Source: Rhizobium sp. Q54 (GTDB lineage: Bacteria; Pseudomonadota; Alphaproteobacteria; SHVZ01). Taken from it: a stretch of DNA of 64,000 bases. The notes below the pieces were generated by a model that did not search any database, was not told the origin of the DNA, and saw only the letters and a program-made list of their open reading frames with translations. The stretch is taken from positions 1-64,000 of the forward strand of contig CAMBVS010000011.1 of the NCBI GenBank assembly GCA_945871425.1, in the 5' to 3' direction. Below, in pieces: positions 1 through 64,000 of this stretch (within the stretch, counting starts at the first letter, position 1; the number at the start of each line of letters is the position of its first letter). The position numbers were made by a program, and so were the translations under genes.

Positions 1-10
1 GTAAGCGGTG

Positions 11-1588
11 TTACGCGGCCCTTTGAATGGCTTGATTAGCGGCCCAGTGCCAGGGCAGGAGATCGTCGAGGCTGTTGGCTGGGTGCCCGGCGACGAGGCG
101 CGCGAGCACCTCGGCGAGATAGGCTTGCGGATCGACGGCGTTCAGTTTGCAGCTCTCGATCAGCGAGGCGAGGATGGCCCAGTGCTCACCGCCGCCGTCC
201 GATCCGGCGAAGAGGGCGTTCTTGCGGTTGAGCGCGATGGGACGGATGGTGCGCTCGACGGGGTTTGAATCGATCTCGATGCGGCCGTCGTCGAGGAAGC
301 GGGCGAGGCCCGACCAGCGGACCAGGGCATATCGGATCGCTTCGGCCATCGCGCTCTTCTGCGAGACGGCGGCGAGCTGAGCATCGAGCCAGGTTTTCAG
401 GCCGTCGATCAGCGGCCTGGTCTTCTCCTGCCTGACCGCATGGCGTGCCTCGGCGCTTTGACCGCGGATCTCGGCCTCGATGGCGTAGATCTCGGCGATG
501 CGCGCGAGCGCCGCGGTGGCGATGGGAGCCGCGCCGGCCTGGGCGATCTCATAGAAGCGCCGTCGGACATGGGCCCAGCAGAAGGCGAGCTCCACCTGTC
601 CTGTCTCTGCCAGCGCCCGATAGCCGGCATAGCCGTCGACCTGCAGGATGCCGCGAAAGCCCTGGAGGTGAGCCAAGGGGCGCTCGGTCTTGCGGTCGGG
701 CGCATAGACATAAGCCACCGCCGGCGGCGCCGGCCCGCCCCAGGGCCGGTCGTCCCGGGCATAGGCCCAGAGCTGGCCGGTCTTGGTTCGACCGCGTCCG
801 GGATCGAGGACCGGGGCCGTGGTCTCGTCGGCGAACAGCTTGGACGACCGCCTGAGAGTCTCCAGAAGACGCTCGTGCAAGGGCCGCAGGAACCAGGCGG
901 CTCGGCCGACCCAGTCGGCCAGGGTCGAGCGATCGAGCGCGATGCCCTGACGCGTGTAGATCTGGGCCTGGCGATAGAGCGGCAGATGGTCGGCGTATTT
1001 GCCGACCACGACATGGGCCACCAGCGTCTCGGTCGGCAATCCGCCTTCGATCAGCCGTGACGGCGCCGGGGCCTGGACCACCGTGCCCTCGCAGGACCGG
1101 CAGGCGTATTTGGGCCGGCGAACGACCAGCACCCGGAACTGGGCCGGGATCACGTCGAGACGCTCGGCTATGTCTTCGCCGATCCTGTGCATCTCCTTAG
1201 CGCAGCACGGGCAGGCTCGATCGGCGATGTCGATCAGCTTCTCGATCCGCGGCAGGTGCGCCGGCAGATCGCCGCGGTTGGTCTTCCGCCGCGTCTTCGG
1301 GCGCTCCGTTGCGGGCTTGCCCGTCGTGCGAGCTTCTTCGGCTTCGGCGGCGGCGAGCAGCTGCTCCAGATCCTCTAGCGCCAGCGCCAGCTGATCGGGA
1401 TCGAGCCGCTCCGAGCGTCGGCCGAAGCGATGGCGCTGCAGCTCGCGAATAATTGCGCGCAACCGATCGCGTTCGCTCTCGACCCGTGCGATCCGCTCGG
1501 CATGCTGCACGCGTTCGGCGATGATGAGGGCGCGCAGCCTCTCGGGGTCGGTCGGAAGATCGTCGGCGTCGAGCTTCACGCCTGCCAA
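11..1588 (-). CDS. tnpC: IS66 transposase TnpC (DDE)
   Basis: A protein of 525 residues, normal for IS66 TnpC. It has an N-terminal coiled coil (about residues 20-85), a zinc-binding cluster (CPCC near 126-129 and CRSC near 163-166), and a DDE core with D254 in FADET, D318 in QVDGY and E445 in NPVERT. It ends with the short IS66 C-terminal domain. It carries out strand transfer of the element. It lies last in the tnpABC unit, 72 bases after tnpB, and its stop codon sits inside the terminal inverted repeat region. No frameshift or missing catalytic residue is visible. Confidence 0.95.
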   Translation of the reverse strand: MAGVKLDADDLPTDPERLRALIIAERVQHAERIARVESERDRLRAIIRELQRHRFGRRSERLDPDQLALALEDLEQLLAAAEAEEARTTGKPATERPKTRRKTNRGDLPAHLPRIEKLIDIADRACPCCAKEMHRIGEDIAERLDVIPAQFRVLVVRRPKYACRSCEGTVVQAPAPSRLIEGGLPTETLVAHVVVGKYADHLPLYRQAQIYTRQGIALDRSTLADWVGRAAWFLRPLHERLLETLRRSSKLFADETTAPVLDPGRGRTKTGQLWAYARDDRPWGGPAPPAVAYVYAPDRKTERPLAHLQGFRGILQVDGYAGYRALAETGQVELAFCWAHVRRRFYEIAQAGAAPIATAALARIAEIYAIEAEIRGQSAEARHAVRQEKTRPLIDGLKTWLDAQLAAVSQKSAMAEAIRYALVRWSGLARFLDDGRIEIDSNPVERTIRPIALNRKNALFAGSDGGGEHWAILASLIESCKLNAVDPQAYLAEVLARLVAGHPANSLDDLLPWHWAANQAIQRAA

Positions 1589-1660
1589 TATACCAAGCTT
1601 GCGGCCGACGACGAACCGACACGCGCCAGACCGGCGGGTATGAGTCGATCTGTCGCGGGG

Positions 1661-2014
1661 CTAGCGCGTTGCCGTCGGCACGCGGACATCGAGCTCGCGC
1701 ACGCGGGTCCAATCCAGGCCTTCGATCAGCGCGGCGAGCTGCGAGGGAGAGAGCCGCATCGCTCCGTCCTCAATCCTCGGCCAGCGAAACGTGCCTTGCT
1801 CGAGCCGCTTGGCGAACAGGCACAAGCCGGTCCCGTCCCAGACGATCAGCTTCACCCGGTCGGCCCGCTTCGCGCGGAACACGAAGATCGTTCCGGAGAA
1901 CGGATCGGCGCGCAGGTGCTCCTTCACCACCGCCGCCAAGCCATCCATGCCTTTGCGGAAGTCGATCGGCTTGGTGGCGATCAAGACCCGGACCCCGCTC
2001 GGCAGCGCGATCAT
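1661..2014 (-). CDS. tnpB: IS66 accessory protein TnpB (Orf2)
   Basis: A 117-residue protein with the IS66 Orf2 signature: start MIALPSGVRVLIATKPIDFR, then a KGMDGLAAVV stretch and FVFRAKRADRVKLIVWDG. It is required for IS66 transposition in studied members, but its biochemical role is not settled. Its start overlaps the tnpA stop by 4 bases (ATGA), so the two are probably translationally coupled. Confidence 0.93.
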   Translation of the reverse strand: MIALPSGVRVLIATKPIDFRKGMDGLAAVVKEHLRADPFSGTIFVFRAKRADRVKLIVWDGTGLCLFAKRLEQGTFRWPRIEDGAMRLSPSQLAALIEGLDWTRVRELDVRVPTATR

Positions 2015-2382
2015 GCCGTCCGCAATGCCGTCATCACGGCCTGCAACGCCTTGCCGTCGACCCGACCGCGCACCGTTATCCGGGTGCCGCCCGCCAGCAC
2101 GATCTCGATGACACCGGCCCGCTGCTCCCGCGGCTCGGCAGCCGTCCGGCCTTCCGCCGCGGACACGATGACGGGCACGAGGTCCGGCAGGACAGGTTCG
2201 GGGCCTCGCCCGCGACGTAGCTCCCGACGCCAGCCATAGATCAAGCTCCGGCTCACACCGTGACGCCGGGCGATCTCCGAAACCTGGGTACCCGCCGCCA
2301 TCGTCTCGCTGACAATCCGCGCCTTCTCTTCCAAGCTCCAGCGCCGGCGACGCTCGGGGCCGGTCAGAATCTCGGCCTTCAT
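2011..2382 (-). CDS. tnpA: IS66 accessory protein TnpA (helix-turn-helix)
   Basis: A 123-residue protein with a helix-turn-helix of the transposase_8 type near the N-terminus (about residues 12-55, WSLEEKARIVSETMAAG then VSEIARRHGVSRSLIYGWRR). It is the first gene of the IS66 unit and presumably binds the ends of the element. It overlaps tnpB by 4 bases. The start at 2382 lies about 85 bases inside the right inverted repeat, which leaves room for the element's own promoter. Confidence 0.93.
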   Translation of the reverse strand: MKAEILTGPERRRRWSLEEKARIVSETMAAGTQVSEIARRHGVSRSLIYGWRRELRRGRGPEPVLPDLVPVIVSAAEGRTAAEPREQRAGVIEIVLAGGTRITVRGRVDGKALQAVMTALRTA

Positions 2383-2535
2383 CTTCAGGACGTCCTTAAG
2401 TGCGTGCTCAAGGACGTCCTATCCCGATCAGCCGCCCGCTTCTACAAGGGCCTCAGAACGGCGCTTACGCCTTCTGGATCTTTTCGTTCTGTACTGATGT
2501 AGCCGTCCTGGAGGCGAGCACTCTATGGGCTGCTG

Positions 2536-2578
2536 CCGGTTCGGATGACACCGAGATTAGGTGTCATGATTGAACCGG
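2536..2578 (+). repeat. Imperfect hairpin just upstream of an IS3-type orfA remnant
   Basis: Two stacked perfect stems: CCGGTTC (2536-2542) pairs with GAACCGG (2572-2578), and ATGACACC (2545-2552) pairs with GGTGTCAT (2560-2567), with a 7-base loop and a small asymmetric bulge. It lies ten bases upstream of the orfA start at 2588. It is probably part of the terminal region of the disrupted element and could limit translation of orfA. The function is an inference. Confidence 0.45.
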
Positions 2579-2587
2579 AGGTGGAGC

Positions 2588-2631
2588 ATGGGACGCAAGC
2601 AGTATGGCCAGGAGTTCAAGGTAGAGGCGGT
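2588..2631 (+). pseudogene. 5' remnant of an IS3-type orfA, cut by the IS256 insertion
   Basis: An ATG preceded by a strong ribosome-binding site (GGAGGTGGAG) opens a frame starting MGRKQYGQEFKVEAV. This resembles the N-terminus of transposase_8/IS3 OrfA proteins. The frame stops being meaningful exactly where the IS256 left inverted repeat begins (2632). It is not the same element as the intact IS3 at 25153, whose OrfA starts differently. Only about 15 codons remain, so the family assignment is tentative. Confidence 0.45.
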
Positions 2632-4041
2632 GATCGTGTCCCGGGGCGTGGTGTAGGAGGCCGTCGAGCGGCCCGCCGCAGCGACCGCCGCGCGTCAGGC
2701 GGAGGCGGGCCGCTCGGCGGCCATCGCGGAGATCTTGGGTAGGGTTGGGTTGCAACACGCAACTCTGACCCGAGGACCCCCACGATGACCGAGGACAAGA
2801 TCGCTCTTCGCGCCCTTCTGGAGAAGGGCTCCGATACGACATTCCTTCGCGAGATGATCGGCTTTGCCGCCCAGCGGCTGATGGAGCTGGAGACCGAGGG
2901 GCTGTGCGGCGCCGGGCACGGCGAGCGCAGCGCCGATCGGCGCAACCAGCGCAACGGCTACCGCGAGCGCGACTGGGCGACCCGGGCCGGCACGGTCGAG
3001 CTGCGCATCCCCAAGCTTCGCCGCGGCAGCTACTTCCCGGTCTTCCTCGAGCCCCGGCGCCTGGCCGAGAAAGCCCTGACCGCAGTCGTCCAGGAAGCCT
3101 ATGTCCAGGGCATCTCCACCCGCTCGGTCGACGATCTGGTGCGCGCCATGGGCATGGAGGGCATCAGCAAGAGCCAGGTTTCGCGGCTATGCGCCGAGAT
3201 CGACGAGCGGGTGCAGACCTTCCTCGCCGGCCCATCGAGGGCGACTGGCCCTATGTCTGGCTCGACGCCACCTACGTCAAAGCCCGGCGCGACCACCACA
3301 TCGTCTCGGTCGCGATCATCGTCGCCGTCGGCGTCAACACCGACGGCCGGCGCTAGGTGCTCGGCATGACCGTCGGTCACAGCGAGGCCGAGACGTTCTG
3401 GGTCGAGTTCCTGCGCTCGCTTGCCCGCCGCGGCCTCAGGGGCGTGAAGCTGGTGATCTCGGACGCGCACGAGGGGCTGAAGGCCGCCATCGTCAAGATC
3501 CTGGGGGCGACCTGGCAGCGCTGCCGCATCCATTTCATGCGCAACGCCCTGGCCTACACCGGCAAGACCCAGCGTCGCGTCGTCTCCGCCTGGGTCGGCA
3601 CCGCCTTCGCTCAGGACGATGCCGCCGCCGCCCGCAAGCAATGGCGTGACGTCGCCGATCAGGCCAGGCCGCGCGTGCCCAAGCTGGCCGCTCTCATGGA
3701 TGAAGCCGAGGCCGATGTGCTGGCCTACATGGGCTTTCCCGCCCAGCATCGCGCCAAGCTGCACTCCACCAATCCGCTGGAGCGGCTCAACGGCGAGATC
3801 AAGCGTCGCAGCGAGGTCGTCGGCATCTTTCCCAACGAGGCCGCCGTCACCCGCCTGATCGGCGCCTTGCTCCTGGAGCAAAATGACGAATGGGCCGTCC
3901 AGAGGTCCCGTTACATGAGCCTGGAAACCATCGCTCCGCTCAGCGATGATCCCATCGTCAGCCTGCCAGCCGCGGCAGCCTGACCGAGCAGCCAACGCTG
4001 CCCAGGAGCAACGCTCCTACACCACGTCTCGGGACACGATC
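2632..4041 (+). mobile_element. IS256-family insertion sequence, degenerate
   Basis: Terminal inverted repeats are visible at 2632-2659 and 4014-4041: 26 of 28 bases match in inverted orientation, and the outer bases read GATCGTGTCCCG. They enclose one Mutator-type transposase gene that carries a frameshift and a nonsense mutation. The flanks (GAGGCGGT on the left, TCCCGCTG on the right) are not direct repeats. This suggests that sequence next to the element was deleted after insertion. Both flanks look like pieces of IS3-type elements. Confidence 0.9.
2785..3983 (+). pseudogene. IS256/Mutator transposase, one frameshift and one internal stop
   Basis: Frame 1 (2785 to about 3230) encodes the N-terminal half, including [20 protein letters not shown]. 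Near 3229-3233 one C appears to be missing from CCCATCGAGGGC, which moves the reading into the next frame, where [14 protein letters not shown] (first catalytic Asp) follows. That frame meets TAG at 3354-3356, where a GAG codon would fit. It then continues unbroken to 3983 with VISDAHEGL (second Asp) and [13 protein letters not shown] (catalytic Glu region). All three catalytic positions are present, but at least two independent lesions make a functional protein unlikely. Confidence 0.9.
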
Positions 4042-4106
4042 TCCCGCTGGCGCAGACGCTATTTCCAAACTAGCATTCCAACTGGACCACTCGGCGGGGG
4101 CTGGCC
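4042..4106 (+). repeat. Right-end remnant of an IS3 element (same family as 25153-26425)
   Basis: The 65 bases after the IS256 right end resemble the last part of the intact IS3: both contain TCCCGCTGG, then CCAAACTA or CTAAACTA, CATTCCAAC, GGACCACTCG, and end in GGGGCTGGCCA here against GGGGCCGGTCA in the intact copy. The terminal repeat therefore ends at 4106, 40 bases before the peptide-transport locus. Together with the inverted remnant at 15915 it brackets that locus. Confidence 0.75.
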
Positions 4107-4146
4107 AGTCCCAGGCATCGCAGATGGTGCGATATGTGACGTACCC

Positions 4147-5733
4147 TCAGACCTTCTTGTAGATGCGCTCGGGATAAATGGTGACGAGCAGGTCTGCCGT
4201 CCCTTCGGCGATTGATGGAACGCTGGTGCCATGCACACGGTCGGCGATGACAGTACGGTATGGGTAGTTGAAGAGCCAAAGGCTCGCGACCTCCTCCGCC
4301 ATGATCTTCTGCGCCTTGCTGAGAAGCGCGATCCGTTTTTTGCGTTCCGGCTCCTCGCGCGCGGCAATGATGAGATCGTCTACCTCGGCGTTCGTGTAGC
4401 CGGTCGTTCCGTATCCATATTGTGGCAATCCACCCGGCAAGTCGGGACCCTCCGGCCGCTTCGGCATTGAGGAGTGCCAACTCCAGTACAGGTCGGGCTC
4501 GTTGTAGAAGGTGTCGTAGTACATAAAGGCGCCGAAGTCATGGTTGCGCCATGCCGGCTTCATACCGCTCCAGTACTCCACCGACCTGACGATCAACTCG
4601 ATGCCGACATCGGCGAGGTATTTCCGGATGCCTTCCGCATAGGAGCCGTAATCGACATTCCACGTATCTGGGACGAAGATCACGCTGAAGCTAAGTTTCT
4701 CGCCGTCCTTCCGCACGATCCCGTCCAAACCCGGTCGCCAGCCATCATCGGCTAGCAGTTCTCGGGAATACGCTGGATTGTAGTCGTGGCGATTGACGTC
4801 GGGCTCAAAGGCCCAGTTGGTCGGTCCGATCGGACTGTAAGCCGGCAGACCCAACGGCCCTTCGATCTGCCGAACCAGCCGAGGAAGATCGACGGCATGG
4901 CCGATCGCTTGCCGCACCTTGACCGACTTCAGGATGGGGTGTCGTCCGTTGAGCCCGAACTGCACGATCTGGTTGGATGGCAGCGACAGCAGCCGGCCAT
5001 GATGTTTCCGGGCATCCGCATCCGAAAATTGCCGGCCTGGCGCCACCATAATGTCGAGTTCGCCGCGCTTGAACGCCTCGACCCGAGCCGCGCCGGGCTC
5101 GATGATGCGCAGGACGACGCGATCGATCTTCGGCGCCCCGGCGAAATACTGTTGATGCGCAGTAAGAACGACATCGCCGCCATCGGTACTCTCGCCTATT
5201 CGGAACGGACCGCTGCCGACCGGACATTCCTCGAATGCCGTTTCACCGATCTTGTTCACCACATGGCCCGGGACGATCAGAAACATCGATGCCCACGTGC
5301 TCGTAAGATAAGCGGGCAGCGCCGAAAAAGGCCGCGGCGTACTTACTTCAATTGTGTGCGAATCTACCTTCTTGAACGTCGCCGGCTCGCCCGTGTGTAG
5401 GTGGAGCGTGTTGCGAAAATAGGAACTCGGCCTTTGCAACAAGCCCGCGCTGAACATCACGTCGTCGGCAGTGACCGGTCTGCCGTCGTGCCAAACGGCA
5501 TTCTTTCGCAATGCGAATGTATATGTTCGACCATCGGCCGAGGTCTGCCATCTCTCAGCGAGATCACCGACGAGTTCCAAATTCTCGTCGAAGCGCAGCA
5601 GCGAGCTGAACATCCAGCGCATGGCGCTGGCGCGGGCGCGGGGACGCAGTGGGCTGCGGGTGAACATCTCTGCCTTGCCGTTGTAGCCCAAGACCAACGT
5701 TGTCGGATCGGCGGCAAGCTTAGTGTAGTCCAT
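4147..5733 (-). CDS. ABC peptide-type solute-binding protein (SBP_bac_5) lacking a signal peptide
   Basis: A 528-residue family 5 (DppA/OppA-type) binding protein. It contains the usual early block (LLRFDENLELVGDLAERW), FALRKNAVWHDGRPVTADDV, and a C-terminal region ending near the stop at 4147. The start at 5733 is preceded by GGAGAAG and lies just after the upstream ATPase stop (5772). The first residues (MDYTKLAADPTTLVLGYNG) already match the mature part of such proteins, so no Sec, Tat or lipoprotein signal is visible. It is the last gene of the seven-gene minus-strand operon. It may be a truncated duplicate, or it may have lost its export signal. Confidence 0.85.
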   Translation of the reverse strand: MDYTKLAADPTTLVLGYNGKAEMFTRSPLRPRARASAMRWMFSSLLRFDENLELVGDLAERWQTSADGRTYTFALRKNAVWHDGRPVTADDVMFSAGLLQRPSSYFRNTLHLHTGEPATFKKVDSHTIEVSTPRPFSALPAYLTSTWASMFLIVPGHVVNKIGETAFEECPVGSGPFRIGESTDGGDVVLTAHQQYFAGAPKIDRVVLRIIEPGAARVEAFKRGELDIMVAPGRQFSDADARKHHGRLLSLPSNQIVQFGLNGRHPILKSVKVRQAIGHAVDLPRLVRQIEGPLGLPAYSPIGPTNWAFEPDVNRHDYNPAYSRELLADDGWRPGLDGIVRKDGEKLSFSVIFVPDTWNVDYGSYAEGIRKYLADVGIELIVRSVEYWSGMKPAWRNHDFGAFMYYDTFYNEPDLYWSWHSSMPKRPEGPDLPGGLPQYGYGTTGYTNAEVDDLIIAAREEPERKKRIALLSKAQKIMAEEVASLWLFNYPYRTVIADRVHGTSVPSIAEGTADLLVTIYPERIYKKV

Positions 5734-5771
5734 GTTCTTCTCCGGTCGCGGAAGACTCGAAACACAGCTTT

Positions 5772-6818
5772 TCAGAGTGCCGCCCCGGCATTCTCGCGCG
5801 GACGCTGTCCCGGTTCGCGAATTTCTTCGACTCGTCCGCATCGGACGAAATGATCGGGTCGATACTCCGTCAAAGACGGCGTCGAGGCGCTGCAGACATC
5901 CCGCACGTGCTGGCACCTGGTCGTGAAGTGGCACCCTGCGGGCGGATCGACTGGGCTTGGAACGCTGCCCTCCAGGATAATCTCTTGCGAAACGGCGGTC
6001 GGATCGGGCACCGGCAGCGCCGAAAGCAGCGCCTCCGTATAGGGATGGTAGGTATGCCGGTAGAGCTCCGGCGCGCTGGCGCTCTCGACGATACGGCCGA
6101 GATACATGACCGCGACGCGATCGCTGATGTGCTCGACAACACGCAAATCATGCGAGATGAAGAGGTAGGAGAGGCCGAGCTCATTCTGGAGATCGACCAG
6201 AAGGTTGACGATCTGGGCTTGGATCGAGACGTCGAGTGCTGATACCGGCTCGTCACAAATGATCAGCTTGGGGTTGAGCGCCAGCGCTCTGGCGATGCCG
6301 ATACGCTGTCGCTGGCCGCCACTGAACTCATGCGGATATCGGTCGGAGTACTCCTTGCGCAGGCCCACCATGTCGAGGAGCTGCATCACCCGGCGTTGAC
6401 GTGCCAGGCGATCGCCCATCTGGTGGATGATCAGAGGCTCCTCCAGGGTGTCGCGTACCGTCATTCGCGGATTGAGAGACGAGAAGGGATTCTGGAAAAT
6501 GATCTGGATCTGCCGGCGAACCGGCTTGAGCGCCGCGCCGCTGACGCCGCTGATCAAGTTGCCTTCGAAATGGATGCTGCCATCCGTCGGCTCGTCGAGT
6601 CGGGCGATCAGCCGCCCCAATGTGGTCTTGCCGCAACCGCTTTCGCCGACCAGCCCAAGTGTCTCACCCGGTCGGATGGCAAGGTCGATGCCGTCAACCG
6701 CTTTGACCTTGCGACCGCGATTGAATATGGCGCCACCGACCGGAAAATGGCGCTTGAGGCCTCGCACTTCGAGCAGAAACTCGCCGCCGCCGGTAGTCGC
6801 CGTAGGACTGTCTTTCAT
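5772..6818 (-). CDS. Oligo/dipeptide ABC transporter ATP-binding protein, DppF/OppF type
   Basis: A 348-residue ATPase with Walker A (GESGCGKTT), the ABC signature (FSGGQRQRIGIARAL) and Walker B (LIICDEPVSALD). It has the C-terminal oligopeptide-ABC extension with several cysteines (GCHFTTRCQHVRDVC) found in DppF/OppF. It powers import together with the partner ATPase directly upstream. The start codon overlaps the upstream stop by one base (TGATG-type junction at 6818), so the two ATPases are tightly coupled. Confidence 0.93.
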   Translation of the reverse strand: MKDSPTATTGGGEFLLEVRGLKRHFPVGGAIFNRGRKVKAVDGIDLAIRPGETLGLVGESGCGKTTLGRLIARLDEPTDGSIHFEGNLISGVSGAALKPVRRQIQIIFQNPFSSLNPRMTVRDTLEEPLIIHQMGDRLARQRRVMQLLDMVGLRKEYSDRYPHEFSGGQRQRIGIARALALNPKLIICDEPVSALDVSIQAQIVNLLVDLQNELGLSYLFISHDLRVVEHISDRVAVMYLGRIVESASAPELYRHTYHPYTEALLSALPVPDPTAVSQEIILEGSVPSPVDPPAGCHFTTRCQHVRDVCSASTPSLTEYRPDHFVRCGRVEEIREPGQRPRENAGAAL

Positions 6819-7861
6819 CAGCTCGGCTTCCGGTGGAGCCAGCAGCGAACTTTATGGCCCGATGCGGGCTGGACGTCGGGCGGCGCCAGTGGCGGCTCTT
6901 GCTTGAGACAGGGCTCGTGCACTGCCGGGCAGCGATCGGAGAAACGACAGCCCTTGGGCAGTTTGAGGAGGTTGGGCACCGCACCCTTGATCGTCTCGAG
7001 CCGCTCCTTGCGTCCGGCCCCGCTCTCGGCCAGCGGAATAGAGCGCAGCAAGCCCTGTGTATAGGGATGTAGCGGCTCGGCAAAGAGGGGGCGAACATCG
7101 GCCTCTTCGACTACCACGCCTGCATACATGACCAGCACCCGCTGGACCATTTTCGCGATGACACCGAGATCGTGGGTGATGAGGACGATCGACGTTCCGA
7201 CCTCATCCTTCACCTGGTTCATCAGCTTGAGGATCTGCGCCTGGATGGTGACGTCGAGTGCCGTCGTCGGCTCGTCGGCAAGCATCACTTTCGGGCGGCA
7301 GGCCAGCGCCATGGCGATCATGACGCGCTGGCGCATGCCACCGCTCATCTGGTGCGGATAGGCCCGCGCGCGCTCTTTCGGCAGGGGAATGCGCACGAGA
7401 TCCAGCATTTCGATCGACCGGTCGCGAGCTTCGCTCCGGTTGACATTCTGGTGGGCGCGGATCGCCTCCTCGATCTGGAAGCCGACGCGGAAGACCGGAT
7501 TGAGCGAGGTCATTGGCTCTTGAAAGATCATCGAGATTTCGTTGCCGCGGATCTGCTTCATCTCGCGGTTCGAAAGCTTCGTGATGTCCCCCTTTCCGGC
7601 GAGTTCGATCGAACCGGCAGCGATTTGGGCAACCGGCCAAGGTAGCAGGCGCATGATCGACAGCGCCGTCATAGTCTTGCCGCAGCCGGACTCACCGACG
7701 ATGCCGAGGGTCTCGCCCGAGCGGACGGAAAAGGATACGTCGTCGACCGCTGGAAGGATGCCGACCTTGAGGTGGAGCTGCGTCTTCAGGCCCTGGACGC
7801 GCAGGATCGGCTCCGCAATGTCGTCGACCGCCGGCGTTGTCGGTGTGGTCGACAAGTTCAT
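6818..7861 (-). CDS. Oligo/dipeptide ABC transporter ATP-binding protein, DppD/OppD type
   Basis: A 347-residue ATPase with Walker A ([13 protein letters not shown]), signature [15 protein letters not shown] and Walker [14 protein letters not shown]. It also has the C-terminal oligopeptide_HPY motif with [14 protein letters not shown]. The start overlaps the stop of the M19-like gene upstream by four bases (7858-7861). DppD and DppF work as a heterodimer on the cytoplasmic side of the permease pair DppB/DppC encoded in the same operon. Confidence 0.93.
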
Positions 7862-8859
7862 TCGCCCCAGACCTCCTCGTAGACGCGTAGGAGGTTGCCG
7901 CCCATGATCTTGTCGACGTCATCCTCGCTGTAGCCGCGATTGACAAGGCCATCGATGATCCGCCCGGTTTGGGCGAGGCTTTCATAGCCTTCGGTATAGC
8001 GTTGCTCAAAGGTGAACCAAGGGCCGGCGATCGAGGTGACCTCTGGATACATGCCCTTCGGGCCGAACGTTTGTGCCCACACTTCTTCCGACTTCGTAAG
8101 TTCCGACAAGTCGCTGCCGAAGGCGACATGCTCGATGCCGACGAGGTTCACGAGGTAGTCGAAGTGCCTGAACAGATCCTCCAGCGTCGGCCGTTCATCG
8201 AGCCGCACCATCACCGGCCAAGCCGCAATGCCGATGGTTCCGCCAGTCTTGGCAACGGCGACAATCAGCTCGTCGGGAATGTTGCGAGGATTGTCGCAGA
8301 CTGCACGCGGATTGGAGTGGCTGCAGATGACCGCTCGCTTGGAGGCCGCCAGTGTTTCAAAGGCCGTCCGATAGCCGACATGGGAAAGGTCAATCACCAT
8401 CCGCAACTCGTTCATCATCGCGACCCACTCATGTCCGAGCTCGGTCAGCCCGCCCTGCGGCTTGGCGAGCAGACCGGATCCGAGTCGGTTCTGTTCCATG
8501 TAGGTTGGCTGGAGGATGCGGAGGCCTACCCGGGACAGCATGCGCAGCAACGAGAGATCATGCTCCAGGCAGGTCGAGTTCTGGGCCCCGAGGATGATTC
8601 CGAGCTTGCCGGCCGCGTACGTGGAACGGATCTCGCGGACAGAAGTGACGATCGAGGCGATGTCGCCGTTCTCGGCGACGAGCCGCAGCGTCAGACCGAT
8701 GTCCGACATCGCCTTGGCGAGGTCGTTGGCCGGCCGGAGGCAAGTCAAGTTGATGGCACCAACCCGACCTTCAAGTGTCCGCAGCCACTGATCGCGGGTC
8801 TGAGTCGCGCAGTTTAACCCGTCGATCACCGGCGTACGTGTGCTCACAGCATCGCCCAT
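7858..8859 (-). CDS. Membrane-dipeptidase-like protein (peptidase M19 fold), non-canonical metal site
   Basis: A 333-residue renal-dipeptidase-family protein. The later metal ligands are conserved: His in DLSHVGY, His in CSHSNPRAVC and Asp in AFGSDLSE. The HxD motif near the N-terminus is replaced (VIDGLNCAT), and the bridging Glu is replaced by Gln (IILGAQNST). The start at 8859 (MGDAVSTR) was chosen because it follows the permease stop (8865) by only a few bases; the frame is open further upstream but would overlap the permease. It sits between permease and ATPase genes, so it probably acts on the imported compound. Catalysis by the textbook two-metal mechanism is doubtful. Confidence 0.85.
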   Translation of the reverse strand: MGDAVSTRTPVIDGLNCATQTRDQWLRTLEGRVGAINLTCLRPANDLAKAMSDIGLTLRLVAENGDIASIVTSVREIRSTYAAGKLGIILGAQNSTCLEHDLSLLRMLSRVGLRILQPTYMEQNRLGSGLLAKPQGGLTELGHEWVAMMNELRMVIDLSHVGYRTAFETLAASKRAVICSHSNPRAVCDNPRNIPDELIVAVAKTGGTIGIAAWPVMVRLDERPTLEDLFRHFDYLVNLVGIEHVAFGSDLSELTKSEEVWAQTFGPKGMYPEVTSIAGPWFTFEQRYTEGYESLAQTGRIIDGLVNRGYSEDDVDKIMGGNLLRVYEEVWGE

Positions 8860-8864
8860 GGCGG

Positions 8865-9776
8865 TTAGTCGTGGCTCAGCTGCGGATCGAGGGCGTCGCG
8901 CAGCTCGTCGCCAAGGAGATTGAAGGCCAGGATGATGGCGCCGATCGCCATGCCCGGGAACAGCGAGACCGCGGGCGACAAGGACAGGTACTCCTTGCCG
9001 CTGTTGATCATCCCGCCCCAGGTCGGATCGGGCGGCTGCACGCCCAGCCCGAGGAAGCTCAACGTCGCCTCCAGAAGGATCATGCGGGCGAGTTCGAAGC
9101 TGGTATAGACGATGATCGCCGAAAGGACATTGGGCAGGATGTGACGCATCATCATGCGCAGGCGCGACGCGCCGATCGCACGGGCAGCTTCGACATACTC
9201 GAGACCACGTACCGACAATACCGACCCGCGGACGATACGGGCGAAGCGGGGCCAGGCCGAGAGGCCCATGAGGACGACGAGATTCGTTAGCGAAGGCCCG
9301 ACCACTGCGACGAGAGAGATGACGAGCAACACCACCGGGAAGGCGAGTTGTGTGTCGATGAGCCGCAGGATGATCGCATCGGTCACGCCACCGGAGAAGC
9401 CGGCGAGCAGCCCGAGCCATACGCCGATGATCCCTGAGACGATGACCGCCAAAAGGCTGACGATCAGGGTGACCCGCGCGCCGTAAATGATCCGTGACAG
9501 CGTGTCGCGCCCAAGGTGATCGGTGCCGAGCCAAAAGCCGGCGACGCCGCCATCGGCGAAGGATGGCGGCTTCAGGCGAAGCGCCAGGGATTGGGCAAAC
9601 GGGTCATGGGGCGCGATGAGCCATGGGAACAATGCGCAGAGAACGACGACGAGTACGACGACCGTACTTAAGACGGCCGTCGGCTTGGAATAGAGCCGGC
9701 GCAACACTTCCTGGGTTTCACTGCGACGCTTGGGTGCGGCGTCGGGGGCGTCGATAGTTGGTTCGGCAGCGCTCAT
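8865..9776 (-). CDS. Oligo/dipeptide ABC transporter permease, DppC type
   Basis: A 303-residue inner-membrane permease with the N-terminal OppC_N segment, one early transmembrane helix (VLSTVVVLVVVLCALFPWL), a GTDHLGRDTLSR motif typical of DppC/OppC, five further hydrophobic segments and the EAA loop (EYVEAARAIGASRLRMMM) that contacts the ATPase. It lies ten bases after dppB and six before the M19-like gene, in one operon. Confidence 0.94.
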   Translation of the reverse strand: MSAAEPTIDAPDAAPKRRSETQEVLRRLYSKPTAVLSTVVVLVVVLCALFPWLIAPHDPFAQSLALRLKPPSFADGGVAGFWLGTDHLGRDTLSRIIYGARVTLIVSLLAVIVSGIIGVWLGLLAGFSGGVTDAIILRLIDTQLAFPVVLLVISLVAVVGPSLTNLVVLMGLSAWPRFARIVRGSVLSVRGLEYVEAARAIGASRLRMMMRHILPNVLSAIIVYTSFELARMILLEATLSFLGLGVQPPDPTWGGMINSGKEYLSLSPAVSLFPGMAIGAIILAFNLLGDELRDALDPQLSHD

Positions 9777-9785
9777 ACGCGGCCC

Positions 9786-10703
9786 TCACTTGTAGCCGAT
9801 GCGCGGGTCGAGTGCCGCGTAAAGGAGGTCGACGAGCAGATTGACGATCACGAAGATCATCGCGAAGAGGAAGACGACGGCCTGGACCACCGGAAAGTCG
9901 CGGGCATAGATCGCTTGAATCGCGAGGCGCCCCACGCCGGGCCAGGAGAACACCGTCTCGGTGACGATGACGCCGCCCATCAGCAGGCCGACCTGAAGGC
10001 CGATGATCGTCAGAACCGGGATGAAAGCGTTTCGCAGCGCATGCCTCCGGACGACGACGCTCTCGCCGAGTCCTTTGGCGCGGGCTGTGCGGATATAATC
10101 CTGGCCAAGCACGTCGAGCATGCAGGAACGAGTCACGCGGGTGATCAGGGCGACGATGTGGAGGCTGAGCGTTGCCGCCGGCAGCAGCAGCTGTGCCCAA
10201 GTACCTCGTCCGCCTGTCGGCAGCCAGCCGAGCATGACCGCGAAGACGACGATTGAGACGATCCCGAGGTAAAAGGAAGGTATCGCCTGGCCGACCAGCG
10301 TCATCGCGCGAACTACCACGTCCACTACCGTGTTGCGCCAATAGGCGGCGACGACGCCGGCCGGGATGCCGATCCCGATGGCGAGAACCATCGCGGCAAC
10401 CGCGAGTTCGGTCGTTGCCGCCATGCGCTCGGTTACGAGGCTGATGGCCGAAACACCGAATCGCAGGGACTCGCCGAAGTCGCCTTGGAGGGCGTGCCAG
10501 GAGAAGCTGCCGAACTGCACCCACAGCGGGCGGTCGAGCCCGTGTTGCTCACGGAACGATTTGCGCGCGGACTCGGTGGCATCCGGCGGCAGTATCAGGT
10601 CGGTCGGGTCGCCGCTGATATGCGTCAGGATGAAGGAGATGAGCAGTATGCCGAACAGAACTGGCAACGTCAGCAACAGGCGGTTGGCGATGTATTGAGG
10701 CAT
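9786..10703 (-). CDS. Oligo/dipeptide ABC transporter permease, DppB type
   Basis: A 305-residue permease with the DppB N-terminus (MPQYIANRLLLTLPVLFGI), the HISGDPTDL region, six predicted transmembrane segments and the EAA loop (DYIRTARAKGLGES). It pairs with the DppC-like protein to form the channel. A 103-base gap with an inverted repeat separates it from the upstream binding-protein gene. Such an arrangement often lets the binding protein be made in excess. Confidence 0.94.
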   Translation of the reverse strand: MPQYIANRLLLTLPVLFGILLISFILTHISGDPTDLILPPDATESARKSFREQHGLDRPLWVQFGSFSWHALQGDFGESLRFGVSAISLVTERMAATTELAVAAMVLAIGIGIPAGVVAAYWRNTVVDVVVRAMTLVGQAIPSFYLGIVSIVVFAVMLGWLPTGGRGTWAQLLLPAATLSLHIVALITRVTRSCMLDVLGQDYIRTARAKGLGESVVVRRHALRNAFIPVLTIIGLQVGLLMGGVIVTETVFSWPGVGRLAIQAIYARDFPVVQAVVFLFAMIFVIVNLLVDLLYAALDPRIGYK

Positions 10704-10743
10704 CCAAGACCTTTGGCGGTAGCGATGCTACCCTTACGTTCTC

Positions 10744-10769
10744 GCTCCGACCGGCGAACCGCTCGGAGC
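10744..10769 (-). terminator. Intercistronic hairpin between binding-protein and permease genes
   Basis: GCTCCGA (10744-10750) and TCGGAGC (10763-10769) form a perfect 7-bp stem with a 12-base loop. A second small stem (GGTAGC/GCTACC, 10718-10732) follows it. There is no run of T, so a full rho-independent stop is unlikely. It may cause partial termination or protect the binding-protein mRNA. Confidence 0.35.
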
Positions 10770-10806
10770 ATCGGCCTGAGGCGTCGGCGTCACTTCGCTC
10801 CGACGA

Positions 10807-12321
10807 TCATTTGTCGAGCGAGACATTGTAGAAAAAGTACCTGCCGTCTCCGCGCGGATGGAAGTTCTTCAGCTTGGCGTTGACGGCGTAGTGGTCGACG
10901 CCGCCATTGATGAAGCCCACCGGCGCTTGCTCGTAGATCAGGGCGCTGATCTTCCGGTAGATCGCGTCGCGCTTTTTCGGATCCATCTCCACCTTGCCCT
11001 CGTCGATCAGCTTGTCGAGCTCGGCGTCGTTGATGTACGAGTAACGCCAAGTGGAATGATACTGCGACATCATGAAGTGAGAGTCGTCCGGGGGCTGGTT
11101 TCCGCTGATCGCCATCGGGCCGAGTTCGCGAGCGCGCAGCTGACGAAGATACTCGCCGGCCTCGAGGAGCTGGATCTTGGCGGTGATACCAATCGCCCCG
11201 AGCATCCCCGCAACTGCTTCCGCGACTTCCTGACCCTGCTGGATGGAGCCGACCGGAACCTTGAAAGGAACCTGGAACCCGTTCGGATAGCCCGCCTCCG
11301 TCAGGAGTTGCTTGGCTTTCTTCGGATCGTATGGGTAGTCGACGATGTTCGGATCATAGCCGGGCTGAGTCGGGCGCAGCAACTGGCCGTTGAGACGGCG
11401 GGCATTACCGAGGAACAGACCGTCGATAATCCCCTGCTTGTCTATTGCGAAATTAATCGCGTGGCGGACCCGCTTGTCCTGAAGCGGGCTCTTGTGCTGT
11501 TCAAGCGACGAGAGGATGAGATGAACGACCGTGAAAGCATTCACCTCGAGTACTTTTAGGTTGACCCGCTTCCTGAGATCAGCCACCGACGAAATCGGAA
11601 CCTGCTTGGCGATGTCGACTTCCCCCGTGATCGCACCGGCAACGCGCGCGCCGAAATCCGGGACTGACTTGAAAACCAGTTCGTCTATATTCTCCGGCAG
11701 TTTTCCCCAATAGGCATCGTTCCTCTTCAAGACGACCTGAGCGTCACGGACCCAGCTGTGGAACGTGAACGGACCGGTGCCGATTGGCTTGCGGCCGAAC
11801 GCCACGGCACCGCCGACTTCGGTCCAGTACTTCGGCGGGACGACGAAAAACAGACTGAGCGTCAGGCCCATCGGCGGTAGCGGATAGCTGGTATCCACCT
11901 GTACGGTGAGGTTGTCGATCTTGGTGATCTTGGAGAAGCCTTCGAAGTACCGCGTGTAGGCCGGCGTCTGCTTTGGGTCCGTCACGACGTTGTAGCTGAA
12001 GATGACCGCATCGGCGTTCATCGGCTCGCCGTTGGTGAACTTGACGTTGGGCCGGAGCTTAATCGTGATTTGGTTCGGCGAGTCCTGCGTGTAACTTAGG
12101 GCGAGCAGCGGCTTGATCTGATTGTCGCTCGCATCGAGCCAGAACAGCGACTCGACGATCGGCGTCCCGGCATTATAGGTGTCGGCACTCGTCGTGGCGT
12201 TGGGCCACAGCGACTGCGGATCCAGGCTTTGTGCGATCGTCACTCGAGCGGCGGTAGCCGGGCCGGCAATACCCATCGCCACTAGCACCGTCAGTAACAG
12301 CTTGCACAGCGTCGGCTTCAT
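10807..12321 (-). CDS. ABC peptide-type solute-binding protein (SBP_bac_5), exported
   Basis: A 504-residue periplasmic binding protein of the DppA/OppA class. It starts with a clear Sec signal peptide (about 24 residues, ending PATA before ARV). It then has the family blocks IKLRPNVKFTNGEPMNADAV and, further on, AINFAIDKQGI. It is the first gene of the minus-strand operon and faces the divergent regulator at 12473. The ribosome-binding site AGGGAGAG lies just before the ATG. It should deliver peptides or amide-type compounds to the DppBC-like permease. Confidence 0.94.
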   Translation of the reverse strand: MKPTLCKLLLTVLVAMGIAGPATAARVTIAQSLDPQSLWPNATTSADTYNAGTPIVESLFWLDASDNQIKPLLALSYTQDSPNQITIKLRPNVKFTNGEPMNADAVIFSYNVVTDPKQTPAYTRYFEGFSKITKIDNLTVQVDTSYPLPPMGLTLSLFFVVPPKYWTEVGGAVAFGRKPIGTGPFTFHSWVRDAQVVLKRNDAYWGKLPENIDELVFKSVPDFGARVAGAITGEVDIAKQVPISSVADLRKRVNLKVLEVNAFTVVHLILSSLEQHKSPLQDKRVRHAINFAIDKQGIIDGLFLGNARRLNGQLLRPTQPGYDPNIVDYPYDPKKAKQLLTEAGYPNGFQVPFKVPVGSIQQGQEVAEAVAGMLGAIGITAKIQLLEAGEYLRQLRARELGPMAISGNQPPDDSHFMMSQYHSTWRYSYINDAELDKLIDEGKVEMDPKKRDAIYRKISALIYEQAPVGFINGGVDHYAVNAKLKNFHPRGDGRYFFYNVSLDK

Positions 12322-12465
12322 GGTGCTCTCCCTGATAGCGTTAGAGTGGGTTAGGTTTTTCTCGGACGCGATGCGCGTTTCCCGTGGCTAGCGTCGCCCA
12401 TGTCCTCGCGCACGATTCCGAGATCGTTGTCCCTAAGCACTAGCATTATCGGCGACCGGCGGAAT

Positions 12466-12493
12466 TTGCATTATGAAGTTCCACTATTATGAT
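12466..12493 (+). promoter_or_regulatory. Sigma-70-type promoter for the XRE-cupin regulator
   Basis: TTGCAT (12466-12471) and TATGAT (12488-12493) are separated by 16 bases in an AT-rich patch that contrasts with the surrounding sequence. If used, transcription starts around 12500, downstream of the ATG at 12473. The regulator would then have to start further in. Confidence 0.45.
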
Positions 12494-13141
12494 TATCTAG
12501 TCGAGAAAATTTACAGGGAACGCTGTGGTTGCCGCCGTCTCAGCCCAAGGAAGGAAAATCCGCTGAAAAGCACGTTCGATACCGACCTTCAGGTCGGCGA
12601 GCGCATACGACGTCTGCGAAAGGCTCGCAGCAGGTCGCTGAAGGAGGTGGCTCTGCGGTCCGGACTATCCAGCAGTTATCTCAGCCAGTTGGAACGCGGT
12701 CTCTCATCCGCTTCGATACGGGCCCTCGCGCGCCTCGCCGATGCCCTTGATATCGGCATCGCCGAACTCTTCTCGGCGAGCGACCCGCCGTATCCCGACA
12801 GCCCGACCAAGGTCGCGCGCCTCTCGGATCGAAAATTTCTCGAGTTCCCGACAACAGGCATGACCAAGGAGCTTCTGACTCCATTCGACAAATCGCCGCG
12901 CCTTGACATCTACATCCTGACCATTGCCGTCGGCGGCGGGACCGGCGAGTCGCCCTTCATGCATCAGGGTGAGGAGGCCCGCTATGTTCTGGAAGGAGGC
13001 GTCGAACTGACGGTCGACGGGCAGAAGGTTATCCTCGGCGCGGGCGACAGCTTCCGCTTCAGCAGCAACCTTCCCCATGGCTATCGTAATGCCGGAACTA
13101 AGCCTGCCAAGGCCGTGTGGATCAACTACCGCGACAAGTAG
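12473..13141 (+). CDS. XRE-cupin transcriptional regulator
   Basis: The longest reading is 222 residues. A helix-turn-helix of the XRE type occupies about residues 40-95 (VGERIRRLRKARSRSLKEVA, then SGLSSSYLSQLERG), and a cupin_2 effector domain fills residues 145-220 (MHQGEEARYVLEGGVELTVDG). Such regulators often sense small ligands and control adjacent transport or catabolic genes. It is divergent from the dpp-like operon and upstream of the amidase genes. The start is uncertain: the first 30 codons are AT-rich and overlap a promoter-like sequence. An alternative CTG start at 12563 has GGAAGGAAAA seven to ten bases upstream and would give 192 residues. Confidence 0.85.
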   Translation: MKFHYYDYLVEKIYRERCGCRRLSPRKENPLKSTFDTDLQVGERIRRLRKARSRSLKEVALRSGLSSSYLSQLERGLSSASIRALARLADALDIGIAELFSASDPPYPDSPTKVARLSDRKFLEFPTTGMTKELLTPFDKSPRLDIYILTIAVGGGTGESPFMHQGEEARYVLEGGVELTVDGQKVILGAGDSFRFSSNLPHGYRNAGTKPAKAVWINYRDK

Positions 13142-13188
13142 TGAGTGTCATGTGCCCGGGCCGGGATGGCCAAGGGACGGAGAGGCGT

Positions 13189-13416
13189 ATGAGTGCAAGC
13201 CAGGCCGACGACGAAGCGTTCGAAATGCTCATGCGGCGCCACGATATGGACGTCTTGCCAGAAGCCCGCGATGCGGCGCGGCATGTCTTCTCCGACCTGA
13301 CCAGGGCGGTCCGGTTGGTCCGCCAAGAGCGAGCGATGACAAACTCGACCGCTCACGTGTTCTCGCCTGGATGCCTGCTCCGACACCAGCTGAGGCCCGA
13401 TGAAGCCGATACATGA
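13189..13416 (+). CDS. Probable AtzG-like (DUF4089) small amidase subunit
   Basis: A 75-residue protein starting MSASQADDEAFEML, preceded by GGGACGGAGAGG. It is mostly helical and ends in a segment (RAVRLVRQERA, then AHVFSP) that follows the pattern of DUF4089/AtzG proteins, small partners of AtzE-type amidases. It overlaps the start of the downstream amidase by 17 bases, as expected for coupled subunits. This is recognition by pattern and context only. It could instead be an unrelated small protein. In AtzEG the small subunit forms a stable complex with the hydrolase. Confidence 0.55.
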   Translation: MSASQADDEAFEMLMRRHDMDVLPEARDAARHVFSDLTRAVRLVRQERAMTNSTAHVFSPGCLLRHQLRPDEADT

Positions 13417-14833
13417 ACTCACGATAGCCGAAGCAGGCAGTGCTCTGCGATCAGGCGCGGTGACATCAGTCGAGCTCACCGAAGCCGCGTTGGATCGAGT
13501 TGCGGCGCTCGACCCGGCGCTGCACTACTTCTACCTGTTGACGACCGAGCGCGCCCGTAGCGACGCCGCGCGCGCTGACAAGGAACTACGCGCTGGCCAC
13601 GATCGCGGACCTCTTCATGGCATACCATATGGTCTGAAGGACATCCTTGACACCGCCGGGATCCAGACAACCTGTAACTCCAAGCTGCTGCTTGGCCACC
13701 TCCCGGATGAGGACAGCGCCGTCGAAGCGAAGCTGCGCGCCGGTGGCGGCGTGCTCTTGGGAAAGCTCGCCACATCAGAATTCGCGTGTGGCGGACCAGG
13801 CGACGATCTGCCCTACCCGATTTCACGCAACCCCTGGCACCTCGACCACTATACCGGCGGATCCTCGGCCGGCAGCGCAGGCGGCGTCTCGGTCGGCTTC
13901 ATGCGCGCCGCGATCGGCACCGACACGGGAGGTTCGACGCGCGTGCCAGCGCACTATTGCGGCGTCGTCGGGCTGAAGCCGACCTATGGATTGATCTCCA
14001 CCCGCGGTGTTTTTCCGCTTGCGCCTTCGTTCGACCATTGTGCACCGCTCACTCGTAGCGTCCGCGACATGGCCCTGCTGATGAACGTGATTGCAGGATA
14101 TGATCCGCGCGACCCGGCTAGCGTCGATCACCAACGTGAGGACTACACACGCAAGCTGGGCCAAGGAGTCAGGGGCCTTCGAATTGCATATGCCAGGGAG
14201 TACTTAGTTACGGCATCGATATTCCCGGATCTACTGGCTAGCCTCGACAGAGCGGTCGAGATCTTTCGCAACCTCGGAGCCGTCGTCGAGGAAGTCGCCC
14301 TACCCGATTTCGAACTGTTCCGTGCCTGCAGCCGGGTTGTCGTTGCCGCCGAAGCCTTTGCTATCCATGAGGAGACGCTACGCTCCCGTCCGCGTGACTA
14401 TGGCATCCAGACCTATCAGCGACTTGTCGCCGGCACTGCTATCAGCGCCGCTGACCTTGTCCATGCATATGGGCTGAGGCGCGACCTGGTCCTGGCGATC
14501 CGAAACGTTCTCGGGCGCTACGACGCGGCGGTAACGGCCACCGGACTCGGCGAGCCGCCGCTTATCGCGACTCCTAGTCAGCCTTCGCGCATGATCGGTT
14601 CCCCGACTGTCATCTGCAGCCTTACCGGCAATCCCGCGGTATCGGTGCCCATCGGCCTGTCGAGCAAGGGACTTCCTTTCGGCATGCAGATTTTCGCACG
14701 CCATTTCGACGAGGCACGGCTTCTCCAGGTCGCCGCTGCTCTCGAGGAAGCCGTCGGGTTCACCGATTCAGCGGCCGGCATGCCGCCGATCGGTCGCAAT
14801 GTTGCCGCTACGCGAAAATACATCGATGCATGA
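13400..14833 (+). CDS. Amidase-signature hydrolase (GatA/AtzE-like)
   Basis: A 477-residue amidase-signature enzyme with the Ser-cisSer-Lys triad in place: Lys near 80 (GIPYGLKDILD), cis-Ser near 155 (TGGSSAGSAGG) and nucleophile Ser near 179 (GTDTGGSTRVPA). It hydrolyses an amide bond of an unknown substrate in the cytoplasm. The ATG at 13400 overlaps the small AtzG-like gene. With the divergent dpp-like importer and the second M19-like gene downstream, it looks like the intracellular hydrolase of an imported amide or peptide. It is unlikely to be the GatA tRNA amidotransferase subunit, since no gatB or gatC is present. Confidence 0.9.
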   Translation: MKPIHELTIAEAGSALRSGAVTSVELTEAALDRVAALDPALHYFYLLTTERARSDAARADKELRAGHDRGPLHGIPYGLKDILDTAGIQTTCNSKLLLGHLPDEDSAVEAKLRAGGGVLLGKLATSEFACGGPGDDLPYPISRNPWHLDHYTGGSSAGSAGGVSVGFMRAAIGTDTGGSTRVPAHYCGVVGLKPTYGLISTRGVFPLAPSFDHCAPLTRSVRDMALLMNVIAGYDPRDPASVDHQREDYTRKLGQGVRGLRIAYAREYLVTASIFPDLLASLDRAVEIFRNLGAVVEEVALPDFELFRACSRVVVAAEAFAIHEETLRSRPRDYGIQTYQRLVAGTAISAADLVHAYGLRRDLVLAIRNVLGRYDAAVTATGLGEPPLIATPSQPSRMIGSPTVICSLTGNPAVSVPIGLSSKGLPFGMQIFARHFDEARLLQVAAALEEAVGFTDSAAGMPPIGRNVAATRKYIDA

Positions 14834-14858
14834 TCGACCAGACCCTCAGGAGAGCGAA

Positions 14859-15908
14859 ATGGAAAGCAGGCTTACAGACGTCAAAAAACATCCGCTTGAG
14901 AAGGGCTGGCACAGCAAGGCGGTAAACCCCGACATCTTCATCGACGGCTGTACGCAGATTTGGCCCGACGCGGATTTCGCCAAGCTGAACGATTGTGGCG
15001 TAACCGCCTATTGTTTGACCGCCTTCCGCCCCCTTCATCCAGGCGAAGCGGCGATGGATGGTATGGCCGATTGGTGGCGTGTGGCCCGAACCTATCCGGA
15101 AGTGCGCATCGCCCTCAAGGCCGACGACATCGTCGAGGCAAAGAAGCAGAGGCAGGCTGCCCTGATCCTCTCGGCGCAGGGCGGTGACTTCCTTGGTCAG
15201 AACCTCAACCGGCTCGAGATCTTCCACAAGATGGGCTTGAGGGTAATGATCCCCTGCTACAACAGCCGCAACCCGCTTGGCGACGGCGTGATGGAGCCGG
15301 AGAACGGCGGGCTCAGCATGTTGGGCAAGCGCTGGGTCGCCGAGTGCAATCGCCTCGGCATCGTCATCGATCTCGCCCACACAGGCATAAAGTCGTCGAT
15401 GGACGCTATCGAGCTGTCCAAGCATCCGGTCCTCTTCTCGCACGCCAACCCGCGTGCACTCGTCGAGAACAGGCGCAATCTCACCGATGAGCAGATGCGC
15501 GCTTGCGCGAAAACTGGCGGCGTCGTCGGCGTAAGTAATTTTGGCCCGATGCTGTTCCGGCCGGACCAGACGACCAGACCGACGATCGAGCAGTTCCTCG
15601 AAGCTGTCGAGTATGCCGTAAATCTCATCGGTATCGACCATGTCGGCATCGGCACCGACATGAGCCACGGCACGTATCCCGACGGTGACCTCATTCGTAC
15701 CCGCAACGCCGGTGGCGCCCCCCGATACAGCGAGTTCGTCGAGATCAGCTCGCGCTCACGCCTACGGTATGTCCAAGGATTTGACGACTACGGACAGATC
15801 GTCAGCGTCGCCGACCTTTTGACGAAGCGCGGATTCTCCAAGGATGACGTCCGGAAGATCCTTGGCGAAAACTTCCTGCGCGTCTTCCGCCAAGTCTGGG
15901 GCGGTTGA
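14859..15908 (+). CDS. Membrane-dipeptidase-like protein (M19 fold), second non-canonical copy
   Basis: A 349-residue protein homologous in layout to the 7858-8859 product. His in DLAHTGI, His in FSHANPRALV and Asp in GIGTDMSHG are kept. The N-terminal HxD is replaced by IDGCTQIWPD and the bridging Glu by Gln (LILSAQGGD). The start MESRLTD at 14859 is preceded by AGGAGAG; an earlier in-frame ATG at 14799 would overlap the amidase gene. It is the last gene of the regulator-amidase transcript. Two divergent copies in one locus suggest successive or different substrates. Confidence 0.85.
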   Translation: MESRLTDVKKHPLEKGWHSKAVNPDIFIDGCTQIWPDADFAKLNDCGVTAYCLTAFRPLHPGEAAMDGMADWWRVARTYPEVRIALKADDIVEAKKQRQAALILSAQGGDFLGQNLNRLEIFHKMGLRVMIPCYNSRNPLGDGVMEPENGGLSMLGKRWVAECNRLGIVIDLAHTGIKSSMDAIELSKHPVLFSHANPRALVENRRNLTDEQMRACAKTGGVVGVSNFGPMLFRPDQTTRPTIEQFLEAVEYAVNLIGIDHVGIGTDMSHGTYPDGDLIRTRNAGGAPRYSEFVEISSRSRLRYVQGFDDYGQIVSVADLLTKRGFSKDDVRKILGENFLRVFRQVWGG

Positions 15909-15914
15909 ACCAGA

Positions 15915-15981
15915 TTAGACCTGCGCCAGTGGGAGCGCGCCCGGCGAAGCTGGCCCGGATTGCGAAGGCGGGCGCGCTCCC
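15915..15981 (-). repeat. Inverted IS3 3'-end remnant, forming a 13-bp-stem palindrome
   Basis: Read on the minus strand, 15978 to 15915 encodes ARPPSQSGPASPGALPLAQV and a stop. This closely matches the C-terminus of the intact IS3 OrfB (ARPPSQPGPATSGALPLVPK). The same bases form a perfect 13-bp stem (15931-15943 with 15969-15981), so the structure could also act as a terminator for the dipeptidase-like gene ending at 15908. It is in the opposite orientation to the remnant at 4042. Confidence 0.7.
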
Positions 15982-16008
15982 GCTAGCGCAGACGCTAGTT
16001 CCAAACTA
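15969..16008 (+). repeat. IS3 right-end fragment, forward orientation, interrupted by IS630
   Basis: From CGGGCGCGCTCCCGCT to CCAAACTA the sequence matches the 4042 remnant (TCCCGCTGGCGCAGACGCTA and CCAAACTA) and the end of the intact IS3. It stops at a TA dinucleotide (16007-16008), where the IS630 element begins, which fits the TA target of that family. Confidence 0.65.
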
Positions 16009-17110
16009 GTGTCCTGATTCAGAAGTTTTGATGATTTTCGCTTGGTTGTCGGCGATTTTTTAGAGTGGCGAGGCAGAAGCGCTTTATCGACGCGAGGATG
16101 TCGTCAGCGGACCTGGTCCATTTGAACGGCTTGGGGTCGTCGTTGACGATCTTTATCTAGTCTTGGATCGCTCGTTTGAGCTGGCGGGTCGAGCGGTGGA
16201 CGCCGCGGCGGATTTGCTTTTCGGTGAGGTTGGCAAAGAACCGCTCGACCTGGTTGATCCATGACGCCGAGGTCGGGGTGAAGTGGACATGCCAGAGAGG
16301 ATGCCTAGCCAGCCATCGGCGGATTGCCGGAGTTTTGTGGGTGGCGTAATTGTCAATCACGAGGTGGACGTCGAGATCGGTCGGGACGTTGTTTTCGATT
16401 TCGCGCAAGAACTTGAGAAACTCGCGTCCACGATGGCGCGCGAAGCATCTTCCGATCACCTTTCCCGTCGCCGCATCGAGGGCGGCGAACAAGGACAGAG
16501 TTCCGTGGCGGGTATAGTCATGGCTACGCCGCTCGACCTGTCCGGGCCGCATCGGCAGCAGAGGCTGGGTGCGGTCGAGCGCCTGGATCTGGCTCTTCTC
16601 GTCGACGCAGAGCACCAAGGCCCGCTCAGGGGGCGCCATGTAGAGCCCGACGATGTCCCTCACCTTCTCGACGAAGAGCGGATCCTTCGAAAGCTTGAAT
16701 GTCTCCACCCGGTGCGGCTGCAGCCCGAACGCCTGCCAGATCCGGTGGATCGTCGAGGGCGCATGACCCGCCGCCGCAGCCATCGATCGTAGCGACCAGT
16801 GGGTCGCACCTCGCGGCGTCGTCTCCAGCGTTAGCCGGATCGTCTCGGCGATCTCGTCATCGCCGATCTGCTGCGGCGCGCCGGGGCGCGGTTCATCCAA
16901 AAGCCCGTCGACCCGGCGCTCGGCGAACCGCCGGCGCTACTTGCCGACCGTGTTCACGTCGGCGCCGATCCTCCGGGCGATCATCTGGTTTTCCTCGCCG
17001 TCGGCCGCAGCCAGCACAATCCGAGCCCGCCGCGCCAGTCCCTGTGCTGTCCGACGACGCCCGGCCAGACCCTCAAGTTCCGTCCGCTCCGAAGCCGTCA
17101 ACATGATTGG
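16009..17110 (-). mobile_element. IS630-family insertion sequence, degenerate
   Basis: The left end begins after a TA at 16007-16008 with GTGTCCTGATTCAGAAG. The element contains a single minus-strand transposase gene carrying two amber codons. I could not find a matching inverted repeat beyond the transposase start (17104), so the right boundary is approximate and that end may be lost or diverged. Confidence 0.75.
16019..17104 (-). pseudogene. IS630 transposase with two internal amber codons
   Basis: Reading from ATG at 17104 to TGA at 16019 gives 361 codons, the usual IS630 length. The frame is interrupted by TAG at 16937-16939 (VGK-stop-RRRF, where Trp would fit) and TAG at 16157-16159 (AIQD-stop-IKIVND, where Trp would fit). 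The helix-turn-helix start (MLTASERTELEGLAGRRRTA) lies before the first stop. The DDE residues are in the central part: [18 protein letters not shown] and [10 protein letters not shown]. Both lesions fit TGG to TAG changes. The central 247-residue frame alone would lack the DNA-binding N-terminus. Confidence 0.88.
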
Positions 17111-17288
17111 CCTGTCGGAAAGTGACGAAGCCGCTACTCACTCAGTCGGCGACCCGAGCGTCGGAAAGCGTTCCGCGGGCTTCGGCCGATGTGGGAACCC
17201 CGTGCCCCACCGGGCCGCCATCATAGAGTGCTGCCATGCTATTGCGAGCTGGGCACAGCTGGCGGTAGGAGTCGCCAGCGCGTTGCCT

Positions 17289-17525
17289 CTATGGTCGCTG
17301 AACACGCCTAAGCATCTTGGCCGCGTCGAAACCGATCGCCTTTGCGAGGTCGAGAAACTCGACCACGTCGAGGCGGCGCTCGCCGCCCTCATACTTCGCG
17401 ATGAAGGATTGGGGTTTGCCAAGTCGCTTGGCGACGTCGGCTTGGGTGAGCTCCGCCGTCAGGCGCGCCTCTATCAAAAGGGTCCGCAAGCGTTCTTGAC
17501 GGGGCGATCGAAGGGACTTCGCCAT
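17289..17525 (-). CDS. Small XRE-family DNA-binding protein
   Basis: A 78-residue single-domain protein starting MAKSLRSPRQERLRTLL. Its helix-turn-helix spans about residues 25-65 (LTQADVAKRLGKPQSFIAKY then EGGERRLDVVEFLDLAKAIG). The start at 17525 was chosen because the domain begins there; the frame is open for 67 more codons upstream, but those do not resemble a protein. It is divergent from the unknown gene at 17678, with a perfect palindrome between them, so it probably represses itself and that neighbour. Confidence 0.8.
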   Translation of the reverse strand: MAKSLRSPRQERLRTLLIEARLTAELTQADVAKRLGKPQSFIAKYEGGERRLDVVEFLDLAKAIGFDAAKMLRRVQRP

Positions 17526-17595
17526 GGACGAGGCGCCGCGCTCTTGTGTCGGCACCTCTGTTAGTGGTGCTTTTATTTTATCCCAAAAAAGGATA

Positions 17596-17611
17596 TTGGC
17601 AACGCTGCCAA
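17596..17611. promoter_or_regulatory. Candidate operator for the small XRE protein
   Basis: TTGGCA (17596-17601) and TGCCAA (17606-17611) are a perfect inverted repeat with a 4-base spacer. They lie between the divergent starts at 17525 and 17678, in a locally AT-richer stretch. The geometry suits an XRE dimer. Confidence 0.45.
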
Positions 17612-17677
17612 AGTGCGAATGCACTGGGCGGACGCTTGAAACAGGATTCAAAGTTAGCGGCGGAGGCGCGTCAAGCC

Positions 17678-18418
17678 ATGACCGTTGAAGTTTCGAACGA
17701 TCCCAATGGGGCGTTGTCGCATTCACCGAAGGACCGAGTGCCTCTCGCCGAGGTGATGTCGGCTTTGGACGTGGTCCGGGTCGCCGACGATGCTCGGATA
17801 GCCGATGTGATCGCGCAACGGCAGGGACTAATCAATCTCCCAACCGCAATCCCTGGCATCGTCTCCACGAATCCGAAATTGATCATGGCGGCATTCGCCG
17901 CTGCCTTCTGTGCCGGCGAGAGGTTGACGCATCTTGGCCCAGTCGACCTCGGTGGCGACACGATCATCTTCGGTGTGACCCGATCAGCGCTCAAGGCTGC
18001 GGAGACGCATTCCCTTGGCGAACCGAACGAAGATTTGTCGGGCCACTTCAGCAGAGCCCGGTTGGCTCGAGATCTCGTGGTGGATTGGGCGGTGTCCGGC
18101 CCACCTGCGCAATCCGCCCGCGTTCGCCAGCAAAGGATCATTGGATGGCTTCGGCCGATCAAGGAGCGGATCGGCCCGACAGTCGCCGTCGAATTGGTTG
18201 ACCGGATCTGGGCATACGAGGGTGGACGATGGACGCGCGAGAAAGGGGCAACCTACGTAGACCATGAATGCCATGCTGTTATCGTTCTTTCGATGGAGTT
18301 CATCGACGACCTCGAATACGTCCTCTATCGCGAGATGCACGTCGCCCATCGCGCCGATGGCCGCATCACGGATGATGAATGGGCCGCCCTCAAGGCGTGG
18401 GCAGGTGTCGGTCCGTAG
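17678..18418 (+). CDS. Hypothetical protein, divergent from XRE regulator
   Basis: A protein of 246 residues that I do not recognise. The start at 17678 (MTVEVSNDPNG) has GGAGG about twelve bases upstream; a longer frame from 17546 is open but would cover the intergenic palindrome. No signal peptide or membrane segment is evident. The C-terminal part (AHRADGRITDDEWAALKAWA) is acidic and helical. A small XRE gene divergent from a larger gene is seen in mobile elements and some toxin-antitoxin or phage modules, but nothing here proves that role. Confidence 0.65.
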   Translation: MTVEVSNDPNGALSHSPKDRVPLAEVMSALDVVRVADDARIADVIAQRQGLINLPTAIPGIVSTNPKLIMAAFAAAFCAGERLTHLGPVDLGGDTIIFGVTRSALKAAETHSLGEPNEDLSGHFSRARLARDLVVDWAVSGPPAQSARVRQQRIIGWLRPIKERIGPTVAVELVDRIWAYEGGRWTREKGATYVDHECHAVIVLSMEFIDDLEYVLYREMHVAHRADGRITDDEWAALKAWAGVGP

Positions 18419-18757
18419 CCATGAGCCCCGGAGACGGCGCGGACTGCATCGGTGGCTTCGGTCGTCGTGCGAGCCGGTGACAGTCATCATTTCAGGCTTC
18501 GTCGGGTCATGGGCGATCGCCTTGGTAGCGACTAGAGAAGATCACCGGGACCGCCACCTACTGCTGGGATGCGCGCCTGTCGTCGCGTTACGAACAAGAT
18601 CGGAGAGGTGTCTATGCAGGCCACAGACAGATATATACGCGGCGGCGCATATTTTCTTTGTATTCGCCGATCAGTATATTGACTGAATATGCTGTTAGGC
18701 GTATAAAACTGCTGTATACTCTATCACGTATGAACCCGGCCCACCCGGAGCCTCTCC
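18419..18757. other. Intergenic region holding the hipBA control sequences
   Basis: No convincing gene is seen between the unknown ORF and hipB. The right half is AT-rich and contains the promoter and inverted repeats listed separately. An ATG at 18730 opens the hipA frame across hipB, but this is only an open shadow frame. Confidence 0.6.
18676..18719 (+). promoter_or_regulatory. hipBA promoter with two candidate HipB operators
   Basis: TTGACT (18679-18684), a 17-base spacer and TATAAA (18702-18707) form a near-consensus sigma-70 promoter. One inverted repeat ATATT-5-AATAT (18676-18690) covers the -35 box. Another, GTATA-9-TATAC (18701-18719), covers the -10 box. Operators overlapping both boxes fit autorepression by HipB. 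Confidence 0.55.
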
Positions 18758-19009
18758 ATGGACCAGATCGTCCGCACGCCCCACCAGATGGGGTCGGCTC
18801 TCCGCCGTATCCGCCGCCAACGGGGCCTGAGCCAGGGCGAGCTCGCCGCCCGCGCGCATCTCCGGCAGGCGACGATCTCCGAGTTCGAGGCCGGAAAAGG
18901 CTCGACCCGCCTCGACACCATCATCGCCATCATGGTCGCCCTCGACCTCGAGATGGTCGTCCGGCCGCGGACCACCAGCGCGCCCGAAGACATTGGGAAG
19001 GCCTACTGA
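18758..19009 (+). CDS. hipB: HipB-type antitoxin, XRE DNA-binding
   Basis: An 83-residue protein with an XRE helix-turn-helix (GSALRRIRRQRGLSQGELAA, then LRQATISEFEAGKGSTRLDT) and the short C-terminal strand typical of HipB. It binds its own promoter and inactivates HipA. Its TGA overlaps the hipA ATG by one base (19009), ensuring coupled translation. Confidence 0.92.
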   Translation: MDQIVRTPHQMGSALRRIRRQRGLSQGELAARAHLRQATISEFEAGKGSTRLDTIIAIMVALDLEMVVRPRTTSAPEDIGKAY

Positions 19010-20331
19010 TGCCCCGTCGGCCCCGTCACGCTCCGCTCAAGGTCTGCCTCAACGGCCGCCTGGTCGGTCACCTCCGTCGCCAGGCGAGCGGTGCCATCGA
19101 CTTCCGCTACGATCCGGACTGGCTCGCCTGGGAGCATGCGCTCCCGGTCTCCTTCTCGCTCCCGCTCCGCGAAGACCGCTACATCGGCGCGCCGGTGATC
19201 GCGGTCTTCGACAACCTGCTTCCCGACAACGACAGGATCCGCCAGCGCATGGCTGAGCGGATGCACGCGGATGGCACCGACGCCTACAGCCTGCTCTTGG
19301 CCGCCGGCCGGGACTGCGTGGGTGCGTTGCAGTTCCTGCCAGCCGATCTCGATCCGGGACCGACAGGCGCAATCGACGGCACACCCGTCAGCGAGGAGGA
19401 GATCGGGACTCTTCTCGACAATCTCGCCGGAACTCCGCTCGGTCTCAGCGAGAGCGACGACTTCCGGATCTCGATCGCCGGCGCGCAGGAGAAGACGGCC
19501 TTGCTGCGCGTCGACGGTCGCTGGCTGAAGCCGCGCGGGACGACGGCGACGACGCATATCCTGAAGCCGCCGATCGGCCCGACCAAGGGACATCCCGATC
19601 TCTCGGACAGCGTCGAGAACGAATGGCTCAGCCTCGCGCTCGTCAGGGCCATGGGGCTGCCGGCGGCGGAGGCGGAGATGGCTGATTTCGCCGGCCGAAA
19701 GGCGCTCGTTGTCGAGCGATTCGACCGCCTATGGACCGACGAGACCCCCAGTCGGCTACTGAGATTGCCGCAGGAGGATTGCTGCCAGGCGCTCGGCGTT
19801 CCGCCGACGGCGAAGTACGAATCCGAGGGCGGGCCAGGTATCGGGCGGATCCTCGAGCTACTTAGAGCCAGCGACCGTCCGGCCGAAGACTGCAAAGTCT
19901 TCCTCAAGACCCAGATCGTCTTCTGGCTCATGGCCGCGCCCGATGGGCATGCCAAGAACTTCAGCCTGCTGCTCTCGGCCGGCGGCCGCTTCCACCTGGC
20001 GCCGCTCTACGACGTGATGTCGGCCGAGTCCTATGCGAGATCGAGGCAGCTCGATGGACGAAAGCTCAAGCTCTCCATGGCCGTCGGCGACAACAGGCAC
20101 TACGAAATCGAGGAGATCGCGCCGAGACACTTCATCCAGACCGGCGTCAGGTACGGGCTCGCCAAGACGCAAGTGGAGGAGATCCTGGACGAAGTCGGAA
20201 AGGCAGCACTTAAGGCGATTGATACGGTGATGGCCGCCTTGCCGGCGTCGGTGCCGGCGAGCACGGCCGAGCCGATCATCGAGGGCATGCGGAAGCGGCT
20301 GACGCTGATCGAAGGGCGTTCCAAAGTCTAA
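19009..20331 (+). CDS. hipA: HipA-type serine/threonine kinase toxin
   Basis: 440 residues, close to the length of E. coli HipA. The couple_hipA domain is at the N-terminus (VCLNGRLVGHL). The regulatory Ser near 155 in the Gly-rich loop (ISIAGAQEK), catalytic Asp near 312 (PDGHAKNFS) and metal-binding Asp near 335 (APLYDVMSAESY) are all present, so the kinase should be active. In studied systems HipA phosphorylates GltX (glutamyl-tRNA synthetase) and induces growth arrest; whether this copy targets GltX is not known. It lies inside the island, 450 bases from the integrases, and may help maintain the element. Confidence 0.93.
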   Translation: MPRRPRHAPLKVCLNGRLVGHLRRQASGAIDFRYDPDWLAWEHALPVSFSLPLREDRYIGAPVIAVFDNLLPDNDRIRQRMAERMHADGTDAYSLLLAAGRDCVGALQFLPADLDPGPTGAIDGTPVSEEEIGTLLDNLAGTPLGLSESDDFRISIAGAQEKTALLRVDGRWLKPRGTTATTHILKPPIGPTKGHPDLSDSVENEWLSLALVRAMGLPAAEAEMADFAGRKALVVERFDRLWTDETPSRLLRLPQEDCCQALGVPPTAKYESEGGPGIGRILELLRASDRPAEDCKVFLKTQIVFWLMAAPDGHAKNFSLLLSAGGRFHLAPLYDVMSAESYARSRQLDGRKLKLSMAVGDNRHYEIEEIAPRHFIQTGVRYGLAKTQVEEILDEVGKAALKAIDTVMAALPASVPASTAEPIIEGMRKRLTLIEGRSKV

Positions 20332-20779
20332 TCCACCCGAACCCTGTCAATCCGCGGCCGGATCTTGTTCCACGGCCGCAAATGCGTTAGTCGAAAGACG
20401 GCAGCCTGAGACCCGGAAAGCGAGCCGGTGGGGTTCTCCGCGGCGATGTCGCGAGGATCAATAGATGCGGGTGATACGCGGCCCGCCAGGCCGCCGCGCT
20501 CTCGCCCCGTTGAGTACTCTAATCTCGGTTGTCAAGCCCTCACTCGTTCTTCGCGGGCCTTGACGTCGAGTTGGGTCGAGGCGAGCCCATCAGAGCCAAG
20601 AAGAGAGAGGCGGGCGGCCCGCAGGGCGAGTTATGAGAAAAAATCTGCCTCAGGATGCCGACCCTGCACCAAAAGTGAGCCAGAGCCCCAGTTCGATGCC
20701 GAATTACACCGATTGGCGACAATCTTAGTCGTCGATTGATGACATTCGGTAAAGTCGCCGAACGGCGACATATCCCGGG
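20332..20779. other. Intergenic region between hipA and the integrase genes
   Basis: About 450 bases with no convincing gene on either strand. Apart from the hairpin after hipA I see nothing I can name. The part near 20660-20740 is less GC-rich and might be old mobile-element debris, but I cannot match it to anything in the window. Confidence 0.5.
20354..20379 (+). terminator. Possible terminator downstream of hipA
   Basis: GCGGCCG (20354-20360) and CGGCCGC (20373-20379) form a perfect 7-bp GC stem with a 12-base loop, 23 bases after the hipA stop. There is no T-tract, so termination strength is uncertain. Confidence 0.35.
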
Positions 20780-22012
20780 CTATTCTTTGGAATTCCAGCA
20801 GAATACGGCCCATTCCTGCATCATTTCGATCCGTTTGCCGAAGAGATCGCCTCGCCTGTAGGCACGCTCGACCCCGCTAGGTATGACGTGCGCAAGGGCC
20901 ATTTCGGCCACTTCCGGCGGGTAGCTCGTCCGCTCCGCGGCCCAGTCCCGGAAGGTCGACCGGAAGCCATGCGGCGTCAGGTCCGGTCGTTCCATCCGGT
21001 GAAGCAGGGCCCGAAACGCGTTCTCGCTGAGAGGTCGGCCGCGACGGCCGCCCGGGAAGAGGTAATCGTCGGATAACGGTGCGGCCTCGTCGACGAGCTG
21101 GAGCGCACGATCCGACAACGGCACGCGATGCTCACGGCCCGCCTTGATGCGTTCCGGCGGGATCGTCCACACCGAGGTCTGGCGATTGATCTCGCTGTCC
21201 GTCGCGCCTGTGACTTCGCTCGTACGCGCCGCCGTCAGGATGAGGAACTCGAGGGCTCGCGCGACAATCCCATCCTGCGCGCGGAGTTCGACCATGAAGG
21301 CGCCGACTTCGTCGATAGGCAGCGCCGGATGATGCCGGACTTTGGCAACCCGGCTCCGCGCCGGCAGAAGCTTGTCGAGTGTACCTTTCCATCTTGCGGG
21401 ATTTGGTCCCTCCCGGAGGCCGCGCACCTGCGCCCAGTCGAGAACTGCCTCGATACGGCCGCGAACCCGCATCGCCGTTTCGGTCTTGGCATACCAGATC
21501 GGTCGCAGCGCCTTGTCCACGAGGTTCACATCGATCACGTGGACGGGGAGGGCGCCCAGTACCGGATATGCATAGGCCTCGAGCGTCGAACTCCATTGTT
21601 CATGATGCTTCTCGCTTCGCCATCCGGGATGATGGGCTTCGACATAGGCAGCGGCACAGTCGCGAAAAGCCATCGCCCTCGCTGCTTCCGAGACGCGTTG
21701 CGCTCGCGCGCTACGGCGTGCCTCGATCGGATCGACGCCGTCGAGCAGCTGCCCGCGGGCAGTTCGCGCCTTGTCGCGCGCTTCGGCCAGGCTCACCGTA
21801 TGAAGCGGGCCTAGACCCATGTCGCGGGGCGTCTTCCGCCCGTTCAGCCGGTATCGGAAGATCCAAGATCGGCCGCCTGCATTCGAAACCTGAAGATACA
21901 GACCATCGCCGTCGGCGTAGAGGCCTGGCTCCGTCAGCCGGCCCACCGCGAGGGCGCTGAGACGGCCAATGGTTCGCCGTTCTCTACGCTTGAAGCTCAG
22001 AACGGTGGTCAT
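20780..22012 (-). CDS. Tyrosine recombinase/integrase (P4 type, DUF4102 arm-binding domain)
   Basis: 410 residues. The N-terminal DUF4102 domain (about 15-100, LTEPGLYADGDGLYLQVSNA) is typical of island and P4-phage integrases. The catalytic domain has Arg in TAARTSEVTG, H348 and R351 in HGFRSTFR, H375 in ALAHVIPSG and the nucleophile Tyr near 385 in AYRRGD. It overlaps the stop of the upstream integrase by four bases. It should catalyse integration into and excision from the tRNA-Glu site at 23472-23515. Confidence 0.93.
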   Translation of the reverse strand: MTTVLSFKRRERRTIGRLSALAVGRLTEPGLYADGDGLYLQVSNAGGRSWIFRYRLNGRKTPRDMGLGPLHTVSLAEARDKARTARGQLLDGVDPIEARRSARAQRVSEAARAMAFRDCAAAYVEAHHPGWRSEKHHEQWSSTLEAYAYPVLGALPVHVIDVNLVDKALRPIWYAKTETAMRVRGRIEAVLDWAQVRGLREGPNPARWKGTLDKLLPARSRVAKVRHHPALPIDEVGAFMVELRAQDGIVARALEFLILTAARTSEVTGATDSEINRQTSVWTIPPERIKAGREHRVPLSDRALQLVDEAAPLSDDYLFPGGRRGRPLSENAFRALLHRMERPDLTPHGFRSTFRDWAAERTSYPPEVAEMALAHVIPSGVERAYRRGDLFGKRIEMMQEWAVFCWNSKE

Positions 22013-23325
22013 TTTCCCGGACCTGAGTTTTCTGGGCAGCCCGCCTTCAGATCGAGAACGGGTGCGTCGTTCGCGAGCGAGAAGCCGAGCCTAGGCAGGT
22101 TGCTCCGGATTTCCTCGTCGACATAGCTCTGCGCCAGATGGGCGTAGTGCTTTTCGGTGATCCGCGTATCTGAGTGTCCGAGCTGGCTGGCGATGACGCC
22201 GAGAGACACGCGACGCATGGCCAGCCACGACGCATGTGTGTGCCGAAGCAGATGAAAATGCGCCGGCGGTTCGATGCTGGCGCGTGCGGAGGCCTCGCGC
22301 ATGAGCCGTTGCTGATGGTTCTTACCCCAGGCGCTGCCGTCGGGCCGGCAGAAGGCCAATGACTCTCTCGGGCGGCCCAATGTCACCGCATCGAACACGC
22401 CGAGGCCCTCGTCGCTGAGGCGGACATGGCGCGCCTTACCGCCTTTGCCGTTTCGGACGAAGACCTTCTTGGCCGCGAGGCTGTAGTCGCCGCAGCGGAT
22501 ACCGGCGAGCTCCTGATACCGGCATCCGGTCATGATCGCGGCGTAGATAAGCCGCTGGAAGGCAGCGTCTGTCACGTGCAGGAGCCGCAGCACCTCTTCC
22601 TCGCTTAGAAAGCGGACGATCGCGACATCGACCCGCGGGAACGGCCGGACTTTGCGCCAAGCGATATCGGAGGCGACCTGGTTCTCGCGGAAGGCATGGT
22701 TCAGGAGCGCCTTGAGCACGGTGAGCTTGTGGTTCGCCGTGACCTTGCGTCGTCGCAGCGCCTCTGCCGGATCGAAATGGGGCTTGCGGGCCTTCGGCTT
22801 CTCGCCTTGCTTCGCGCGGAGCGGGACCGGCGCAAAGGCGAGGTTCTGATGCCAGTCTCGGATGCGGCGGGTGGTGAGCTTCGCCACCTCGATAGTGCCG
22901 AGCGCCGGCACGATGTCGCGATCGATGATGCGGCGGAACTCGTCGATCGCCCGGCCGCGTGCCCGGAAGTCGGCGAAGTAGTCTTCGGCCGCGTCCTGGA
23001 CGGTGAGAAGCCGCCTCGGGCCTTGCCCGGCATCGGCGAGGGCGAGCTGCGCAAGCCAGCTCCGGGCCCGTTCCTGCGCCTGATCGAAAGAGAGCGTGCG
23101 GACGCCATCGGCGTCGGCGATGTCGTCGGCGACGCCGAGCGGCTCGAACCGGCGGCCGACCGCGCTGTCATAGGCGCGCGCGATCCATGTACCGCCCTTC
23201 GCTCCCTTGCGATAGCCGACGACCAAGCCCTTCTGGATTCCTTTCCAGTAGGGATCCCGTCGCGCCTTGAGCTTGAGGCGCGACGTCCTGGTTTCGAGAC
23301 GCGTGTCACGGACGGTCCGAGCCAA
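22009..23325 (-). CDS. Second tyrosine recombinase/phage-type integrase
   Basis: 438 residues. It has a SAM-like core-binding domain (about 105-210), Arg in MTGCRYQELAGI, HLLRHTHASWL (His/Arg) and the nucleophile Tyr in ITEKHYAHL. The start at 23325 is a TTG preceded by GGAGCGGAGC; no better ATG precedes it. The next integrase follows with a four-base overlap, so the two are made together. It differs clearly from its partner in domain layout (no DUF4102), so this is not a recent duplication. It lies 146 bases from the tRNA-Glu fragment. Confidence 0.92.
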   Translation of the reverse strand: MARTVRDTRLETRTSRLKLKARRDPYWKGIQKGLVVGYRKGAKGGTWIARAYDSAVGRRFEPLGVADDIADADGVRTLSFDQAQERARSWLAQLALADAGQGPRRLLTVQDAAEDYFADFRARGRAIDEFRRIIDRDIVPALGTIEVAKLTTRRIRDWHQNLAFAPVPLRAKQGEKPKARKPHFDPAEALRRRKVTANHKLTVLKALLNHAFRENQVASDIAWRKVRPFPRVDVAIVRFLSEEEVLRLLHVTDAAFQRLIYAAIMTGCRYQELAGIRCGDYSLAAKKVFVRNGKGGKARHVRLSDEGLGVFDAVTLGRPRESLAFCRPDGSAWGKNHQQRLMREASARASIEPPAHFHLLRHTHASWLAMRRVSLGVIASQLGHSDTRITEKHYAHLAQSYVDEEIRSNLPRLGFSLANDAPVLDLKAGCPENSGPGK

Positions 23326-23471
23326 GCTCCGCTCCGAAAACGTACGTCAAAAAGCTGACGGGTCTGTTGCAAAAACCTGAGTCTGAGCTTGGAGCGCGGC
23401 TCTCAAAAAGTCAATAAAATCGCATAAACTTCAACGAACTATGGCGAACTTCGGCGGACGCGTGCTAACAT

Positions 23472-23515
23472 CTTTCACGTTGGTAACACGGGTTCGAATC
23501 CCGTTGGGGACGCCA
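23472..23515 (+). other. tRNA-Glu 3' fragment: attachment site at the island edge
   Basis: The 44 bases comprise an anticodon loop CTTTCAC (anticodon TTC, Glu), the 3' anticodon stem, variable loop, a complete T arm around GGTTCGAATCC, the 3' acceptor strand TGGGGAC, discriminator G and encoded CCA. The 5' half is absent: no complementary GTCCCCA acceptor strand is found upstream, and the bases before the loop do not pair with GTTGG. A 3' tRNA fragment next to integrase genes is the classic mark of an att site duplicated by site-specific integration. The chromosome continues to the right. Confidence 0.85.
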
Positions 23516-23543
23516 GCACCTTGCATGTTCACACCGACTGGTC

Positions 23544-24959
23544 ATGTCGTACCCGATGAGCCGGTCGCCGCAGCCCCCCGTTCCTGATCGCGCGGCGCCG
23601 GCCGAAACCTTTATCCGGGCAATCTGGAGCGGGCTCGGCGGGGACGACTCCGCCCTGGCTGCGGTTCGGATGGCGGGGGTCGGCAACTTGCCCTCGGCCT
23701 TCGCCGTCAGCGATCTTGCCGTCGCCTCCGTTGCTGCCGCCGGCCTGGCCGTCGCGGAGCTGGGATCCGCTCGCTTCGGCGAGATGACCGAGGTCCGGGC
23801 CGACCGTCGGCTCGCCTCGCTCTGGTTTTCGCGGACGCTGCAGCCGCAGGGTTGGTCGATGCCCCCCGTCTGGGACCCGATCGCCGGCGACTACGCGGCG
23901 GCCGACGGGTGGATCAGGCTCCATACCAATGCGCCGCATCATCGGGACGCGGCGCTCGCGGTCCTGGGCGCGGCCAACGACAAGGCCGCCGTCGCGGCGG
24001 CCGTCTCGCGATGGACTGCGGACGATCTCGAGGCCGCGGTGGTCGAACGCGGAGGATGCGCCGCGGCGATGCGCTCGCTCTCAGCCTGGGCCGATCACCC
24101 GCAGGGGCGGAGCGTGGCCGCCGAGCCTCTGCTGCGGGTCGAGACCACCGACGTCTCCCGCAGTCAGCCACGGTCGATGTCGCGCGGACGGCCGCTCGCC
24201 GGCGTGCGCGTCCTCGACCTGACCCGGGTGCTGGCCGGCCCGGTGGCGACACGCTTCCTCGCCGGCCTCGGCGCCGATGTGCTGCGGATCGATCCGCCCT
24301 GGTGGGACGAGCCGTCGATCGTTCCGGATGTGGTGCCGGGCAAACGCTGCGCCCGGCTCGACCTGCGCCTGGCGGAGGATCGCCAGCGACTGACCGCGCT
24401 CATCGCCGAGGCCGACATCCTCGTCCATGGCTACCGGCCGGGCGCACTCGCGCGCCTGGGGCTGGACGCAGAGGCACGGCGTCGCCTGCGTCCGGGGCTC
24501 GTGGATGTTTCGCTCGATGCCTATGGCTGGACCGGACCCTGGCAGGGGCGGCGGGGCTTCGACAGCCTGGTCCAGATGAGCGCCGGCATCGCCGCCGAAG
24601 GCATGCGCCGCTTCGGCACCGACAGGCCGAAGCCGCTGCCGGTGCAGGCGCTGGACCATGCCACTGGCTACATGATGGCGGCCGCCGCGATCCGCGGGCT
24701 GATGCGCCGGATGACGTCGGGCGTCGGGTCCGAGACCCGGACATCGCTCGCACGCACCGCCGGCCTTCTCGCTTCGGTTGCGGCGCCGGACCAACCTGGC
24801 GAACTGGGCGAGGCGGATCCCGCGGACTACGGCAATGCGATCGAGGCGACGGACTGGGGGCCGGCGCTTCGCCTGCGCCCACCACTCGCGATCGACGGCG
24901 TCACCATTGCCTGGGATCGCCCGGCGGCGACGCTCGGATCGTCGCTGCCGCGCTGGTAG
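23544..24959 (+). CDS. CaiB/BaiF class III CoA-transferase family protein
   Basis: 471 residues. The recognisable CoA-transferase III core starts near residue 215 (LAGVRVLDLTRVLAGPVATR) and contains GLGADVLRIDPP, RLDLRLAEDRQRL and GLVDVSLDAYGWTGPW. The first 200 residues resemble the second lobe of the same fold (LHTNAPHHRDAALAVLGAAN), giving a permuted or two-lobed layout seen in some family members. It transfers or activates CoA esters of an unknown acid. It is the first backbone gene, starting 28 bases after the tRNA fragment with no clear ribosome-binding site, so island insertion may have changed its upstream control. Confidence 0.85.
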   Translation: MSYPMSRSPQPPVPDRAAPAETFIRAIWSGLGGDDSALAAVRMAGVGNLPSAFAVSDLAVASVAAAGLAVAELGSARFGEMTEVRADRRLASLWFSRTLQPQGWSMPPVWDPIAGDYAAADGWIRLHTNAPHHRDAALAVLGAANDKAAVAAAVSRWTADDLEAAVVERGGCAAAMRSLSAWADHPQGRSVAAEPLLRVETTDVSRSQPRSMSRGRPLAGVRVLDLTRVLAGPVATRFLAGLGADVLRIDPPWWDEPSIVPDVVPGKRCARLDLRLAEDRQRLTALIAEADILVHGYRPGALARLGLDAEARRRLRPGLVDVSLDAYGWTGPWQGRRGFDSLVQMSAGIAAEGMRRFGTDRPKPLPVQALDHATGYMMAAAAIRGLMRRMTSGVGSETRTSLARTAGLLASVAAPDQPGELGEADPADYGNAIEATDWGPALRLRPPLAIDGVTIAWDRPAATLGSSLPRW

Positions 24960-24962
24960 CCT

Positions 24963-25152
24963 CTATTCGCGGAAGGCCAGTCCCGGGCGGGTGAAGAAAG
25001 CGTGGAGGATCTGGTAGGAGGCGAGGAAGTTCTTCTGCCGGAACGAGCCGTGCGAGACCGCCGGCATCACCGTGAAGGCCTTGTCGGCGCCGGGGAGCTG
25101 CTTGAAGAAGGCCAGCAGGTCGTCGATGCCGGCGATGCCGTCATACTGCCCC
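24963..25152 (-). pseudogene. 3' fragment of an alpha/beta hydrolase gene, cut by IS3
   Basis: The last 62 codons remain: GQYDGIAGIDDLLAFFKQLP, then VMPAVSHGSF, where the His sits in the position of the catalytic histidine of alpha/beta hydrolases, ending GLAFRE. The frame is cut by the IS3 left end at 25153 and no upstream part is seen beyond the IS. It converges on the CoA-transferase gene. Confidence 0.7.
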
Positions 25153-25216
25153 TGTCCTGCCCCCTGAGAGGTGATCCTCCCTGAAGTATGGTTTTTGACC
25201 AAGGAGGAGGACGACG

Positions 25217-25495
25217 ATGGCAAGGAAGAGGCATACGGCAGAAGCGATCGTGACGAAGCTGCGTCAGGTCGACGTGCTGACGGCTCAGGGACGGCCGGTC
25301 GCGGATGCGATCCGGTCGATCGGCGTGACGGAGGTGACCTATTACCGCTGGCGAAACGAGTACGGCGGGCTGAAGGGCGACCAGGTGAAGCGCCTGAAGC
25401 AGCTTGAGACGGAGAACGCGCGGCTTCGCCGGGCTGTATCCGACCTGACGCTGGACAAGCTGATCCTGGCCGAGGCCGCCAAGGGAAACTTCTAA
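25217..25495 (+). CDS. IS3 transposase OrfA
   Basis: 92 residues. It has a helix-turn-helix of the transposase_8 type (AEAIVTKLRQVDVLTAQGRP, then SIGVTEVTYYRWRNEYGG) and a leucine-zipper-like C-terminus (LKQLETENARLRRAVSDL). The ATG is preceded by AAGGAGGAGG. It binds the IS ends and is the N-terminal part of the OrfAB fusion. Confidence 0.93.
   Translation: MARKRHTAEAIVTKLRQVDVLTAQGRPVADAIRSIGVTEVTYYRWRNEYGGLKGDQVKRLKQLETENARLRRAVSDLTLDKLILAEAAKGNF
25483..25489 (+). promoter_or_regulatory. Programmed -1 frameshift site (GGGAAAC)
   Basis: In the OrfA frame the codons AAG GGA AAC TTC TAA contain the heptamer G-GGA-AAC, which has the canonical X-XXY-YYZ form. Slipping back one base continues as KLLSPARRWACVEHVV, the usual start of OrfB in IS407-like elements. 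This would give the OrfAB transposase. Confidence 0.7.
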
Positions 25496-25518
25496 GCCCC
25501 GCACGCCGCTGGGCCTGT

Positions 25519-26391
25519 GTGGAGCATGTTGTCTGCGAGTTTGACGTGTCCGAGAGGCGGGCGTGCCGGGTTCTGGGTCAGCACCGCTCTACCCAGCGCA
25601 AGGTTCCGAGGAAGGCCGATGACGAGGCGGCTCTGACCGCTGAGATCATCGCTCACGCCCGCCAGTACGGCCGCTATGGCTACCGCCGGATCACGGCGCT
25701 TTTGCGCCGAGATGGCTGGGCGGTGAACAAGAAGCGGGTCGAGCGGATCTGGCGGCGCGAGGGGCTTAAGGTGCCGTCAAAGCAGCCCAAGCGGGGGCGG
25801 CTCTGGTTCAACGAAGGGTCATGCGTCCGTCTGCGACCCGAGCACCCCAATCATGTCTGGTCCTATGATTTCGTCGCGGATCGTACCCATGAGGGCAAGG
25901 CGGTCCGGATGCTGTGCATCATCGATGAGTTCACCCGCGAGGCCCTAACGATCAGAGTGGCTAGGGCATTCAAGGCGACCGATGTCATCGACGCTCTCGC
26001 CGATCTCTTCATCGTGCGCGGCGTGCCTGCTCACATTCTCTCCGACAATGGACCGGAGTTCGTTGCCCGAGCTCTCCGAGACTGGATCGCGGCCGTAGGC
26101 GCGAAGACCGCCTACATCGAGCCGGGCAGCCCCTGGGAGAACGGCTACTGCGAAAGCTTCAACGGCAAGCTCCGCGATGAGCTGCTCAATGGCGAGATCT
26201 TCTACACGCTGAGGGAGGCGAAGACCGTGATCGAAGCATGGCGGCACCATTACAACACCGTCCGCCCACACACTTCGCTCGGATATCGGCCGCCAGCACC
26301 GGAGGTCTTCATCCCCGCGCGCCCGCCTTCGCAACCTGGGCCAGCTACGTCGGGCGCGCTCCCGCTGGTGCCCAAGCCAGCTCTAAACTAA
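25519..26391 (+). CDS. IS3 transposase OrfB (rve integrase core)
   Basis: 290 residues from the internal ATG; the functional product is probably the OrfAB frameshift fusion. It has the HTH_21 segment (HARQYGRYGYRRITALLRR) and an integrase core with D117 (WSYDFVAD), D176 (LSDNGPEF) and E212 (NGYCESFNGKLRDE), the DD35E spacing. The C-terminus ends ALPLVPKPALN; the corresponding segment can be recognised in the remnant at 15915. No lesion is seen. Confidence 0.94.
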   Translation: MEHVVCEFDVSERRACRVLGQHRSTQRKVPRKADDEAALTAEIIAHARQYGRYGYRRITALLRRDGWAVNKKRVERIWRREGLKVPSKQPKRGRLWFNEGSCVRLRPEHPNHVWSYDFVADRTHEGKAVRMLCIIDEFTREALTIRVARAFKATDVIDALADLFIVRGVPAHILSDNGPEFVARALRDWIAAVGAKTAYIEPGSPWENGYCESFNGKLRDELLNGEIFYTLREAKTVIEAWRHHYNTVRPHTSLGYRPPAPEVFIPARPPSQPGPATSGALPLVPKPALN

Positions 26392-26425
26392 CATTCCAAC
26401 CGGACCACTCGATGGGGGCCGGTCA

Positions 26426-26834
26426 GACTTGGGCGGGCCATGTCGCCGGCGACGACATTTCGGTCGCCGGCAACATGCTGGCCGGGCCCCAGGTGGTCGA
26501 GGAGACCCTGCGGCACTTCGAAGCGAGCAGCGCCCTACCATTCGGCGAGCGGCTGATCGCCGCACTCGATGCCGGGCAGGCCGCCGGCGGCGACAAGCGC
26601 GGGCGCCAGTCGGCGGCGATCAGGCTCTGGGGCGGGGAGCCGTATCCGATCCTCGACCTTCGCACCGACGACCATCCGGAGCCCCTGACCGAGCTTCGGC
26701 GGCTCTATGAGCTCGCCCAGGACCGCTACGTGGTCATTGCCGCGGCCATGGCGACCCGGGCGAACCCGGCCGGGACCTTCGACACCGCCGCCCGCGACCG
26801 GATGATCGAAGAGCACCGCAGAAAGCGGATTTGA
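26426..26834 (+). pseudogene. 3' fragment of a DUF1028 gene, cut by IS3
   Basis: 135 codons remain. WAGHVAGDDISVAGNMLAG matches WAGDRPGESFSVAGNMLAG of the intact DUF1028 protein at 56259 from about its residue 103 on, and AALDAGQAAGGDKRGRQSAA matches AALDAGQQAGGDRRGRQSAA. The C-terminus is complete. DUF1028 proteins belong to the Ntn-hydrolase-like fold. The N-terminal half has been removed by the IS3-associated deletion. Confidence 0.85.
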
Positions 26835-27014
26835 CGGCCTTTCTCACCCCGGCCAGGCCTCGGACCCATCAGAAAGGCAGACGCGCGAAAGCGGGGAGCC
26901 TATGCTGGCCTCGCGCGTGCCGGCCCCGCGGGGGTGGGGGCGGCGGCGAGCGCTTTTCGGACTTGAACCAGCATGCGCCGGGCGGATGGCGCGACTACTC
27001 CAGTGAGATCCACC

Positions 27015-27563
27015 ATGGCCAATGAGAAGAGGGCGGCGAACGACAGATCGTCCGCCTCGCCCGCCCAGCATCCGGAAAACGCCAATTGGCCGACCTACCG
27101 AGGTCCGGCGGGCGACAACGGCCGCTCGCGCCGCGTGATCAACGTCCTGCCGTCGGACGGAAGCACGCAGGGCGGCGTCTTCGGACGAAAGCTCTATTCG
27201 AAGTTCAACGCGATCGAGATCGACCTGGCCTCGCCGGTCGAGCAGAAGGCGGCGCTCCAGGATCTGCTGGGCGCCATGCTGGATGAGATCCATGCCGACG
27301 ATCGCGCTCCCGACAAGTGGGAAGCCAGGCTGATCTATCGGGCGCTGGTCCATCTCAAGGCCGGCTTCAACTTCGCCGCCTATGACGCCATCGCGACCAT
27401 TCTCGTGCCGCTGGGCACGCGCGGCCGCGAGGGCCGGTCGCAGGAGGAGGAGGAGGCACCGAAGACGCTGGGCGACCTCAGAAGCCATCTCGCGGCGCTG
27501 GTCGACTCCACGGCCAAGAGCCGAGAGGCTTATGCCGACAGCCTGGGTGACGACGGCGGATGA
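27015..27563 (+). CDS. Hypothetical protein
   Basis: 182 residues, starting MANEKRAANDRSSASPAQHP, with no recognised domain. The N-terminal 45 residues are polar and probably disordered. The middle (VLPSDGSTQGGVFGRKLYSK then FNAIEIDLASPVEQKAALQD) looks folded and helical, and an acidic EEEEA patch precedes the C-terminal helices. There is no signal peptide or membrane helix. A longer upstream start at 26973 is possible, but 27015 gives the more natural N-terminus. It may be co-transcribed with nothing; the next genes start 500 bases later. Confidence 0.65.
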   Translation: MANEKRAANDRSSASPAQHPENANWPTYRGPAGDNGRSRRVINVLPSDGSTQGGVFGRKLYSKFNAIEIDLASPVEQKAALQDLLGAMLDEIHADDRAPDKWEARLIYRALVHLKAGFNFAAYDAIATILVPLGTRGREGRSQEEEEAPKTLGDLRSHLAALVDSTAKSREAYADSLGDDGG

Positions 27564-28070
27564 TGAGTTGACGAGGAAGACGTGGAGCCCGGAGCAAGGC
27601 TAGTTGCTCCGGACTCCACTCGCCGGCGGCCGCCCCGAAAGGCTTCCGCCGACGCCACGGCAGAGAGTGAAAAGGCGCCTAGCCTGTGAAGGCCGTCGCT
27701 CGCTCTCGCCGCGAATTTTTCCTGGCGACCGGTGCCGGTGTTTCGGCCGGCGGTCTCCGCGCTTACGTCCGATCGAACGCTCTGCGCTTTGCGGACGCAT
27801 CACTAGCACGGGACGGCCAGCGATTGGACTCTCAATGTCGTTCGGGACTCTTCTCGGCAACGACACTCGTGCCCGTGGTTGAAAAGCGGCGGTGCGACCA
27901 CCATATCTGTGAGCACGTCTAGCAGCCGCCATCGGTCTCTTTGGCGGCTGTGGTCCAGATTTCTCGGAACCAGCCAGGCCCGCGCCTCGGAATGCATCGT
28001 CATTCGCGACGGGGTTTGCTGTCGCGTGTCCGGTGACGCGCATCCGCTCATTCATGCAGGCGAGGTCCCT
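27564..28070. other. Intergenic stretch with a Tat-like ORF and a hairpin
   Basis: It holds a GTG-started frame (27686-27922, 78 codons) beginning VKAVARSRREFFLATGAG. This looks like a twin-arginine signal (RRE-FFL) but has no recognisable mature domain after about residue 30, so it may be a decayed gene. A perfect 9-bp stem (27923-27931 with 27942-27950, CAGCCGCCA/TGGCGGCTG, 10-base loop) starts right after its stop codon. Confidence 0.4.
27923..27950 (+). terminator. Hairpin after the Tat-like ORF
   Basis: CAGCCGCCA and TGGCGGCTG pair perfectly over 9 bp around a 10-base loop. No T-tract follows. It may end transcription of the upstream ORF or lie in the leader of the 28071 gene. Confidence 0.4.
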
Positions 28071-28316
28071 ATGAAGATCGTATCCATGCTGCCCGGGTTG
28101 GACGACAAGGCGCTCGAGACCGTGCTCGAGAATGCGCGGCGGGTCGCCGACAAGGGAACGCCCATGCAACAAGAGCAGGCGGGCGAGCTTCTCGCCCTGG
28201 TTGAAGCCGAGCAGGAGCGTCGCAAGGTGACGCCGTTCAAGCCCACGGTCGTGGTCAATGCGCCGGCCACCAAGACCGCGCGCCGGAAGGTCGCCAGGAA
28301 AGCGGCGGCCGCCTGA
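28071..28316 (+). CDS. Hypothetical small protein with basic, alanine-rich tail
   Basis: 81 residues: MKIVSMLPGLDDKALETVLE and a second helical segment, then a tail rich in Lys, Arg and Ala (TKTARRKVARKAAAA). The start was chosen at the ATG after GGCGAGG; the frame is open upstream without a better start. The next gene begins immediately after its stop. The tail could bind nucleic acid, but this is speculation. Confidence 0.6.
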   Translation: MKIVSMLPGLDDKALETVLENARRVADKGTPMQQEQAGELLALVEAEQERRKVTPFKPTVVVNAPATKTARRKVARKAAAA

Positions 28317-28640
28317 GTGGCGAAGCCGCCCACCAAGCTCGATCACCATCGCGGCATGGCCGCGCAGAAGGCGACCGAGCTGAGACGCCGGCGGATCGAG
28401 GTCGAGACCGATCAGGCAGCGCTGAAGGCGCGCCAGGACGAGCTCGAGAGGGTGCTTCTCGCCGCCCCCGCCGGAAGCTGGCCGGAGGCGGTCGAGAAGG
28501 CGCGCTATCTCCTCGGGCTTTTCGCCGCAAGCCCGGCCGGCGAGGATCCGCGCCGGAAGCACATGATCGAGATCCTGCTGACGGATTTCGATCGATTGCT
28601 CGAAAGCCAGCCGTCCGGGTCTGTCAGCGGCGAACCCTGA
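28317..28640 (+). CDS. Hypothetical coiled-coil protein
   Basis: 107 residues from a GTG directly after the TGA of the 28071 gene. The N-terminal half is a charged helix (ATELRRRRIEVETDQAALKA, then RQDELERVLL) likely to form a coiled coil. The C-terminal half is helical (AVEKARYLLGLFAASPAG). No family is recognised. The zero-base spacing makes an operon with 28071 likely. Confidence 0.6.
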   Translation: MAKPPTKLDHHRGMAAQKATELRRRRIEVETDQAALKARQDELERVLLAAPAGSWPEAVEKARYLLGLFAASPAGEDPRRKHMIEILLTDFDRLLESQPSGSVSGEP

Positions 28641-28643
28641 AGC

Positions 28644-29588
<945 letters not shown>

Positions 29589-29692
29589 GACTCGGCTCTC
29601 CTTGACGTGAATTCCATTGAACGTCGGTGTCGCTTGCGCGGGGGCGGGGTCCGGGCGGACGGTCGCCCGGATCACAATCGACGGGACCTCTC

Positions 29693-30664
29693 ATGGATTA
29701 TGTCACGCTCGGCCGCACCGGACTCAAGGTCAGTGTCGCCGGGCTCGGCTGCGGCGGCTTCAGCCGCCTCGGGCTCGGCTCCGGCAAGTCCGAGGCCGAG
29801 GCGGTGGCGCTGGTCAAACGAGCGCTCGATCTCGGCGTCACCCTGTTCGACACGGCGGCCGCTTATGGCACCGAGGGCGTGGTCGGCCAGGGCCTCGCCG
29901 GCGTCCCCCGCGACAAGGTGGTGATCACCACCAAGGCCAACATCAACAACGGCGACGAGACGCTGTCGCCGGACAAGGTCGTCGCCAGCCTGGAGACTTC
30001 GCTCCGCCTGCTGCGCACCGACCATGTCGACGTCTTCCAGCTCCACGGGGTCAAGGCCGCTCACTACGACTACGCCGTCGAGATCATCCTGCCGGTGGTC
30101 CGGCGCGAGCAGGAGAAGGGCAAGTTCCGCTATCTCGGTATCACCGAGGGGGCGGCCAGCGACCACCGCGCCGAGATGCTCAGCCGCGCCGTCAAGGACG
30201 ATCACTGGGACACGGCGATGCTCGCTTTCCACATGATGCACCAGCATGCCCGGAAGGCGGTGCTGCCGGGAACGCGGGCGAAGCGGATCGGCACGCTGCT
30301 GATGTTCGCCGTCCGCAACATCTTCGCCAAGTCCGAGCGCGTCGCCGCCGCCATGCGCGATCTCGCGGCTGCCGGCAAGGTGCCGCAGTCGCTCGCCGAC
30401 GATCCCGATCCGCTCGGCTTCCTCATCCACGATGGCGGCGCCCGCAGCCTGACCGACGCCGCCTACCGCTTCGCCCGCTACGAGCCCGGTATCGATGTCG
30501 TCCTGTTCGGAACCGGCGACGTCCATCACATGGAGGCGAACGTCGCCTCGCTGACCCGGCCGCCGCTTCCTGCCGCCGACCGCCAGCGCCTGATCGACCT
30601 GTTCGGCCATCTGCAGGGCGTCGGGCTGGTCGGGGCGGCGCCGGCCAAGGCGGCAACCTCCTGA
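29693..30664 (+). CDS. Aldo/keto reductase
   Basis: 323 residues with the AKR barrel signatures: start MDYVTLGRTGLKVSVAGLG, Asp/Tyr in LFDTAAAYG, Lys in VITTKANIN and His in FQLHGVK. It reduces a carbonyl with NADPH. The start at 29693 follows GGGACC. Upstream in-frame residues do not fit the family. It may act with the divergent lactonase in sugar or polyol metabolism, which is only an inference from position. Confidence 0.9.
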   Translation: MDYVTLGRTGLKVSVAGLGCGGFSRLGLGSGKSEAEAVALVKRALDLGVTLFDTAAAYGTEGVVGQGLAGVPRDKVVITTKANINNGDETLSPDKVVASLETSLRLLRTDHVDVFQLHGVKAAHYDYAVEIILPVVRREQEKGKFRYLGITEGAASDHRAEMLSRAVKDDHWDTAMLAFHMMHQHARKAVLPGTRAKRIGTLLMFAVRNIFAKSERVAAAMRDLAAAGKVPQSLADDPDPLGFLIHDGGARSLTDAAYRFARYEPGIDVVLFGTGDVHHMEANVASLTRPPLPAADRQRLIDLFGHLQGVGLVGAAPAKAATS

Positions 30665-30735
30665 TCGCGCCTTGGCCCGCCGGCTGCTTCCGTGGCATAT
30701 AGCGAACCTAATTCAACGTTTATGACTTCCGGATC

Positions 30736-31995
30736 ATGACCGACGACACAGCCTCGGCCGCCGGCCAGCCCGCCCAGGCTGCGCCTCTCCAGCCGACCCA
30801 GGCACCGGCAGCGGCCGGCGCCACCTTCGCCGTCATCCTCTCGCTCAGCTTCTGTCACCTGCTGAACGACATGATGCAGTCGCTGGTGCCGGCGCTTTAT
30901 CCGATCTTGAAAGAGAACTACGCGCTCGACTTCGCCCAGATCGGGCTGATCACGCTCGCCTTCCAGTGCACCGCCTCGCTGCTGCAGCCGCTGGTCGGCT
31001 TCTACACCGACAAGCGGCCGCTGCCCTATTCGCTCGCCTGCGGCATGGGCTTCACCCTCATCGGCCTGGTGCTGATGTCGAGGGCCGACACCTATCCGGT
31101 CATCCTGCTGGCAGCGGCGCTGATCGGCATGGGCTCGGCGGTCTTCCATCCGGAGGCCTCGCGCGTCGCCCGCATGGCGTCCGGCGGCCGCCATGGCCTC
31201 GCCCAGTCGCTGTTCCAGGTCGGCGGCAACACCGGATCGGCGGTCGGCCCGCTTCTGGCCGCCTTCATCATCGTGCCGAGGGGGCAGGAGAGCATCGTCT
31301 GGTTCTCGGCGGCTGCGCTGGTCGCCATGGTCGTGCTGGTCGCCGTCGGCAACTGGTACGGCCGGAACCGCCACCTGGGGGCGCCGAAGCCGCGCCGCGC
31401 GGTCAGCGCCGACGGCCGGGTCGCGCTGACGCGTGCCCGCGTCGTCTCCGCCGTCCTGATCCTGGTCGCGCTGATGTTCTCGAAGACCGTCTACAGCGCC
31501 AGCCTCGGCTCCTACTACACCTTCTACCTGATCCAGAAATTCGGGGTGTCGGTGCAGGAGGCGCAGATCGCGCTGTTCGTGTTCTTAGGCTCGATCGTCA
31601 TGGGGACGCTCGCCGGCGGCTGGGTCGGCGACAAGGTCGGCCGCATCCCGGTGATGTGGTTCTCGATCCTGGGCGTGCTGCCCTTCACGCTCGCGCTGCC
31701 CTATGCCGGGCTGGTCCCGACCCTGGTGCTGTCGGTGGTGGTCGGCATGATCATGGCATCTGCCTTCTCGGCCATCATCGTCTATGCCCAGGACCTGCTG
31801 CCGGGCCGGGTCGGCCTGGTCGGCGGCATCTTCTTCGGCGTTTCCTTCGGGTTGGGCGGTCTCGGCGCTGCCGCGCTCGGCAAGATCGCCGATCTCACCA
31901 GCATCGATACAGTCTACCAAGTCTGCGCCTTCCTGCCGCTGTTCGGCCTGCTGATCGCCTTCCTGCCGAAGATCGAGACCCGGCGGCACGCCTAG
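30736..31995 (+). CDS. MFS transporter, fosmidomycin-resistance (Fsr) type
   Basis: 419 residues with 12 predicted membrane segments. The opening ILSLSFCHLLNDMMQSLVPA and the downstream FQCTASLLQPLVG are characteristic of Fsr-like exporters. About 28 Ala/Pro/Gln-rich residues precede the first helix. Its TAG and the stop of the convergent flavoprotein gene share the CTAG at 31992-31995. The true substrate in this organism is unknown. Confidence 0.9.
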   Translation: MTDDTASAAGQPAQAAPLQPTQAPAAAGATFAVILSLSFCHLLNDMMQSLVPALYPILKENYALDFAQIGLITLAFQCTASLLQPLVGFYTDKRPLPYSLACGMGFTLIGLVLMSRADTYPVILLAAALIGMGSAVFHPEASRVARMASGGRHGLAQSLFQVGGNTGSAVGPLLAAFIIVPRGQESIVWFSAAALVAMVVLVAVGNWYGRNRHLGAPKPRRAVSADGRVALTRARVVSAVLILVALMFSKTVYSASLGSYYTFYLIQKFGVSVQEAQIALFVFLGSIVMGTLAGGWVGDKVGRIPVMWFSILGVLPFTLALPYAGLVPTLVLSVVVGMIMASAFSAIIVYAQDLLPGRVGLVGGIFFGVSFGLGGLGAAALGKIADLTSIDTVYQVCAFLPLFGLLIAFLPKIETRRHA

Positions 31996-34895
31996 CCGGC
32001 GAGGGCCTGCTGCAGCACGCGGGCGATGTGGAGGGCGGTGCGGCCGCTGCCGTCGGCGATCTGATGGCGGCAGGAGGTGCCGTCGGCGACGAGCAGCGCG
32101 TCCGGATCGCCGTTGCGGATCGCCGGCAGCAGCGAGAGCTCCGCCATCTTCATCGACACCTCATAGTGCTTGGCTTCGTAGCCGAAGGCGCCGGCCATGC
32201 CGCAGCAGCTCGACTCGATCGCCTGCACGTCGAGGCCGGGGATCTGCTTCAAGAGCGTCAGCGTCGGCTTGAAGGCGTCGAAGGCCTTCTGGTGGCAATG
32301 GCCATGCACCAGCGCCTTGGCCTGCGGCAGCGCCTTCAAGGACAGCTTCGCGCGGCCGGCGGCCTGTTCGCGTAACAGGAACTCCTCGAACAGCACCGCC
32401 TGCCCGGCAAGCCGGCGCGACCCTTCATCCGGGAGCAAGGCCGAGAACTCATCCCGCAGCGTGAACAGGCAGGACGGCTCGAGCCCGATGATCGGCAGGC
32501 CGTCGGCGACATGCGGACGCAACGCGTCGATCATGCGCCTTGCTTCGGCGCGGGCCTCGTCGACCAGGCCGGCGGCGAGGAAGGTGCGCCCGCAGCAGAG
32601 CGGCGGCCCGGCCTGGTCACCGGCGACGATGACCTCGTAGCCGGCGGCCTCGAGCACGGCGATGGCGGCCCTCGCGTTCTCCGGCTCGAACCACCTGTTG
32701 AAGGTGTCGACCAGCAGTACCACGCGTGAGGCGCCGGCCGTCGGCGTTGTCGCGTGCGAACGAAAGGGCCGTGCGCTCCACGCCGGCAGCTTGCGCCTGG
32801 CGCTGAACCCGAACCAGCGCTCGGAGAGCCGCGCCAGCACCGGCAGCCGGTCGCGCAGCGCCAGCAGGCCGCGAAGCCTGGAGGCGAGGGGGGCATAGCG
32901 CGGCAGGTAAGCGACCAGCCGGTCGAAGATCCGAAGGCCGTGGCGGCCGCGATAGGCATGCAGGAACTCGGTCTTCATCCGCGCCATGTCGACGCCGGTC
33001 GGGCATTCGCGCTTGCAGCCCTTGCAGCCGACGCAGAGGGCCATGGTCTCGTAGAGCGCGTCCGAGGTCATGGCCTCAGGGCCGAGCTGGCCGGAGAGTG
33101 CCAGGCGAAGCGTGTTGGCGCGGCCGCGGGTCAGGTGGCGCTCGTCGCCGGTGGCACGGAAGGACGGACACATGACGCCAGCATCGAACTTCCGGCAATG
33201 GCCGTTGTTGTTGCACATCTCGACCGCGCCGGCGAAGCCGCCCGGCTCCGGCCAGTCGAGCGCCGGCGTGAACGGCGCCGGCTGGTAGTTCGGTCCGAAA
33301 CGGAAGAGGCGCCGGTCGTCCATGCGCGGCGGGCGCACGATCTTGCCGGGATTCATCAGTCCCTTGGGATCGAAGAGGTCCTTGATTTCCTCGAAGGCGC
33401 CGGTCAGGCGGGGGCCGAAGAAGGGGGCGATCCATTCGGAGCGCACCAGACCGTCGCCGTGCTCGCCGGAATAGGCGCCCTTGTACTCGCGCACCATGGC
33501 GGCCGCCTCCTCGGCGATCGCCCGCATCTTCTTGGGGCCGTCCGCGGTCTTCATGTTGAGGATCGGGCGGACATGGAGGCAGCCGACCGAGGCATGCGCG
33601 TACCACGTGCCCTTGGTGCCGTTCTTCTCGAACACCTCGGTCAGGCGGCGGGTGTATTCGGCGAGGTGCTCCAGCGGCACCGCGCAGTCCTCGATGAAGC
33701 TGACCGGCTTCCCGTCGCCCTTCATCGACATCATGATGTTGAGGCCGGCCTTGCGGACCTCCCAGATGTCCCTCTGCAGGCCGGGCTCGATCACCTCGGC
33801 CACGGCACCGGGCAGGCCGAGATCGGCCATCAGCGTCACCAGGTCCTTCAGCTTGGCGACCTCGACCGCAAGGTCGTCGCCGGCGAACTCGACCAGCAGG
33901 ATCGCGTCCGGCTCGCCTTTCAGGAACTTCGCCACGGTGCCGGCGAAGGCCGGGTTCCGGCGGGCGAGATCGATCATCGTGCGGTCGACCAGCTCGACCG
34001 CCGTCGGGCCGAGGCCGACGATGTGCCGGGTCAGGTCCATCGCCTGGTAGAAGGTCGGGAAGTGGACGATGCCGAGCGTGCGATGCATCGGCAGGGGCGA
34101 GAGCTTGAGATGAAGGCGGCGCGAGAAGGCCAGGGTGCCTTCCGATCCCACCAGCAGATGGGCGAGGTTGTGGCCCTCGGGCCGGACGGTCTCGAGATTG
34201 TAGCCGCCGACCCGGCGCAGCAGCTTCGGATAGCGCGCCTCGATCTCGTGCCGCTCGCGCGCCGCGATGGCGCGGACACGCTCGGCGATGTCGACCAGGC
34301 GCGGCGGGCCGGGGAGGCCGGAGAGGTTGCCGGTGATCGGCCCGAAATACCCTTGCGTGCCGTCGGCGAGCACGGCGTCGATGCCGACGACGTTGTGCAC
34401 CATGTTGCCGTAGCGGATCGAGCGCGAGCCGCAGGAATTGTTGCCGGCCATGCCGCCGATGGTCGCCTGCGCGCTGGTCGAGACGTCGACCGGGAACCAG
34501 AGCCCATGCGGCTTCAGGAAGGCGTTCAGATGGTCGAGCACCAGGCCCGGCTGAACCGTGACGGTGGCCTCGATCTTGTCGAAGGAGAGGATGCGGTTGA
34601 GATGGCGGGAGGTGTCGAGGACCACCGCCTCGCCGACGGTCTGGCCGCATTGCGAAGTTCCGGCGCCGCGGGGCAGCACCGGGACGCCTTCGTCGACGGC
34701 GATCGAGATGGCGAGGATGGCGTCGCCCTCGTCGGCCGGGACCACCACGCCGATCGGGTCGATCTGGTAGATCGAGGCGTCGGTCGAATAGCGTCCGCGG
34801 CTGGCGGCGTCGAACATGACCGTGCCGCGGAGCTCGCGCTGAAGCCGCGCCTGCAGCCGCGATCCGGTTCCGGTGCCCCGTCTCTCGACCCCCAT
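31992..34895 (-). CDS. FAD/FeS 2-hydroxyacid dehydrogenase (YdiJ/GlcD-GlcF-like fusion)
   Basis: 967 residues. Domains in order: FAD_binding_4 (about 40-190, PRGAGTSQCGQTVGEAVVLD), FAD-oxidase_C (about 230-520), a cysteine-rich iron-sulfur region (CNNNGHCRKFDAGVMC and CVGCKGCKRECPTG, about 570-670), and C-terminal cysteine motifs (LCCGRTF and SCCGMAGAFGYE). This layout fits large single-chain D-lactate or D-2-hydroxyglutarate dehydrogenases. It is divergent from a serine-glyoxylate-type aminotransferase, which would suit oxidation of a hydroxyacid such as glycolate or hydroxypyruvate-related compounds; the substrate is not proven. GGAGGAAGG precedes the ATG. Confidence 0.92.
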   Translation of the reverse strand: MGVERRGTGTGSRLQARLQRELRGTVMFDAASRGRYSTDASIYQIDPIGVVVPADEGDAILAISIAVDEGVPVLPRGAGTSQCGQTVGEAVVLDTSRHLNRILSFDKIEATVTVQPGLVLDHLNAFLKPHGLWFPVDVSTSAQATIGGMAGNNSCGSRSIRYGNMVHNVVGIDAVLADGTQGYFGPITGNLSGLPGPPRLVDIAERVRAIAARERHEIEARYPKLLRRVGGYNLETVRPEGHNLAHLLVGSEGTLAFSRRLHLKLSPLPMHRTLGIVHFPTFYQAMDLTRHIVGLGPTAVELVDRTMIDLARRNPAFAGTVAKFLKGEPDAILLVEFAGDDLAVEVAKLKDLVTLMADLGLPGAVAEVIEPGLQRDIWEVRKAGLNIMMSMKGDGKPVSFIEDCAVPLEHLAEYTRRLTEVFEKNGTKGTWYAHASVGCLHVRPILNMKTADGPKKMRAIAEEAAAMVREYKGAYSGEHGDGLVRSEWIAPFFGPRLTGAFEEIKDLFDPKGLMNPGKIVRPPRMDDRRLFRFGPNYQPAPFTPALDWPEPGGFAGAVEMCNNNGHCRKFDAGVMCPSFRATGDERHLTRGRANTLRLALSGQLGPEAMTSDALYETMALCVGCKGCKRECPTGVDMARMKTEFLHAYRGRHGLRIFDRLVAYLPRYAPLASRLRGLLALRDRLPVLARLSERWFGFSARRKLPAWSARPFRSHATTPTAGASRVVLLVDTFNRWFEPENARAAIAVLEAAGYEVIVAGDQAGPPLCCGRTFLAAGLVDEARAEARRMIDALRPHVADGLPIIGLEPSCLFTLRDEFSALLPDEGSRRLAGQAVLFEEFLLREQAAGRAKLSLKALPQAKALVHGHCHQKAFDAFKPTLTLLKQIPGLDVQAIESSCCGMAGAFGYEAKHYEVSMKMAELSLLPAIRNGDPDALLVADGTSCRHQIADGSGRTALHIARVLQQALAG

Positions 34896-34983
34896 GATGC
34901 GCCTTCCTCCGGTTCCGGCCCGGCCGTAAGATTACATCCAATATTGCCGACCGATACCACGCCGAAAGAACGGGATTCCTGCC

Positions 34984-36198
34984 ATGGTCAAGCTGAGCAA
35001 CGCCTTGAGCGGCCGTCACTTCCTGCAGATCCCGGGTCCGACCAACGTGCCTGACCGGGTCCTGAGGGCGATCGACAACCCGACGATCGACCATCGCGGG
35101 CCCGAATTCGGCGCGCTCGGGCGGAAGGTGCTGGCCGAGATCAAGCCGATCTTCGGAACGACGGCCGACGTGGTGATCTACCCGGCCTCCGGCACCGGGG
35201 CCTGGGAGGCGGCCCTGGTCAACACGCTCTCGCCCGGCGACCGCGTGCTGATGTTCGAGACCGGGCATTTCGCCACGCTCTGGCGCGAACTGGCCGAGCG
35301 GCTGGGGCTCACCGTCGACTTCGTCGCCGGCGATTGGCGCCAGGGCGTCGATCCGAAGCAGGTCGAGGCGCGGCTTGCCGAGGACAAGGGCCACGCGATC
35401 AAGGCGGTGATGGTCGTCCACAACGAAACCTCGACCGGTGTCGTCAGCCGCATCGCCGATGTCCGCCGCGCCATCGATGCCGCGCGCCATCCGGCGCTGT
35501 TCATGGTCGACACCATCTCGTCTCTCGCCTCGATCGACTACCGCCACGACGAATGGGGCGTCGACGTCACGGTCGCCGGATCGCAGAAGGGCCTGATGCT
35601 GCCGCCCGGCCTGTCGTTCAACGCCATCAGCGCCAAGGCGCTGGCGGCGCAGAAATCGGCGAAGCTGCCGCGCAGCTACTGGGACTGGGGCACGATGCTG
35701 GCGGCGAACAAGACCGGCTACTTCCCCTACACGCCCGCCACCAACCTGCTCTACGGCCTCAACGAGGCGATCGAGATGCTGATGGAGGAGGGGCTGGCGA
35801 ACGTGTTCGCCCGCCACGACCGCCATGCCGAGGCGACCCGCCGGGCCGTGCGCGCGTGGGGGCTCGAGATCCTCTGCGTCAACCCGGCCGAGTATTCGAG
35901 CTCGCTGACCGCCGTGCTGATGCCGGCCGGGCACAATGCGGACGAGTTCCGGAAGAAGACGCTGGCCGCCTACGACCTCTCGCTCGGTGCCGGCTTGACC
36001 AAGGTCGCCGGCAAGGTGTTCCGCATCGGCCACCTCGGCAGCTTCAACGACCTGATGCTGATGGGCACGCTCTCAGGCGTCGAGATGGGTCTTGCAATCG
36101 CCGGCGTGCCGCATGCGGCCGGTGGCGCCCAGGCGGCGATGAGCTTCCTCGTCGGCGGCGCCAAGGCGGCCGAGGCACCGAAGCGCTCGGTCGCCTAG
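34984..36198 (+). CDS. Class V aminotransferase, serine/alanine-glyoxylate type
   Basis: 404 residues, with opening FLQIPGPTNVPDRVLRA, the cofactor-binding YPASGTGAWEAAL, Asp in FMVDTISSLAS and the PLP lysine in AGSQKGLMLPPG. These features fit serine-glyoxylate aminotransferase (SgaA) of the serine cycle/glyoxylate metabolism. It converts glyoxylate to glycine using serine or alanine. It is divergent from the flavoprotein gene with an 88-base gap that must hold both promoters. Confidence 0.9.
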   Translation: MVKLSNALSGRHFLQIPGPTNVPDRVLRAIDNPTIDHRGPEFGALGRKVLAEIKPIFGTTADVVIYPASGTGAWEAALVNTLSPGDRVLMFETGHFATLWRELAERLGLTVDFVAGDWRQGVDPKQVEARLAEDKGHAIKAVMVVHNETSTGVVSRIADVRRAIDAARHPALFMVDTISSLASIDYRHDEWGVDVTVAGSQKGLMLPPGLSFNAISAKALAAQKSAKLPRSYWDWGTMLAANKTGYFPYTPATNLLYGLNEAIEMLMEEGLANVFARHDRHAEATRRAVRAWGLEILCVNPAEYSSSLTAVLMPAGHNADEFRKKTLAAYDLSLGAGLTKVAGKVFRIGHLGSFNDLMLMGTLSGVEMGLAIAGVPHAAGGAQAAMSFLVGGAKAAEAPKRSVA

Positions 36199-36210
36199 GC
36201 GCCAGGTCCC

Positions 36211-36624
36211 TCAGATCTCGGCATACACCTCGATCAGGTTTCCGTCCGGATCGCGGAAGAACAGCGTGCGATGCCCGAAGGGCCGGTCGGTTGGCGGTGA
36301 AAACTGAGCGACGCCCTTGCGCACAAGCTCGTCGGCGCACTGATCGACCTCATGAGCGGAAACCCTGAAGGCGAGCTGAAGCGAAGCGCTGCCTTTAGGC
36401 GTCGGCGCATCGGCGGCGGTCCACCCCGGCCGCGACAAGGCCAAGTTATTCTCCCCCACCCGGTACTCGATCCAGTTCGGCGAGAGCTCTCGTATCAACG
36501 GAAACCCGAGGATGTCTTCGTAGAAGCGGCGCATCGGCGTCATGTCGCGCACGATGATGACCGTGTAGTCGATGGCGCGAATCGCACGAAAGGCCGAGAT
36601 GGCCGGCTGATCCTGTTCGCTCAC
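36211..36624 (-). CDS. VOC/glyoxalase-superfamily protein
   Basis: 137 residues forming one vicinal-oxygen-chelate unit (IDYTVIIVRDMTPMRRFYED to FFRDPDGNLIEVYAEI). Two beta-alpha-beta modules are visible, and the C-terminal Glu in IEVYAEI is a usual metal ligand. It may isomerise or detoxify, or act as a bleomycin-resistance-type binding protein; the function is not assignable. It lies 18 bases after the tetR gene on the same strand, so the two may be co-transcribed. Confidence 0.85.
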   Translation of the reverse strand: MSEQDQPAISAFRAIRAIDYTVIIVRDMTPMRRFYEDILGFPLIRELSPNWIEYRVGENNLALSRPGWTAADAPTPKGSASLQLAFRVSAHEVDQCADELVRKGVAQFSPPTDRPFGHRTLFFRDPDGNLIEVYAEI

Positions 36625-36642
36625 GATGGCTTCCCCCTGGCC

Positions 36643-37278
36643 CTAGGCTTTCGCACGACGGCGCGTCGGCGCTGACGCGGGCTTCACGCCGGCGGCGGCG
36701 AGAAGCGTGGTCGCCGCTTTCCGCGCCACCGCCGCCATGCCGGCATCGTTGCGCACCAGCATCTGGACGATGGCGCCGTCGAGCAGGATGGCGAGCTGGC
36801 CCGCGAGGCTGTCCGCGTCCTTCGCCTTGGCCTGGACCAGGAGCTCGCGGAACCAGAGGCGGCGGCGCTCTTTGAAGCCGAGCGCGATCTTCGCCGCGTC
36901 ATGCGTCGGATCGGCGAGCTCGGTGACGGCGTTGACGAAGGGGCAGCCGCGCAGCGCATCGGCCGCGAAGAGTCGCCCGACGCGGTCATAGGCATCGAGG
37001 ATCTGCACGACGGGTGAACGCTCGGACGCGGGAATCGGGGTGAAGCGGCGCTCGAGATATGCCACGACCAGCGCGTCCTTGGACGGGAAGTAGTTGTAGA
37101 GCGTGCGCTTGCTGATGCCGATCTCGGCGGCGACGGTGTCGACGCCGACGGCGCGGATGCCCCGGCGATAGAACAGGCGGTCGGTGGTCTCGAGGATGCG
37201 CGCGCGCATCGCCTCGCCGGCCGACGCGCGAGGCAAGGGTACACCGACTTGTTTACATTTCTCTTGACCGGCCGGCAT
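36643..37278 (-). CDS. TetR-family repressor
   Basis: 211 residues. An N-terminal TetR helix-turn-helix (ILETTDRLFYRRGIRAVGVD then IGISKRTLYNYFPSKDALV) and a C-terminal ligand domain of the type seen in YcdC-like regulators. The ATG at 37278 is the first available; a start nearer MRARILE is also plausible. It is divergent from an MFS gene, with a perfect palindrome between them, and most likely represses both. A fragment of Lys/Arg/Ala-rich tail ends the protein. Confidence 0.92.
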   Translation of the reverse strand: MPAGQEKCKQVGVPLPRASAGEAMRARILETTDRLFYRRGIRAVGVDTVAAEIGISKRTLYNYFPSKDALVVAYLERRFTPIPASERSPVVQILDAYDRVGRLFAADALRGCPFVNAVTELADPTHDAAKIALGFKERRRLWFRELLVQAKAKDADSLAGQLAILLDGAIVQMLVRNDAGMAAVARKAATTLLAAAGVKPASAPTRRRAKA

Positions 37279-37293
37279 GCTCGCTCCAAGCTA

Positions 37294-37313
37294 CCTACAC
37301 AGATCTGTGTAGG
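37294..37313. promoter_or_regulatory. Perfect 20-bp palindrome, predicted TetR operator
   Basis: CCTACACAGATCTGTGTAGG is completely self-complementary. It sits 16 bases upstream of the tetR ATG and 10 bases upstream of the MFS ATG, so a bound dimer would block both promoters or both ribosome-binding regions. Confidence 0.8.
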
Positions 37314-37322
37314 CAAGATCGC

Positions 37323-38576
37323 ATGTCGCAAGTCACCTCGTGGCGTCCGTCGCGGACGATGCTTCTGCTGATCCTGGCGACGATCATCCTCTCGATCACC
37401 TCGGGGCTGCGCCAGAGCTTCGGGCTGTTCATGGCGCCGATGGCGGCGATCGGCATCACCGCCGTCGCCTTCAGCTTCGCCGCCGCCTTGCAGAGCCTGG
37501 TCTGGGGGTTGAGCCAGCCCGTCATCGGCATGCTGGCGGACCGCTTTGGCACCCGTCCGGTATTGGCGGGCTCGGCGCTGGTGCTGGCGGCAGGCCTGGC
37601 GATTGCCGGCACGGCCGAGGGGCCGCTCGTGCTTCACCTTGGCGGCGGGCTTCTGGTCGGCATCGGCGTTGCCGGCACGGGGCTCGGCGTCGTCCTGGGC
37701 ACGGTCTCGCGCGCGGTTGCGCCGGAGCGGCGAAGCCAGGCGGTCGGCGCCGTCGCGGCGCTGGGGTCGCTCGGCACGATGGTGCTGGCGCCGCTGGGGC
37801 AGGGGCTGATCGACGGATATGGCTGGCGCGTCGCGTTCTTCGCCTTCGCCGGTATCGCGGCGGTGATGGTTCTGTTCGCGCTGCCGATGAAGGAGGGGGC
37901 GCCGCGCGATGCCGGTTCGCCCACCGCAGAAGACAAGCAGCCGCTTGGCGAGGTGCTGCGGGTTGCGTTCACGCATCCGGGCTACCTGGCGATGACCGCA
38001 GCCTTCTTCGCCTGCGGCTTCCAGCTCATGTTCATCAACGTACACCTGCCGTCATACTTGGCACTGTGCGGCCTGGCGCCGAGCCTGGGCGCCGCGGCGC
38101 TTGGGCTGATCGGCCTCTGCAACACCTTCGGCACCTATGCCGCGGGGCTGCTCGGCGCGCGCTACAGCCAGAAGCGCCTGCTGGCCCTGGTCTATCTCCT
38201 GCGCACGATCGCGATCATCGCCTTCCTTGCCGTGCCGGCGAGCCCGACCTCGGTCCTGGTCTTCGCCGCGGCCATGGGCTTCCTCTGGCTGACCGTGGCA
38301 CCGCTGGTGAGCGGACTGGTCGGCAAGGTGTTCGGCCTCAAGCATTTCGGCGCGCTCTACGGCTTCGTCTTCCTCAGCCACCAGGTCGGGTCGTTCTGCG
38401 GCGTCATGCTCGGCGGCTTCGTCTTCGACTTGACCGGCAACTACGGCGCCGCCTGGGCCGGACTGATCGCCATCGGCCTTCTCGCCTTCGCGCTGCAATG
38501 GCCGATGGACGACCGCACGCCGGCCGAACGCGCGCGGCGCGATGACGCGGCGCTGGCCGCTGCCAAGCCCGCCTGA
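37323..38576 (+). CDS. MFS transporter under TetR control
   Basis: 417 residues with 12 predicted membrane helices and the MFS motif-A-like VIGMLADRFGTRPVLAG after helix 2. The arrangement (short N-terminus, central loop EGAPRDAGSPTAEDKQP) fits the OFA/monocarboxylate-type MFS group. The ATG lies 10 bases from the palindrome, leaving little space for a ribosome-binding site, so the message may be nearly leaderless. It is probably an efflux or uptake carrier induced by a TetR ligand. Confidence 0.88.
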   Translation: MSQVTSWRPSRTMLLLILATIILSITSGLRQSFGLFMAPMAAIGITAVAFSFAAALQSLVWGLSQPVIGMLADRFGTRPVLAGSALVLAAGLAIAGTAEGPLVLHLGGGLLVGIGVAGTGLGVVLGTVSRAVAPERRSQAVGAVAALGSLGTMVLAPLGQGLIDGYGWRVAFFAFAGIAAVMVLFALPMKEGAPRDAGSPTAEDKQPLGEVLRVAFTHPGYLAMTAAFFACGFQLMFINVHLPSYLALCGLAPSLGAAALGLIGLCNTFGTYAAGLLGARYSQKRLLALVYLLRTIAIIAFLAVPASPTSVLVFAAAMGFLWLTVAPLVSGLVGKVFGLKHFGALYGFVFLSHQVGSFCGVMLGGFVFDLTGNYGAAWAGLIAIGLLAFALQWPMDDRTPAERARRDDAALAAAKPA

Positions 38577-38580
38577 GGGG

Positions 38581-39078
38581 CTACTTCATCTCCGCGATCA
38601 GCGCCGGCACCAAGAGGCCGGCCAGGATCTTCGAGCGCTCGACCTCCTTCTTGCCGTACATGCCCTGGAGACCGGAGAGCGCCAGGGTGCCGAGGCGCCT
38701 GCCGCCGGCCGTGATCGGCGCGTTCAGGATCGCGGTGATGCCGAGCGAGTAGATCAGCTCGTAGTCGAAATAGGCGCGCTTGATCGCCGCCTTGTTGGGA
38801 GCCACGAACACGCCGCCCTTTTCCAGCTTCTTCTGGTTATGCGAGGCGGGGTCGATGGGCTTGCGGCCGCCGACCGGATACTTCTTCGGGTTCGAGGTGT
38901 GGACGCGCTCGACCTGCTTGTCGGCCTCGACGTATTTGAGGATCGTGAACATCGTGTAGCCGCAGGTCTCCCTGGCCAGCTTCTCGACCGCCTTGTAGAC
39001 CTTCTTCCGGTCGCCCTTCATGCTGACGGCCATGACCTTGGTCACGTCGGCGACGGTGATGTCTCTCTTCTTCGCCAT
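38581..39078 (-). CDS. GAF-domain protein in a branched-chain-type ABC operon
   Basis: 165 residues. The C-terminal part (INAPITAGGRRLGTLALSGL is the likely core, near LNAPITAGGRRLGTL) resembles a GAF domain, a small-molecule-binding sensor fold. The first 60 residues are helical (DRKKVYKAVEKLARETCGYT). No output domain is present. It is the last gene of the liv operon, 16 bases after livM. It could bind the transported compound in the cytoplasm, which is inference. Confidence 0.7.
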   Translation of the reverse strand: MAKKRDITVADVTKVMAVSMKGDRKKVYKAVEKLARETCGYTMFTILKYVEADKQVERVHTSNPKKYPVGGRKPIDPASHNQKKLEKGGVFVAPNKAAIKRAYFDYELIYSLGITAILNAPITAGGRRLGTLALSGLQGMYGKKEVERSKILAGLLVPALIAEMK

Positions 39079-39093
39079 TCTGATGTCGTCCTT

Positions 39094-40038
39094 CTAGGTG
39101 GATTTCCCTATGACCAGGCTGGCCTGCGCCGGAGTCGACGGCAGCTGTGGCTGGGCGATGCGTTCGGGCACCAGGCCGCGGGCATAGAAGCGGAGCACGA
39201 CCAGGAGGGCAATCGCGATCAGGAGCTCACGCAGCGCCGCCCCCTGAACGGCGGAGATGCCGGGGACCCACGGGATGATGAAGCGGGTCGATTCCAGGAA
39301 GAAGACCACGAGCACCGCGCCGACCACGGCGCCGATCGAGTTGCCGAGCCCGCCCGCCAGCAGCGACAGCTTGACGTAGAGAGTGAGGAGGGGGGCGAAC
39401 AGGTCGGGCGCGATGAAGCTGGTGAAGTGGCCGTAGAGCGCACCGGCAAGGCCCAGCGCCGCGGTGCCGAAGGCGAAGGCCTTGACCTTGAACATCACCA
39501 CGTTCTTACCGGCGACGGCGACGATCTGCTCGTCGTCGCGGATGCCGCGCAGCACCCGCCCGAAGGGCGAATGCACCAGGCGCTCGACCAGGAAGAACAG
39601 GATGACGGTGACGGCGACGACGATGCCGAGGAATTGCAGGTTGAACAGATGCGGCCCGAGCGCCTGGCGGAAGGGGCCGGGGATACCGGAGAGCCCGTCG
39701 GTGCCGTTGGCGATCCACAGCTCGTTCGACATGACCACGCGCATGGTCTCGGCGAAGCCCAGCGTGACGATGGCGAGGTAGTCGCCGCGAAGGCGCACGG
39801 TGATCATCGCCACCAGCACGCCCGAGACCGAGGCGGCGGCCATGCCGGCGAGGATGCCGAGCGGGATCGGCCAGCCGAGCTTGAGGGTCAGGAGTCCCGA
39901 GGTATAGGCACCGATGGCGAAGAAGCCGACGAGGCCGAGGTTGATGAGGCCGGCCATGCCCCAGATGACGTTCATGCCGAGCGCCATCATCGCGTAGATG
40001 CCGGCGGTCACGCCCATGGCGACGAGATAGTGCTCCAT
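39094..40038 (-). CDS. livM: Branched-chain-type ABC permease LivM
   Basis: 314 residues, about nine hydrophobic segments, with the LivM/LivH domain motif (GLINLGLVGFFAIGAYTSGL) and the conserved cytoplasmic loop (HSPFGRVLRGIRDDEQIVAV). It forms the inner-membrane channel with LivH. Its ATG overlaps the livH stop by one base (40038). Confidence 0.92.
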   Translation of the reverse strand: MEHYLVAMGVTAGIYAMMALGMNVIWGMAGLINLGLVGFFAIGAYTSGLLTLKLGWPIPLGILAGMAAASVSGVLVAMITVRLRGDYLAIVTLGFAETMRVVMSNELWIANGTDGLSGIPGPFRQALGPHLFNLQFLGIVVAVTVILFFLVERLVHSPFGRVLRGIRDDEQIVAVAGKNVVMFKVKAFAFGTAALGLAGALYGHFTSFIAPDLFAPLLTLYVKLSLLAGGLGNSIGAVVGAVLVVFFLESTRFIIPWVPGISAVQGAALRELLIAIALLVVLRFYARGLVPERIAQPQLPSTPAQASLVIGKST

Positions 40039-40904
40039 CAGTACGCTCGCTGCCCGAGGATGCCGCGCGGACGGAAGGTCAGCACGATCAGGATGGCGAT
40101 GAAGCCGACGGCCGTCCGGTAGGCGGGGGAGAGCACCAGCAGGCTGAGCTCTTCGCCGACGCCGACGACCAAAGCACCGACGACGGCGCCGGGGATGCTG
40201 CCAAGCCCGCCGACGACCGCGGCGGCGAAGATCTGCAGGATGGTCTTGAAGCCGATCAGCGGGTCGATGGTGGTGTCGAGCCCGATCAGCATGCCGCCGA
40301 GGCCGGCCAGGCCCATGGCGACGAAGGAGACCAGGCGCGCCACGACATTGGCGTTGATGCCCTTGATCGCCGCCAGCATCGGGTTGTCGGCGACCGCCCG
40401 CATCGACTTGCCGGTGCGGGTGAAGGCGAGGAACGCGAACAGCATTGCCATCACGATGACGGCGACGACGAAGTTCTCGACCTGCTGCGGCGAGACGCGG
40501 ATGCCGGAGAAGGACCAGTCGCGCTGGATCGGCAGGTCGTAGCCGCGCAGCTGGTTGCCGAAGATGAAGCGCACCAGGTTCTCGAGCGCGATGGTGAGCG
40601 CGATCGAGCCGATCGCCGTGGTGATGAAGCCCGAGCGGCGGAACGGCTTCAGCACCAGCTCGTCGGAGATGACGCCGACCAGGCCGGCGATGAGGAAGGC
40701 GAAGGCCAGCGAGGCGACGGCCGGCAGGCCGAAGGTGACGTTGGCGACGAATCCGGCGAACGCCCCGATGGTCATGTGCGAGGCGAGCGCGAAGTTGGTG
40801 AAGCGAAGGACGGCGAAGATCGCCGTCAGCCCGATGGCCGGCACCGCGAGGATGGTGCCGGCCATCAGGCCGTTGACGATGAGCTGAAGGACTTCCACCC
40901 CCAA
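40038..40904 (-). CDS. livH: Branched-chain-type ABC permease LivH
   Basis: 288 residues with the LivH opening (GLMAGTILAVPAIGLTAIFA), the cytoplasmic loop (RTGKSMRAVADNPMLAAIKG) and the terminal FRPRGILGQ. It pairs with LivM and lies 13 bases downstream of the binding-protein gene. The substrate class of these permeases ranges from amino acids to aromatic acids and amides. Confidence 0.93.
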   Translation of the reverse strand: MGVEVLQLIVNGLMAGTILAVPAIGLTAIFAVLRFTNFALASHMTIGAFAGFVANVTFGLPAVASLAFAFLIAGLVGVISDELVLKPFRRSGFITTAIGSIALTIALENLVRFIFGNQLRGYDLPIQRDWSFSGIRVSPQQVENFVVAVIVMAMLFAFLAFTRTGKSMRAVADNPMLAAIKGINANVVARLVSFVAMGLAGLGGMLIGLDTTIDPLIGFKTILQIFAAAVVGGLGSIPGAVVGALVVGVGEELSLLVLSPAYRTAVGFIAILIVLTFRPRGILGQRAY

Positions 40905-40917
40905 AGTCCTTTCGAGG

Positions 40918-42117
40918 TCAGACCAGCTTCAGGAATTCGAGCTTGCCCTTGACCACGTGCATGTAGCGGAAGCGGCAGCCCAGGATGTCGCCGATGTCGG
41001 TGAAGTCGCAGGGGCCGCTGGCGCCCTCGTAGTTGATCTCCTTGCCCTCGGCCAGCACCTTGAGGCCCTCGACGGCGCTGTAGACCTTCTGGCCGGAGCC
41101 CTGGCAGATCTTGCGAACGTTGTCCTTCATCGCCACGCCGGAGACTGCCTTGGCCTTGGCGATGGTGAGCACGGCCAGCGACGCCCAGTCGGTCGCCTGC
41201 GAGACGTAGCCGTCCGGCTCCTTCTCGCCGATGCGCGCCGCCGCGAGCTTGTAGGCCGGGCTCTCGATGTCGGCGGAGGGCTGGCCGGTGAAGACGTTGG
41301 CGCTGACCTCGGCCGGGATGGTGTCGAGGGTGGGCTGCGGCACCGCATAGGACTGGGCGAACTTCGGCAGGTTGATGCCGGCCCGGAACATGTCGCGGAG
41401 CAGCACCACCGTGTCCGGCGCATAACCGTTGGTATAGATGTAGTCGGGCTTGCCGCGCATCATCTGGTCGATCTCGGAGCGGTAGGTCGGCTTGTCCTTC
41501 TCGTAGATGATGTGCGAGACGATCTCGCCGCCCTTGGGCTTCAGCGTCGCCTCCAGGTGCTCCTTGTTCGCCATCGCGAAGGGCGCCTGGATGCCGATGA
41601 TGGCGACCTTCCGGCCGCCCTGCGCCCACAGGAATTCGCCATGCGCGGTCGCCTGCAGCTTGCTGGTCGGCTGGGTGCGGATCAGGAAGCCCTGGTGCGG
41701 CAGCAGCGTGATCGAATCGGCGCCGGAGACCGTCATCAGGAATGTCTTCGATTCCCAGCAGACCGGCGCCACCGCGGCGGTGACGGCGGACGCCCAGGTG
41801 CCGAGGATCATCGGCACCTTGTTGACCTCGATCAGCTTGCGGGCGGCGCGGACCGCGGCCTCCGGGTTGGTCTGGTCGTCCTCGACCACGGTCTCGATCT
41901 TGCGGCCGAGCACGCCGCCCTGCTTGTTGACCTCCTCGAACACGGCGGTCATCGCCTTCAGCATGCGCGGCCCGTCATTGCCGCCGGCACCGGTCAAGGG
42001 CGTCAGGATGCCGATCTTGATCGGCTCGCCCTGGGCATAGGCTCCCTTCGGGAGAGCGGCCGTGGTCGCGAGCGCGGCGGCACCCTTCAGAACCTTACGA
42101 CGCGTAGTCTTGAGCAT
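40918..42117 (-). CDS. Branched-chain-type ABC solute-binding protein (Peripla_BP_6), Tat-like signal
   Basis: 399 residues. The N-terminus TTRRKVLKGAAALATTAALP carries a twin-arginine pair followed by a hydrophobic stretch and the likely cleavage AYAQ, suggesting Tat export. The mature part starts IKIGILTPLTGAGG and continues with VVEDDQTNPEAAVRAARKLI, typical of family 6 binding proteins (LivJ-like). It captures the substrate in the periplasm. It is encoded between the ATPase and permease genes. Confidence 0.93.
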   Translation of the reverse strand: MLKTTRRKVLKGAAALATTAALPKGAYAQGEPIKIGILTPLTGAGGNDGPRMLKAMTAVFEEVNKQGGVLGRKIETVVEDDQTNPEAAVRAARKLIEVNKVPMILGTWASAVTAAVAPVCWESKTFLMTVSGADSITLLPHQGFLIRTQPTSKLQATAHGEFLWAQGGRKVAIIGIQAPFAMANKEHLEATLKPKGGEIVSHIIYEKDKPTYRSEIDQMMRGKPDYIYTNGYAPDTVVLLRDMFRAGINLPKFAQSYAVPQPTLDTIPAEVSANVFTGQPSADIESPAYKLAAARIGEKEPDGYVSQATDWASLAVLTIAKAKAVSGVAMKDNVRKICQGSGQKVYSAVEGLKVLAEGKEINYEGASGPCDFTDIGDILGCRFRYMHVVKGKLEFLKLV

Positions 42118-42164
42118 TTTCTTAAACCTCCCAGGCTGGTTGTCGTCGGAAGTCTAGAATGGCC

Positions 42165-42859
<695 letters not shown>

Positions 42860-42872
<13 letters not shown>

Positions 42873-43630
42873 TTGCGGCGCCCCATATAGGCTTCCTGGA
42901 CCGTCGGGTTGCCTGCCACCTCGTCGAAGCTGCCCTCGGCGAGATGGCGGCCCTCGGCCAGCACGACGACGTGGTCGCAGAGGCGGGCGACCATGTCCAT
43001 GTGGTGCTCGATCAACAGGATCGTGATGCCGTCCTTGGCCAGCGTCTTCAGCTGCTCGCCGATCTCGCGGGCCAGCGTCGGGTTGACGCCGGCGACCGGT
43101 TCGTCCAGCAGGATCAGCTTCGGCTCGGTCATCAGCGCGCGGCCGATCTCAAGCAGCTTCTTCTGGCCGCCGGAGAGGTCGGAGGCGGGGTTGCGGATGA
43201 CGCCCATCAGGTTGAGGCGCCGGGCGACGGCGACGGCGCGCTCGATCAGGGCCTCCTCGCGCCGGACCGCCTGGGGCAGGCGAAGCAGGGCCTTCAGCAT
43301 ATCCTCGCCCGGCTGGTGCGCGCCGTAGAGCAGCAGGTTGTCGAGCACCGAGAGGCGCGGCAGTCCGCGGGCGATCTGGAATGTGCGGACCAATCCTAAG
43401 CGGGTGATCTGGTCGGGGCGGAGCCCGGCGATGTCGTGGCCGTCGAAGACGATGCGGCCGCGGTCGGGTGGGATGACGCCGGTGATGCAGTTGAACAGTG
43501 TGGTCTTGCCGGCCCCGTTCGGCCCGATCAGACCGGTGATGCGCCCGGCCTCGACCTTGAGGTCGGCGCCGGTGAGGGCGTGAACGCCGTAGAAGCTGCG
43601 CTCGACCTGGCTGACCTCCAGCAGTGCCAT
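42860..43630 (-). CDS. livG: Branched-chain-type ABC ATPase LivG
   Basis: 256 residues with Walker A GPNGAGKTTLF, signature LSGGQKKLLEIGRALM and Walker B LILLDEPVAGVNP, and the LivG hallmark C-terminus with EEAYMG-like QEAYMGRRKWG. It forms the ATPase heterodimer with LivF. It lies 66 bases downstream of the membrane protein gene at 43697-44182. Confidence 0.93.
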
Positions 43631-43696
43631 CCGCCCCCGACCCCCCTCCGCGACAGCGGGCAGGGTAGAGGCCGGCGTGCGGGCGGCGCAAGCGGC

Positions 43697-44182
43697 CTAA
43701 TTTCGCCGGTCGAGCAGGCGCTGGCCGGCCAGCATCCAGAGCGCGCCGCCGAGGCCGAAGATGCCGTTGTAGGTCATGCCCCGCAGCATGTTGGCGAGGA
43801 CGAAGCCGTTGCCGAGCGGCTGGCCGCGCAACGGGGCCAGGACGAACCAGTTGAAGGTCGAGATGACCAGGGCGCCGAAGATCGCGCCGGCGATGAGGAA
43901 GCCGACGCCCTGCCGCATCGACGCCGGAAGCCGGGTCGAGGCGGCGGCGAAAACCGTCAGCCAGACCCCGCCCCAGAAGGCGAGGGAGATGAATTGCGGG
44001 ACGCCGAGCGGCGAGGTGGATCGCGTCGAATAGGGCGGGTTCGGTGCCCAGCCGATCAGATGCGCGATGCCGATCGTCCCCTGGTGGAAGGTGAGGACCG
44101 AGAGGAAGCCGGCGACGAACCCCAGCAGCAGCCACGTCGGGAGAGTGCCGGAGCGTGCGGGCGTCTCGAACGTCTCGGTCAT
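43697..44182 (-). CDS. Hypothetical inner-membrane protein
   Basis: 161 residues with about four hydrophobic segments ([20 protein letters not shown] first, [13 protein letters not shown] last). The start [12 protein letters not shown] follows GGGAGGTGACG; a longer frame to 44344 is open but unsupported. I cannot assign a characterised family. It is the first gene of the transcript that continues into the liv operon and is divergent from the acyl-CoA ligase gene. Confidence 0.75.
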
Positions 44183-44333
44183 CGTCACCTCCCTGCCGGA
44201 CTGCGTTACAGTGACATCCCGGCATACCGCCGACAAGCGGAACGACTTGCCGAGGCCACGGCTTGCGTCCTTGAATGCAACGGTACCCAGGAGATCGTCA
44301 GACATCGCCGGGCCGGGACCTGAGGGAGGCCGA

Positions 44334-46028
44334 GTGACAGCCATCTTGCCGTCCTACGACCAGGGGACGTCGCCGACTAAGCTGATCGGGGAGACCATCG
44401 GCCGGCACTTCGACCGGGCGGTCGCCACGTATGGCGACCGGGACGCCCTGATCGTGCGCCACCAGAACCTGCGGCTCAGCTATCGCGAGCTCGGCCGTCG
44501 GGTCGACGACCTCGCCGCCGGCCTGCTGGCGCTCGGCCTCCAGCCCGGCGACCGCATCGGCATCTGGTCGCAGAACTGCTCGGAATGGGCGATCACCCAG
44601 TTCGCCACCGCCAAGGCCGGGCTGATCCTGGTCAACATCAACCCGGCCTATCGCCGGACCGAGCTCGAATACGCGCTCAACAAGGTCGGCTGCAAGGCGC
44701 TGGTGACGTCACCGGCCTTGAAGAACAGCGACTACCTGGCGATCCTCAACGACCTGATGCCGGAGCTGAAATCGGCGACGCCGGGCAAGCTCGAGGCCGA
44801 GAAGATCCCGGAGCTGCGCTGGGTGATCCGGCTCGGCGCCGAGCGCACGCCGGGGATGCTGAACTTCGCCGAGGTCGCCTCCGGCGGCGGCGAGGCCGAA
44901 CGCAAGCGGCTGACCGAGCTGGCCGAGACGCTGCAGTTCGACGATCCGATCAACATCCAGTTCACCTCGGGCACCACCGGCTTCCCCAAGGGCGCCACGC
45001 TCACCCACCACAACATCCTCAACAACGGCTATTTCGTCGGCGCGGCGATCCGGCTGGGCCCCGAGGACCGGCTCTGCATCCCGGTGCCGCTCTACCATTG
45101 CTTCGGCATGGTGATGGGCAATCTAGGCTGCATCACCCATGGCGCGACCATGGTCTATCCGGCCGAGGTGTTCGACCCCCTCTCGGTGCTGAAGACGGTC
45201 GCCGAGGAGCGCTGCACCGCGCTCTACGGCGTGCCGACCATGTTCATCGCCCAGCTCGACCACCCCGACTTCGCGAACTACGATCTCTCGAGTCTCCGCA
45301 CCGGCATCATGGCGGGCTCGCCCTGCCCCATCGAGGTGATGAAGCGGGTGATCGAGCGCATGAACATGCGCGAGGTGACCATCGCCTACGGAATGACCGA
45401 GACCTCGCCGGTCTCCACGCAGAGCGCGGTCGACGATTCCGTCGACCGCCGGGTCTCGACGGTCGGGCGGACGCAGCCGCATATCGAGGTCAAGATCGTC
45501 GGCATCGACGGGCGGATCGTGCCGCGGGGTACCTCGGGCGAGCTCTGCACCCGCGGATACTCGGTGATGACCGGCTACTGGAACGACGAGGGAAAGACCC
45601 GGGAAGCGATCGACACCGCCGGCTGGATGCACACCGGCGATCTCGCGACCATGGACTCGGAAGGCTATGTCAACATCGTCGGGCGCCTCAAGGACATGAT
45701 CATCCGCGGCGGCGAGAACGTCTATCCGCGCGAGATCGAGGAGTTCCTCTACCGCCATCCGAAGATCCAGGACGTCCAGGTGATCGGCGTGCCCGACGAC
45801 AAGTACGGCGAGGAGGTCTGTGCCTGGGTGCGCCTTCGCGACGGCGTCAGAGCGGAGGAGGAGGAGATCCTCGCCTTCTGCAAGGGCCAGATCGCCCACT
45901 ACAAGATCCCGCGCTATGTCCGCTTCGTCGACGCCTTCCCGATGACCATCACCGGCAAGATCCAGAAATACCTGATGCGCGAGCAGATGATCCGCGACCT
46001 CGGCCTCACGGTCCGGAAGACGGCTTGA
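44334..46028 (+). CDS. AMP-forming acyl-CoA synthetase (medium/long-chain acyl-CoA ligase type)
   Basis: 564 residues from a GTG with GGGAGG upstream. The AMP-binding P-loop [11 protein letters not shown] lies near 210-220, with [11 protein letters not shown] (adenylate motif), [12 protein letters not shown] and the C-terminal lysine in MTITGKIQK. It activates a carboxylic acid to its CoA thioester. Strong resemblance to FadD-like ligases of proteobacteria, but chain length cannot be read from sequence. It is divergent from the liv-type operon and may activate an imported acid. Confidence 0.92.
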
Positions 46029-46086
46029 GCTGCCAGGCGTTCGCCGAGCGCTCGCCGGCGGCCGTCGTTCCCCGCATTGGTCGAAG

Positions 46087-47022
46087 CTACTGCGACGTCA
46101 CCTGCCAGGAACCGTCCGGCTGCTGGCAGGCGGTGGCGTAAGCCTGCTCCATGCGCCCGCCGATCTCGACGGTCTGTTGGAACTCCCGGCAGTAGCGGCC
46201 GGCATTGCTCCAGCCGTCGCGGGTGGCGATGACGGTGCCGCGGGCATAGGGATCGCCCCAGATGATGGGAGCGCCGATCGGCGCCGTGGTGGCCGCGATC
46301 TGGGCGTCCTCGAGCGCGCGCTGCTGCTGCTCGTTCAGCATGCTGAGGATGCTGAAGGTAATGGCCGTCAATCCGAGCCAGCGATATGCATCATGATCGG
46401 TGTAGTAGTGGCCATAGCCGTGATACCAGCCGCCATAGGGACGGAGAACGACGACGTTGCGATAGACCCGCCGGCGGTCGGGGCGGACCTCGTGGCGTTC
46501 GGGGCCGATATGGTAGTGGCGGCGATGAGCCGGCGGCGGCGAGGGGCCGAACCAGCCATGTTCGGTCCAGCGCGGCGGATCGCGCCGGTCGTTGTCCCGC
46601 CAGTTGTTGTCGCGGCGGTCATTGTCCCGCCGGCCGTAGTCGCGCCCTGCGTTGCCCCTTCCGGTATTGTCCCGTCCGATGTTGTCCCGGCCCGTGTTGT
46701 CGCGCCAGTTGTCGTCTCTCCGGTTGTTGTCGCGACGACGATCCTCCCCCCGCGGCTGGACTTCGCGGTTCGTCTCCGTGCGGCGCTGCTGGGGGATCGG
46801 TGGGGTCTGCGGGTTCGGAGCCTGGCTCCCCTGCCGGGTCTGGGGGGCGGGAGCGGCGTTCCCATCCCGGCCTAGCGGACGGGTCTGCGGGTTGGTGCGC
46901 CGGTCTTGATTGGTATCGGGCGCCGCATCGGCGCCCTCAGCCCAGGCGCCACCGCTCAGCAGGGTGAGGCAGACGACGCTGGCAGCCGCCAGTGGACCGC
47001 GGTGCTTGCTCGACAGGTTCAC
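46087..47022 (-). CDS. Secreted surface-antigen-like protein with Asn/Arg/Asp repeats
   Basis: 311 residues. Signal peptide of about 28 residues (ending GGAWAE). A low-complexity region (about residues 90-150) is built of a five-residue unit like GRDNT/WRDNN/RRDND. A Tyr/His/Gly-rich patch follows (GGWYHGYGHYYTDHD), then one hydrophobic helix. The C-terminal domain (NAGRYCREFQQTVEIGGRME, then QPDGSWQ) is the one found in alphaproteobacterial RT0821/Lpp0805-type surface proteins. It probably sits in the envelope. A stress-type promoter may lie about 200 bases upstream. Confidence 0.8.
   Translation of the reverse strand: MNLSSKHRGPLAAASVVCLTLLSGGAWAEGADAAPDTNQDRRTNPQTRPLGRDGNAAPAPQTRQGSQAPNPQTPPIPQQRRTETNREVQPRGEDRRRDNNRRDDNWRDNTGRDNIGRDNTGRGNAGRDYGRRDNDRRDNNWRDNDRRDPPRWTEHGWFGPSPPPAHRRHYHIGPERHEVRPDRRRVYRNVVVLRPYGGWYHGYGHYYTDHDAYRWLGLTAITFSILSMLNEQQQRALEDAQIAATTAPIGAPIIWGDPYARGTVIATRDGWSNAGRYCREFQQTVEIGGRMEQAYATACQQPDGSWQVTSQ
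46570..46745 (-). repeat. 15-bp-period coding repeat
   Basis: A run of imperfect 15-base units reading GTTGTCCCGxCxxxx on the plus strand encodes the five-residue NRD-type repeats of the overlapping gene. Unit number could vary between strains by slippage in multiples of 15 bases without breaking the frame. Confidence 0.7.
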
Positions 47023-47219
47023 GTCTACCTCCCTTGGGGATCGTCCCCGAACATCTGGCGCCTGCGATCGTTGCGGCTGCTATTTTCGGGCTCGCAGGGA
47101 ACGCTGAGGAAACGCGTGCAGAGGTGAAGATCCTGCGCGGAATCCTGCGTGCCGCAGGAGGCATTTGCGCGACTTAACTGAGGCGGGAAAGAGGCAGGGA
47201 CGACGATGCGCCTCGCACG

Positions 47220-47244
47220 AACGATCCCCGGCTTCCCTGGTTCC
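47220..47244 (-). promoter_or_regulatory. Candidate EcfG-type general-stress promoter
   Basis: On the minus strand GGAAC (47244-47240), 16 bases and CGTT (47223-47220) match the GGAAC-N16/17-CGTT pattern used by alphaproteobacterial EcfG sigma factors. It points towards the surface-protein gene starting at 47022 and would give a leader of about 190 bases. About one such match is expected by chance in a window of this size, so support is limited. Confidence 0.35.
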
Positions 47245-47327
47245 GCGAACCTTCTCAATCCTTCTTCCTGCCGAGCCCGAAGCTGCTAGCGTCCGGCCAT
47301 CCGGCTGCAAGACAAGGGGATCGTTCG

Positions 47328-48131
47328 ATGACTCGGCTCGACGGCAAGGTCGCTTTCATTTCCGGCGCGGCGCGCGGAATCGGTGCGGAGACGGCGCGGC
47401 GGATGGCCGCGGCCGGCGCCCGGGTGGTGCTCGCCGACATCCTGGACGGCCAGGGGCAGGCCGTGGTTCGCGAGATCGGGCAGGCCGGCGGCGAAGCGCT
47501 CTACGTGCGTCTCGACGTGACCAGCGAGGCCGGCTGGAACGCGGCGATGGCCTCGACCGTTTCCCGCTTCGGCGGGCTCGACGTCCTCGTCAACAACGCC
47601 GGCATGTTCCTCGGCAAGACCAGCGAGGAGTCGACCTTGGCGGAATGGCAGGCCCTCTGCGGCGTCAACCTGACCGGTGTGTTTCTCGGCACCAAGCTGG
47701 CTCTGCCGGCGCTGAAGGAGCGCGCCAGGACCAGTCCGACCGGCGGCGTCATCGTCAACGTGTCCTCGACGGCGGGACTGGTCGGCTCGCCGCTGGCGCC
47801 GCTTTATTCGCTGACCAAGGGCGGCGTCACCCTGTTCTCGAAGTCGACCGCGCTGGAGTTCGCCCGCAAGAAGTACCGTATTCGCGTCAACGCCATCCAT
47901 CCGGGCGTGATCGAGACCGACATGGGCGAAGAGACCTTCCGCACCCGGGCCCGCTTCGCCGGCAGCAACGATATGGACGCCGCCCGGCAGGCGGGCCTGG
48001 CGACCCACCCGATCGGCCGCTTCGGCACGGCGGGCGACATCGCCAACGGCATCGTTTTCCTGGCGTCCGACGAATCCGCCTTCATGACCGGCTCCTCGCT
48101 GGTCATGGATGGCGGCGTGACCGCTCAGTAA
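47328..48131 (+). CDS. Short-chain dehydrogenase/reductase
   Basis: 267 residues, classical SDR: cofactor loop SGAARGIGAE, NNAG (VLVNNAGMF), catalytic Ser in VNVSSTAG and YSLTKGG, where the usual YxxxK Tyr and Lys are present, and HPGVIETDMG. Oxidises or reduces an alcohol/ketone with NAD(P). The ATG is preceded by AAGGGGATCG. The 305-base upstream gap is shared with the divergent surface-protein gene. It converges with the dehydratase gene at 48162. Confidence 0.9.
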   Translation: MTRLDGKVAFISGAARGIGAETARRMAAAGARVVLADILDGQGQAVVREIGQAGGEALYVRLDVTSEAGWNAAMASTVSRFGGLDVLVNNAGMFLGKTSEESTLAEWQALCGVNLTGVFLGTKLALPALKERARTSPTGGVIVNVSSTAGLVGSPLAPLYSLTKGGVTLFSKSTALEFARKKYRIRVNAIHPGVIETDMGEETFRTRARFAGSNDMDAARQAGLATHPIGRFGTAGDIANGIVFLASDESAFMTGSSLVMDGGVTAQ

Positions 48132-48161
48132 GGCGGAGACCGTCGAGGTCGGGCTATCGGA

Positions 48162-49334
48162 TCACCAGTCGACGATGGTCCCGTCCGCGAGCCTCGCCTC
48201 GACGGAGGGAATCACCTCCTGCTTGAAGGGGTGCTTCTTCGCCACCCGCTCGTCGACCTCGATGCCGAGGCCGGGCGCGGTCGGGATCTGCCAGTTGCCG
48301 TCGACCATGCGGATCGGCCCCTGCACCACCTCGGCATACCAGGGGACGGCACCGACCATCTCCTCCTGGATGACGAAGTTCGGCGTCGCCACGTCGAAGT
48401 GAAGCGCCGAGACGCCGGCGATCGGGCCGAGCGGGTTGTGCGGGGCGACGCCCATCATCGCCGTCTCGCCCATCGCCGCGATCTTCCGGCCCTCCCAGAT
48501 GCCGCCGCAATGGCAGAGGTCGGGCTGCATGATGGTGATGGCACGCTGGCGGCAGAGATCCTCGAAATCCTTGCGGTCGATCAGTCGCTCGCCGGTCGCG
48601 ATCGGCACGCGCGTCCGCTCGGCGACCTGGCGCATGGCGTCGGCGTCGCCCGGCTGCACCGGCTCCTCCGCGAACATCGGCCGGTAGGGCGCCAGCATCT
48701 CGATGCACTGCACGGCGAGCGCGACCGAGGCGCACTTGCCGTGGAAGTCGATCATGATCTCTGTGGCGTCGCCGGCTGCCTCGCGCAGCGTCCGCATCCA
48801 GCCGTCGACGCTGGCGAGCGAGCGCGGGTCGAGCGTGTAGCCCATGTAGAACGGGAACACGACCTTGAACGCCTTGTAGCCCCTGGCCAGGACCTGGCCG
48901 ACATAGTCCTGGAGCTGCGAACGCTCCTTCTGGTCGTAGACCGCGTTCATGTTGCCCATGCCGAGATGGGTGTAGACCGGCACCTTGTCGCGGGTCTGGC
49001 CGCCGAGGAGCCGCCAGACCGGCAGTCCCACCGACTTGCCGAAGATGTCCCACATCGCCTGCTCGATGCCGGCGATGGCCGAGCGGCCGATGACGCCCAG
49101 CTTCCAGAAGCCATGCTTGGTCATGGCACGGACGCCGTTCTCGATGTCGCGGGGATCGCGTCCCAGCATCAGCGGCGTCAGGTCCTCGACGCAGCCGACC
49201 ACGGCGCGGGTCTTCCATTCCAGGGTCGCTTCGCCCCAGCCGAACAGCCCGTCCTGGTCGGTCTCGACCTTGACGAACACCCAGTTCCGCATCTCCGCAT
49301 TCACCACCAGGGTGCGAATGGCCGTGATCTTCAT
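48162..49334 (-). CDS. Enolase-superfamily sugar-acid dehydratase (galactonate dehydratase-like)
   Basis: 390 residues. N-terminal MR/MLE capping domain and barrel with metal ligands Asp in IMIDFHGK, Glu in MFAEEPVQPG and Glu in IATGERL, and the catalytic His in VAPHNPLGP. This pattern fits the D-galactonate dehydratase (DgoD-like) group of the mandelate racemase family, which dehydrates acid sugars; the precise sugar is not readable. The ATG overlaps the stop of the upstream Gfo/Idh gene by four bases, so they form a two-gene operon. Confidence 0.88.
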   Translation of the reverse strand: MKITAIRTLVVNAEMRNWVFVKVETDQDGLFGWGEATLEWKTRAVVGCVEDLTPLMLGRDPRDIENGVRAMTKHGFWKLGVIGRSAIAGIEQAMWDIFGKSVGLPVWRLLGGQTRDKVPVYTHLGMGNMNAVYDQKERSQLQDYVGQVLARGYKAFKVVFPFYMGYTLDPRSLASVDGWMRTLREAAGDATEIMIDFHGKCASVALAVQCIEMLAPYRPMFAEEPVQPGDADAMRQVAERTRVPIATGERLIDRKDFEDLCRQRAITIMQPDLCHCGGIWEGRKIAAMGETAMMGVAPHNPLGPIAGVSALHFDVATPNFVIQEEMVGAVPWYAEVVQGPIRMVDGNWQIPTAPGLGIEVDERVAKKHPFKQEVIPSVEARLADGTIVDW

Positions 49335-50305
49335 CGTCTGTCCCTCTTCGCCGCGTCATAGATTCGATCGCACAACTCAACCGCTTCCGCGCACTCCGCC
49401 ACGGTCACCGGCGGCGGACGTCCGGCTGCGAGCGCCGACAGCGTCGCCTCGAGCAGCGGCCGGTAGCTCGGGTCCTGGGTCTCGTGCGTCTCCAGCCGCC
49501 CGTCGGCGTGACGGATGGCGACGAGGCCCTTGGTTTCCTGCAGATAGGCGCCGGTCGCGGCGATCCGCCATTCGAAATCGCCGCCGGCGGCGGCATAGGA
49601 GTAGCCGGACTCGACCGTGCCGATAGGGCCGTCCGGCGCGCGCAGGAGGGCGGCGGAGAATTCCTCGACCGCGAGGCCATAGGTGCGATGGCTGAGTGCC
49701 GCCGAGACCACCTCGACCGTCGGCCCGGCGAGCCGGCGGAAGGCGTCGGCACCGTGGATGCCGAGATTGCGGAGCGAGCCGCCGCCGGACTTGTCCGGCT
49801 CCAGCATCCACGGCACGCCCCAGGCCGGGTAGCGTCCGGGCGGGCCGTTGATGATGCGGAAATGTGCGTGGGTGACCATGCCCAGCAGGCCTGTCGACCG
49901 CAGCTCCTCGACGTGGCGCCAGATGCCGAGGAAGCGGTTGGGCAGCGCCGGGATCGCCCAGAGGCCGGCTTCCTCAATGGCGCGGGCGACAGCGCGCGCC
50001 TCATTGCCGTTCAGGCCCATCGGCTTCTCGATCAGGATCGGCGGCTTCGCCGCCAGCACCGGCGTCAGCGCCGCCATCACCTGGTCGTGGCGGGGGGTGA
50101 CGATGGCGAGGTCCGGCCTGACCCTGGCGAGCAGGGTTGCGGCGTCGGCCTCGAACGGGATGCCGAGCCCGGCCGCCGCCGCGGCCCCCTCGTCCTTGGC
50201 GAGATCGGAGGCGCCGATGACGGGAATCCCGAGCTCCTTCAAGATCCCGGCATAGATCGACGAATGCCAGTGGGCGACGCCGACGATGACGACGCGAGGC
50301 GGCAT
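49331..50305 (-). CDS. Gfo/Idh/MocA-family oxidoreductase
   Basis: 324 residues from ATG at 50305 (an ATG three codons earlier, 50314, is equally possible). N-terminal Rossmann domain (VVIVGVAHWHSSIYAGILKE), followed by the conserved ILIEKPMGLNG (EKP) and C-terminal domain. NAD(P)-dependent dehydrogenase of a sugar or cyclitol. The glycine motif is altered (GVAHWH instead of GxGxxG), which recurs in part of the family. It is co-transcribed with the sugar-acid dehydratase, suggesting one carbohydrate pathway. Confidence 0.88.
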   Translation of the reverse strand: MPPRVVIVGVAHWHSSIYAGILKELGIPVIGASDLAKDEGAAAAAGLGIPFEADAATLLARVRPDLAIVTPRHDQVMAALTPVLAAKPPILIEKPMGLNGNEARAVARAIEEAGLWAIPALPNRFLGIWRHVEELRSTGLLGMVTHAHFRIINGPPGRYPAWGVPWMLEPDKSGGGSLRNLGIHGADAFRRLAGPTVEVVSAALSHRTYGLAVEEFSAALLRAPDGPIGTVESGYSYAAAGGDFEWRIAATGAYLQETKGLVAIRHADGRLETHETQDPSYRPLLEATLSALAAGRPPPVTVAECAEAVELCDRIYDAAKRDRR

Positions 50306-50408
50306 GTCCCTCATTCCTCCCTTGGCTGCCGGCGCTTGCTATCCGGTCGGGGCGAACCCTACCATCGCCCGCGTTCGTGCAAGCAAAAAGCGGGAGGGAC
50401 GCGCAAGG

Positions 50409-51194
50409 ATGGGGCGATTTCGCACGATCGCGCAGCCGCTCGGACTCGCCTTCGCCGTGCTGTTGCTGTGGGAAGCGGCCGTCCGGCTGGGGGGCATACC
50501 CGACTACCTGCTGCCGGCGCCGACGTCGATCCTGGCCGAGCTGGCGAAACGCTGGCCCAGAATCCTCTCCAATGCCTGGGTGACCGGGCTCGAGATCGTC
50601 GGCGGGTTCGCGGTCGCCGTCGCCGTCAGCCTGCCGCTGGCCGTAGGCATCGCCTTCTCGGCCTGGATGGCCAGGACCATCTATCCGCTGATCGTCACGC
50701 TGCAGGTGGTGCCGAAGATCGCCATCGCGCCGATCTTCGTCATCTGGTTCGGCATCGGCTGGATCTCCAAGCTGACCCTGGTCTTCCTCCTCTGCTTCTT
50801 TCCGATGCTGGTGAACGCCGTCGCCGGATTCCGCGGCATCAATCCCGAGATCATGGACTTCGCCCGCTCGACCGGCGCCAATCTCTGGCGGCTGTTCTGG
50901 CGGATCCGGCTGCCCTCGGCGCTGCCGTCGATCTTCACCGGGCTCCGCATCGGCGCGGTGAATGCGGTGACCGGCGCCGTCGTCGCCGAGTTCGTCGCCT
51001 CCGACCGGGGGCTCGGCTATCTGCTGCTGGAATACAACGGCAACCTGCTGGCGGGCGCCGTCTTCGCGACCGTCTTCGTGCTGAGCGCCATCGGCCTCGC
51101 GATCTACTACACAGTCGAGGCCGTTGAGCGGCTGGCGCTGCCCTGGCATGTCGCGCAGCGCCGGGGCGAGGAGAAGGCGGGAGAGCAGACGTGA
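50409..51194 (+). CDS. ABC transporter permease, SsuC/TauC/ThiX type
   Basis: 261 residues with six predicted membrane segments and the EAA loop (NPEIMDFARSTGANLWRLFW). It resembles permeases for sulfonates, nitrate, taurine or pyrimidine precursors. The start MGRFRTIAQPLG at 50409 has GGGAGGGACG upstream; a longer frame from 50286 overlaps the divergent gene. The ATPase follows with a four-base overlap. No binding-protein gene is next to it. Confidence 0.9.
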   Translation: MGRFRTIAQPLGLAFAVLLLWEAAVRLGGIPDYLLPAPTSILAELAKRWPRILSNAWVTGLEIVGGFAVAVAVSLPLAVGIAFSAWMARTIYPLIVTLQVVPKIAIAPIFVIWFGIGWISKLTLVFLLCFFPMLVNAVAGFRGINPEIMDFARSTGANLWRLFWRIRLPSALPSIFTGLRIGAVNAVTGAVVAEFVASDRGLGYLLLEYNGNLLAGAVFATVFVLSAIGLAIYYTVEAVERLALPWHVAQRRGEEKAGEQT

Positions 51195-52003
51195 CCTCGG
51201 TTCCGATCCGCCTTGCCGGCGCCAGCAAGACCTTCCGTCGCGACGGCCAGACCACCGAGGCGCTATCGCCGATCGACATCGACATCGCGCCCGGCGAGTT
51301 CTTCGCCGTGGTCGGCCCGTCGGGCTGCGGCAAGAGCACGCTTCTGAAGATGATCGCGGGCCTGGTGCCGGCCTCGACCGGCACGGTCGCGGTCGCCGGC
51401 AATGCGGTCGAAGAGCCGGTCACCGATCTCGGCATCGTATTCCAGTCGCCGGTGCTGCTGGACTGGCGGACGGTGCTGGGCAACGTGCTGGTCCAGCTCG
51501 AGCTGCGCGGGCTCTATGCGTCCGCCTACGAGCCGGCGGCGCGCCGCCTCCTGGAAGCGGTCGGGCTCAAGGGCTTCGAGGACCGCTACCCGTTCGAGCT
51601 TTCCGGCGGCATGCGCCAGCGGGCCGCGATCGTCCGCGCGCTGATCCACGATCCGCCGCTGCTGCTGATGGACGAGCCGTTCGGTGCGCTCGACGCGCTG
51701 ACCCGCGAGCAGCTCCGCCTCGACCTCGAGGCGCTCTGGCTCGCAAGGCGGAAGACGGTGGTGTTCATCACGCACTCGATCGACGAGGCGGTGCTGCTGG
51801 CCGACCGGGTGGCGGTGATGAGCCCGAGGCCGGGGCGGATCGAGCGGCTTCTCACCATCGACCTGCCGCGCCCGCGCGCGCTCGTCGCCCGCCAGCTCCC
51901 GGGCTTCACCGAGGTGGTGGAGGAGGTGACGCGGTTGTTCCTCGAGCGCGGCGTGCTGCAGACGACCGGAAAGCTCGCGGTGGAGCTAGGCCCTCAGTCG
52001 TAG
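51191..52003 (+). CDS. ABC transporter ATPase, SsuB/TauB type
   Basis: 270 residues from a GTG that overlaps the permease stop (GTGA, 51191-51194). Walker A GPSGCGKSTLL, Q-loop VFQSPVLLDWRTV, signature LSGGMRQRAAIVRAL and Walker B LLLMDEPFGALDA. It energises the permease encoded upstream. Its end overlaps the convergent metallo-hydrolase gene by ten bases. Confidence 0.92.
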   Translation: MTSVPIRLAGASKTFRRDGQTTEALSPIDIDIAPGEFFAVVGPSGCGKSTLLKMIAGLVPASTGTVAVAGNAVEEPVTDLGIVFQSPVLLDWRTVLGNVLVQLELRGLYASAYEPAARRLLEAVGLKGFEDRYPFELSGGMRQRAAIVRALIHDPPLLLMDEPFGALDALTREQLRLDLEALWLARRKTVVFITHSIDEAVLLADRVAVMSPRPGRIERLLTIDLPRPRALVARQLPGFTEVVEEVTRLFLERGVLQTTGKLAVELGPQS

Positions 52004-52800
52004 TAGTCGGGCGCCTTCTTCTGTCCGTCGCTCTGCGGCTTGTCGTGGTTGATCCAGAGCTGGGCCTTGTGCTGGATCATCAGCGCCTCGAGCCTCGCCA
52101 TCGAGGCGACCGTCTTGTCCTTGTCGACGTTCATGCTGGGAACCCGCCTGTTGTCCCAGTTGTCCTTGAAGTGGACGGCGTCGCCCGAGAGCAGGATGAA
52201 CCCGGTCTTCGGCAGGTTGACCATCAGCGACTGGTGACCGGGCGTGTGCCCGGGCGTCGACAGGATGGTGACCGAGCCGTCGCCGAACACGTCGTGGTCT
52301 CCGTTCAGCTTGAGCACGGGCTGGTTCGCCGGGAACGGCGTCGGCTTGCCCTCGAAGGCGGCGGCATACTCGGCCGCCTGCATCAGGAAGGTCGCGGAAG
52401 GGAACTTGTCGAGATTGCCGATGTGGTCGCCATGGCTGTGCGAGATCGCGACGAAGCGCAGGTCGCCCGGCTTGACGCCGAGGGAGGCGAGCACGTCGAT
52501 CAGCTTCTTCGTCCGCCTCGACGTCCCGGTCGGGCCTACATTTCCCCCGGGCCGGTCGGCGAGCGCGTCGGGGTAGCCGGTGTCCCACAGCAGGAGCCCG
52601 CGCTCGTGGCGGATCAGATAGCAGTTGTCCGAGTTCTCGATCGGCTTGCCGACATTGACGCCGGGTGACCAGCGCGACTGATCCGGCGCCAGCAGCTGGC
52701 CGCAATCGATCACGTAGAGGCGTTCGAGCCCGGCAGCGAAGGCGGGCGAGGCGAGCGCGAGGACCGCGATCAGCATCGCGGCAAGGCGAAGAGGGGTCAT
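51994..52800 (-). CDS. Secreted metallo-beta-lactamase-fold hydrolase (lactonase-like)
   Basis: 268 residues. Sec signal peptide of about 22 residues (ending SPAFA). Zinc motif SHSHGDHIGN, a later His in TPGHTPGHQS, Asp in LLSGDAVHF and a final His (LWINHDKPQ), giving the full two-zinc set of the AHL-lactonase-like group. It may hydrolyse a lactone such as an acyl-homoserine lactone, but the family is broad. The start at 52800 was chosen because the signal peptide begins there; 21 more codons are open upstream. Confidence 0.85.
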   Translation of the reverse strand: MTPLRLAAMLIAVLALASPAFAAGLERLYVIDCGQLLAPDQSRWSPGVNVGKPIENSDNCYLIRHERGLLLWDTGYPDALADRPGGNVGPTGTSRRTKKLIDVLASLGVKPGDLRFVAISHSHGDHIGNLDKFPSATFLMQAAEYAAAFEGKPTPFPANQPVLKLNGDHDVFGDGSVTILSTPGHTPGHQSLMVNLPKTGFILLSGDAVHFKDNWDNRRVPSMNVDKDKTVASMARLEALMIQHKAQLWINHDKPQSDGQKKAPDYYD

Positions 52801-52901
52801 GGGCGCCGGTCTCCCGAAAGAGGGGCCGGAATTCTGGACCTGCGTTCCGCTCCCGCGCGACACGAATGCGTGAGCGCGAGCGCACGTGCTAGCGTGACGG
52901 C

Positions 52902-53780
52902 GTGAGCCAGAGCCCGACGTCCAGCGATACCGGCGCCAGTCTTCGGGCGATCCTGCTGACGCTGCTCACCGTCATCGGCTTCGCGGCGATGAACGGCACC
53001 AACAAGTACCTGACCATCGACTACCCGGTCGTCGAAGTGGTCTGGGCCCGGTTCTTCTTCGCCAATCTCGGCATCCTTCTCGTCGCCTTGTGGCGGCCGG
53101 GGCTCAGGGCGCTGGTGCGGACCAGCCGGCCGGGCCTCCAGGCGCTCAGGTCGGCGCTGATGATCTGCTCGACCCTGCTCTTCGTCGGCTCGCTCTCGCT
53201 CCTGCCGCTGGCCGATGTCGAGGCGATCAACTTCGCCGGTCCGTTCTTCGTCGTGGCGCTCTCGGCGCCGATGTTGAAGGAGAGGGTGCCGGCCGAGATC
53301 TGGGTCGCGGTGATCATGGGATTCATCGGTATCCTGGTGATCATCCGCCCCGGCGCCGGCGTTCTGAGCTGGGCTGCCTTGATGCCGATCGGCGTCGCCT
53401 TCCTCTATGCCCTCTTCCAGATCGTGACCCGCCGGCTCGGCGGTGCCGACAGCGCCATCACCTCGCTGTTCTATTCCGGCCTCCTCGGCCTGATCCTCAC
53501 CTCGCTGGTCGCCCCCTTCTTCTGGCGCTGGCCCGACCTCAAGGGCTGGCTCCTGATGGCCCAGGCGGGCCTGCTCGGCGCCGGCAGCCATTTCCTCCTG
53601 ATCAAGGCGCTCGACCTGGCGCCGGCCTCGATCCTGCAGCCCTTCACCTATGTCCAGCTCGTTGCCGCGGTGATCATCGGCTACGTCGTCTTCGGCAACG
53701 TGCCGGACGTCTGGACCTGGCTCGGCAGCGCCATCGTCGTCGGCAGCGGCCTCTACGTGCTGCTCAGGCAGCGGCGATAG
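52902..53780 (+). CDS. DMT-superfamily transporter (EamA)
   Basis: 292 residues with ten predicted membrane helices in two EamA repeats (first around FAAMNGTNKYLTIDYPVVEV, second around YALFQIVTRRLGGADSAITS). It exports or imports a metabolite of unknown identity. The start is a GTG at 52902; there is no clear ribosome-binding site. It converges with the DUF1963 gene with only three bases between stops. Confidence 0.87.
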   Translation: MSQSPTSSDTGASLRAILLTLLTVIGFAAMNGTNKYLTIDYPVVEVVWARFFFANLGILLVALWRPGLRALVRTSRPGLQALRSALMICSTLLFVGSLSLLPLADVEAINFAGPFFVVALSAPMLKERVPAEIWVAVIMGFIGILVIIRPGAGVLSWAALMPIGVAFLYALFQIVTRRLGGADSAITSLFYSGLLGLILTSLVAPFFWRWPDLKGWLLMAQAGLLGAGSHFLLIKALDLAPASILQPFTYVQLVAAVIIGYVVFGNVPDVWTWLGSAIVVGSGLYVLLRQRR

Positions 53781-53783
53781 CGT

Positions 53784-55451
53784 TCAGGTGCATTGCGCGT
53801 CGAAGACGACCTCGTCGAAGCGATGGGCGGCGAGATCTTCTTCCCGGATCATGAAGTAGATCGTCCCGCCGGGGCCCCACCAGTGGCTTTTCTGCCCGTC
53901 GTCGTAGGTGCCGACCTGGAGCAGCAGCCGCCAGGCAGGATCACCGCAGATGTCCAGCTCGTTCTGCACGGGGTCGTGCCAGCCGAGAAGCTGGCTCAAG
54001 TCTGACATGTCCGGATGCCTGCCGTCGTTGGCTGGCAGGGCGATCCCGTGTGTGGCGGGATAGCTCATGCGGAAGTCGCGATTTTCCGCCCGTTCGCCGA
54101 CAAAGTCCGAGGAGTAGTGAGGGAGGGTCTGGGTCGGCAGGAACTCCATGCCGGCGGAGAGCAGAATCCGGACATCCTCCTCCGGCGGGTCGTGCGACGT
54201 GAGTTCAGTTCCGGCGGGCCAGTGAAAGACGGCACAGAGATTGGCTTCGCCACCGAAGCCGGCCCCGGCGGAGACGTCGGGGTCGCCGAAGAAGCCGAGC
54301 AGCCCGTCGCGCGGCAGCAGCGCAGCCGCCTCGCCCTTCAGCTCGCCGCAGTTGATCTGGGCGACGAAGAGCATCGGCTCCCCGTCGTAGGTCGGCCACG
54401 TCCAGTCCTTCGGCGCGAGGGGCTTGCCGCCAAGGCGCGACGCCATCGGATCGGCAGGCGTCGGCCGGGGCCATAGCAGCGTCGCCGGGCGGATCCGTGC
54501 CGCGAGCTGTCGGCCGAAATCGCCGGGATACCTGGCCGCGACTTCCTGCTCGATGCTGGCGCGGGTTCGCGCCTTCGGTAGCGGAAGCTTGCATCGTCTA
54601 TCAGGCCGCATCCTGACCTGGGTCTCCAGTTCGACCCGATCCAAATGGCGCTCCGCCAACGACGACGCCTCGATCGTGAAATAGCTGCAGCCGTCGTCGA
54701 TCCAGGCGCGCTCGGCCTCGCCGTTGTCATAAGGTCCGGCTTGCAAGAGGAGCCGCACTTGCGCAGGCTGGTCGTTCCGGACTCGGACATTGTCACGCCA
54801 GCCGAGAAGTTTTGTCGCCTTGCGTAGGTACTCGCTCGGGCCGTTGGGCGAGATGCGCAGGCGGATCTGATCCAGAAGGGCGAAGTAGCGTTTGTACCTG
54901 CCCTGACGCATGAAGTCCGCAAGGACGGTCTCGCCATACAGCGGCAGCTCATGGACATCGAAGGCCTTCACACCGCTGAGCGGCAGGACGCTGAAATCCG
55001 GTTCTGGCGGGGCGGCGAGATGCAGCGGCGTCCCGGCCGGCCAGTGAACCACGACGGCCTGCTCCGGTCTGTCCGAGAAGATCGTCTCATGGGTGATGTC
55101 CGGGCCGCCGAAGAACGCCAGCGTACCGTCGGGCGACAGCATCGCCCCCGCCGCATGCCGCGCGAGAGCGGCGCAGTCGAACTGCCCGATGAACAGCAAC
55201 GCTTCCCCCTCGGAGCGGGGCCATGCCCAGCCGGCCGGTGCATGGGGCAGGCCGCCGAGGCGTAAGCTCGTCGGTGTCGGCTCGATGGCAGGCCCGGGCC
55301 AGAGATGGATGCTGGGACGGATCAGGCTGAACAGCTGCTCCGCGAGCTCGGGCTCGGGAAAATACTCACGGATCGCGGCCTCGACCTCGCTCCGGGAAAG
55401 TGCCGTGGGCGGCGGCTGGTGAGCCCAAACGAAGTCCGGCGGCGTCTTCAT
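53784..55451 (-). CDS. DUF1963 (YwqG-like) protein with tandem duplicated domain
   Basis: 555 residues made of two similar halves. Each has SRLGGxPxAPxxWxWP (about 64-78, LRLGGLPHAPAGWAWP; about 345-360, SRLGGKPLAPKDWTWP), LLFIGQFDCAAL or LFVAQINCGELK, then LAFFGGPD or LGFFGDPD, and HWPAGT. The halves end with LLLQAGPYDNG and LLLQVGTYDDG. The function of DUF1963 is unknown; single-domain members are common. There is no signal peptide. The AT-rich stretch 55452-55500 upstream probably holds its promoter. Confidence 0.85.
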   Translation of the reverse strand: MKTPPDFVWAHQPPPTALSRSEVEAAIREYFPEPELAEQLFSLIRPSIHLWPGPAIEPTPTSLRLGGLPHAPAGWAWPRSEGEALLFIGQFDCAALARHAAGAMLSPDGTLAFFGGPDITHETIFSDRPEQAVVVHWPAGTPLHLAAPPEPDFSVLPLSGVKAFDVHELPLYGETVLADFMRQGRYKRYFALLDQIRLRISPNGPSEYLRKATKLLGWRDNVRVRNDQPAQVRLLLQAGPYDNGEAERAWIDDGCSYFTIEASSLAERHLDRVELETQVRMRPDRRCKLPLPKARTRASIEQEVAARYPGDFGRQLAARIRPATLLWPRPTPADPMASRLGGKPLAPKDWTWPTYDGEPMLFVAQINCGELKGEAAALLPRDGLLGFFGDPDVSAGAGFGGEANLCAVFHWPAGTELTSHDPPEEDVRILLSAGMEFLPTQTLPHYSSDFVGERAENRDFRMSYPATHGIALPANDGRHPDMSDLSQLLGWHDPVQNELDICGDPAWRLLLQVGTYDDGQKSHWWGPGGTIYFMIREEDLAAHRFDEVVFDAQCT

Positions 55452-55560
55452 CGAGACCTCCCCGCGGTTAGAATTATTGTTCTTGATTTGTTCAAAGTGT
55501 CAAGCGTGCGATTCCCGCGCCTGCATGCGAAGTTGTCGGCCGAGATCAGCACGCCGATAG

Positions 55561-56247
55561 ATGACCGCCTCCCGCTTCATCGACCTCTCGCAGACATTCC
55601 AGGACGGCATGCCCGGCATCCGCCGGCGGCTGCCGGACGGCAGCGTGCGCGAGGAGACGGTGCGGCTGCGCATTTCGCGGACGCGCGAGGACTCAGCCGC
55701 CGTCAATGGCGGCAAGGTCGGGTTCGAGAGCACCGAGATCTCCTTCCCGACGGCGATCGCGACATACATCGACGCGCCCTATTGCCGCTATGCCGAGAAG
55801 CGCGACATCGGCGCCCTCGATCTCGACGACGTCATCCTGCCGGGCGTGGTGGTCGACTGTCGCGGCCGGCCTGAGCGCGCAATCGTCGGTGCCGAGGTGC
55901 TGCCGACGGCGAGCCTCGCCGGATACGCGGTTCTCTTCCTCTTCGGCTGGCAGCAGCATTGGGCGACCGAGCGCTATGGCGCGCACCCGGCGGTCGGCCC
56001 GGACGTGGTCGACCGGCTGATCGCCGACGGCGCCCGGCTGCTCGGCACCGACACCGGCAGCGCCGACGCGCCGGGCGATCCGGAAGCGCCGGTGCATTCG
56101 CGCCTGCTCGAACGCGATATCCTGATCTCCGAGAACCTGCTCAATCTCGACCAGCTGGTCGGGGTGCGGTTTCGCTTCTTCGCCGTGCCGCTGAAGGCAC
56201 GCGGCGCCACCTCGATGCCGGTGCGCGCTTTCGCCGAGCTGCTTTAG
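55561..56247 (+). CDS. Cyclase/kynurenine-formamidase-fold protein lacking the metal-binding His motif
   Basis: 228 residues matching the cyclase (PF04199-type) fold from FIDLSQTFQDGMPG to the C-terminus. In the metal-binding motif HxGTHxDxPxH the histidines are absent: the sequence reads FPTAIATYIDAPYCRY, so only Asp and Pro are kept. Metal-dependent amide hydrolysis as in KynB is therefore doubtful. It is followed by the DUF1028 gene 11 bases later, so the two are likely co-expressed. It may be a binding or differently acting member. Confidence 0.8.
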   Translation: MTASRFIDLSQTFQDGMPGIRRRLPDGSVREETVRLRISRTREDSAAVNGGKVGFESTEISFPTAIATYIDAPYCRYAEKRDIGALDLDDVILPGVVVDCRGRPERAIVGAEVLPTASLAGYAVLFLFGWQQHWATERYGAHPAVGPDVVDRLIADGARLLGTDTGSADAPGDPEAPVHSRLLERDILISENLLNLDQLVGVRFRFFAVPLKARGATSMPVRAFAELL

Positions 56248-56258
56248 GGAGTGAGATC

Positions 56259-56978
56259 ATGACCTGGTCGATCGTGGCCTTCGACAAGGCGACCGGCGCC
56301 TTCGCCGCCGCCGTCACCACCCGCGCCTTCGCCGTCGGCTCGCGCTGCCCGTTCGTGCGGGCGGGGGTGGGGGCCGTCTGCACCCAGTCGATCTCCAACT
56401 GGTATCTGGGGCCGAAGATCCTCGACCTGATCGAGCGCGACGTCGAGCCGGCGGCGGCGATCGAGGTGGCGCTGCTCTCCGACGAGGGCCGGCATCTCCG
56501 CCAGGTCCATGCCGTCGACCGCCACGGCAATACCGCCGCCTGGACCGGGCGGAACTGCGTCGAATGGGCCGGCGACCGGCCAGGCGAGTCCTTCAGCGTC
56601 GCCGGCAACATGCTCGCCGGTGCCGCCGTGGTCGACACCACTTTCGAGACCTACGAAAAGGGTGCCGCTCTGCCGCTGCCCGAGCGCCTGCTCGCCGCCC
56701 TCGATGCCGGCCAGCAGGCGGGCGGCGACCGCCGCGGCCGGCAATCGGCGGCGATGCTGCTCGCCACCACCGAGGACTATGCCGATCTCGACTTCCGCGT
56801 CGACGACCACTCGGAGCCGCTGGTCGAGATGCGGCGCCTGCTCGGTGTCTACCGCCGGGACGTCGTGCCGCAGCGCCCGATCCGCCCGACCCGTGCCAAT
56901 CCCTCGGGCGAGACCGATCTCGAGGCGATGGAAGCCGACTGGAAGGCGAAGGGCGTCGAGCTTCGGTTCCGTCGTTAG
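56259..56978 (+). CDS. DUF1028 family protein (Ntn-hydrolase-like)
   Basis: 239 residues covering the full family: MTWSIVAFDKATGAFAAAVT, then CPFVRAGVGAVCTQSISNWY, SVAGNMLAG and RRGRQSAAML. The family has an Ntn-hydrolase-like fold, and members occur beside genes for amino acid or peptide degradation; its chemistry is not settled. The ATG follows GGGAGTGAG. It overlaps the convergent M55 gene by four bases. A truncated second copy exists at 26426. Confidence 0.9.
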   Translation: MTWSIVAFDKATGAFAAAVTTRAFAVGSRCPFVRAGVGAVCTQSISNWYLGPKILDLIERDVEPAAAIEVALLSDEGRHLRQVHAVDRHGNTAAWTGRNCVEWAGDRPGESFSVAGNMLAGAAVVDTTFETYEKGAALPLPERLLAALDAGQQAGGDRRGRQSAAMLLATTEDYADLDFRVDDHSEPLVEMRRLLGVYRRDVVPQRPIRPTRANPSGETDLEAMEADWKAKGVELRFRR

Positions 56979-57799
56979 AAAGCGGTCGGGTTGTACATGA
57001 GCATGAAAATCAGCGTCTTGCTGACGTCCTCCATGTCGTCGCCGACATAGCGGATGGTGTAGGCGTCGGTCCGCTCGAAGCATTTGAGGTAGGCCAGGTG
57101 CTCGACCGGGAGGCGGTGCTTCATCGTGACCTCGAGCGTGATCGGGCCTTTCAGCGGCGTCGCCTTGTAGTCCTTCCGGCGTTGGATCGCCGCCCGCACC
57201 TTGTCGCGGATCAGCGCATAGGCCGCTTCCGGCACCATCGAGCGGGCCGAGAGCGTGCCGTAGGCCCATTTGACCACTGCGGCTTCGACATTGCCGATCA
57301 GCCCCTGGGTCTCCTCGCAGAAGGCATCGTCGCCGGAGATCATGATGATCGGCGCGCCGTAGTGGTTGGCGACCGCGGCGCTGAAGCCGCCTTCCGAGAC
57401 GGTCTTGCCGTTGAGCTTCACCTCGCGGACCAGGAGGCCCATGAAGCTGTGGCCGAGGATGCCGGTCATGTGCGTCGAGCCGGTGTGGTAGCCGATCAGC
57501 ATCGAGCCGTCGAACGTACCGACCTCGATCCCCTGCATCATGCCGAGCGGGCGGGGCCAGCTCCTGACCAGCTGCACCTGGCGGGGCAGGCGGTCGATCA
57601 GGAGGTTCATGCCGCTGCCGTGGGAGTCGCTGACGACCAGCTCGGTCGCGCCGGCATCGATCGCGGCATCGCAGGCGGCGACGACGCTCTCGGTCATCCA
57701 CAGGCGCGCGCGCTGCCAGTCGAAGCCGTCGGTCTTGGTCTCCGGACGGTTGACGACGCCGACGATGCCTTCGATGTCGGCGGAGATGTAGAAGCGCAT
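56975..57799 (-). CDS. M55 family D-aminopeptidase (DppA-like)
   Basis: 274 residues. Zinc ligands are recognisable: Asp/Glu in ISADIEGIVG, Asp/His in VVSDSHGSGMN, His in IGYHTGSTHMTG, and a later acidic MISGDDAFCEE. DppA-type enzymes remove N-terminal D-amino acids from peptides and form decamers. The ATG at 57799 has GAGGAG upstream. It lies 19 bases downstream of the MlrC-like gene on the same strand, so both are likely one operon of unusual-peptide hydrolases. Confidence 0.9.
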   Translation of the reverse strand: MRFYISADIEGIVGVVNRPETKTDGFDWQRARLWMTESVVAACDAAIDAGATELVVSDSHGSGMNLLIDRLPRQVQLVRSWPRPLGMMQGIEVGTFDGSMLIGYHTGSTHMTGILGHSFMGLLVREVKLNGKTVSEGGFSAAVANHYGAPIIMISGDDAFCEETQGLIGNVEAAVVKWAYGTLSARSMVPEAAYALIRDKVRAAIQRRKDYKATPLKGPITLEVTMKHRLPVEHLAYLKCFERTDAYTIRYVGDDMEDVSKTLIFMLMYNPTAF

Positions 57800-57818
57800 G
57801 TCTTGGGGCTCCTCGGGG

Positions 57819-59273
57819 TCAGCCGAACGGGTTCTGGACGCGGGGCCAGAACGGCGTGGTCTTCTTCGTATAGGGGATGTTGGCGAAGTCGGGCGGGATC
57901 GCGCCGGGGGTCGAGACGTAGACGACGTCGGTCGCGAGCGGTGCGAAGCGGGCATGGAAATGCTGGGTCGACTTGACCACGACGATCTTCCGCTTCGTCG
58001 GGTCGAGCCCGAGGTTGGAGAAGGCGTCGGGGGCGTAGGTCTGGCCGCGGAGGGTGTTCAGAACGATGTCGATGCCGGCGCCCTCGACCCAGGCGGCCTC
58101 GCCGAGCGGGATCTGGCCGCCATTGTTGCCGGTCTGGGTCAGCCGGTCGCTGACGCCGCGGACGGTGACGCGGAGGTCGACCGGATCGCCGGAAGCCTTG
58201 CCGCATTTGCCGCCGATGCGGAGGTCGAAGCTGGCGCCGACCCCGGCCTCCTTGCAGATGCGGACGGCGACGGGGTCCCAGTAGCAGCCGGTGGCGACGT
58301 CGCTTATGCCGCGTTCGACCAGCCGCTTCAGGATGAAGGTGGAATCCGACGGCGCGCCGCCGCCGGCATTGTCGGCGACGTCGGCCAGCACCACCGGGCC
58401 GGCCTTGGCGGCGAGAGCGCGGTCGAGCGCGGCGTCGACGCCGAGATGCGGGGTCACCGTCTGCTCGCGCATGGCAAAGATCTCGCGCCCCAGCCGCTCC
58501 GCCAGGGCGGCCGCCTTGGCCTTGTCGCCGTCGGCGATCACCAGCATGCGGGCGCCGACATCGGCGACGTCGCCCCAGGGGAAGCCATGGGCGAAGGAGA
58601 CCGAAAGGATGCCGTCCTTGCCTTCGAGCGCCATCATGCGGTCGACGAAGCCCCGCATCGGCTCGACCGGCGTCCGCCACATGTTGACCATCCGGCAGTC
58701 GAACAGGGCCGAGACCGGCCTGATCTTGCCGGCGCCGGCCGCCTTGCAGAGCGCGTAGAGCTCGCGCGCCCGGGCGGCGGTGTCGACATGGGGGTATTCC
58801 TTGTAGGTGATGATCGCCGTGGCCGCGTCCAGCATCTCCTGGGTCAGGTGGCAGTGAAGGTCGAGCTCGCAGCCGACCGGCACCGCCGGGCCGGCCAGGG
58901 CGCGGGCGCGCTTCAGGATGTCGCCCTCGCAGTCGTCATAGCCGTCCGCGACCATGGCGCCGTGCAGGAACAGCAGCACCATGTCGACCGGAAGGGCGGC
59001 CTTGAGGTCGCCCAGGATCTCGTCGCGGAAGGCCTCATAGACCGAGCGGATGGTGGTGCCGGCCGGCTGGGCGAACGTCGTCAGGCTCTCGACCACGGTA
59101 TGCCCGTCCGCCTCCGCCGCCTTCCGCCACTCGATCACCGGCGCGGTGCCGATGGTGGCGGGGCGCCGGCTGGCGTCCCGCATCAGGACCGTCTCCTCGA
59201 AGGTGCGGTGGCCGGTCGGCAGCGGCGAAAAGGTATTCGTCTCGGTCGCGAGCGAGGCGATGAAGATCTTCAT
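57819..59273 (-). CDS. M81 family metallopeptidase (MlrC/microcystinase C-like)
   Basis: 484 residues with N-terminal DUF1485 (MKIFIASLATETNTFSPLPT, opening signature) and C-terminal MlrC_C (LADVADNAGGGAPSDSTFIL). The metal-site residues appear in HGAMVADGYDDCEGD and ELDLHCHLT. MlrC cleaves linear peptides containing unusual residues in microcystin degradation, but most bacterial homologues are outside that pathway and no mlrA or mlrB is seen here. It is divergent from the histidine kinase gene and co-oriented with the D-aminopeptidase. Confidence 0.9.
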   Translation of the reverse strand: MKIFIASLATETNTFSPLPTGHRTFEETVLMRDASRRPATIGTAPVIEWRKAAEADGHTVVESLTTFAQPAGTTIRSVYEAFRDEILGDLKAALPVDMVLLFLHGAMVADGYDDCEGDILKRARALAGPAVPVGCELDLHCHLTQEMLDAATAIITYKEYPHVDTAARARELYALCKAAGAGKIRPVSALFDCRMVNMWRTPVEPMRGFVDRMMALEGKDGILSVSFAHGFPWGDVADVGARMLVIADGDKAKAAALAERLGREIFAMREQTVTPHLGVDAALDRALAAKAGPVVLADVADNAGGGAPSDSTFILKRLVERGISDVATGCYWDPVAVRICKEAGVGASFDLRIGGKCGKASGDPVDLRVTVRGVSDRLTQTGNNGGQIPLGEAAWVEGAGIDIVLNTLRGQTYAPDAFSNLGLDPTKRKIVVVKSTQHFHARFAPLATDVVYVSTPGAIPPDFANIPYTKKTTPFWPRVQNPFG

Positions 59274-59406
59274 GGCTGGGATAGGTCCGGAAGGAGGTCG
59301 TCGGGAAGGCCTCTACCCTAGCAGCAAATCGGCCCAGATCGATCCCCGCTGCGCACCCAAGGAACGGCTCCCCTCCCGCCGCCGGCTTCGCTATGGTCTC
59401 CTGGCC

Positions 59407-60972
59407 ATGAGCGCTCCCGATCAGCTTCATGCCGGCGGTTCCGACCTTCGCCAGGAGGGGGGCGGCCTGCTCGGTCTCGTGCTCGACGGGCTGCGGACGG
59501 CCGCCTGCTACATCGACCCGGAGGAGCGGATCCAGTCCTGGAACCAGTCCTACGAGCGGTTCTTTCCCGAGCATCGCGGGCTGCTCCGGCGCGGCTGGCC
59601 CTATGCCGAGAACCTCCGGCGCTATTTCGAAGTCAATTCGAGCGCGACCGACCCGGTGCAGTTCGAGGAGCTGCTAGCCGCCGGAATCGAGCGGCACCGT
59701 CGGACGAACCACTCAACCCTGTTCGAGAAAAAGGACGGGCGACGGCTGCGCTCCCAGGTCATCCGGTTCTCGGATGGCGGATGCCTCAAGATGTGGACGG
59801 ACGAGACGGTCGTGCACGCCGTCCGCGACCCGGCGGCGCCGGAAGCGTCGCTGACGGAATCGGGCTACGGGGTCGCGGTCTTCGAAGCCTCCGGGCGCTT
59901 CGTCCGCGCCAACCGACAGCTCGAGGAGCTGTTCCCGCGCGCGGTCGATCTGTTCGCCCCCCAGGCGAGCTACGCAGACCACCTCCGCCGCTATGCCGAG
60001 ACCGCCTTCGCCGAAAGCGAGCGCGACAAGATCCACGCCCTGGTCGGACGCGGCGATCCGCCGGCCCAGCCGCTCGACCGGCCGCTGGTCATCCGCCGCC
60101 GCGACGGCGGCTGGCTGCAGCTCGAGGAACGCCGCCTGTTCGACGGCAGCCTCCATGCGCTCTGGCTCGACATCTCGACCGTCAAGTCCCTGCAAGCGAC
60201 GAACGAGGAGCTGAACCGCCTGGTCGGCGAGCTGACCGAGGCGCGGCTGAAGGCGGAGAGCGCCAACCGCGTCCGCTCGGAGTTCGTCGCAATGATGAGC
60301 CACGAGCTCCGGACGCCGCTGCATGCGATCATCGGCTTCGCCGAGGTCATCCGCGACCTGGCCGGACGCAAGCCCGGGCTCGACGCCTTCATCGGCCATG
60401 CGTCCGACATCCTCGACGGCGGCCGGCGGCTGCTTGGCGCCATCGACGAGATGCTCGACCTCGCGCGGATCGATGCCGGGCGCATCCGCCTGGACGCACG
60501 CGCGATCGATCCGGAGAAGCTTCTCGCCACCTGCGTGCGCCTTGCGGCCGACGAGGCCGCGCGTCGCGGCGTTATGGTCACCGTTGTGATCTCCCCGGGC
60601 TGTCCGACCATCTGGGCGGACGAGCCGGCGCTTCGCAAGGTGCTGCTCAACCTGCTGTCGAACGGCGTCAAATTCACGCCCCAGGGCGGGCGGATCTCGG
60701 TCGGCGCACGGCCGGTCGAGGGGAGCAAGGTCAGGTTGACCATTGCCGACACCGGCATCGGGATTCCATGGGACCGTCTCTCAGGCATCTTCGAGCCATT
60801 CACTCAGCTCGATGCCAGCTATCGGCGCGAGGCGGAGGGCGTCGGCGTCGGGTTGGCGCTGGTGCGTGAGCTGGTCGAGCATATGGACGGGGAGATTGCG
60901 ATATCGAGCGAGGTCGGGCAGGGGACGGTCGTCGACGTGACGCTGCCTTCGGCGAGAGGGTCGCGCGCTTAA
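59407..60972 (+). CDS. Soluble orphan PAS histidine kinase
   Basis: 521 residues without membrane segments. Two PAS_7-like modules (about 22-140 and 150-258) precede a HisKA domain with H299 in MMSHELRTPLHAIIGF and an HATPase_c domain with the N box (LLNLLSNGVKFT), G1 (IADTGIGIP) and G2 (GVGVGLALV). It autophosphorylates in response to a cytoplasmic signal. No response regulator gene is adjacent, so its partner is elsewhere. ATG at 59407 (MSAPDQLHAGG) is preferred; the frame is open upstream over the divergent gene. Confidence 0.9.
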   Translation: MSAPDQLHAGGSDLRQEGGGLLGLVLDGLRTAACYIDPEERIQSWNQSYERFFPEHRGLLRRGWPYAENLRRYFEVNSSATDPVQFEELLAAGIERHRRTNHSTLFEKKDGRRLRSQVIRFSDGGCLKMWTDETVVHAVRDPAAPEASLTESGYGVAVFEASGRFVRANRQLEELFPRAVDLFAPQASYADHLRRYAETAFAESERDKIHALVGRGDPPAQPLDRPLVIRRRDGGWLQLEERRLFDGSLHALWLDISTVKSLQATNEELNRLVGELTEARLKAESANRVRSEFVAMMSHELRTPLHAIIGFAEVIRDLAGRKPGLDAFIGHASDILDGGRRLLGAIDEMLDLARIDAGRIRLDARAIDPEKLLATCVRLAADEAARRGVMVTVVISPGCPTIWADEPALRKVLLNLLSNGVKFTPQGGRISVGARPVEGSKVRLTIADTGIGIPWDRLSGIFEPFTQLDASYRREAEGVGVGLALVRELVEHMDGEIAISSEVGQGTVVDVTLPSARGSRA

Positions 60973-60986
60973 ATGCGAGGTCCAGC

Positions 60987-61898
60987 GTGATGATTGCTTC
61001 CCTGTTCCGCTCGGTCCTGGCTGCGGCCTGTTTTCTGGTCGGGGTATCCGGCGCGTCTGCCGACGGTCTGCAGCGCTTCGAGCGCGAGATGCTGCCGAAG
61101 ATCCAGAAGGGGCGGCTCACCTACGAGAAGGCCTCGCCGCTCGGCGCCGACGGGTTCGTTCTCGAAAGGGTCATCGTCTTCTCCGTATCTGTGGGAGGCC
61201 GGCCGCCGGCGCCGTCGCTGCGCATCGCCAGGCTCGAGGTCGAGTCGATCGACCATTCGGGGTTCGCCGCCGGCGAGGCACGGTTCGCCAAGGTGGCGGC
61301 GAAGGGCCTTGTCATGCTGGAAGCCGGCGAATACGGCGCGGAAGCGAAGCGCTACGGGCTCGCCGGCAAGGCCAGCGACGCCCGCCTCGACTATCGCTAC
61401 GACGGCGCGACGCAGGTGCTGACGGTGAGCCATCTCGATGTCGTGACCCCCGGATACGGGCGGATGAGCCTGGAGGCGGTGCTGGACAAGGTCTCCTCGC
61501 TGCGCGATCCGCGGCTCCTGAACGCGACCGTGGCCGTCCGTTCGTTCCGCCTCGCCTACGAGGACCAGTCCGGGTTTCGCCAGCTTCTCCACGGCATCGG
61601 CCAGCAGAACGGCAAGTCAGGGGAGGTGCTGTCCCGCGAATGGCAGACGACAGTGGGCGTGGCGTCCTCGGGCAAGGGCCAGCGCACGATGCAGGTCGCC
61701 GACGCCTTGGCCTCGTTCCTTCAGGACCATCGCCAGCCCAAGGGGCCCGTCACCGCGACAATGCGGCCGCCGCAGCCGACGTCCTTCGGCACGATGCTGG
61801 GCATGCTCTTTCTCGCGGATCCGGCGCAGCTGCTCGGCGTCAGCGCGACCTATCCGGGGACCCGTTCGGGCGCGGCCGCCTCGGTCCTGGCCCGGTAG
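60987..61898 (+). CDS. Hypothetical secreted protein
   Basis: 303 residues starting at GTG 60987 (or ATG 60990) with a signal peptide of about 26 residues (SVLAAACFLVGVSGASAD). The remainder is beta-rich with no family I recognise (LRIARLEVESIDHSGFAAGE, LMTVSHLDVV-like LTVSHLDVVTPGYGRMSLEA). Two hydrophobic patches near the C-terminus could be amphipathic. It follows the histidine kinase by 14 bases and may be co-transcribed. It is probably periplasmic. Confidence 0.7.
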   Translation: MMIASLFRSVLAAACFLVGVSGASADGLQRFEREMLPKIQKGRLTYEKASPLGADGFVLERVIVFSVSVGGRPPAPSLRIARLEVESIDHSGFAAGEARFAKVAAKGLVMLEAGEYGAEAKRYGLAGKASDARLDYRYDGATQVLTVSHLDVVTPGYGRMSLEAVLDKVSSLRDPRLLNATVAVRSFRLAYEDQSGFRQLLHGIGQQNGKSGEVLSREWQTTVGVASSGKGQRTMQVADALASFLQDHRQPKGPVTATMRPPQPTSFGTMLGMLFLADPAQLLGVSATYPGTRSGAAASVLAR

Positions 61899-61902
61899 CG
61901 CC

Positions 61903-63504
61903 TCAGACGCCGACGCAGTAGCCGTCGCGGCGCGGGTCGCAGCCGCCGATCTTGGAGCCGGTCTCCGGATCGATCGCGATCCCGTGCATGCCGCCGACGA
62001 CCCAGGTCCAGGGCTCGACCACCTCGACCTCGTGGCCGCGCTTGCGCAGGCCCTCGACCGTGGCGGCCGGCATCCGCGATTCCACCTGCACCTTCTTGCC
62101 GTCCCAGAGACGACCGCGCGGCTCCTCGACCGCGTCCTGCATGAGGAGGCCGTAGTCGGTGTGTTGGACCATCACCTGGGTCTGGGTCTGGGAGATGCCG
62201 TAGCTGCCGGGCGTGCCGAGCGCCAGCACCGGCTTGCCGCCGCGTGTCGAGACGCTGGGCGCCAGGCACAGCGCGAGCGGGCTGCCCGGGCGCATATAGG
62301 CGGCGCCCTCTGGATGGACCTCGCCCCAGTAGAGGAAATTGTTGAGGCAGACGCCGGTGTCCGGCACGACGACGCCGCAGCCGAACTTGGCACCGAGGCT
62401 CTGGGTGAGACAGATGACGTTGCCCTCGGCATCGGCGACGGAGAAAGAGGTTGTGTGCTCCTTGTTCGGATCGGGCTTGGTCGGCAGCCATTGCTCGGTC
62501 AGGCCTTCGACCGGCTTGCCGTCCTTCACCCGCTTGCGCAGCGTCTCGACCTCTGCCGAAGAGAGGATCTCCTTCAGCGCTTCGGGCGAGGGCCGGTTGC
62601 GCGCGATACGGACGCCGGCGGCGAGCCGGATGGCGCGGAAGACGGTATCGACGTGGTCGATACCGTTGCGCTCCATCTTCCTGAAGTCGAAGCCGTCGAG
62701 GATCGCGAGCGTCAGCAGGTATTGGAAGCTCTCGGCCGGCGGCGGCACCGAATGCACCTTAAGGCCGCGATAGGAGACGGCGATCGGATCCAGCCATTGC
62801 GGCCGCACGCCCTCGAGATCGGTCTCGGTCAGCGTGCCGCCGATCGAGGCGAGATGCTTGACGATCGCCTTGCCGAGCTTGCCGCCGTAGAGATATCCGG
62901 GACCTTCCGCTGCGATCGCTTCATAGGTGCGCGCGAGATCCGGCTGCTTGATCACCTGGCCCCGCGAGACCTCGCCGCCGCCGAGATAGTTCCTGGCCCA
63001 GCCGTCATAGAAATCCTTGTAAGGCTTGATCTCCGGAGCCGAGCTGTTGAAGCAGTAGGTGCCGAAGTCGGTCAGCGCGAAGCCGTCGCGGGCGATGGCG
63101 ATGGCCGGTGCGAAGACCTCGGGCAGGGACTTCCGGCCATGGGTCTTCACCATCTCGCACCAGCCGGCGAGGTTGCCGGGCGTGCCGCAGGCGAGCGGCC
63201 CCCTCGCCAGGTCCTCGCGGTCCTTGAAGCGCTCGACCGGCAGCTTCTCGGGCACCGGGGGTACGAAGTCGAGGCAGCGGATCCGCTTCTCCTTGGCGAT
63301 GTAGCAGGTCGCCATGCCCATGCCGGCGAGGCCGGACATGAAGGGCTCGACCACGTTGAGCGTGGATGCCACGGCGGCGATCGCGTCGAACGCGTTGCCG
63401 CCGGAGGCCAGAATGCGGGCACCGGCCTGGGTCGCCAGCGGATGCGCGCTTGCCACCATGCCGTGAACCGAGCCGATCATCGGACGCTTGCCAGTCGTAG
63501 CCAT
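61903..63504 (-). CDS. Gamma-glutamyltransferase-family Ntn hydrolase
   Basis: 533 residues. The autoprocessing/catalytic Thr lies near 351 in EHTTSFSVADAEGN, with Gly-rich loops and CGTPGNLAGW earlier, and KIGGCDPRRDGYCVGV at the end. GGT hydrolyses or transfers the gamma-glutamyl group of glutathione and related amides. No signal peptide is visible (MATTGKRPMIGSVHGMVASA), so it may act in the cytoplasm, unlike E. coli GGT. It converges with the secreted-protein gene with four bases between them. Confidence 0.9.
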   Translation of the reverse strand: MATTGKRPMIGSVHGMVASAHPLATQAGARILASGGNAFDAIAAVASTLNVVEPFMSGLAGMGMATCYIAKEKRIRCLDFVPPVPEKLPVERFKDREDLARGPLACGTPGNLAGWCEMVKTHGRKSLPEVFAPAIAIARDGFALTDFGTYCFNSSAPEIKPYKDFYDGWARNYLGGGEVSRGQVIKQPDLARTYEAIAAEGPGYLYGGKLGKAIVKHLASIGGTLTETDLEGVRPQWLDPIAVSYRGLKVHSVPPPAESFQYLLTLAILDGFDFRKMERNGIDHVDTVFRAIRLAAGVRIARNRPSPEALKEILSSAEVETLRKRVKDGKPVEGLTEQWLPTKPDPNKEHTTSFSVADAEGNVICLTQSLGAKFGCGVVVPDTGVCLNNFLYWGEVHPEGAAYMRPGSPLALCLAPSVSTRGGKPVLALGTPGSYGISQTQTQVMVQHTDYGLLMQDAVEEPRGRLWDGKKVQVESRMPAATVEGLRKRGHEVEVVEPWTWVVGGMHGIAIDPETGSKIGGCDPRRDGYCVGV

Positions 63505-63594
63505 TGTCGTCCTCGGGTGCTGGATGAGAGTGTCGGGCAGGGCCGCTACGAGGCAGAAGCATCGAACGGCGGATGCAAACCTACGGTGAAACCG

Positions 63595-64000
63595 TCATGC
63601 CTGGAAGCGCTGTCGCACAGCCATGGCAGCGGGTCGCGCATAACAGCGGGCGAGCCAGGCCCGGACATGGGGCAGCCGGCCCATGTCGATGGTCTGAGCC
63701 CGGGACGGTGACAGGACCGCGGCGACATTCAGGTCGCCCACGTTAAAGCGGTTGCCGGTCAGCCATGGTTTCTCCGTAAGCGCGTGATCCAGCTTCGCGA
63801 GTGCCGGGCGCAACACGTTTTGGATAGGGTCGCCGGCGCCGTCTCGGATATCCGCCATGAAGGCATCCCGCTGCACCCATGGCTCGAGATGGCCCTGCAC
63901 CCAAAGGGTCCATCGCCAAACTTCGGCCTCCTCGCGCGGGGTGCTCGGATAAAGCGGCGTTGCCCCGTCCGAGCCGTATTTCTTGGCAAGGTACAGATTG
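63595..64000 (-). CDS. Glutathione S-transferase, C-terminal part (cut by window end)
   Basis: The 3' 134 codons remain; the frame stays open through the window edge (NLYLAKKYGSDGATPLYPST, then REEAEVWRWTLWVQGHLEPW). The GST_C features LTEKPWLTGNRFNVGDLNVA and the terminal RPAAMAVRQRF are clear. An internal GTG near 63900 is not a likely start, since the homology continues upstream. It is transcribed towards the GGT gene, in the same direction, with a 90-base gap. Confidence 0.85.
   Translation of the reverse strand, partial: NLYLAKKYGSDGATPLYPSTPREEAEVWRWTLWVQGHLEPWVQRDAFMADIRDGAGDPIQNVLRPALAKLDHALTEKPWLTGNRFNVGDLNVAAVLSPSRAQTIDMGRLPHVRAWLARCYARPAAMAVRQRFQA

Follow-up and report, generated by a model that had tools for sequence, protein, structure and literature searches.

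A displaced tRNA-Glu 3′ fragment beside two overlapping integrase genes as the very probable end of a genomic island

What does a piece of tRNA gene deprived of its 5′ half signify when it lies next to two integrase genes, and on which side of it does the host chromosome begin? Here, we addressed this question for the window, i.e., the whole 64,000-nucleotide stretch that was analysed, corresponding to bases 1–64000 of contig C11 (77,827 bp) in a draft genome (G000) of 3.56 Mb, 100 contigs and 82.8% completeness. The full explanation that we consider very probable is that the locus represents one end of a genomic island, the end bearing the integrases, and that this island is inserted in the tRNA-Glu(TTC) gene of the host. 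As an island end in a tRNA gene, it is ordinary and of a known type; what is mildly odd about it is that one operon at the island edge contains two different integrase genes. Features composing this edge are the following:

23544–24959, + strand: class III CoA-transferase gene (CoA_transf_3, 1.5e-46), opening the host (3′) flank 23516–24959
23472–23515, + strand: tRNA-Glu(TTC) 3′ fragment from the anticodon loop to CCA, displaced half of the att site, CTTTCACGTTGGTAACACGGGTTCGAATCCCGTTGGGGACGCCA
23326–23471: spacer of 146 bases between the fragment and the Int1 start
22009–23325, − strand: Int1, tyrosine recombinase of 438 aa with TTG start (Pfam Phage_integrase, 4.9e-24)
20780–22012, − strand: Int2, P4-type tyrosine recombinase of 410 aa (Arm-DNA-bind_3, Phage_int_M, Phage_integrase)

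The earlier note had described a 44-base fragment without a 5′ half situated 146 bases from a pair of integrase genes, and this description proved exact in each part. The fragment occupies 23472–23515, its 5′ half is absent, and all 44 bases coincide with the 3′ part of the intact tRNA-Glu(TTC) of congeners G002, G004 and G005, the homologous gene of G006 (another genus of the same family) matching at 42/44 positions; an exact 44-mer is expected in the window by chance with a value of ~4e-22. Allowing up to three mismatches, it is the sole copy of this core in the draft genome. Identity with congeners extends as far as the 5′ edge of the anticodon loop and no further, and a block of identity between window and relatives starting from this loop points to attachment at the anticodon-loop subsite (subsite A). 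The gap of 146 bases is measured to the Int1 start codon at 23325 and contains two 11-base direct repeats, CAAAAAGCTGA (23348–23358) and CAAAAACCTGA (23370–23380), 22 bases apart and matching at 10/11 positions. They are candidate arm-type integrase sites, and repeats of 11-base pitch recur at the corresponding spacer position in relatives of Int1.

Both integrases retain recognizable domains and the complete catalytic set, R269, K294, H358, R361, H384 and Y394 in Int1 and R263, K290, H348, R351, H375 and Y385 in Int2, which, judged by the R-K-H-R-H/W-Y signature, assigns the two products to tyrosine recombinases. The start codon of Int2 overlaps the stop codon of Int1 by four bases (ATGA), and the genes are most likely translationally coupled and co-expressed.

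According to the proposed scenario, Int1 would recombine the 44-base core of a circular element with the identical core in the host tRNA gene, so that at the far end the tRNA gene would be completed by the element-borne 3′ part, whereas the 3′ part native to the host would be displaced to 23472–23515, where it would persist as a dead fragment beside the host flank. To the left of 23471, the element would take in the int operon, hipA, the peptide genes and a number of insertion sequences (ISs) before leaving the window at base 1, with the entire 1–23471 region being a single element and the intact tRNA-Glu lying at its unseen left end.

Comparison with congeners supports this arrangement from both sides. 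In G002, G004, G005 and G006, tRNA-Glu is intact, Int1 is not found nearby, and the 5′ flank is conserved over 4–5.7 kb at 74–86% identity, comprising ompA, hom (homoserine dehydrogenase), glpX and recJ; in the window, the int operon stands 5′ of the fragment in place of ompA-hom-glpX-recJ. The target site is occupied here and intact in relatives free of this element. In G004, the intact tRNA-Glu precedes DNA of the window’s right flank, with 83% identity over 1553 bp in the CoA-transferase region, 89–92% over 10 kb beyond it, and collinear blocks, mostly of 87–92%, reaching 39 kb. The anticipation that in relatives tRNA-Glu would be followed directly by the CoA-transferase gene is therefore borne out for G004 in a loose sense: an IS3-like element together with other sequence (~2.4 kb) separates the two genes, and the other congeners lack the CoA-transferase. 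G004 alone among the congeners compared has the window’s right flank beside tRNA-Glu, and the CoA-transferase occurs at high identity in one congener only. An IS3-type transposase gene (rve, HTH_21) is also present in the right host flank of the window, at 25519–26391, between blocks conserved in G004.

In G002, a multihaem cytochrome-type gene follows tRNA-Glu. In G005 (L063:426-8271), AbiEi/AbiEii genes, a gene for an HTH protein of 1352 aa and an integrase gene unmatched by the Int1 search are located there, possibly constituting another element at the same site. Given these other genes after tRNA-Glu in G002 and G005, the site appears to be a hot spot.

Left of the fragment the picture is different. 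Non-conservation of the left genes in relatives, implied by the earlier note, is confirmed for 4074–20770, where no ortholog-level match was found in G001–G006; the matches that do occur, paralogs of common ABC-transporter genes and a single hipA, reach ~70% and 70% identity, respectively, as against 81–92% identity of the right flank to congeners. The GC fraction is 0.60–0.63 over most of the left part versus 0.66–0.70 on the right. Fixing one precise end of the element makes it possible to tell its cargo, peptide uptake and HipA, from host genes. The left part includes:

18658–20331, + strand: HipA-like kinase toxin gene, island cargo (HipA_C, 9.1e-52; Couple_hipA, 1.6e-26)
16157–16900, − strand: DDE_3 transposase (domain match), IS630-like, probably partial
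4147–15908: peptide uptake and degradation cargo, composed of the genes named below
2629–4044, + strand: IS256/Mutator-type insertion sequence (Transposase_mut) with 31-base terminal inverted repeats
1–2468, − strand: IS66-family insertion sequence, whole, with both termini, its base 1 being the contig start
11–1588, − strand: IS66 transposase (NF033517, 1.2e-144)

The peptide locus encodes two SBP_bac_5 binding proteins, two oligopeptide ABC ATPases, a permease, an amidase, two M19 dipeptidases and an HTH-cupin regulator. The genes of the M19 membrane dipeptidases (7858–9534 and 14799–15908) are oppositely oriented and have in common an inverted 86-base stretch of 73% identity. The entire locus is flanked by a 33-base direct repeat (31/33 identical) at 4041–4073 and 15977–16009, which could be a relic of the insertion of the peptide block. 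The IS256/Mutator transposase (2785–3983) is split into two overlapping frames, its Pfam match missing ~45 middle positions, and is probably inactive. As for the hipBA pair proposed previously, hipA is supported by both of its domains, and no HipB was recognized beside it by Pfam or PADLOC, the neighboring stretch 18264–18686 having no family match. No relaxase or mating-pair gene was detected among the main genes in the 23.4 kb of the element that are visible, and no gene for capsid, terminase, portal or satellite replication in this same part.

The left boundary of the contig is set by the IS66 copy, which starts with GTAAGCG at base 1 and ends with CGCTTAC at 2468. Since the window opens with the first base of this multi-copy element, the assembly broke at a repeat, and the island, if it is one piece, is at least 23.5 kb long. 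A second copy of the IS66 end closes contig C21, whose last 148 bases equal window positions 1–148, i.e., merely the IS66 end. C21 is unsupported as the left neighbor: its eight flanking bases, CGAGTACC, differ from GCCTTCTG following the IS66 terminus at 2468, so that the end of C21 probably derives from another IS66 copy. Among 21 tRNAs recognized in the draft genome there is no tRNA-Glu, no intact tRNA-Glu was found elsewhere in this 82.8% complete assembly, and ARAGORN reports no complete tRNA in the window. A search of the same assembly for the hom-glpX-recJ flank also gave no result, and the missing contig therefore cannot be joined. With both intact tRNA-Glu and the conserved 5′ flank absent from the draft genome, reconstitution of the tRNA gene at this locus is something we infer. 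Ten of the 21 tRNA genes lie less than 800 bases from a contig end (C2, C4, C5, C31, C39, C53, C75, C79, C84 and C86 of G000), ~1 being expected (binomial p ~7e-9), which suggests that the assembly is interrupted by variable insertions at tRNA genes.

The abundance of ISs raises the question whether the left part is one element at all, as they could have joined unrelated DNA to it. The fragment might be what remains of an old integration, and the left part a mosaic built by IS66, IS256 and IS630-like elements, only the few kilobases closest to int belonging to the element in the strict sense. The coincidence of an IS66 terminus with the contig start, the location of IS256 and of the DDE_3 transposase between cargo blocks, and the direct repeat around the peptide locus (4041–4073/15977–16009) speak for such a history. 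Nevertheless, catalytic residues are intact in Int1 and Int2, the 44-base core shows no damage, the peptide genes lack ortholog-level matches in congeners, as fits cargo, and ISs commonly occur within elements; hence we regard the mosaic as unlikely, albeit deserving consideration.

The island reading gains further ground from the behavior of the Int1 family. In a set of 15 loci with Int1 relatives (~35% identity or more), 11 have the tRNA-Glu 3′ core 136–215 bases from the int start, and 7 of these 11 contain a second copy of the core on the same contig, thereby delimiting whole elements:

10.0 kb: G388, lichen MAG of Acidobacteriaceae (L136, ~9808–19886)
18.6 kb: G357
21.8 kb: G172
22.8 kb: G153
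50.2 kb: Rhodoblastus sp. 17X3
54.9 kb: G057
64.2 kb: Xanthobacter sp. YC-JY1

Each of the seven is bounded by the intact tRNA on one side and by the fragment, in matching orientation, on the other, and their core identity begins 0–4 bases before the anticodon loop and runs to CCA (plus 0–5 bases). The integrase resides at the fragment end in six of them, like in the window, and at the intact end in G057. Element-specific paired 22-base repeats of 11-base pitch are found at both ends of five elements, with 19–21 of 22 positions matching between the two ends (mismatched pairs give a mean of 14.4/22), as expected of arm-type integrase sites. The integrase is the only gene common to all elements, their cargo comprising genes of phages and satellites (terminase, capsid, portal, VapE and Prim-Pol) and elsewhere restriction-modification genes. 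The 10 kb Acidobacteriaceae element has genes for capsid, terminase and primase-polymerase and resembles a phage satellite able to form capsids; the 22.8 kb element of G153, another class member, encodes an FtsZ-family protein (L207:6481-7857, + strand; Tubulin, 2e-46; FtsZ_C, 6.6e-37). In phage and plasmid records, matches to Int1 are distant or partial only, the best (40%) being from a Sphingomonas plasmid. The locus also defines the Int1 family, for which the anticodon-loop half of tRNA-Glu serves as target in phages, satellites and islands alike and which helps to find whole elements in other genomes.

From these data, Int1 rather than the Int1–Int2 pair is likely to be the enzyme serving the tRNA-Glu site. 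That Int2 instead made the insertion is highly improbable: it is indeed intact and of P4 type, typical users of tRNA genes, yet relatives of Int1 occupy tRNA-Glu without any Int2. Every intact tRNA gene adjoining an Int2 relative is a tRNA-Ser gene (in 10 of the 29 genome loci and in two viral contigs), a count confined to relatives with an intact neighboring tRNA, as many others have no tRNA adjacent; among the adjacent intact tRNAs in the 29 genome loci and the viral contigs, no tRNA-Glu was met. A search for a tRNA-Ser fragment in the window returned nothing beyond 13–14 T-arm bases that these tRNAs have in common, located within the Glu fragment itself. No Int1 was found beside any of 109 Int2 relatives (80 viral contigs and 29 genome loci), and no Int2 beside any of the 15 Int1 relatives; in the titles and abstracts retrieved on coupled integrase pairs in islands, this arrangement has no counterpart. 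The most likely origin of Int2 is capture, by the Int1 element, of a second integrase from a tRNA-Ser-using family. That the pair, with integrases of two families and different targets (tRNA-Glu and tRNA-Ser), would let one island use chromosomal sites of both kinds, or that Int2 would assist excision by Int1, is a tentative suggestion that we find rather improbable; Int2 may also be a passenger, and the coupled pair is a small oddity open to testing.

The inverse topology, with the element right of the fragment and host DNA on the left, could appeal to the presence of the CoA-transferase at high identity in just one congener and deserves next to no credence, being opposed by the rule that a 3′ fragment has the element 5′ of it (PMC4383910), the layout of 7/7 bounded relatives, the right-flank DNA after the intact tRNA in G004, the host GC of the right flank, and the lack of a further tRNA-Glu 3′ copy in the draft genome (up to three mismatches). 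That the element lies 5′ of the fragment, as stated in the earlier note, is thereby upheld by the G004 right flank and the seven bounded elements, and the main interpretation of that note is well supported.

Three known systems offer a frame for this locus. With the P4-type tRNA-Ser integrases, at most 61% identical to Int2, the window has in common the Arm-DNA-bind_3/Phage_int_M/Phage_integrase layout; in those having a neighboring tRNA, the tRNA-Ser 3′ end precedes the integrase by ~150–210 bases, a place taken in the window by Int1. Elements of the Int1 family resemble it in the integrase itself (42–48% identical, 36% for Rhodoblastus), the corresponding 44-base core and the spacing, and differ in that their cargo is unrelated and that Int1 stands there without an adjacent Int2. 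Among islands catalogued by Islander, in which two classes were counted, the anticodon subsite is the more frequent class, and the 3′ fragment denotes the end distal to the intact tRNA, which puts the element 5′ of the fragment (PMC4383910). The present locus departs from those islands in having the intact tRNA end outside the assembly and two overlapping integrase genes instead of one. It shares with the subsite A islands of this collection (PMC4383910) the identity from the anticodon loop to the 3′ end and a tRNA intact in relatives, and it carries two of the marks of Islander islands, the displaced 3′ fragment and a tyrosine integrase gene inside the island.

Follow-up and report, generated by a model that had tools for sequence, protein, structure and literature searches.

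An unlike tyrosine recombinase gene overlapping a tRNA-Glu-associated integrase gene in a genomic island of Rhizobium sp. Q54

The locus and the end of the island

Two genes for tyrosine recombinases, intB and intA, follow each other on the reverse strand next to the 3' half of a tRNA-Glu gene in Rhizobium sp. Q54 (assembly GCA_945871425.1). The whole stretch of DNA analysed here, referred to as the window, is bases 1-64000 of the 77,827-base contig CAMBVS010000011.1, which begins at window position 1. The features are listed in Table 1. A previous sequence-only reading described the two genes as integrases that overlap by four bases, differ in layout, and keep the catalytic Arg, His, and Tyr, without a third recombinase of the RIT type. 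All of these points were confirmed. The stop codon of intB and the start codon of intA share the bases ATGA (22009-22012), and both frames are open and of full length. IntA has the Pfam domains Arm-DNA-bind_3 (PF13356, which we take to be the former DUF4102), Phage_int_M, and Phage_integrase, while IntB has Phage_integrase and a match to Phage_int_SAM_3 slightly below the cut-off (21.1 vs. 22.6 bits). Profiles of the two families match only intA and intB within the window.

Table 1. Positions of the genes and other features in the window
Feature	Position	Strand	Remarks
Visible part of the island	1..23471		Left end beyond the contig start
intA	20780..22012	-	Tyrosine recombinase of 410 aa; Arm-DNA-bind_3 at the N-terminus; relatives often next to tRNA-Ser
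Joint	21980..22041	-	End of the intB tail and extra intA codons
Overlap of intB stop and intA start	22009..22012	-	ATGA
intB	22009..23325	-	Tyrosine recombinase of 438 aa with a TTG start; integrase family associated with tRNA-Glu
Putative attP arm region of IntB	23326..23471		146 nt, between the intB start and the tRNA half
attR	23472..23515	+	Displaced 3' half of tRNA-Glu(UUC), anticodon loop to CCA
Chromosomal right flank	23544..24959	+	CoA-transferase family III gene

In a single BLASTP comparison, no real similarity was found between IntA and IntB (best E 0.049). The catalytic residues, assigned by conserved motifs and alignments with relatives, form complete sets in both proteins (R269, K294, H358, R361, H384, and Y394 in IntB; R263, K290, H348, R351, H375, and Y385 in IntA). 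IntB differs from the near-invariant residues of its family at 3 of 63 positions (rank 23 of 50), and IntA at 3 of 91 (88 kept; rank 22 of 43). Judged by these residues, IntA shows no sign of decay and appears as conserved as its typical relatives; either its capture was recent or it is in use. Elsewhere in this genome (G000), a second, weak IntA-type match lies at the very edge of a further contig (C4:29-547; 29% identity, E 4.2e-8). Genes of the HipB-HipA toxin-antitoxin type (18658-20331) are located downstream of intA on the opposite strand.

The bases at 23472-23515 recur unchanged in the intact tRNA-Glu of a same-genus genome (G004), where they form positions 33-76. The 44-base tRNA-Glu pattern, with up to three mismatches allowed, occurs only here in the window and was absent from 100 shuffles. 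The right-flank gene starts 29 bases past the tRNA half, and its homologue in G004 (80% identical) is located 2.5 kb downstream of the intact tRNA-Glu on the same contig. From the identical 44 bases and the flank homologue, we conclude that 23472-23515 is attR, the displaced end of an island that extends leftward. Thus the integrase genes do adjoin tRNA-Glu, as had been read from the sequence, but what they adjoin is only the 3' half of the gene; according to ARAGORN, the window is free of intact tRNAs. The 82.8%-complete assembly yielded no further good copy of the half.

Of the 366 positions in the Pfam model, the CoA-transferase gene to the right of attR spans only 1-217, and the open frame of the G004 homologue is longer (636 vs. 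490 codons). Between 23544 and 26834, this gene is followed by an IS3-like element (named from its reading frames) and then by part of a DUF1028 frame; genes in this region were probably interrupted by an insertion.

Between about 4 and 23 kb, the GC content is mostly 0.59-0.65, apart from 0.67 at 19-20 kb; in the rest of the window it is mostly 0.66-0.70. With 100 contigs, the assembly is fragmented; it is 82.8% complete with 4.5% contamination. The left edge of the contig (1-4044) is made up of transposase genes, namely an IS66-type set (11-2382) and a Mutator-family transposase in two frames (2785-3983). The left end of the island is unassembled, probably due to these transposase genes.

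Relatives of the two integrases

The relatives of IntB were drawn from named genomes, viral contigs, one plasmid, and whole genomes. The scan of the named genomes used a single protein query, which finds close relatives only; from one profile scan of the viral contigs, the best 80 matches were taken. Searches of whole genomes, with the genome of the window counted, gave 17 IntB-family places in 14 of 385 genomes of the class (E <=1e-40) and the family in 8 of 398 genomes at the level of the phylum (E <=1e-60). No place in the phage records covers 80% of IntB. Five places in the plasmid records do, of which only H1 (40%) is above the identity limit, and plasmid record H6 holds a partial match. 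Two sets were used: one of 50 members (at least 370 aligned residues and at least 34.5% identity, near-identical copies merged) and one of 38 members (at least 380 aligned residues and at least 35.5% identity). In the former, L012 and L076 were merged with L135, the record of which is without upstream DNA. L144, a gene split by a frameshift, was left out of the counts. Genes below the limits were likewise uncounted, for example L030, L033, L035-L042, L045, L082-L086, L088, L089, L149, and L150.

Among 45 non-redundant IntB relatives with at least 190 nt of upstream sequence, 33 have the 3' half of tRNA-Glu just upstream, facing away from the integrase gene, and 12 are without it. The distance between the tRNA half and the gene is 134-216 nt in 29 relatives, compared with 146 nt in the window. 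IntB of the window resembles its family over the full length and has the tRNA-Glu 3' half within this range and facing away. IntB alone therefore explains the tRNA-Glu site, and the layout is that of a one-integrase island. The arms near 23326-23471 had been proposed as a place to look for two sets of repeats. Repeat searches there gave no two clear sets, and no second attachment site was found; the length matches that in the one-integrase relatives. The tRNA sublocations of integrases were reportedly treated by Williams.

Some relatives depart from this arrangement. In L012 (1254-2790), an intact tRNA-Glu lies upstream and faces the integrase gene, opposite to the other 33, as if the attachment core could sit in either orientation. 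L033 (7605-8975) and L035 (3357-4721) hold IntB-like genes with a different N-terminal part, and the tRNA-Glu half does not adjoin these genes (6.3 kb and 3.6 kb away, respectively).

The IntA family was found in 57 of the 385 genomes of the class (E <=1e-60, the genome of the window counted), and 69 places besides the window were compared. A search of the viral collection with IntA gave no relative. At least 250 nt of upstream sequence was present at 67 loci, which are 66 distinct ones, as L107 and L165 show one gene. An intact tRNA-Ser pointing to the integrase gene is located 127-220 bp upstream in 25 of the 67; one locus has tRNA-Tyr, one has tRNA-Phe, and the other 40 are without an intact upstream tRNA. 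IntA of the window has the three Pfam domains of the family and is similar to its relatives over the full length. No upstream tRNA-Ser of its own was found in positions 1-27000; this feature, being present in 25 of the 67 relatives, does not strictly define the family. The counterpart of the relatives' tRNA-Ser place lies inside intB, near its end.

We searched window positions 1-27000 with the 3' 50 bases of 11 tRNA-Ser genes from relatives, and no match was above those in 30 shuffles, which were made in two-base blocks and preserve dinucleotides only roughly. At 25.3 bits, the highest-scoring match falls on the T-loop region of the tRNA-Glu half itself, and six of the 30 shuffles reached this score. 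Another T-loop-like match, at 26959-26969, is not within a tRNA, as judged by eye. As 40 of the 67 loci are without an intact upstream tRNA, IntA may use another kind of site.

Overlap, joint, and recurrence of the pair

In 15 of 48 IntB relatives, the end of the integrase gene overlaps a downstream frame that is 80 codons or longer. In the background, consisting of the open frames of 250 aa or more in these loci (both strands, with shadow frames and integrase genes included), the corresponding number is 52 of 270. The former proportion is only moderately above the latter; thus, we did not accept downstream overlap as a strong habit of the IntB family, and such overlaps are ordinary at these loci. 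Among 20 downstream frames that start between -20 and +60 bases of the integrase stop, one pair is clearly related and one weakly. Nineteen products of frames at or near the integrase stop gave matches to four Pfam families, each with one protein, including sigma-70 region 4, antitermination protein Q, and HTH_17. In ten IntB relatives, an unlike frame starts inside the integrase stop codon (ATGA or GTGA; L043, L044, L080, L081, L127, L129, L133, L136, L137, and L139). Few of the products belong to known families, and this position may be that of a changing coupled partner gene.

At the joint in the window, the tail of intB after P411 is 27 aa long (median 17 in 50 relatives), and intA starts about 11 codons ahead of the start point of its relatives. 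The long tail and the early start fit, with modest support, a putative joining of two genes. Two of the 50 relatives have longer tails, and we did not take the joint as proof of fusion; the tail is weak evidence for it, as its length is within the range of the relatives. The former upstream sequence of IntA is gone.

To what extent the pair recurs was examined from both sides, with surveys that detect the recombinases recognised by the IntA and IntB profiles. In none of the 48 IntB relatives for which over 300 nt of downstream sequence is available (the full 2.6 kb in 34 of them) does a second recombinase lie within 2.6 kb or up to the end of the record. The sole profile match downstream, in L029, is the frameshifted end of the same gene. 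At the 69 other IntA places, two of which have less than 250 nt upstream, no IntB-type or other profile-recognised recombinase was found upstream on the same strand. Four of the 69 loci contain two or more recombinase-like frames, none of them like the window: a single divergent pair of IntA-type genes accounts for both L107 and L165, and L161 and L183 each hold one fragmented gene.

Two candidates for a conserved pair were rejected. In Xanthobacter NM-59 (L040), an IntA relative and an IntB remnant lie 2.3-2.5 kb apart, in the reverse order and with IntB broken, and no tRNA piece was found beside the IntA relative. In the genome G282, two IntB-like genes are back to back and divergent, 114 bp apart; they are about 30% identical to IntB, below the family limit. 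No overlapping or tandem integrase pair of this kind was found among the matches listed in a search of open-licence PubMed Central papers.

The same pair was thus found nowhere else in the sets examined, and the juxtaposition of IntB and IntA looks like a one-off capture. The sequence-only reading had suggested that a coupled, unlike pair may reflect division of labour or two attachment specificities. The attachment habits of the families do differ (tRNA-Glu vs. often tRNA-Ser), but a conserved functional pair is not borne out. The opposite outcome considered there, a unique juxtaposition created by a nested insertion, agrees with our surveys as far as uniqueness is concerned; a nested insertion would be a possible cause of it.

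Origin of the pair and other contents of the island

We propose the following course of events. The end seen in the window is the right end of the island, which IntB would have inserted into tRNA-Glu(UUC) by a crossover at or beside the anticodon loop, and IntB would act unaided as its integrase. intA, which is from a different lineage often found beside tRNA-Ser, would have come to sit immediately behind intB. Its translation is now presumably coupled to that of intB on the intB message. Overall, it is probable that IntB runs the island and that IntA is a captured, presumably co-translated passenger or spare integrase and not half of an evolved pair. Against this reading, the 88 of 91 near-invariant residues kept by IntA also fit selection for its product. 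The 12 of 45 IntB relatives without an upstream tRNA-Glu half and the 40 of 67 IntA loci without an intact upstream tRNA likewise speak against it.

That conservation, typical of the IntA relatives, would also be expected of a dual-target element, in which IntB acts at tRNA-Glu and IntA at tRNA-Ser or another site, the coupling matching the amounts of the two enzymes. In its fuller form, a coupled slot behind intB, holding changing partners in some relatives, would have taken up a second integrase. The different tRNA habits of the two families and the complete catalytic sets of both enzymes agree with such an element, and multi-integrase elements exist, such as ICE3 with IntS, IntG, and IntM (PMC5882170, consulted in excerpt). 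We nevertheless regard it as unlikely, for no tRNA-Ser 3' end rises above the shuffles in positions 1-27000, the place of the tRNA-Ser of 25 relatives falls within intB, and the pair does not recur in the surveyed sets. Because the assembly lacks the left end of the island, an attachment site of IntA could lie there and the element could still have two targets. If so, the site by which the island enters could differ from the one by which it leaves or re-enters.

Division of labour, or a mixed complex, would mean that IntA aids IntB at tRNA-Glu, for example as an excision factor, in place of the gene that is sometimes coupled behind intB. This appears very unlikely. A different frame does overlap the integrase end in 15 of 48 relatives, and a few of the 19 downstream products match DNA-binding or regulatory families; however, each of the four Pfam families occurs in only one of these proteins, the overlaps are moderately above the background (52 of 270), and the relatives occupy the same site without IntA. 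We give equally little credence to an assembly chimera, in which the joint between intB and intA would be an assembly error. Both frames cross the joint unbroken with an exact ATGA overlap and the right flank agrees with the same genus, against which stand the fragmented, partly contaminated genome and the finding of no independent copy of the joint.

Adjacent and overlapping recombinase genes are also known from multi-recombinase transposons, and we compared the window with these as they are described in parts of the cited papers. RIT elements have three distinct adjacent recombinases, RitA, RitB, and RitC, with overlaps of four to eight base pairs (PMC3414803); the recombinases of the window are likewise adjacent and briefly overlapping, but there are two genes, not three. 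SEs carry the operon intA-tfp-intB-srap, for which translational coupling was suggested (PMC10214605), and GInts carry the operon ginABCD (PMC5385486). Both resemble the window in having catalytic recombinases in one operon; they differ in having four genes, including one for a recombinase-fold protein without the catalytic residues and one for a small fourth protein. Judged on gene layout, intB and intA of the window overlap without a gene between them, and each encodes a full catalytic set. The filtered gene list shows no further gene next to intA on this strand. Tandems related to Tn554 also show two unlike tyrosine recombinases in succession, one of which is abnormally long (611-828 aa; PMC3414803); those of the window have 410 and 438 aa and are at a tRNA gene. 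With two genes instead of three or four, a tRNA attachment site, and ordinary lengths, it is hardly conceivable that the window holds a RIT, GInt, SE, or Tn554-like element.

The window also resembles the genomic islands inserted into tRNA genes by a tyrosine integrase, as described in a portion of the Islander paper (PMC4383910). As in those islands, a displaced tRNA fragment is located at the end with an adjoining integrase gene, the gene is intact in same-genus genomes, and the displaced 3' fragment is identical to the intact tRNA of the relatives (G004). Unlike them, a second integrase gene overlaps the first, and the other end is unassembled. ICE3 of Mesorhizobium is tripartite, with three integrases, three excisionases, and three recombination reactions, according to part of its description (PMC5882170). 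It is similar in having several integrases per element; in the window, one attachment site is visible and no excisionase was identified.

Our analysis clearly outlines an integrase family adjoining tRNA-Glu in bacteria and in contigs of the viral collection. It also suggests a route to a second target, namely the uptake of a foreign integrase directly behind the element's own with both intact. If IntA works, the pair would be a natural test of widening the target of an element by capture; if IntA is idle, the pair is a warning that overlapping integrase genes need not form a functional pair.

The visible part of the island has further contents. A 33-base direct repeat (94%; 4041-4073 and 15977-16009) flanks a block at 4041-16009 that encodes two family 5 solute-binding proteins together with what read as an amidase and a dipeptidase; the block resembles a composite mobile unit. 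At 15923-16008, pieces match the 3' end of the IS3-like element at about 25.2-26.4 kb (25217-26391). The island also has an XRE-type regulator (17289-17726), which is 57-59% identical to regulators in two Xanthobacter records (L031, 9357-9578; L040, 10904-11125). In Xanthobacter YC-JY1 (L031), the matching regulator lies directly behind the IntB gene, and in Xanthobacter NM-59 (L040), it lies about 2.7 kb from the IntB remnant.
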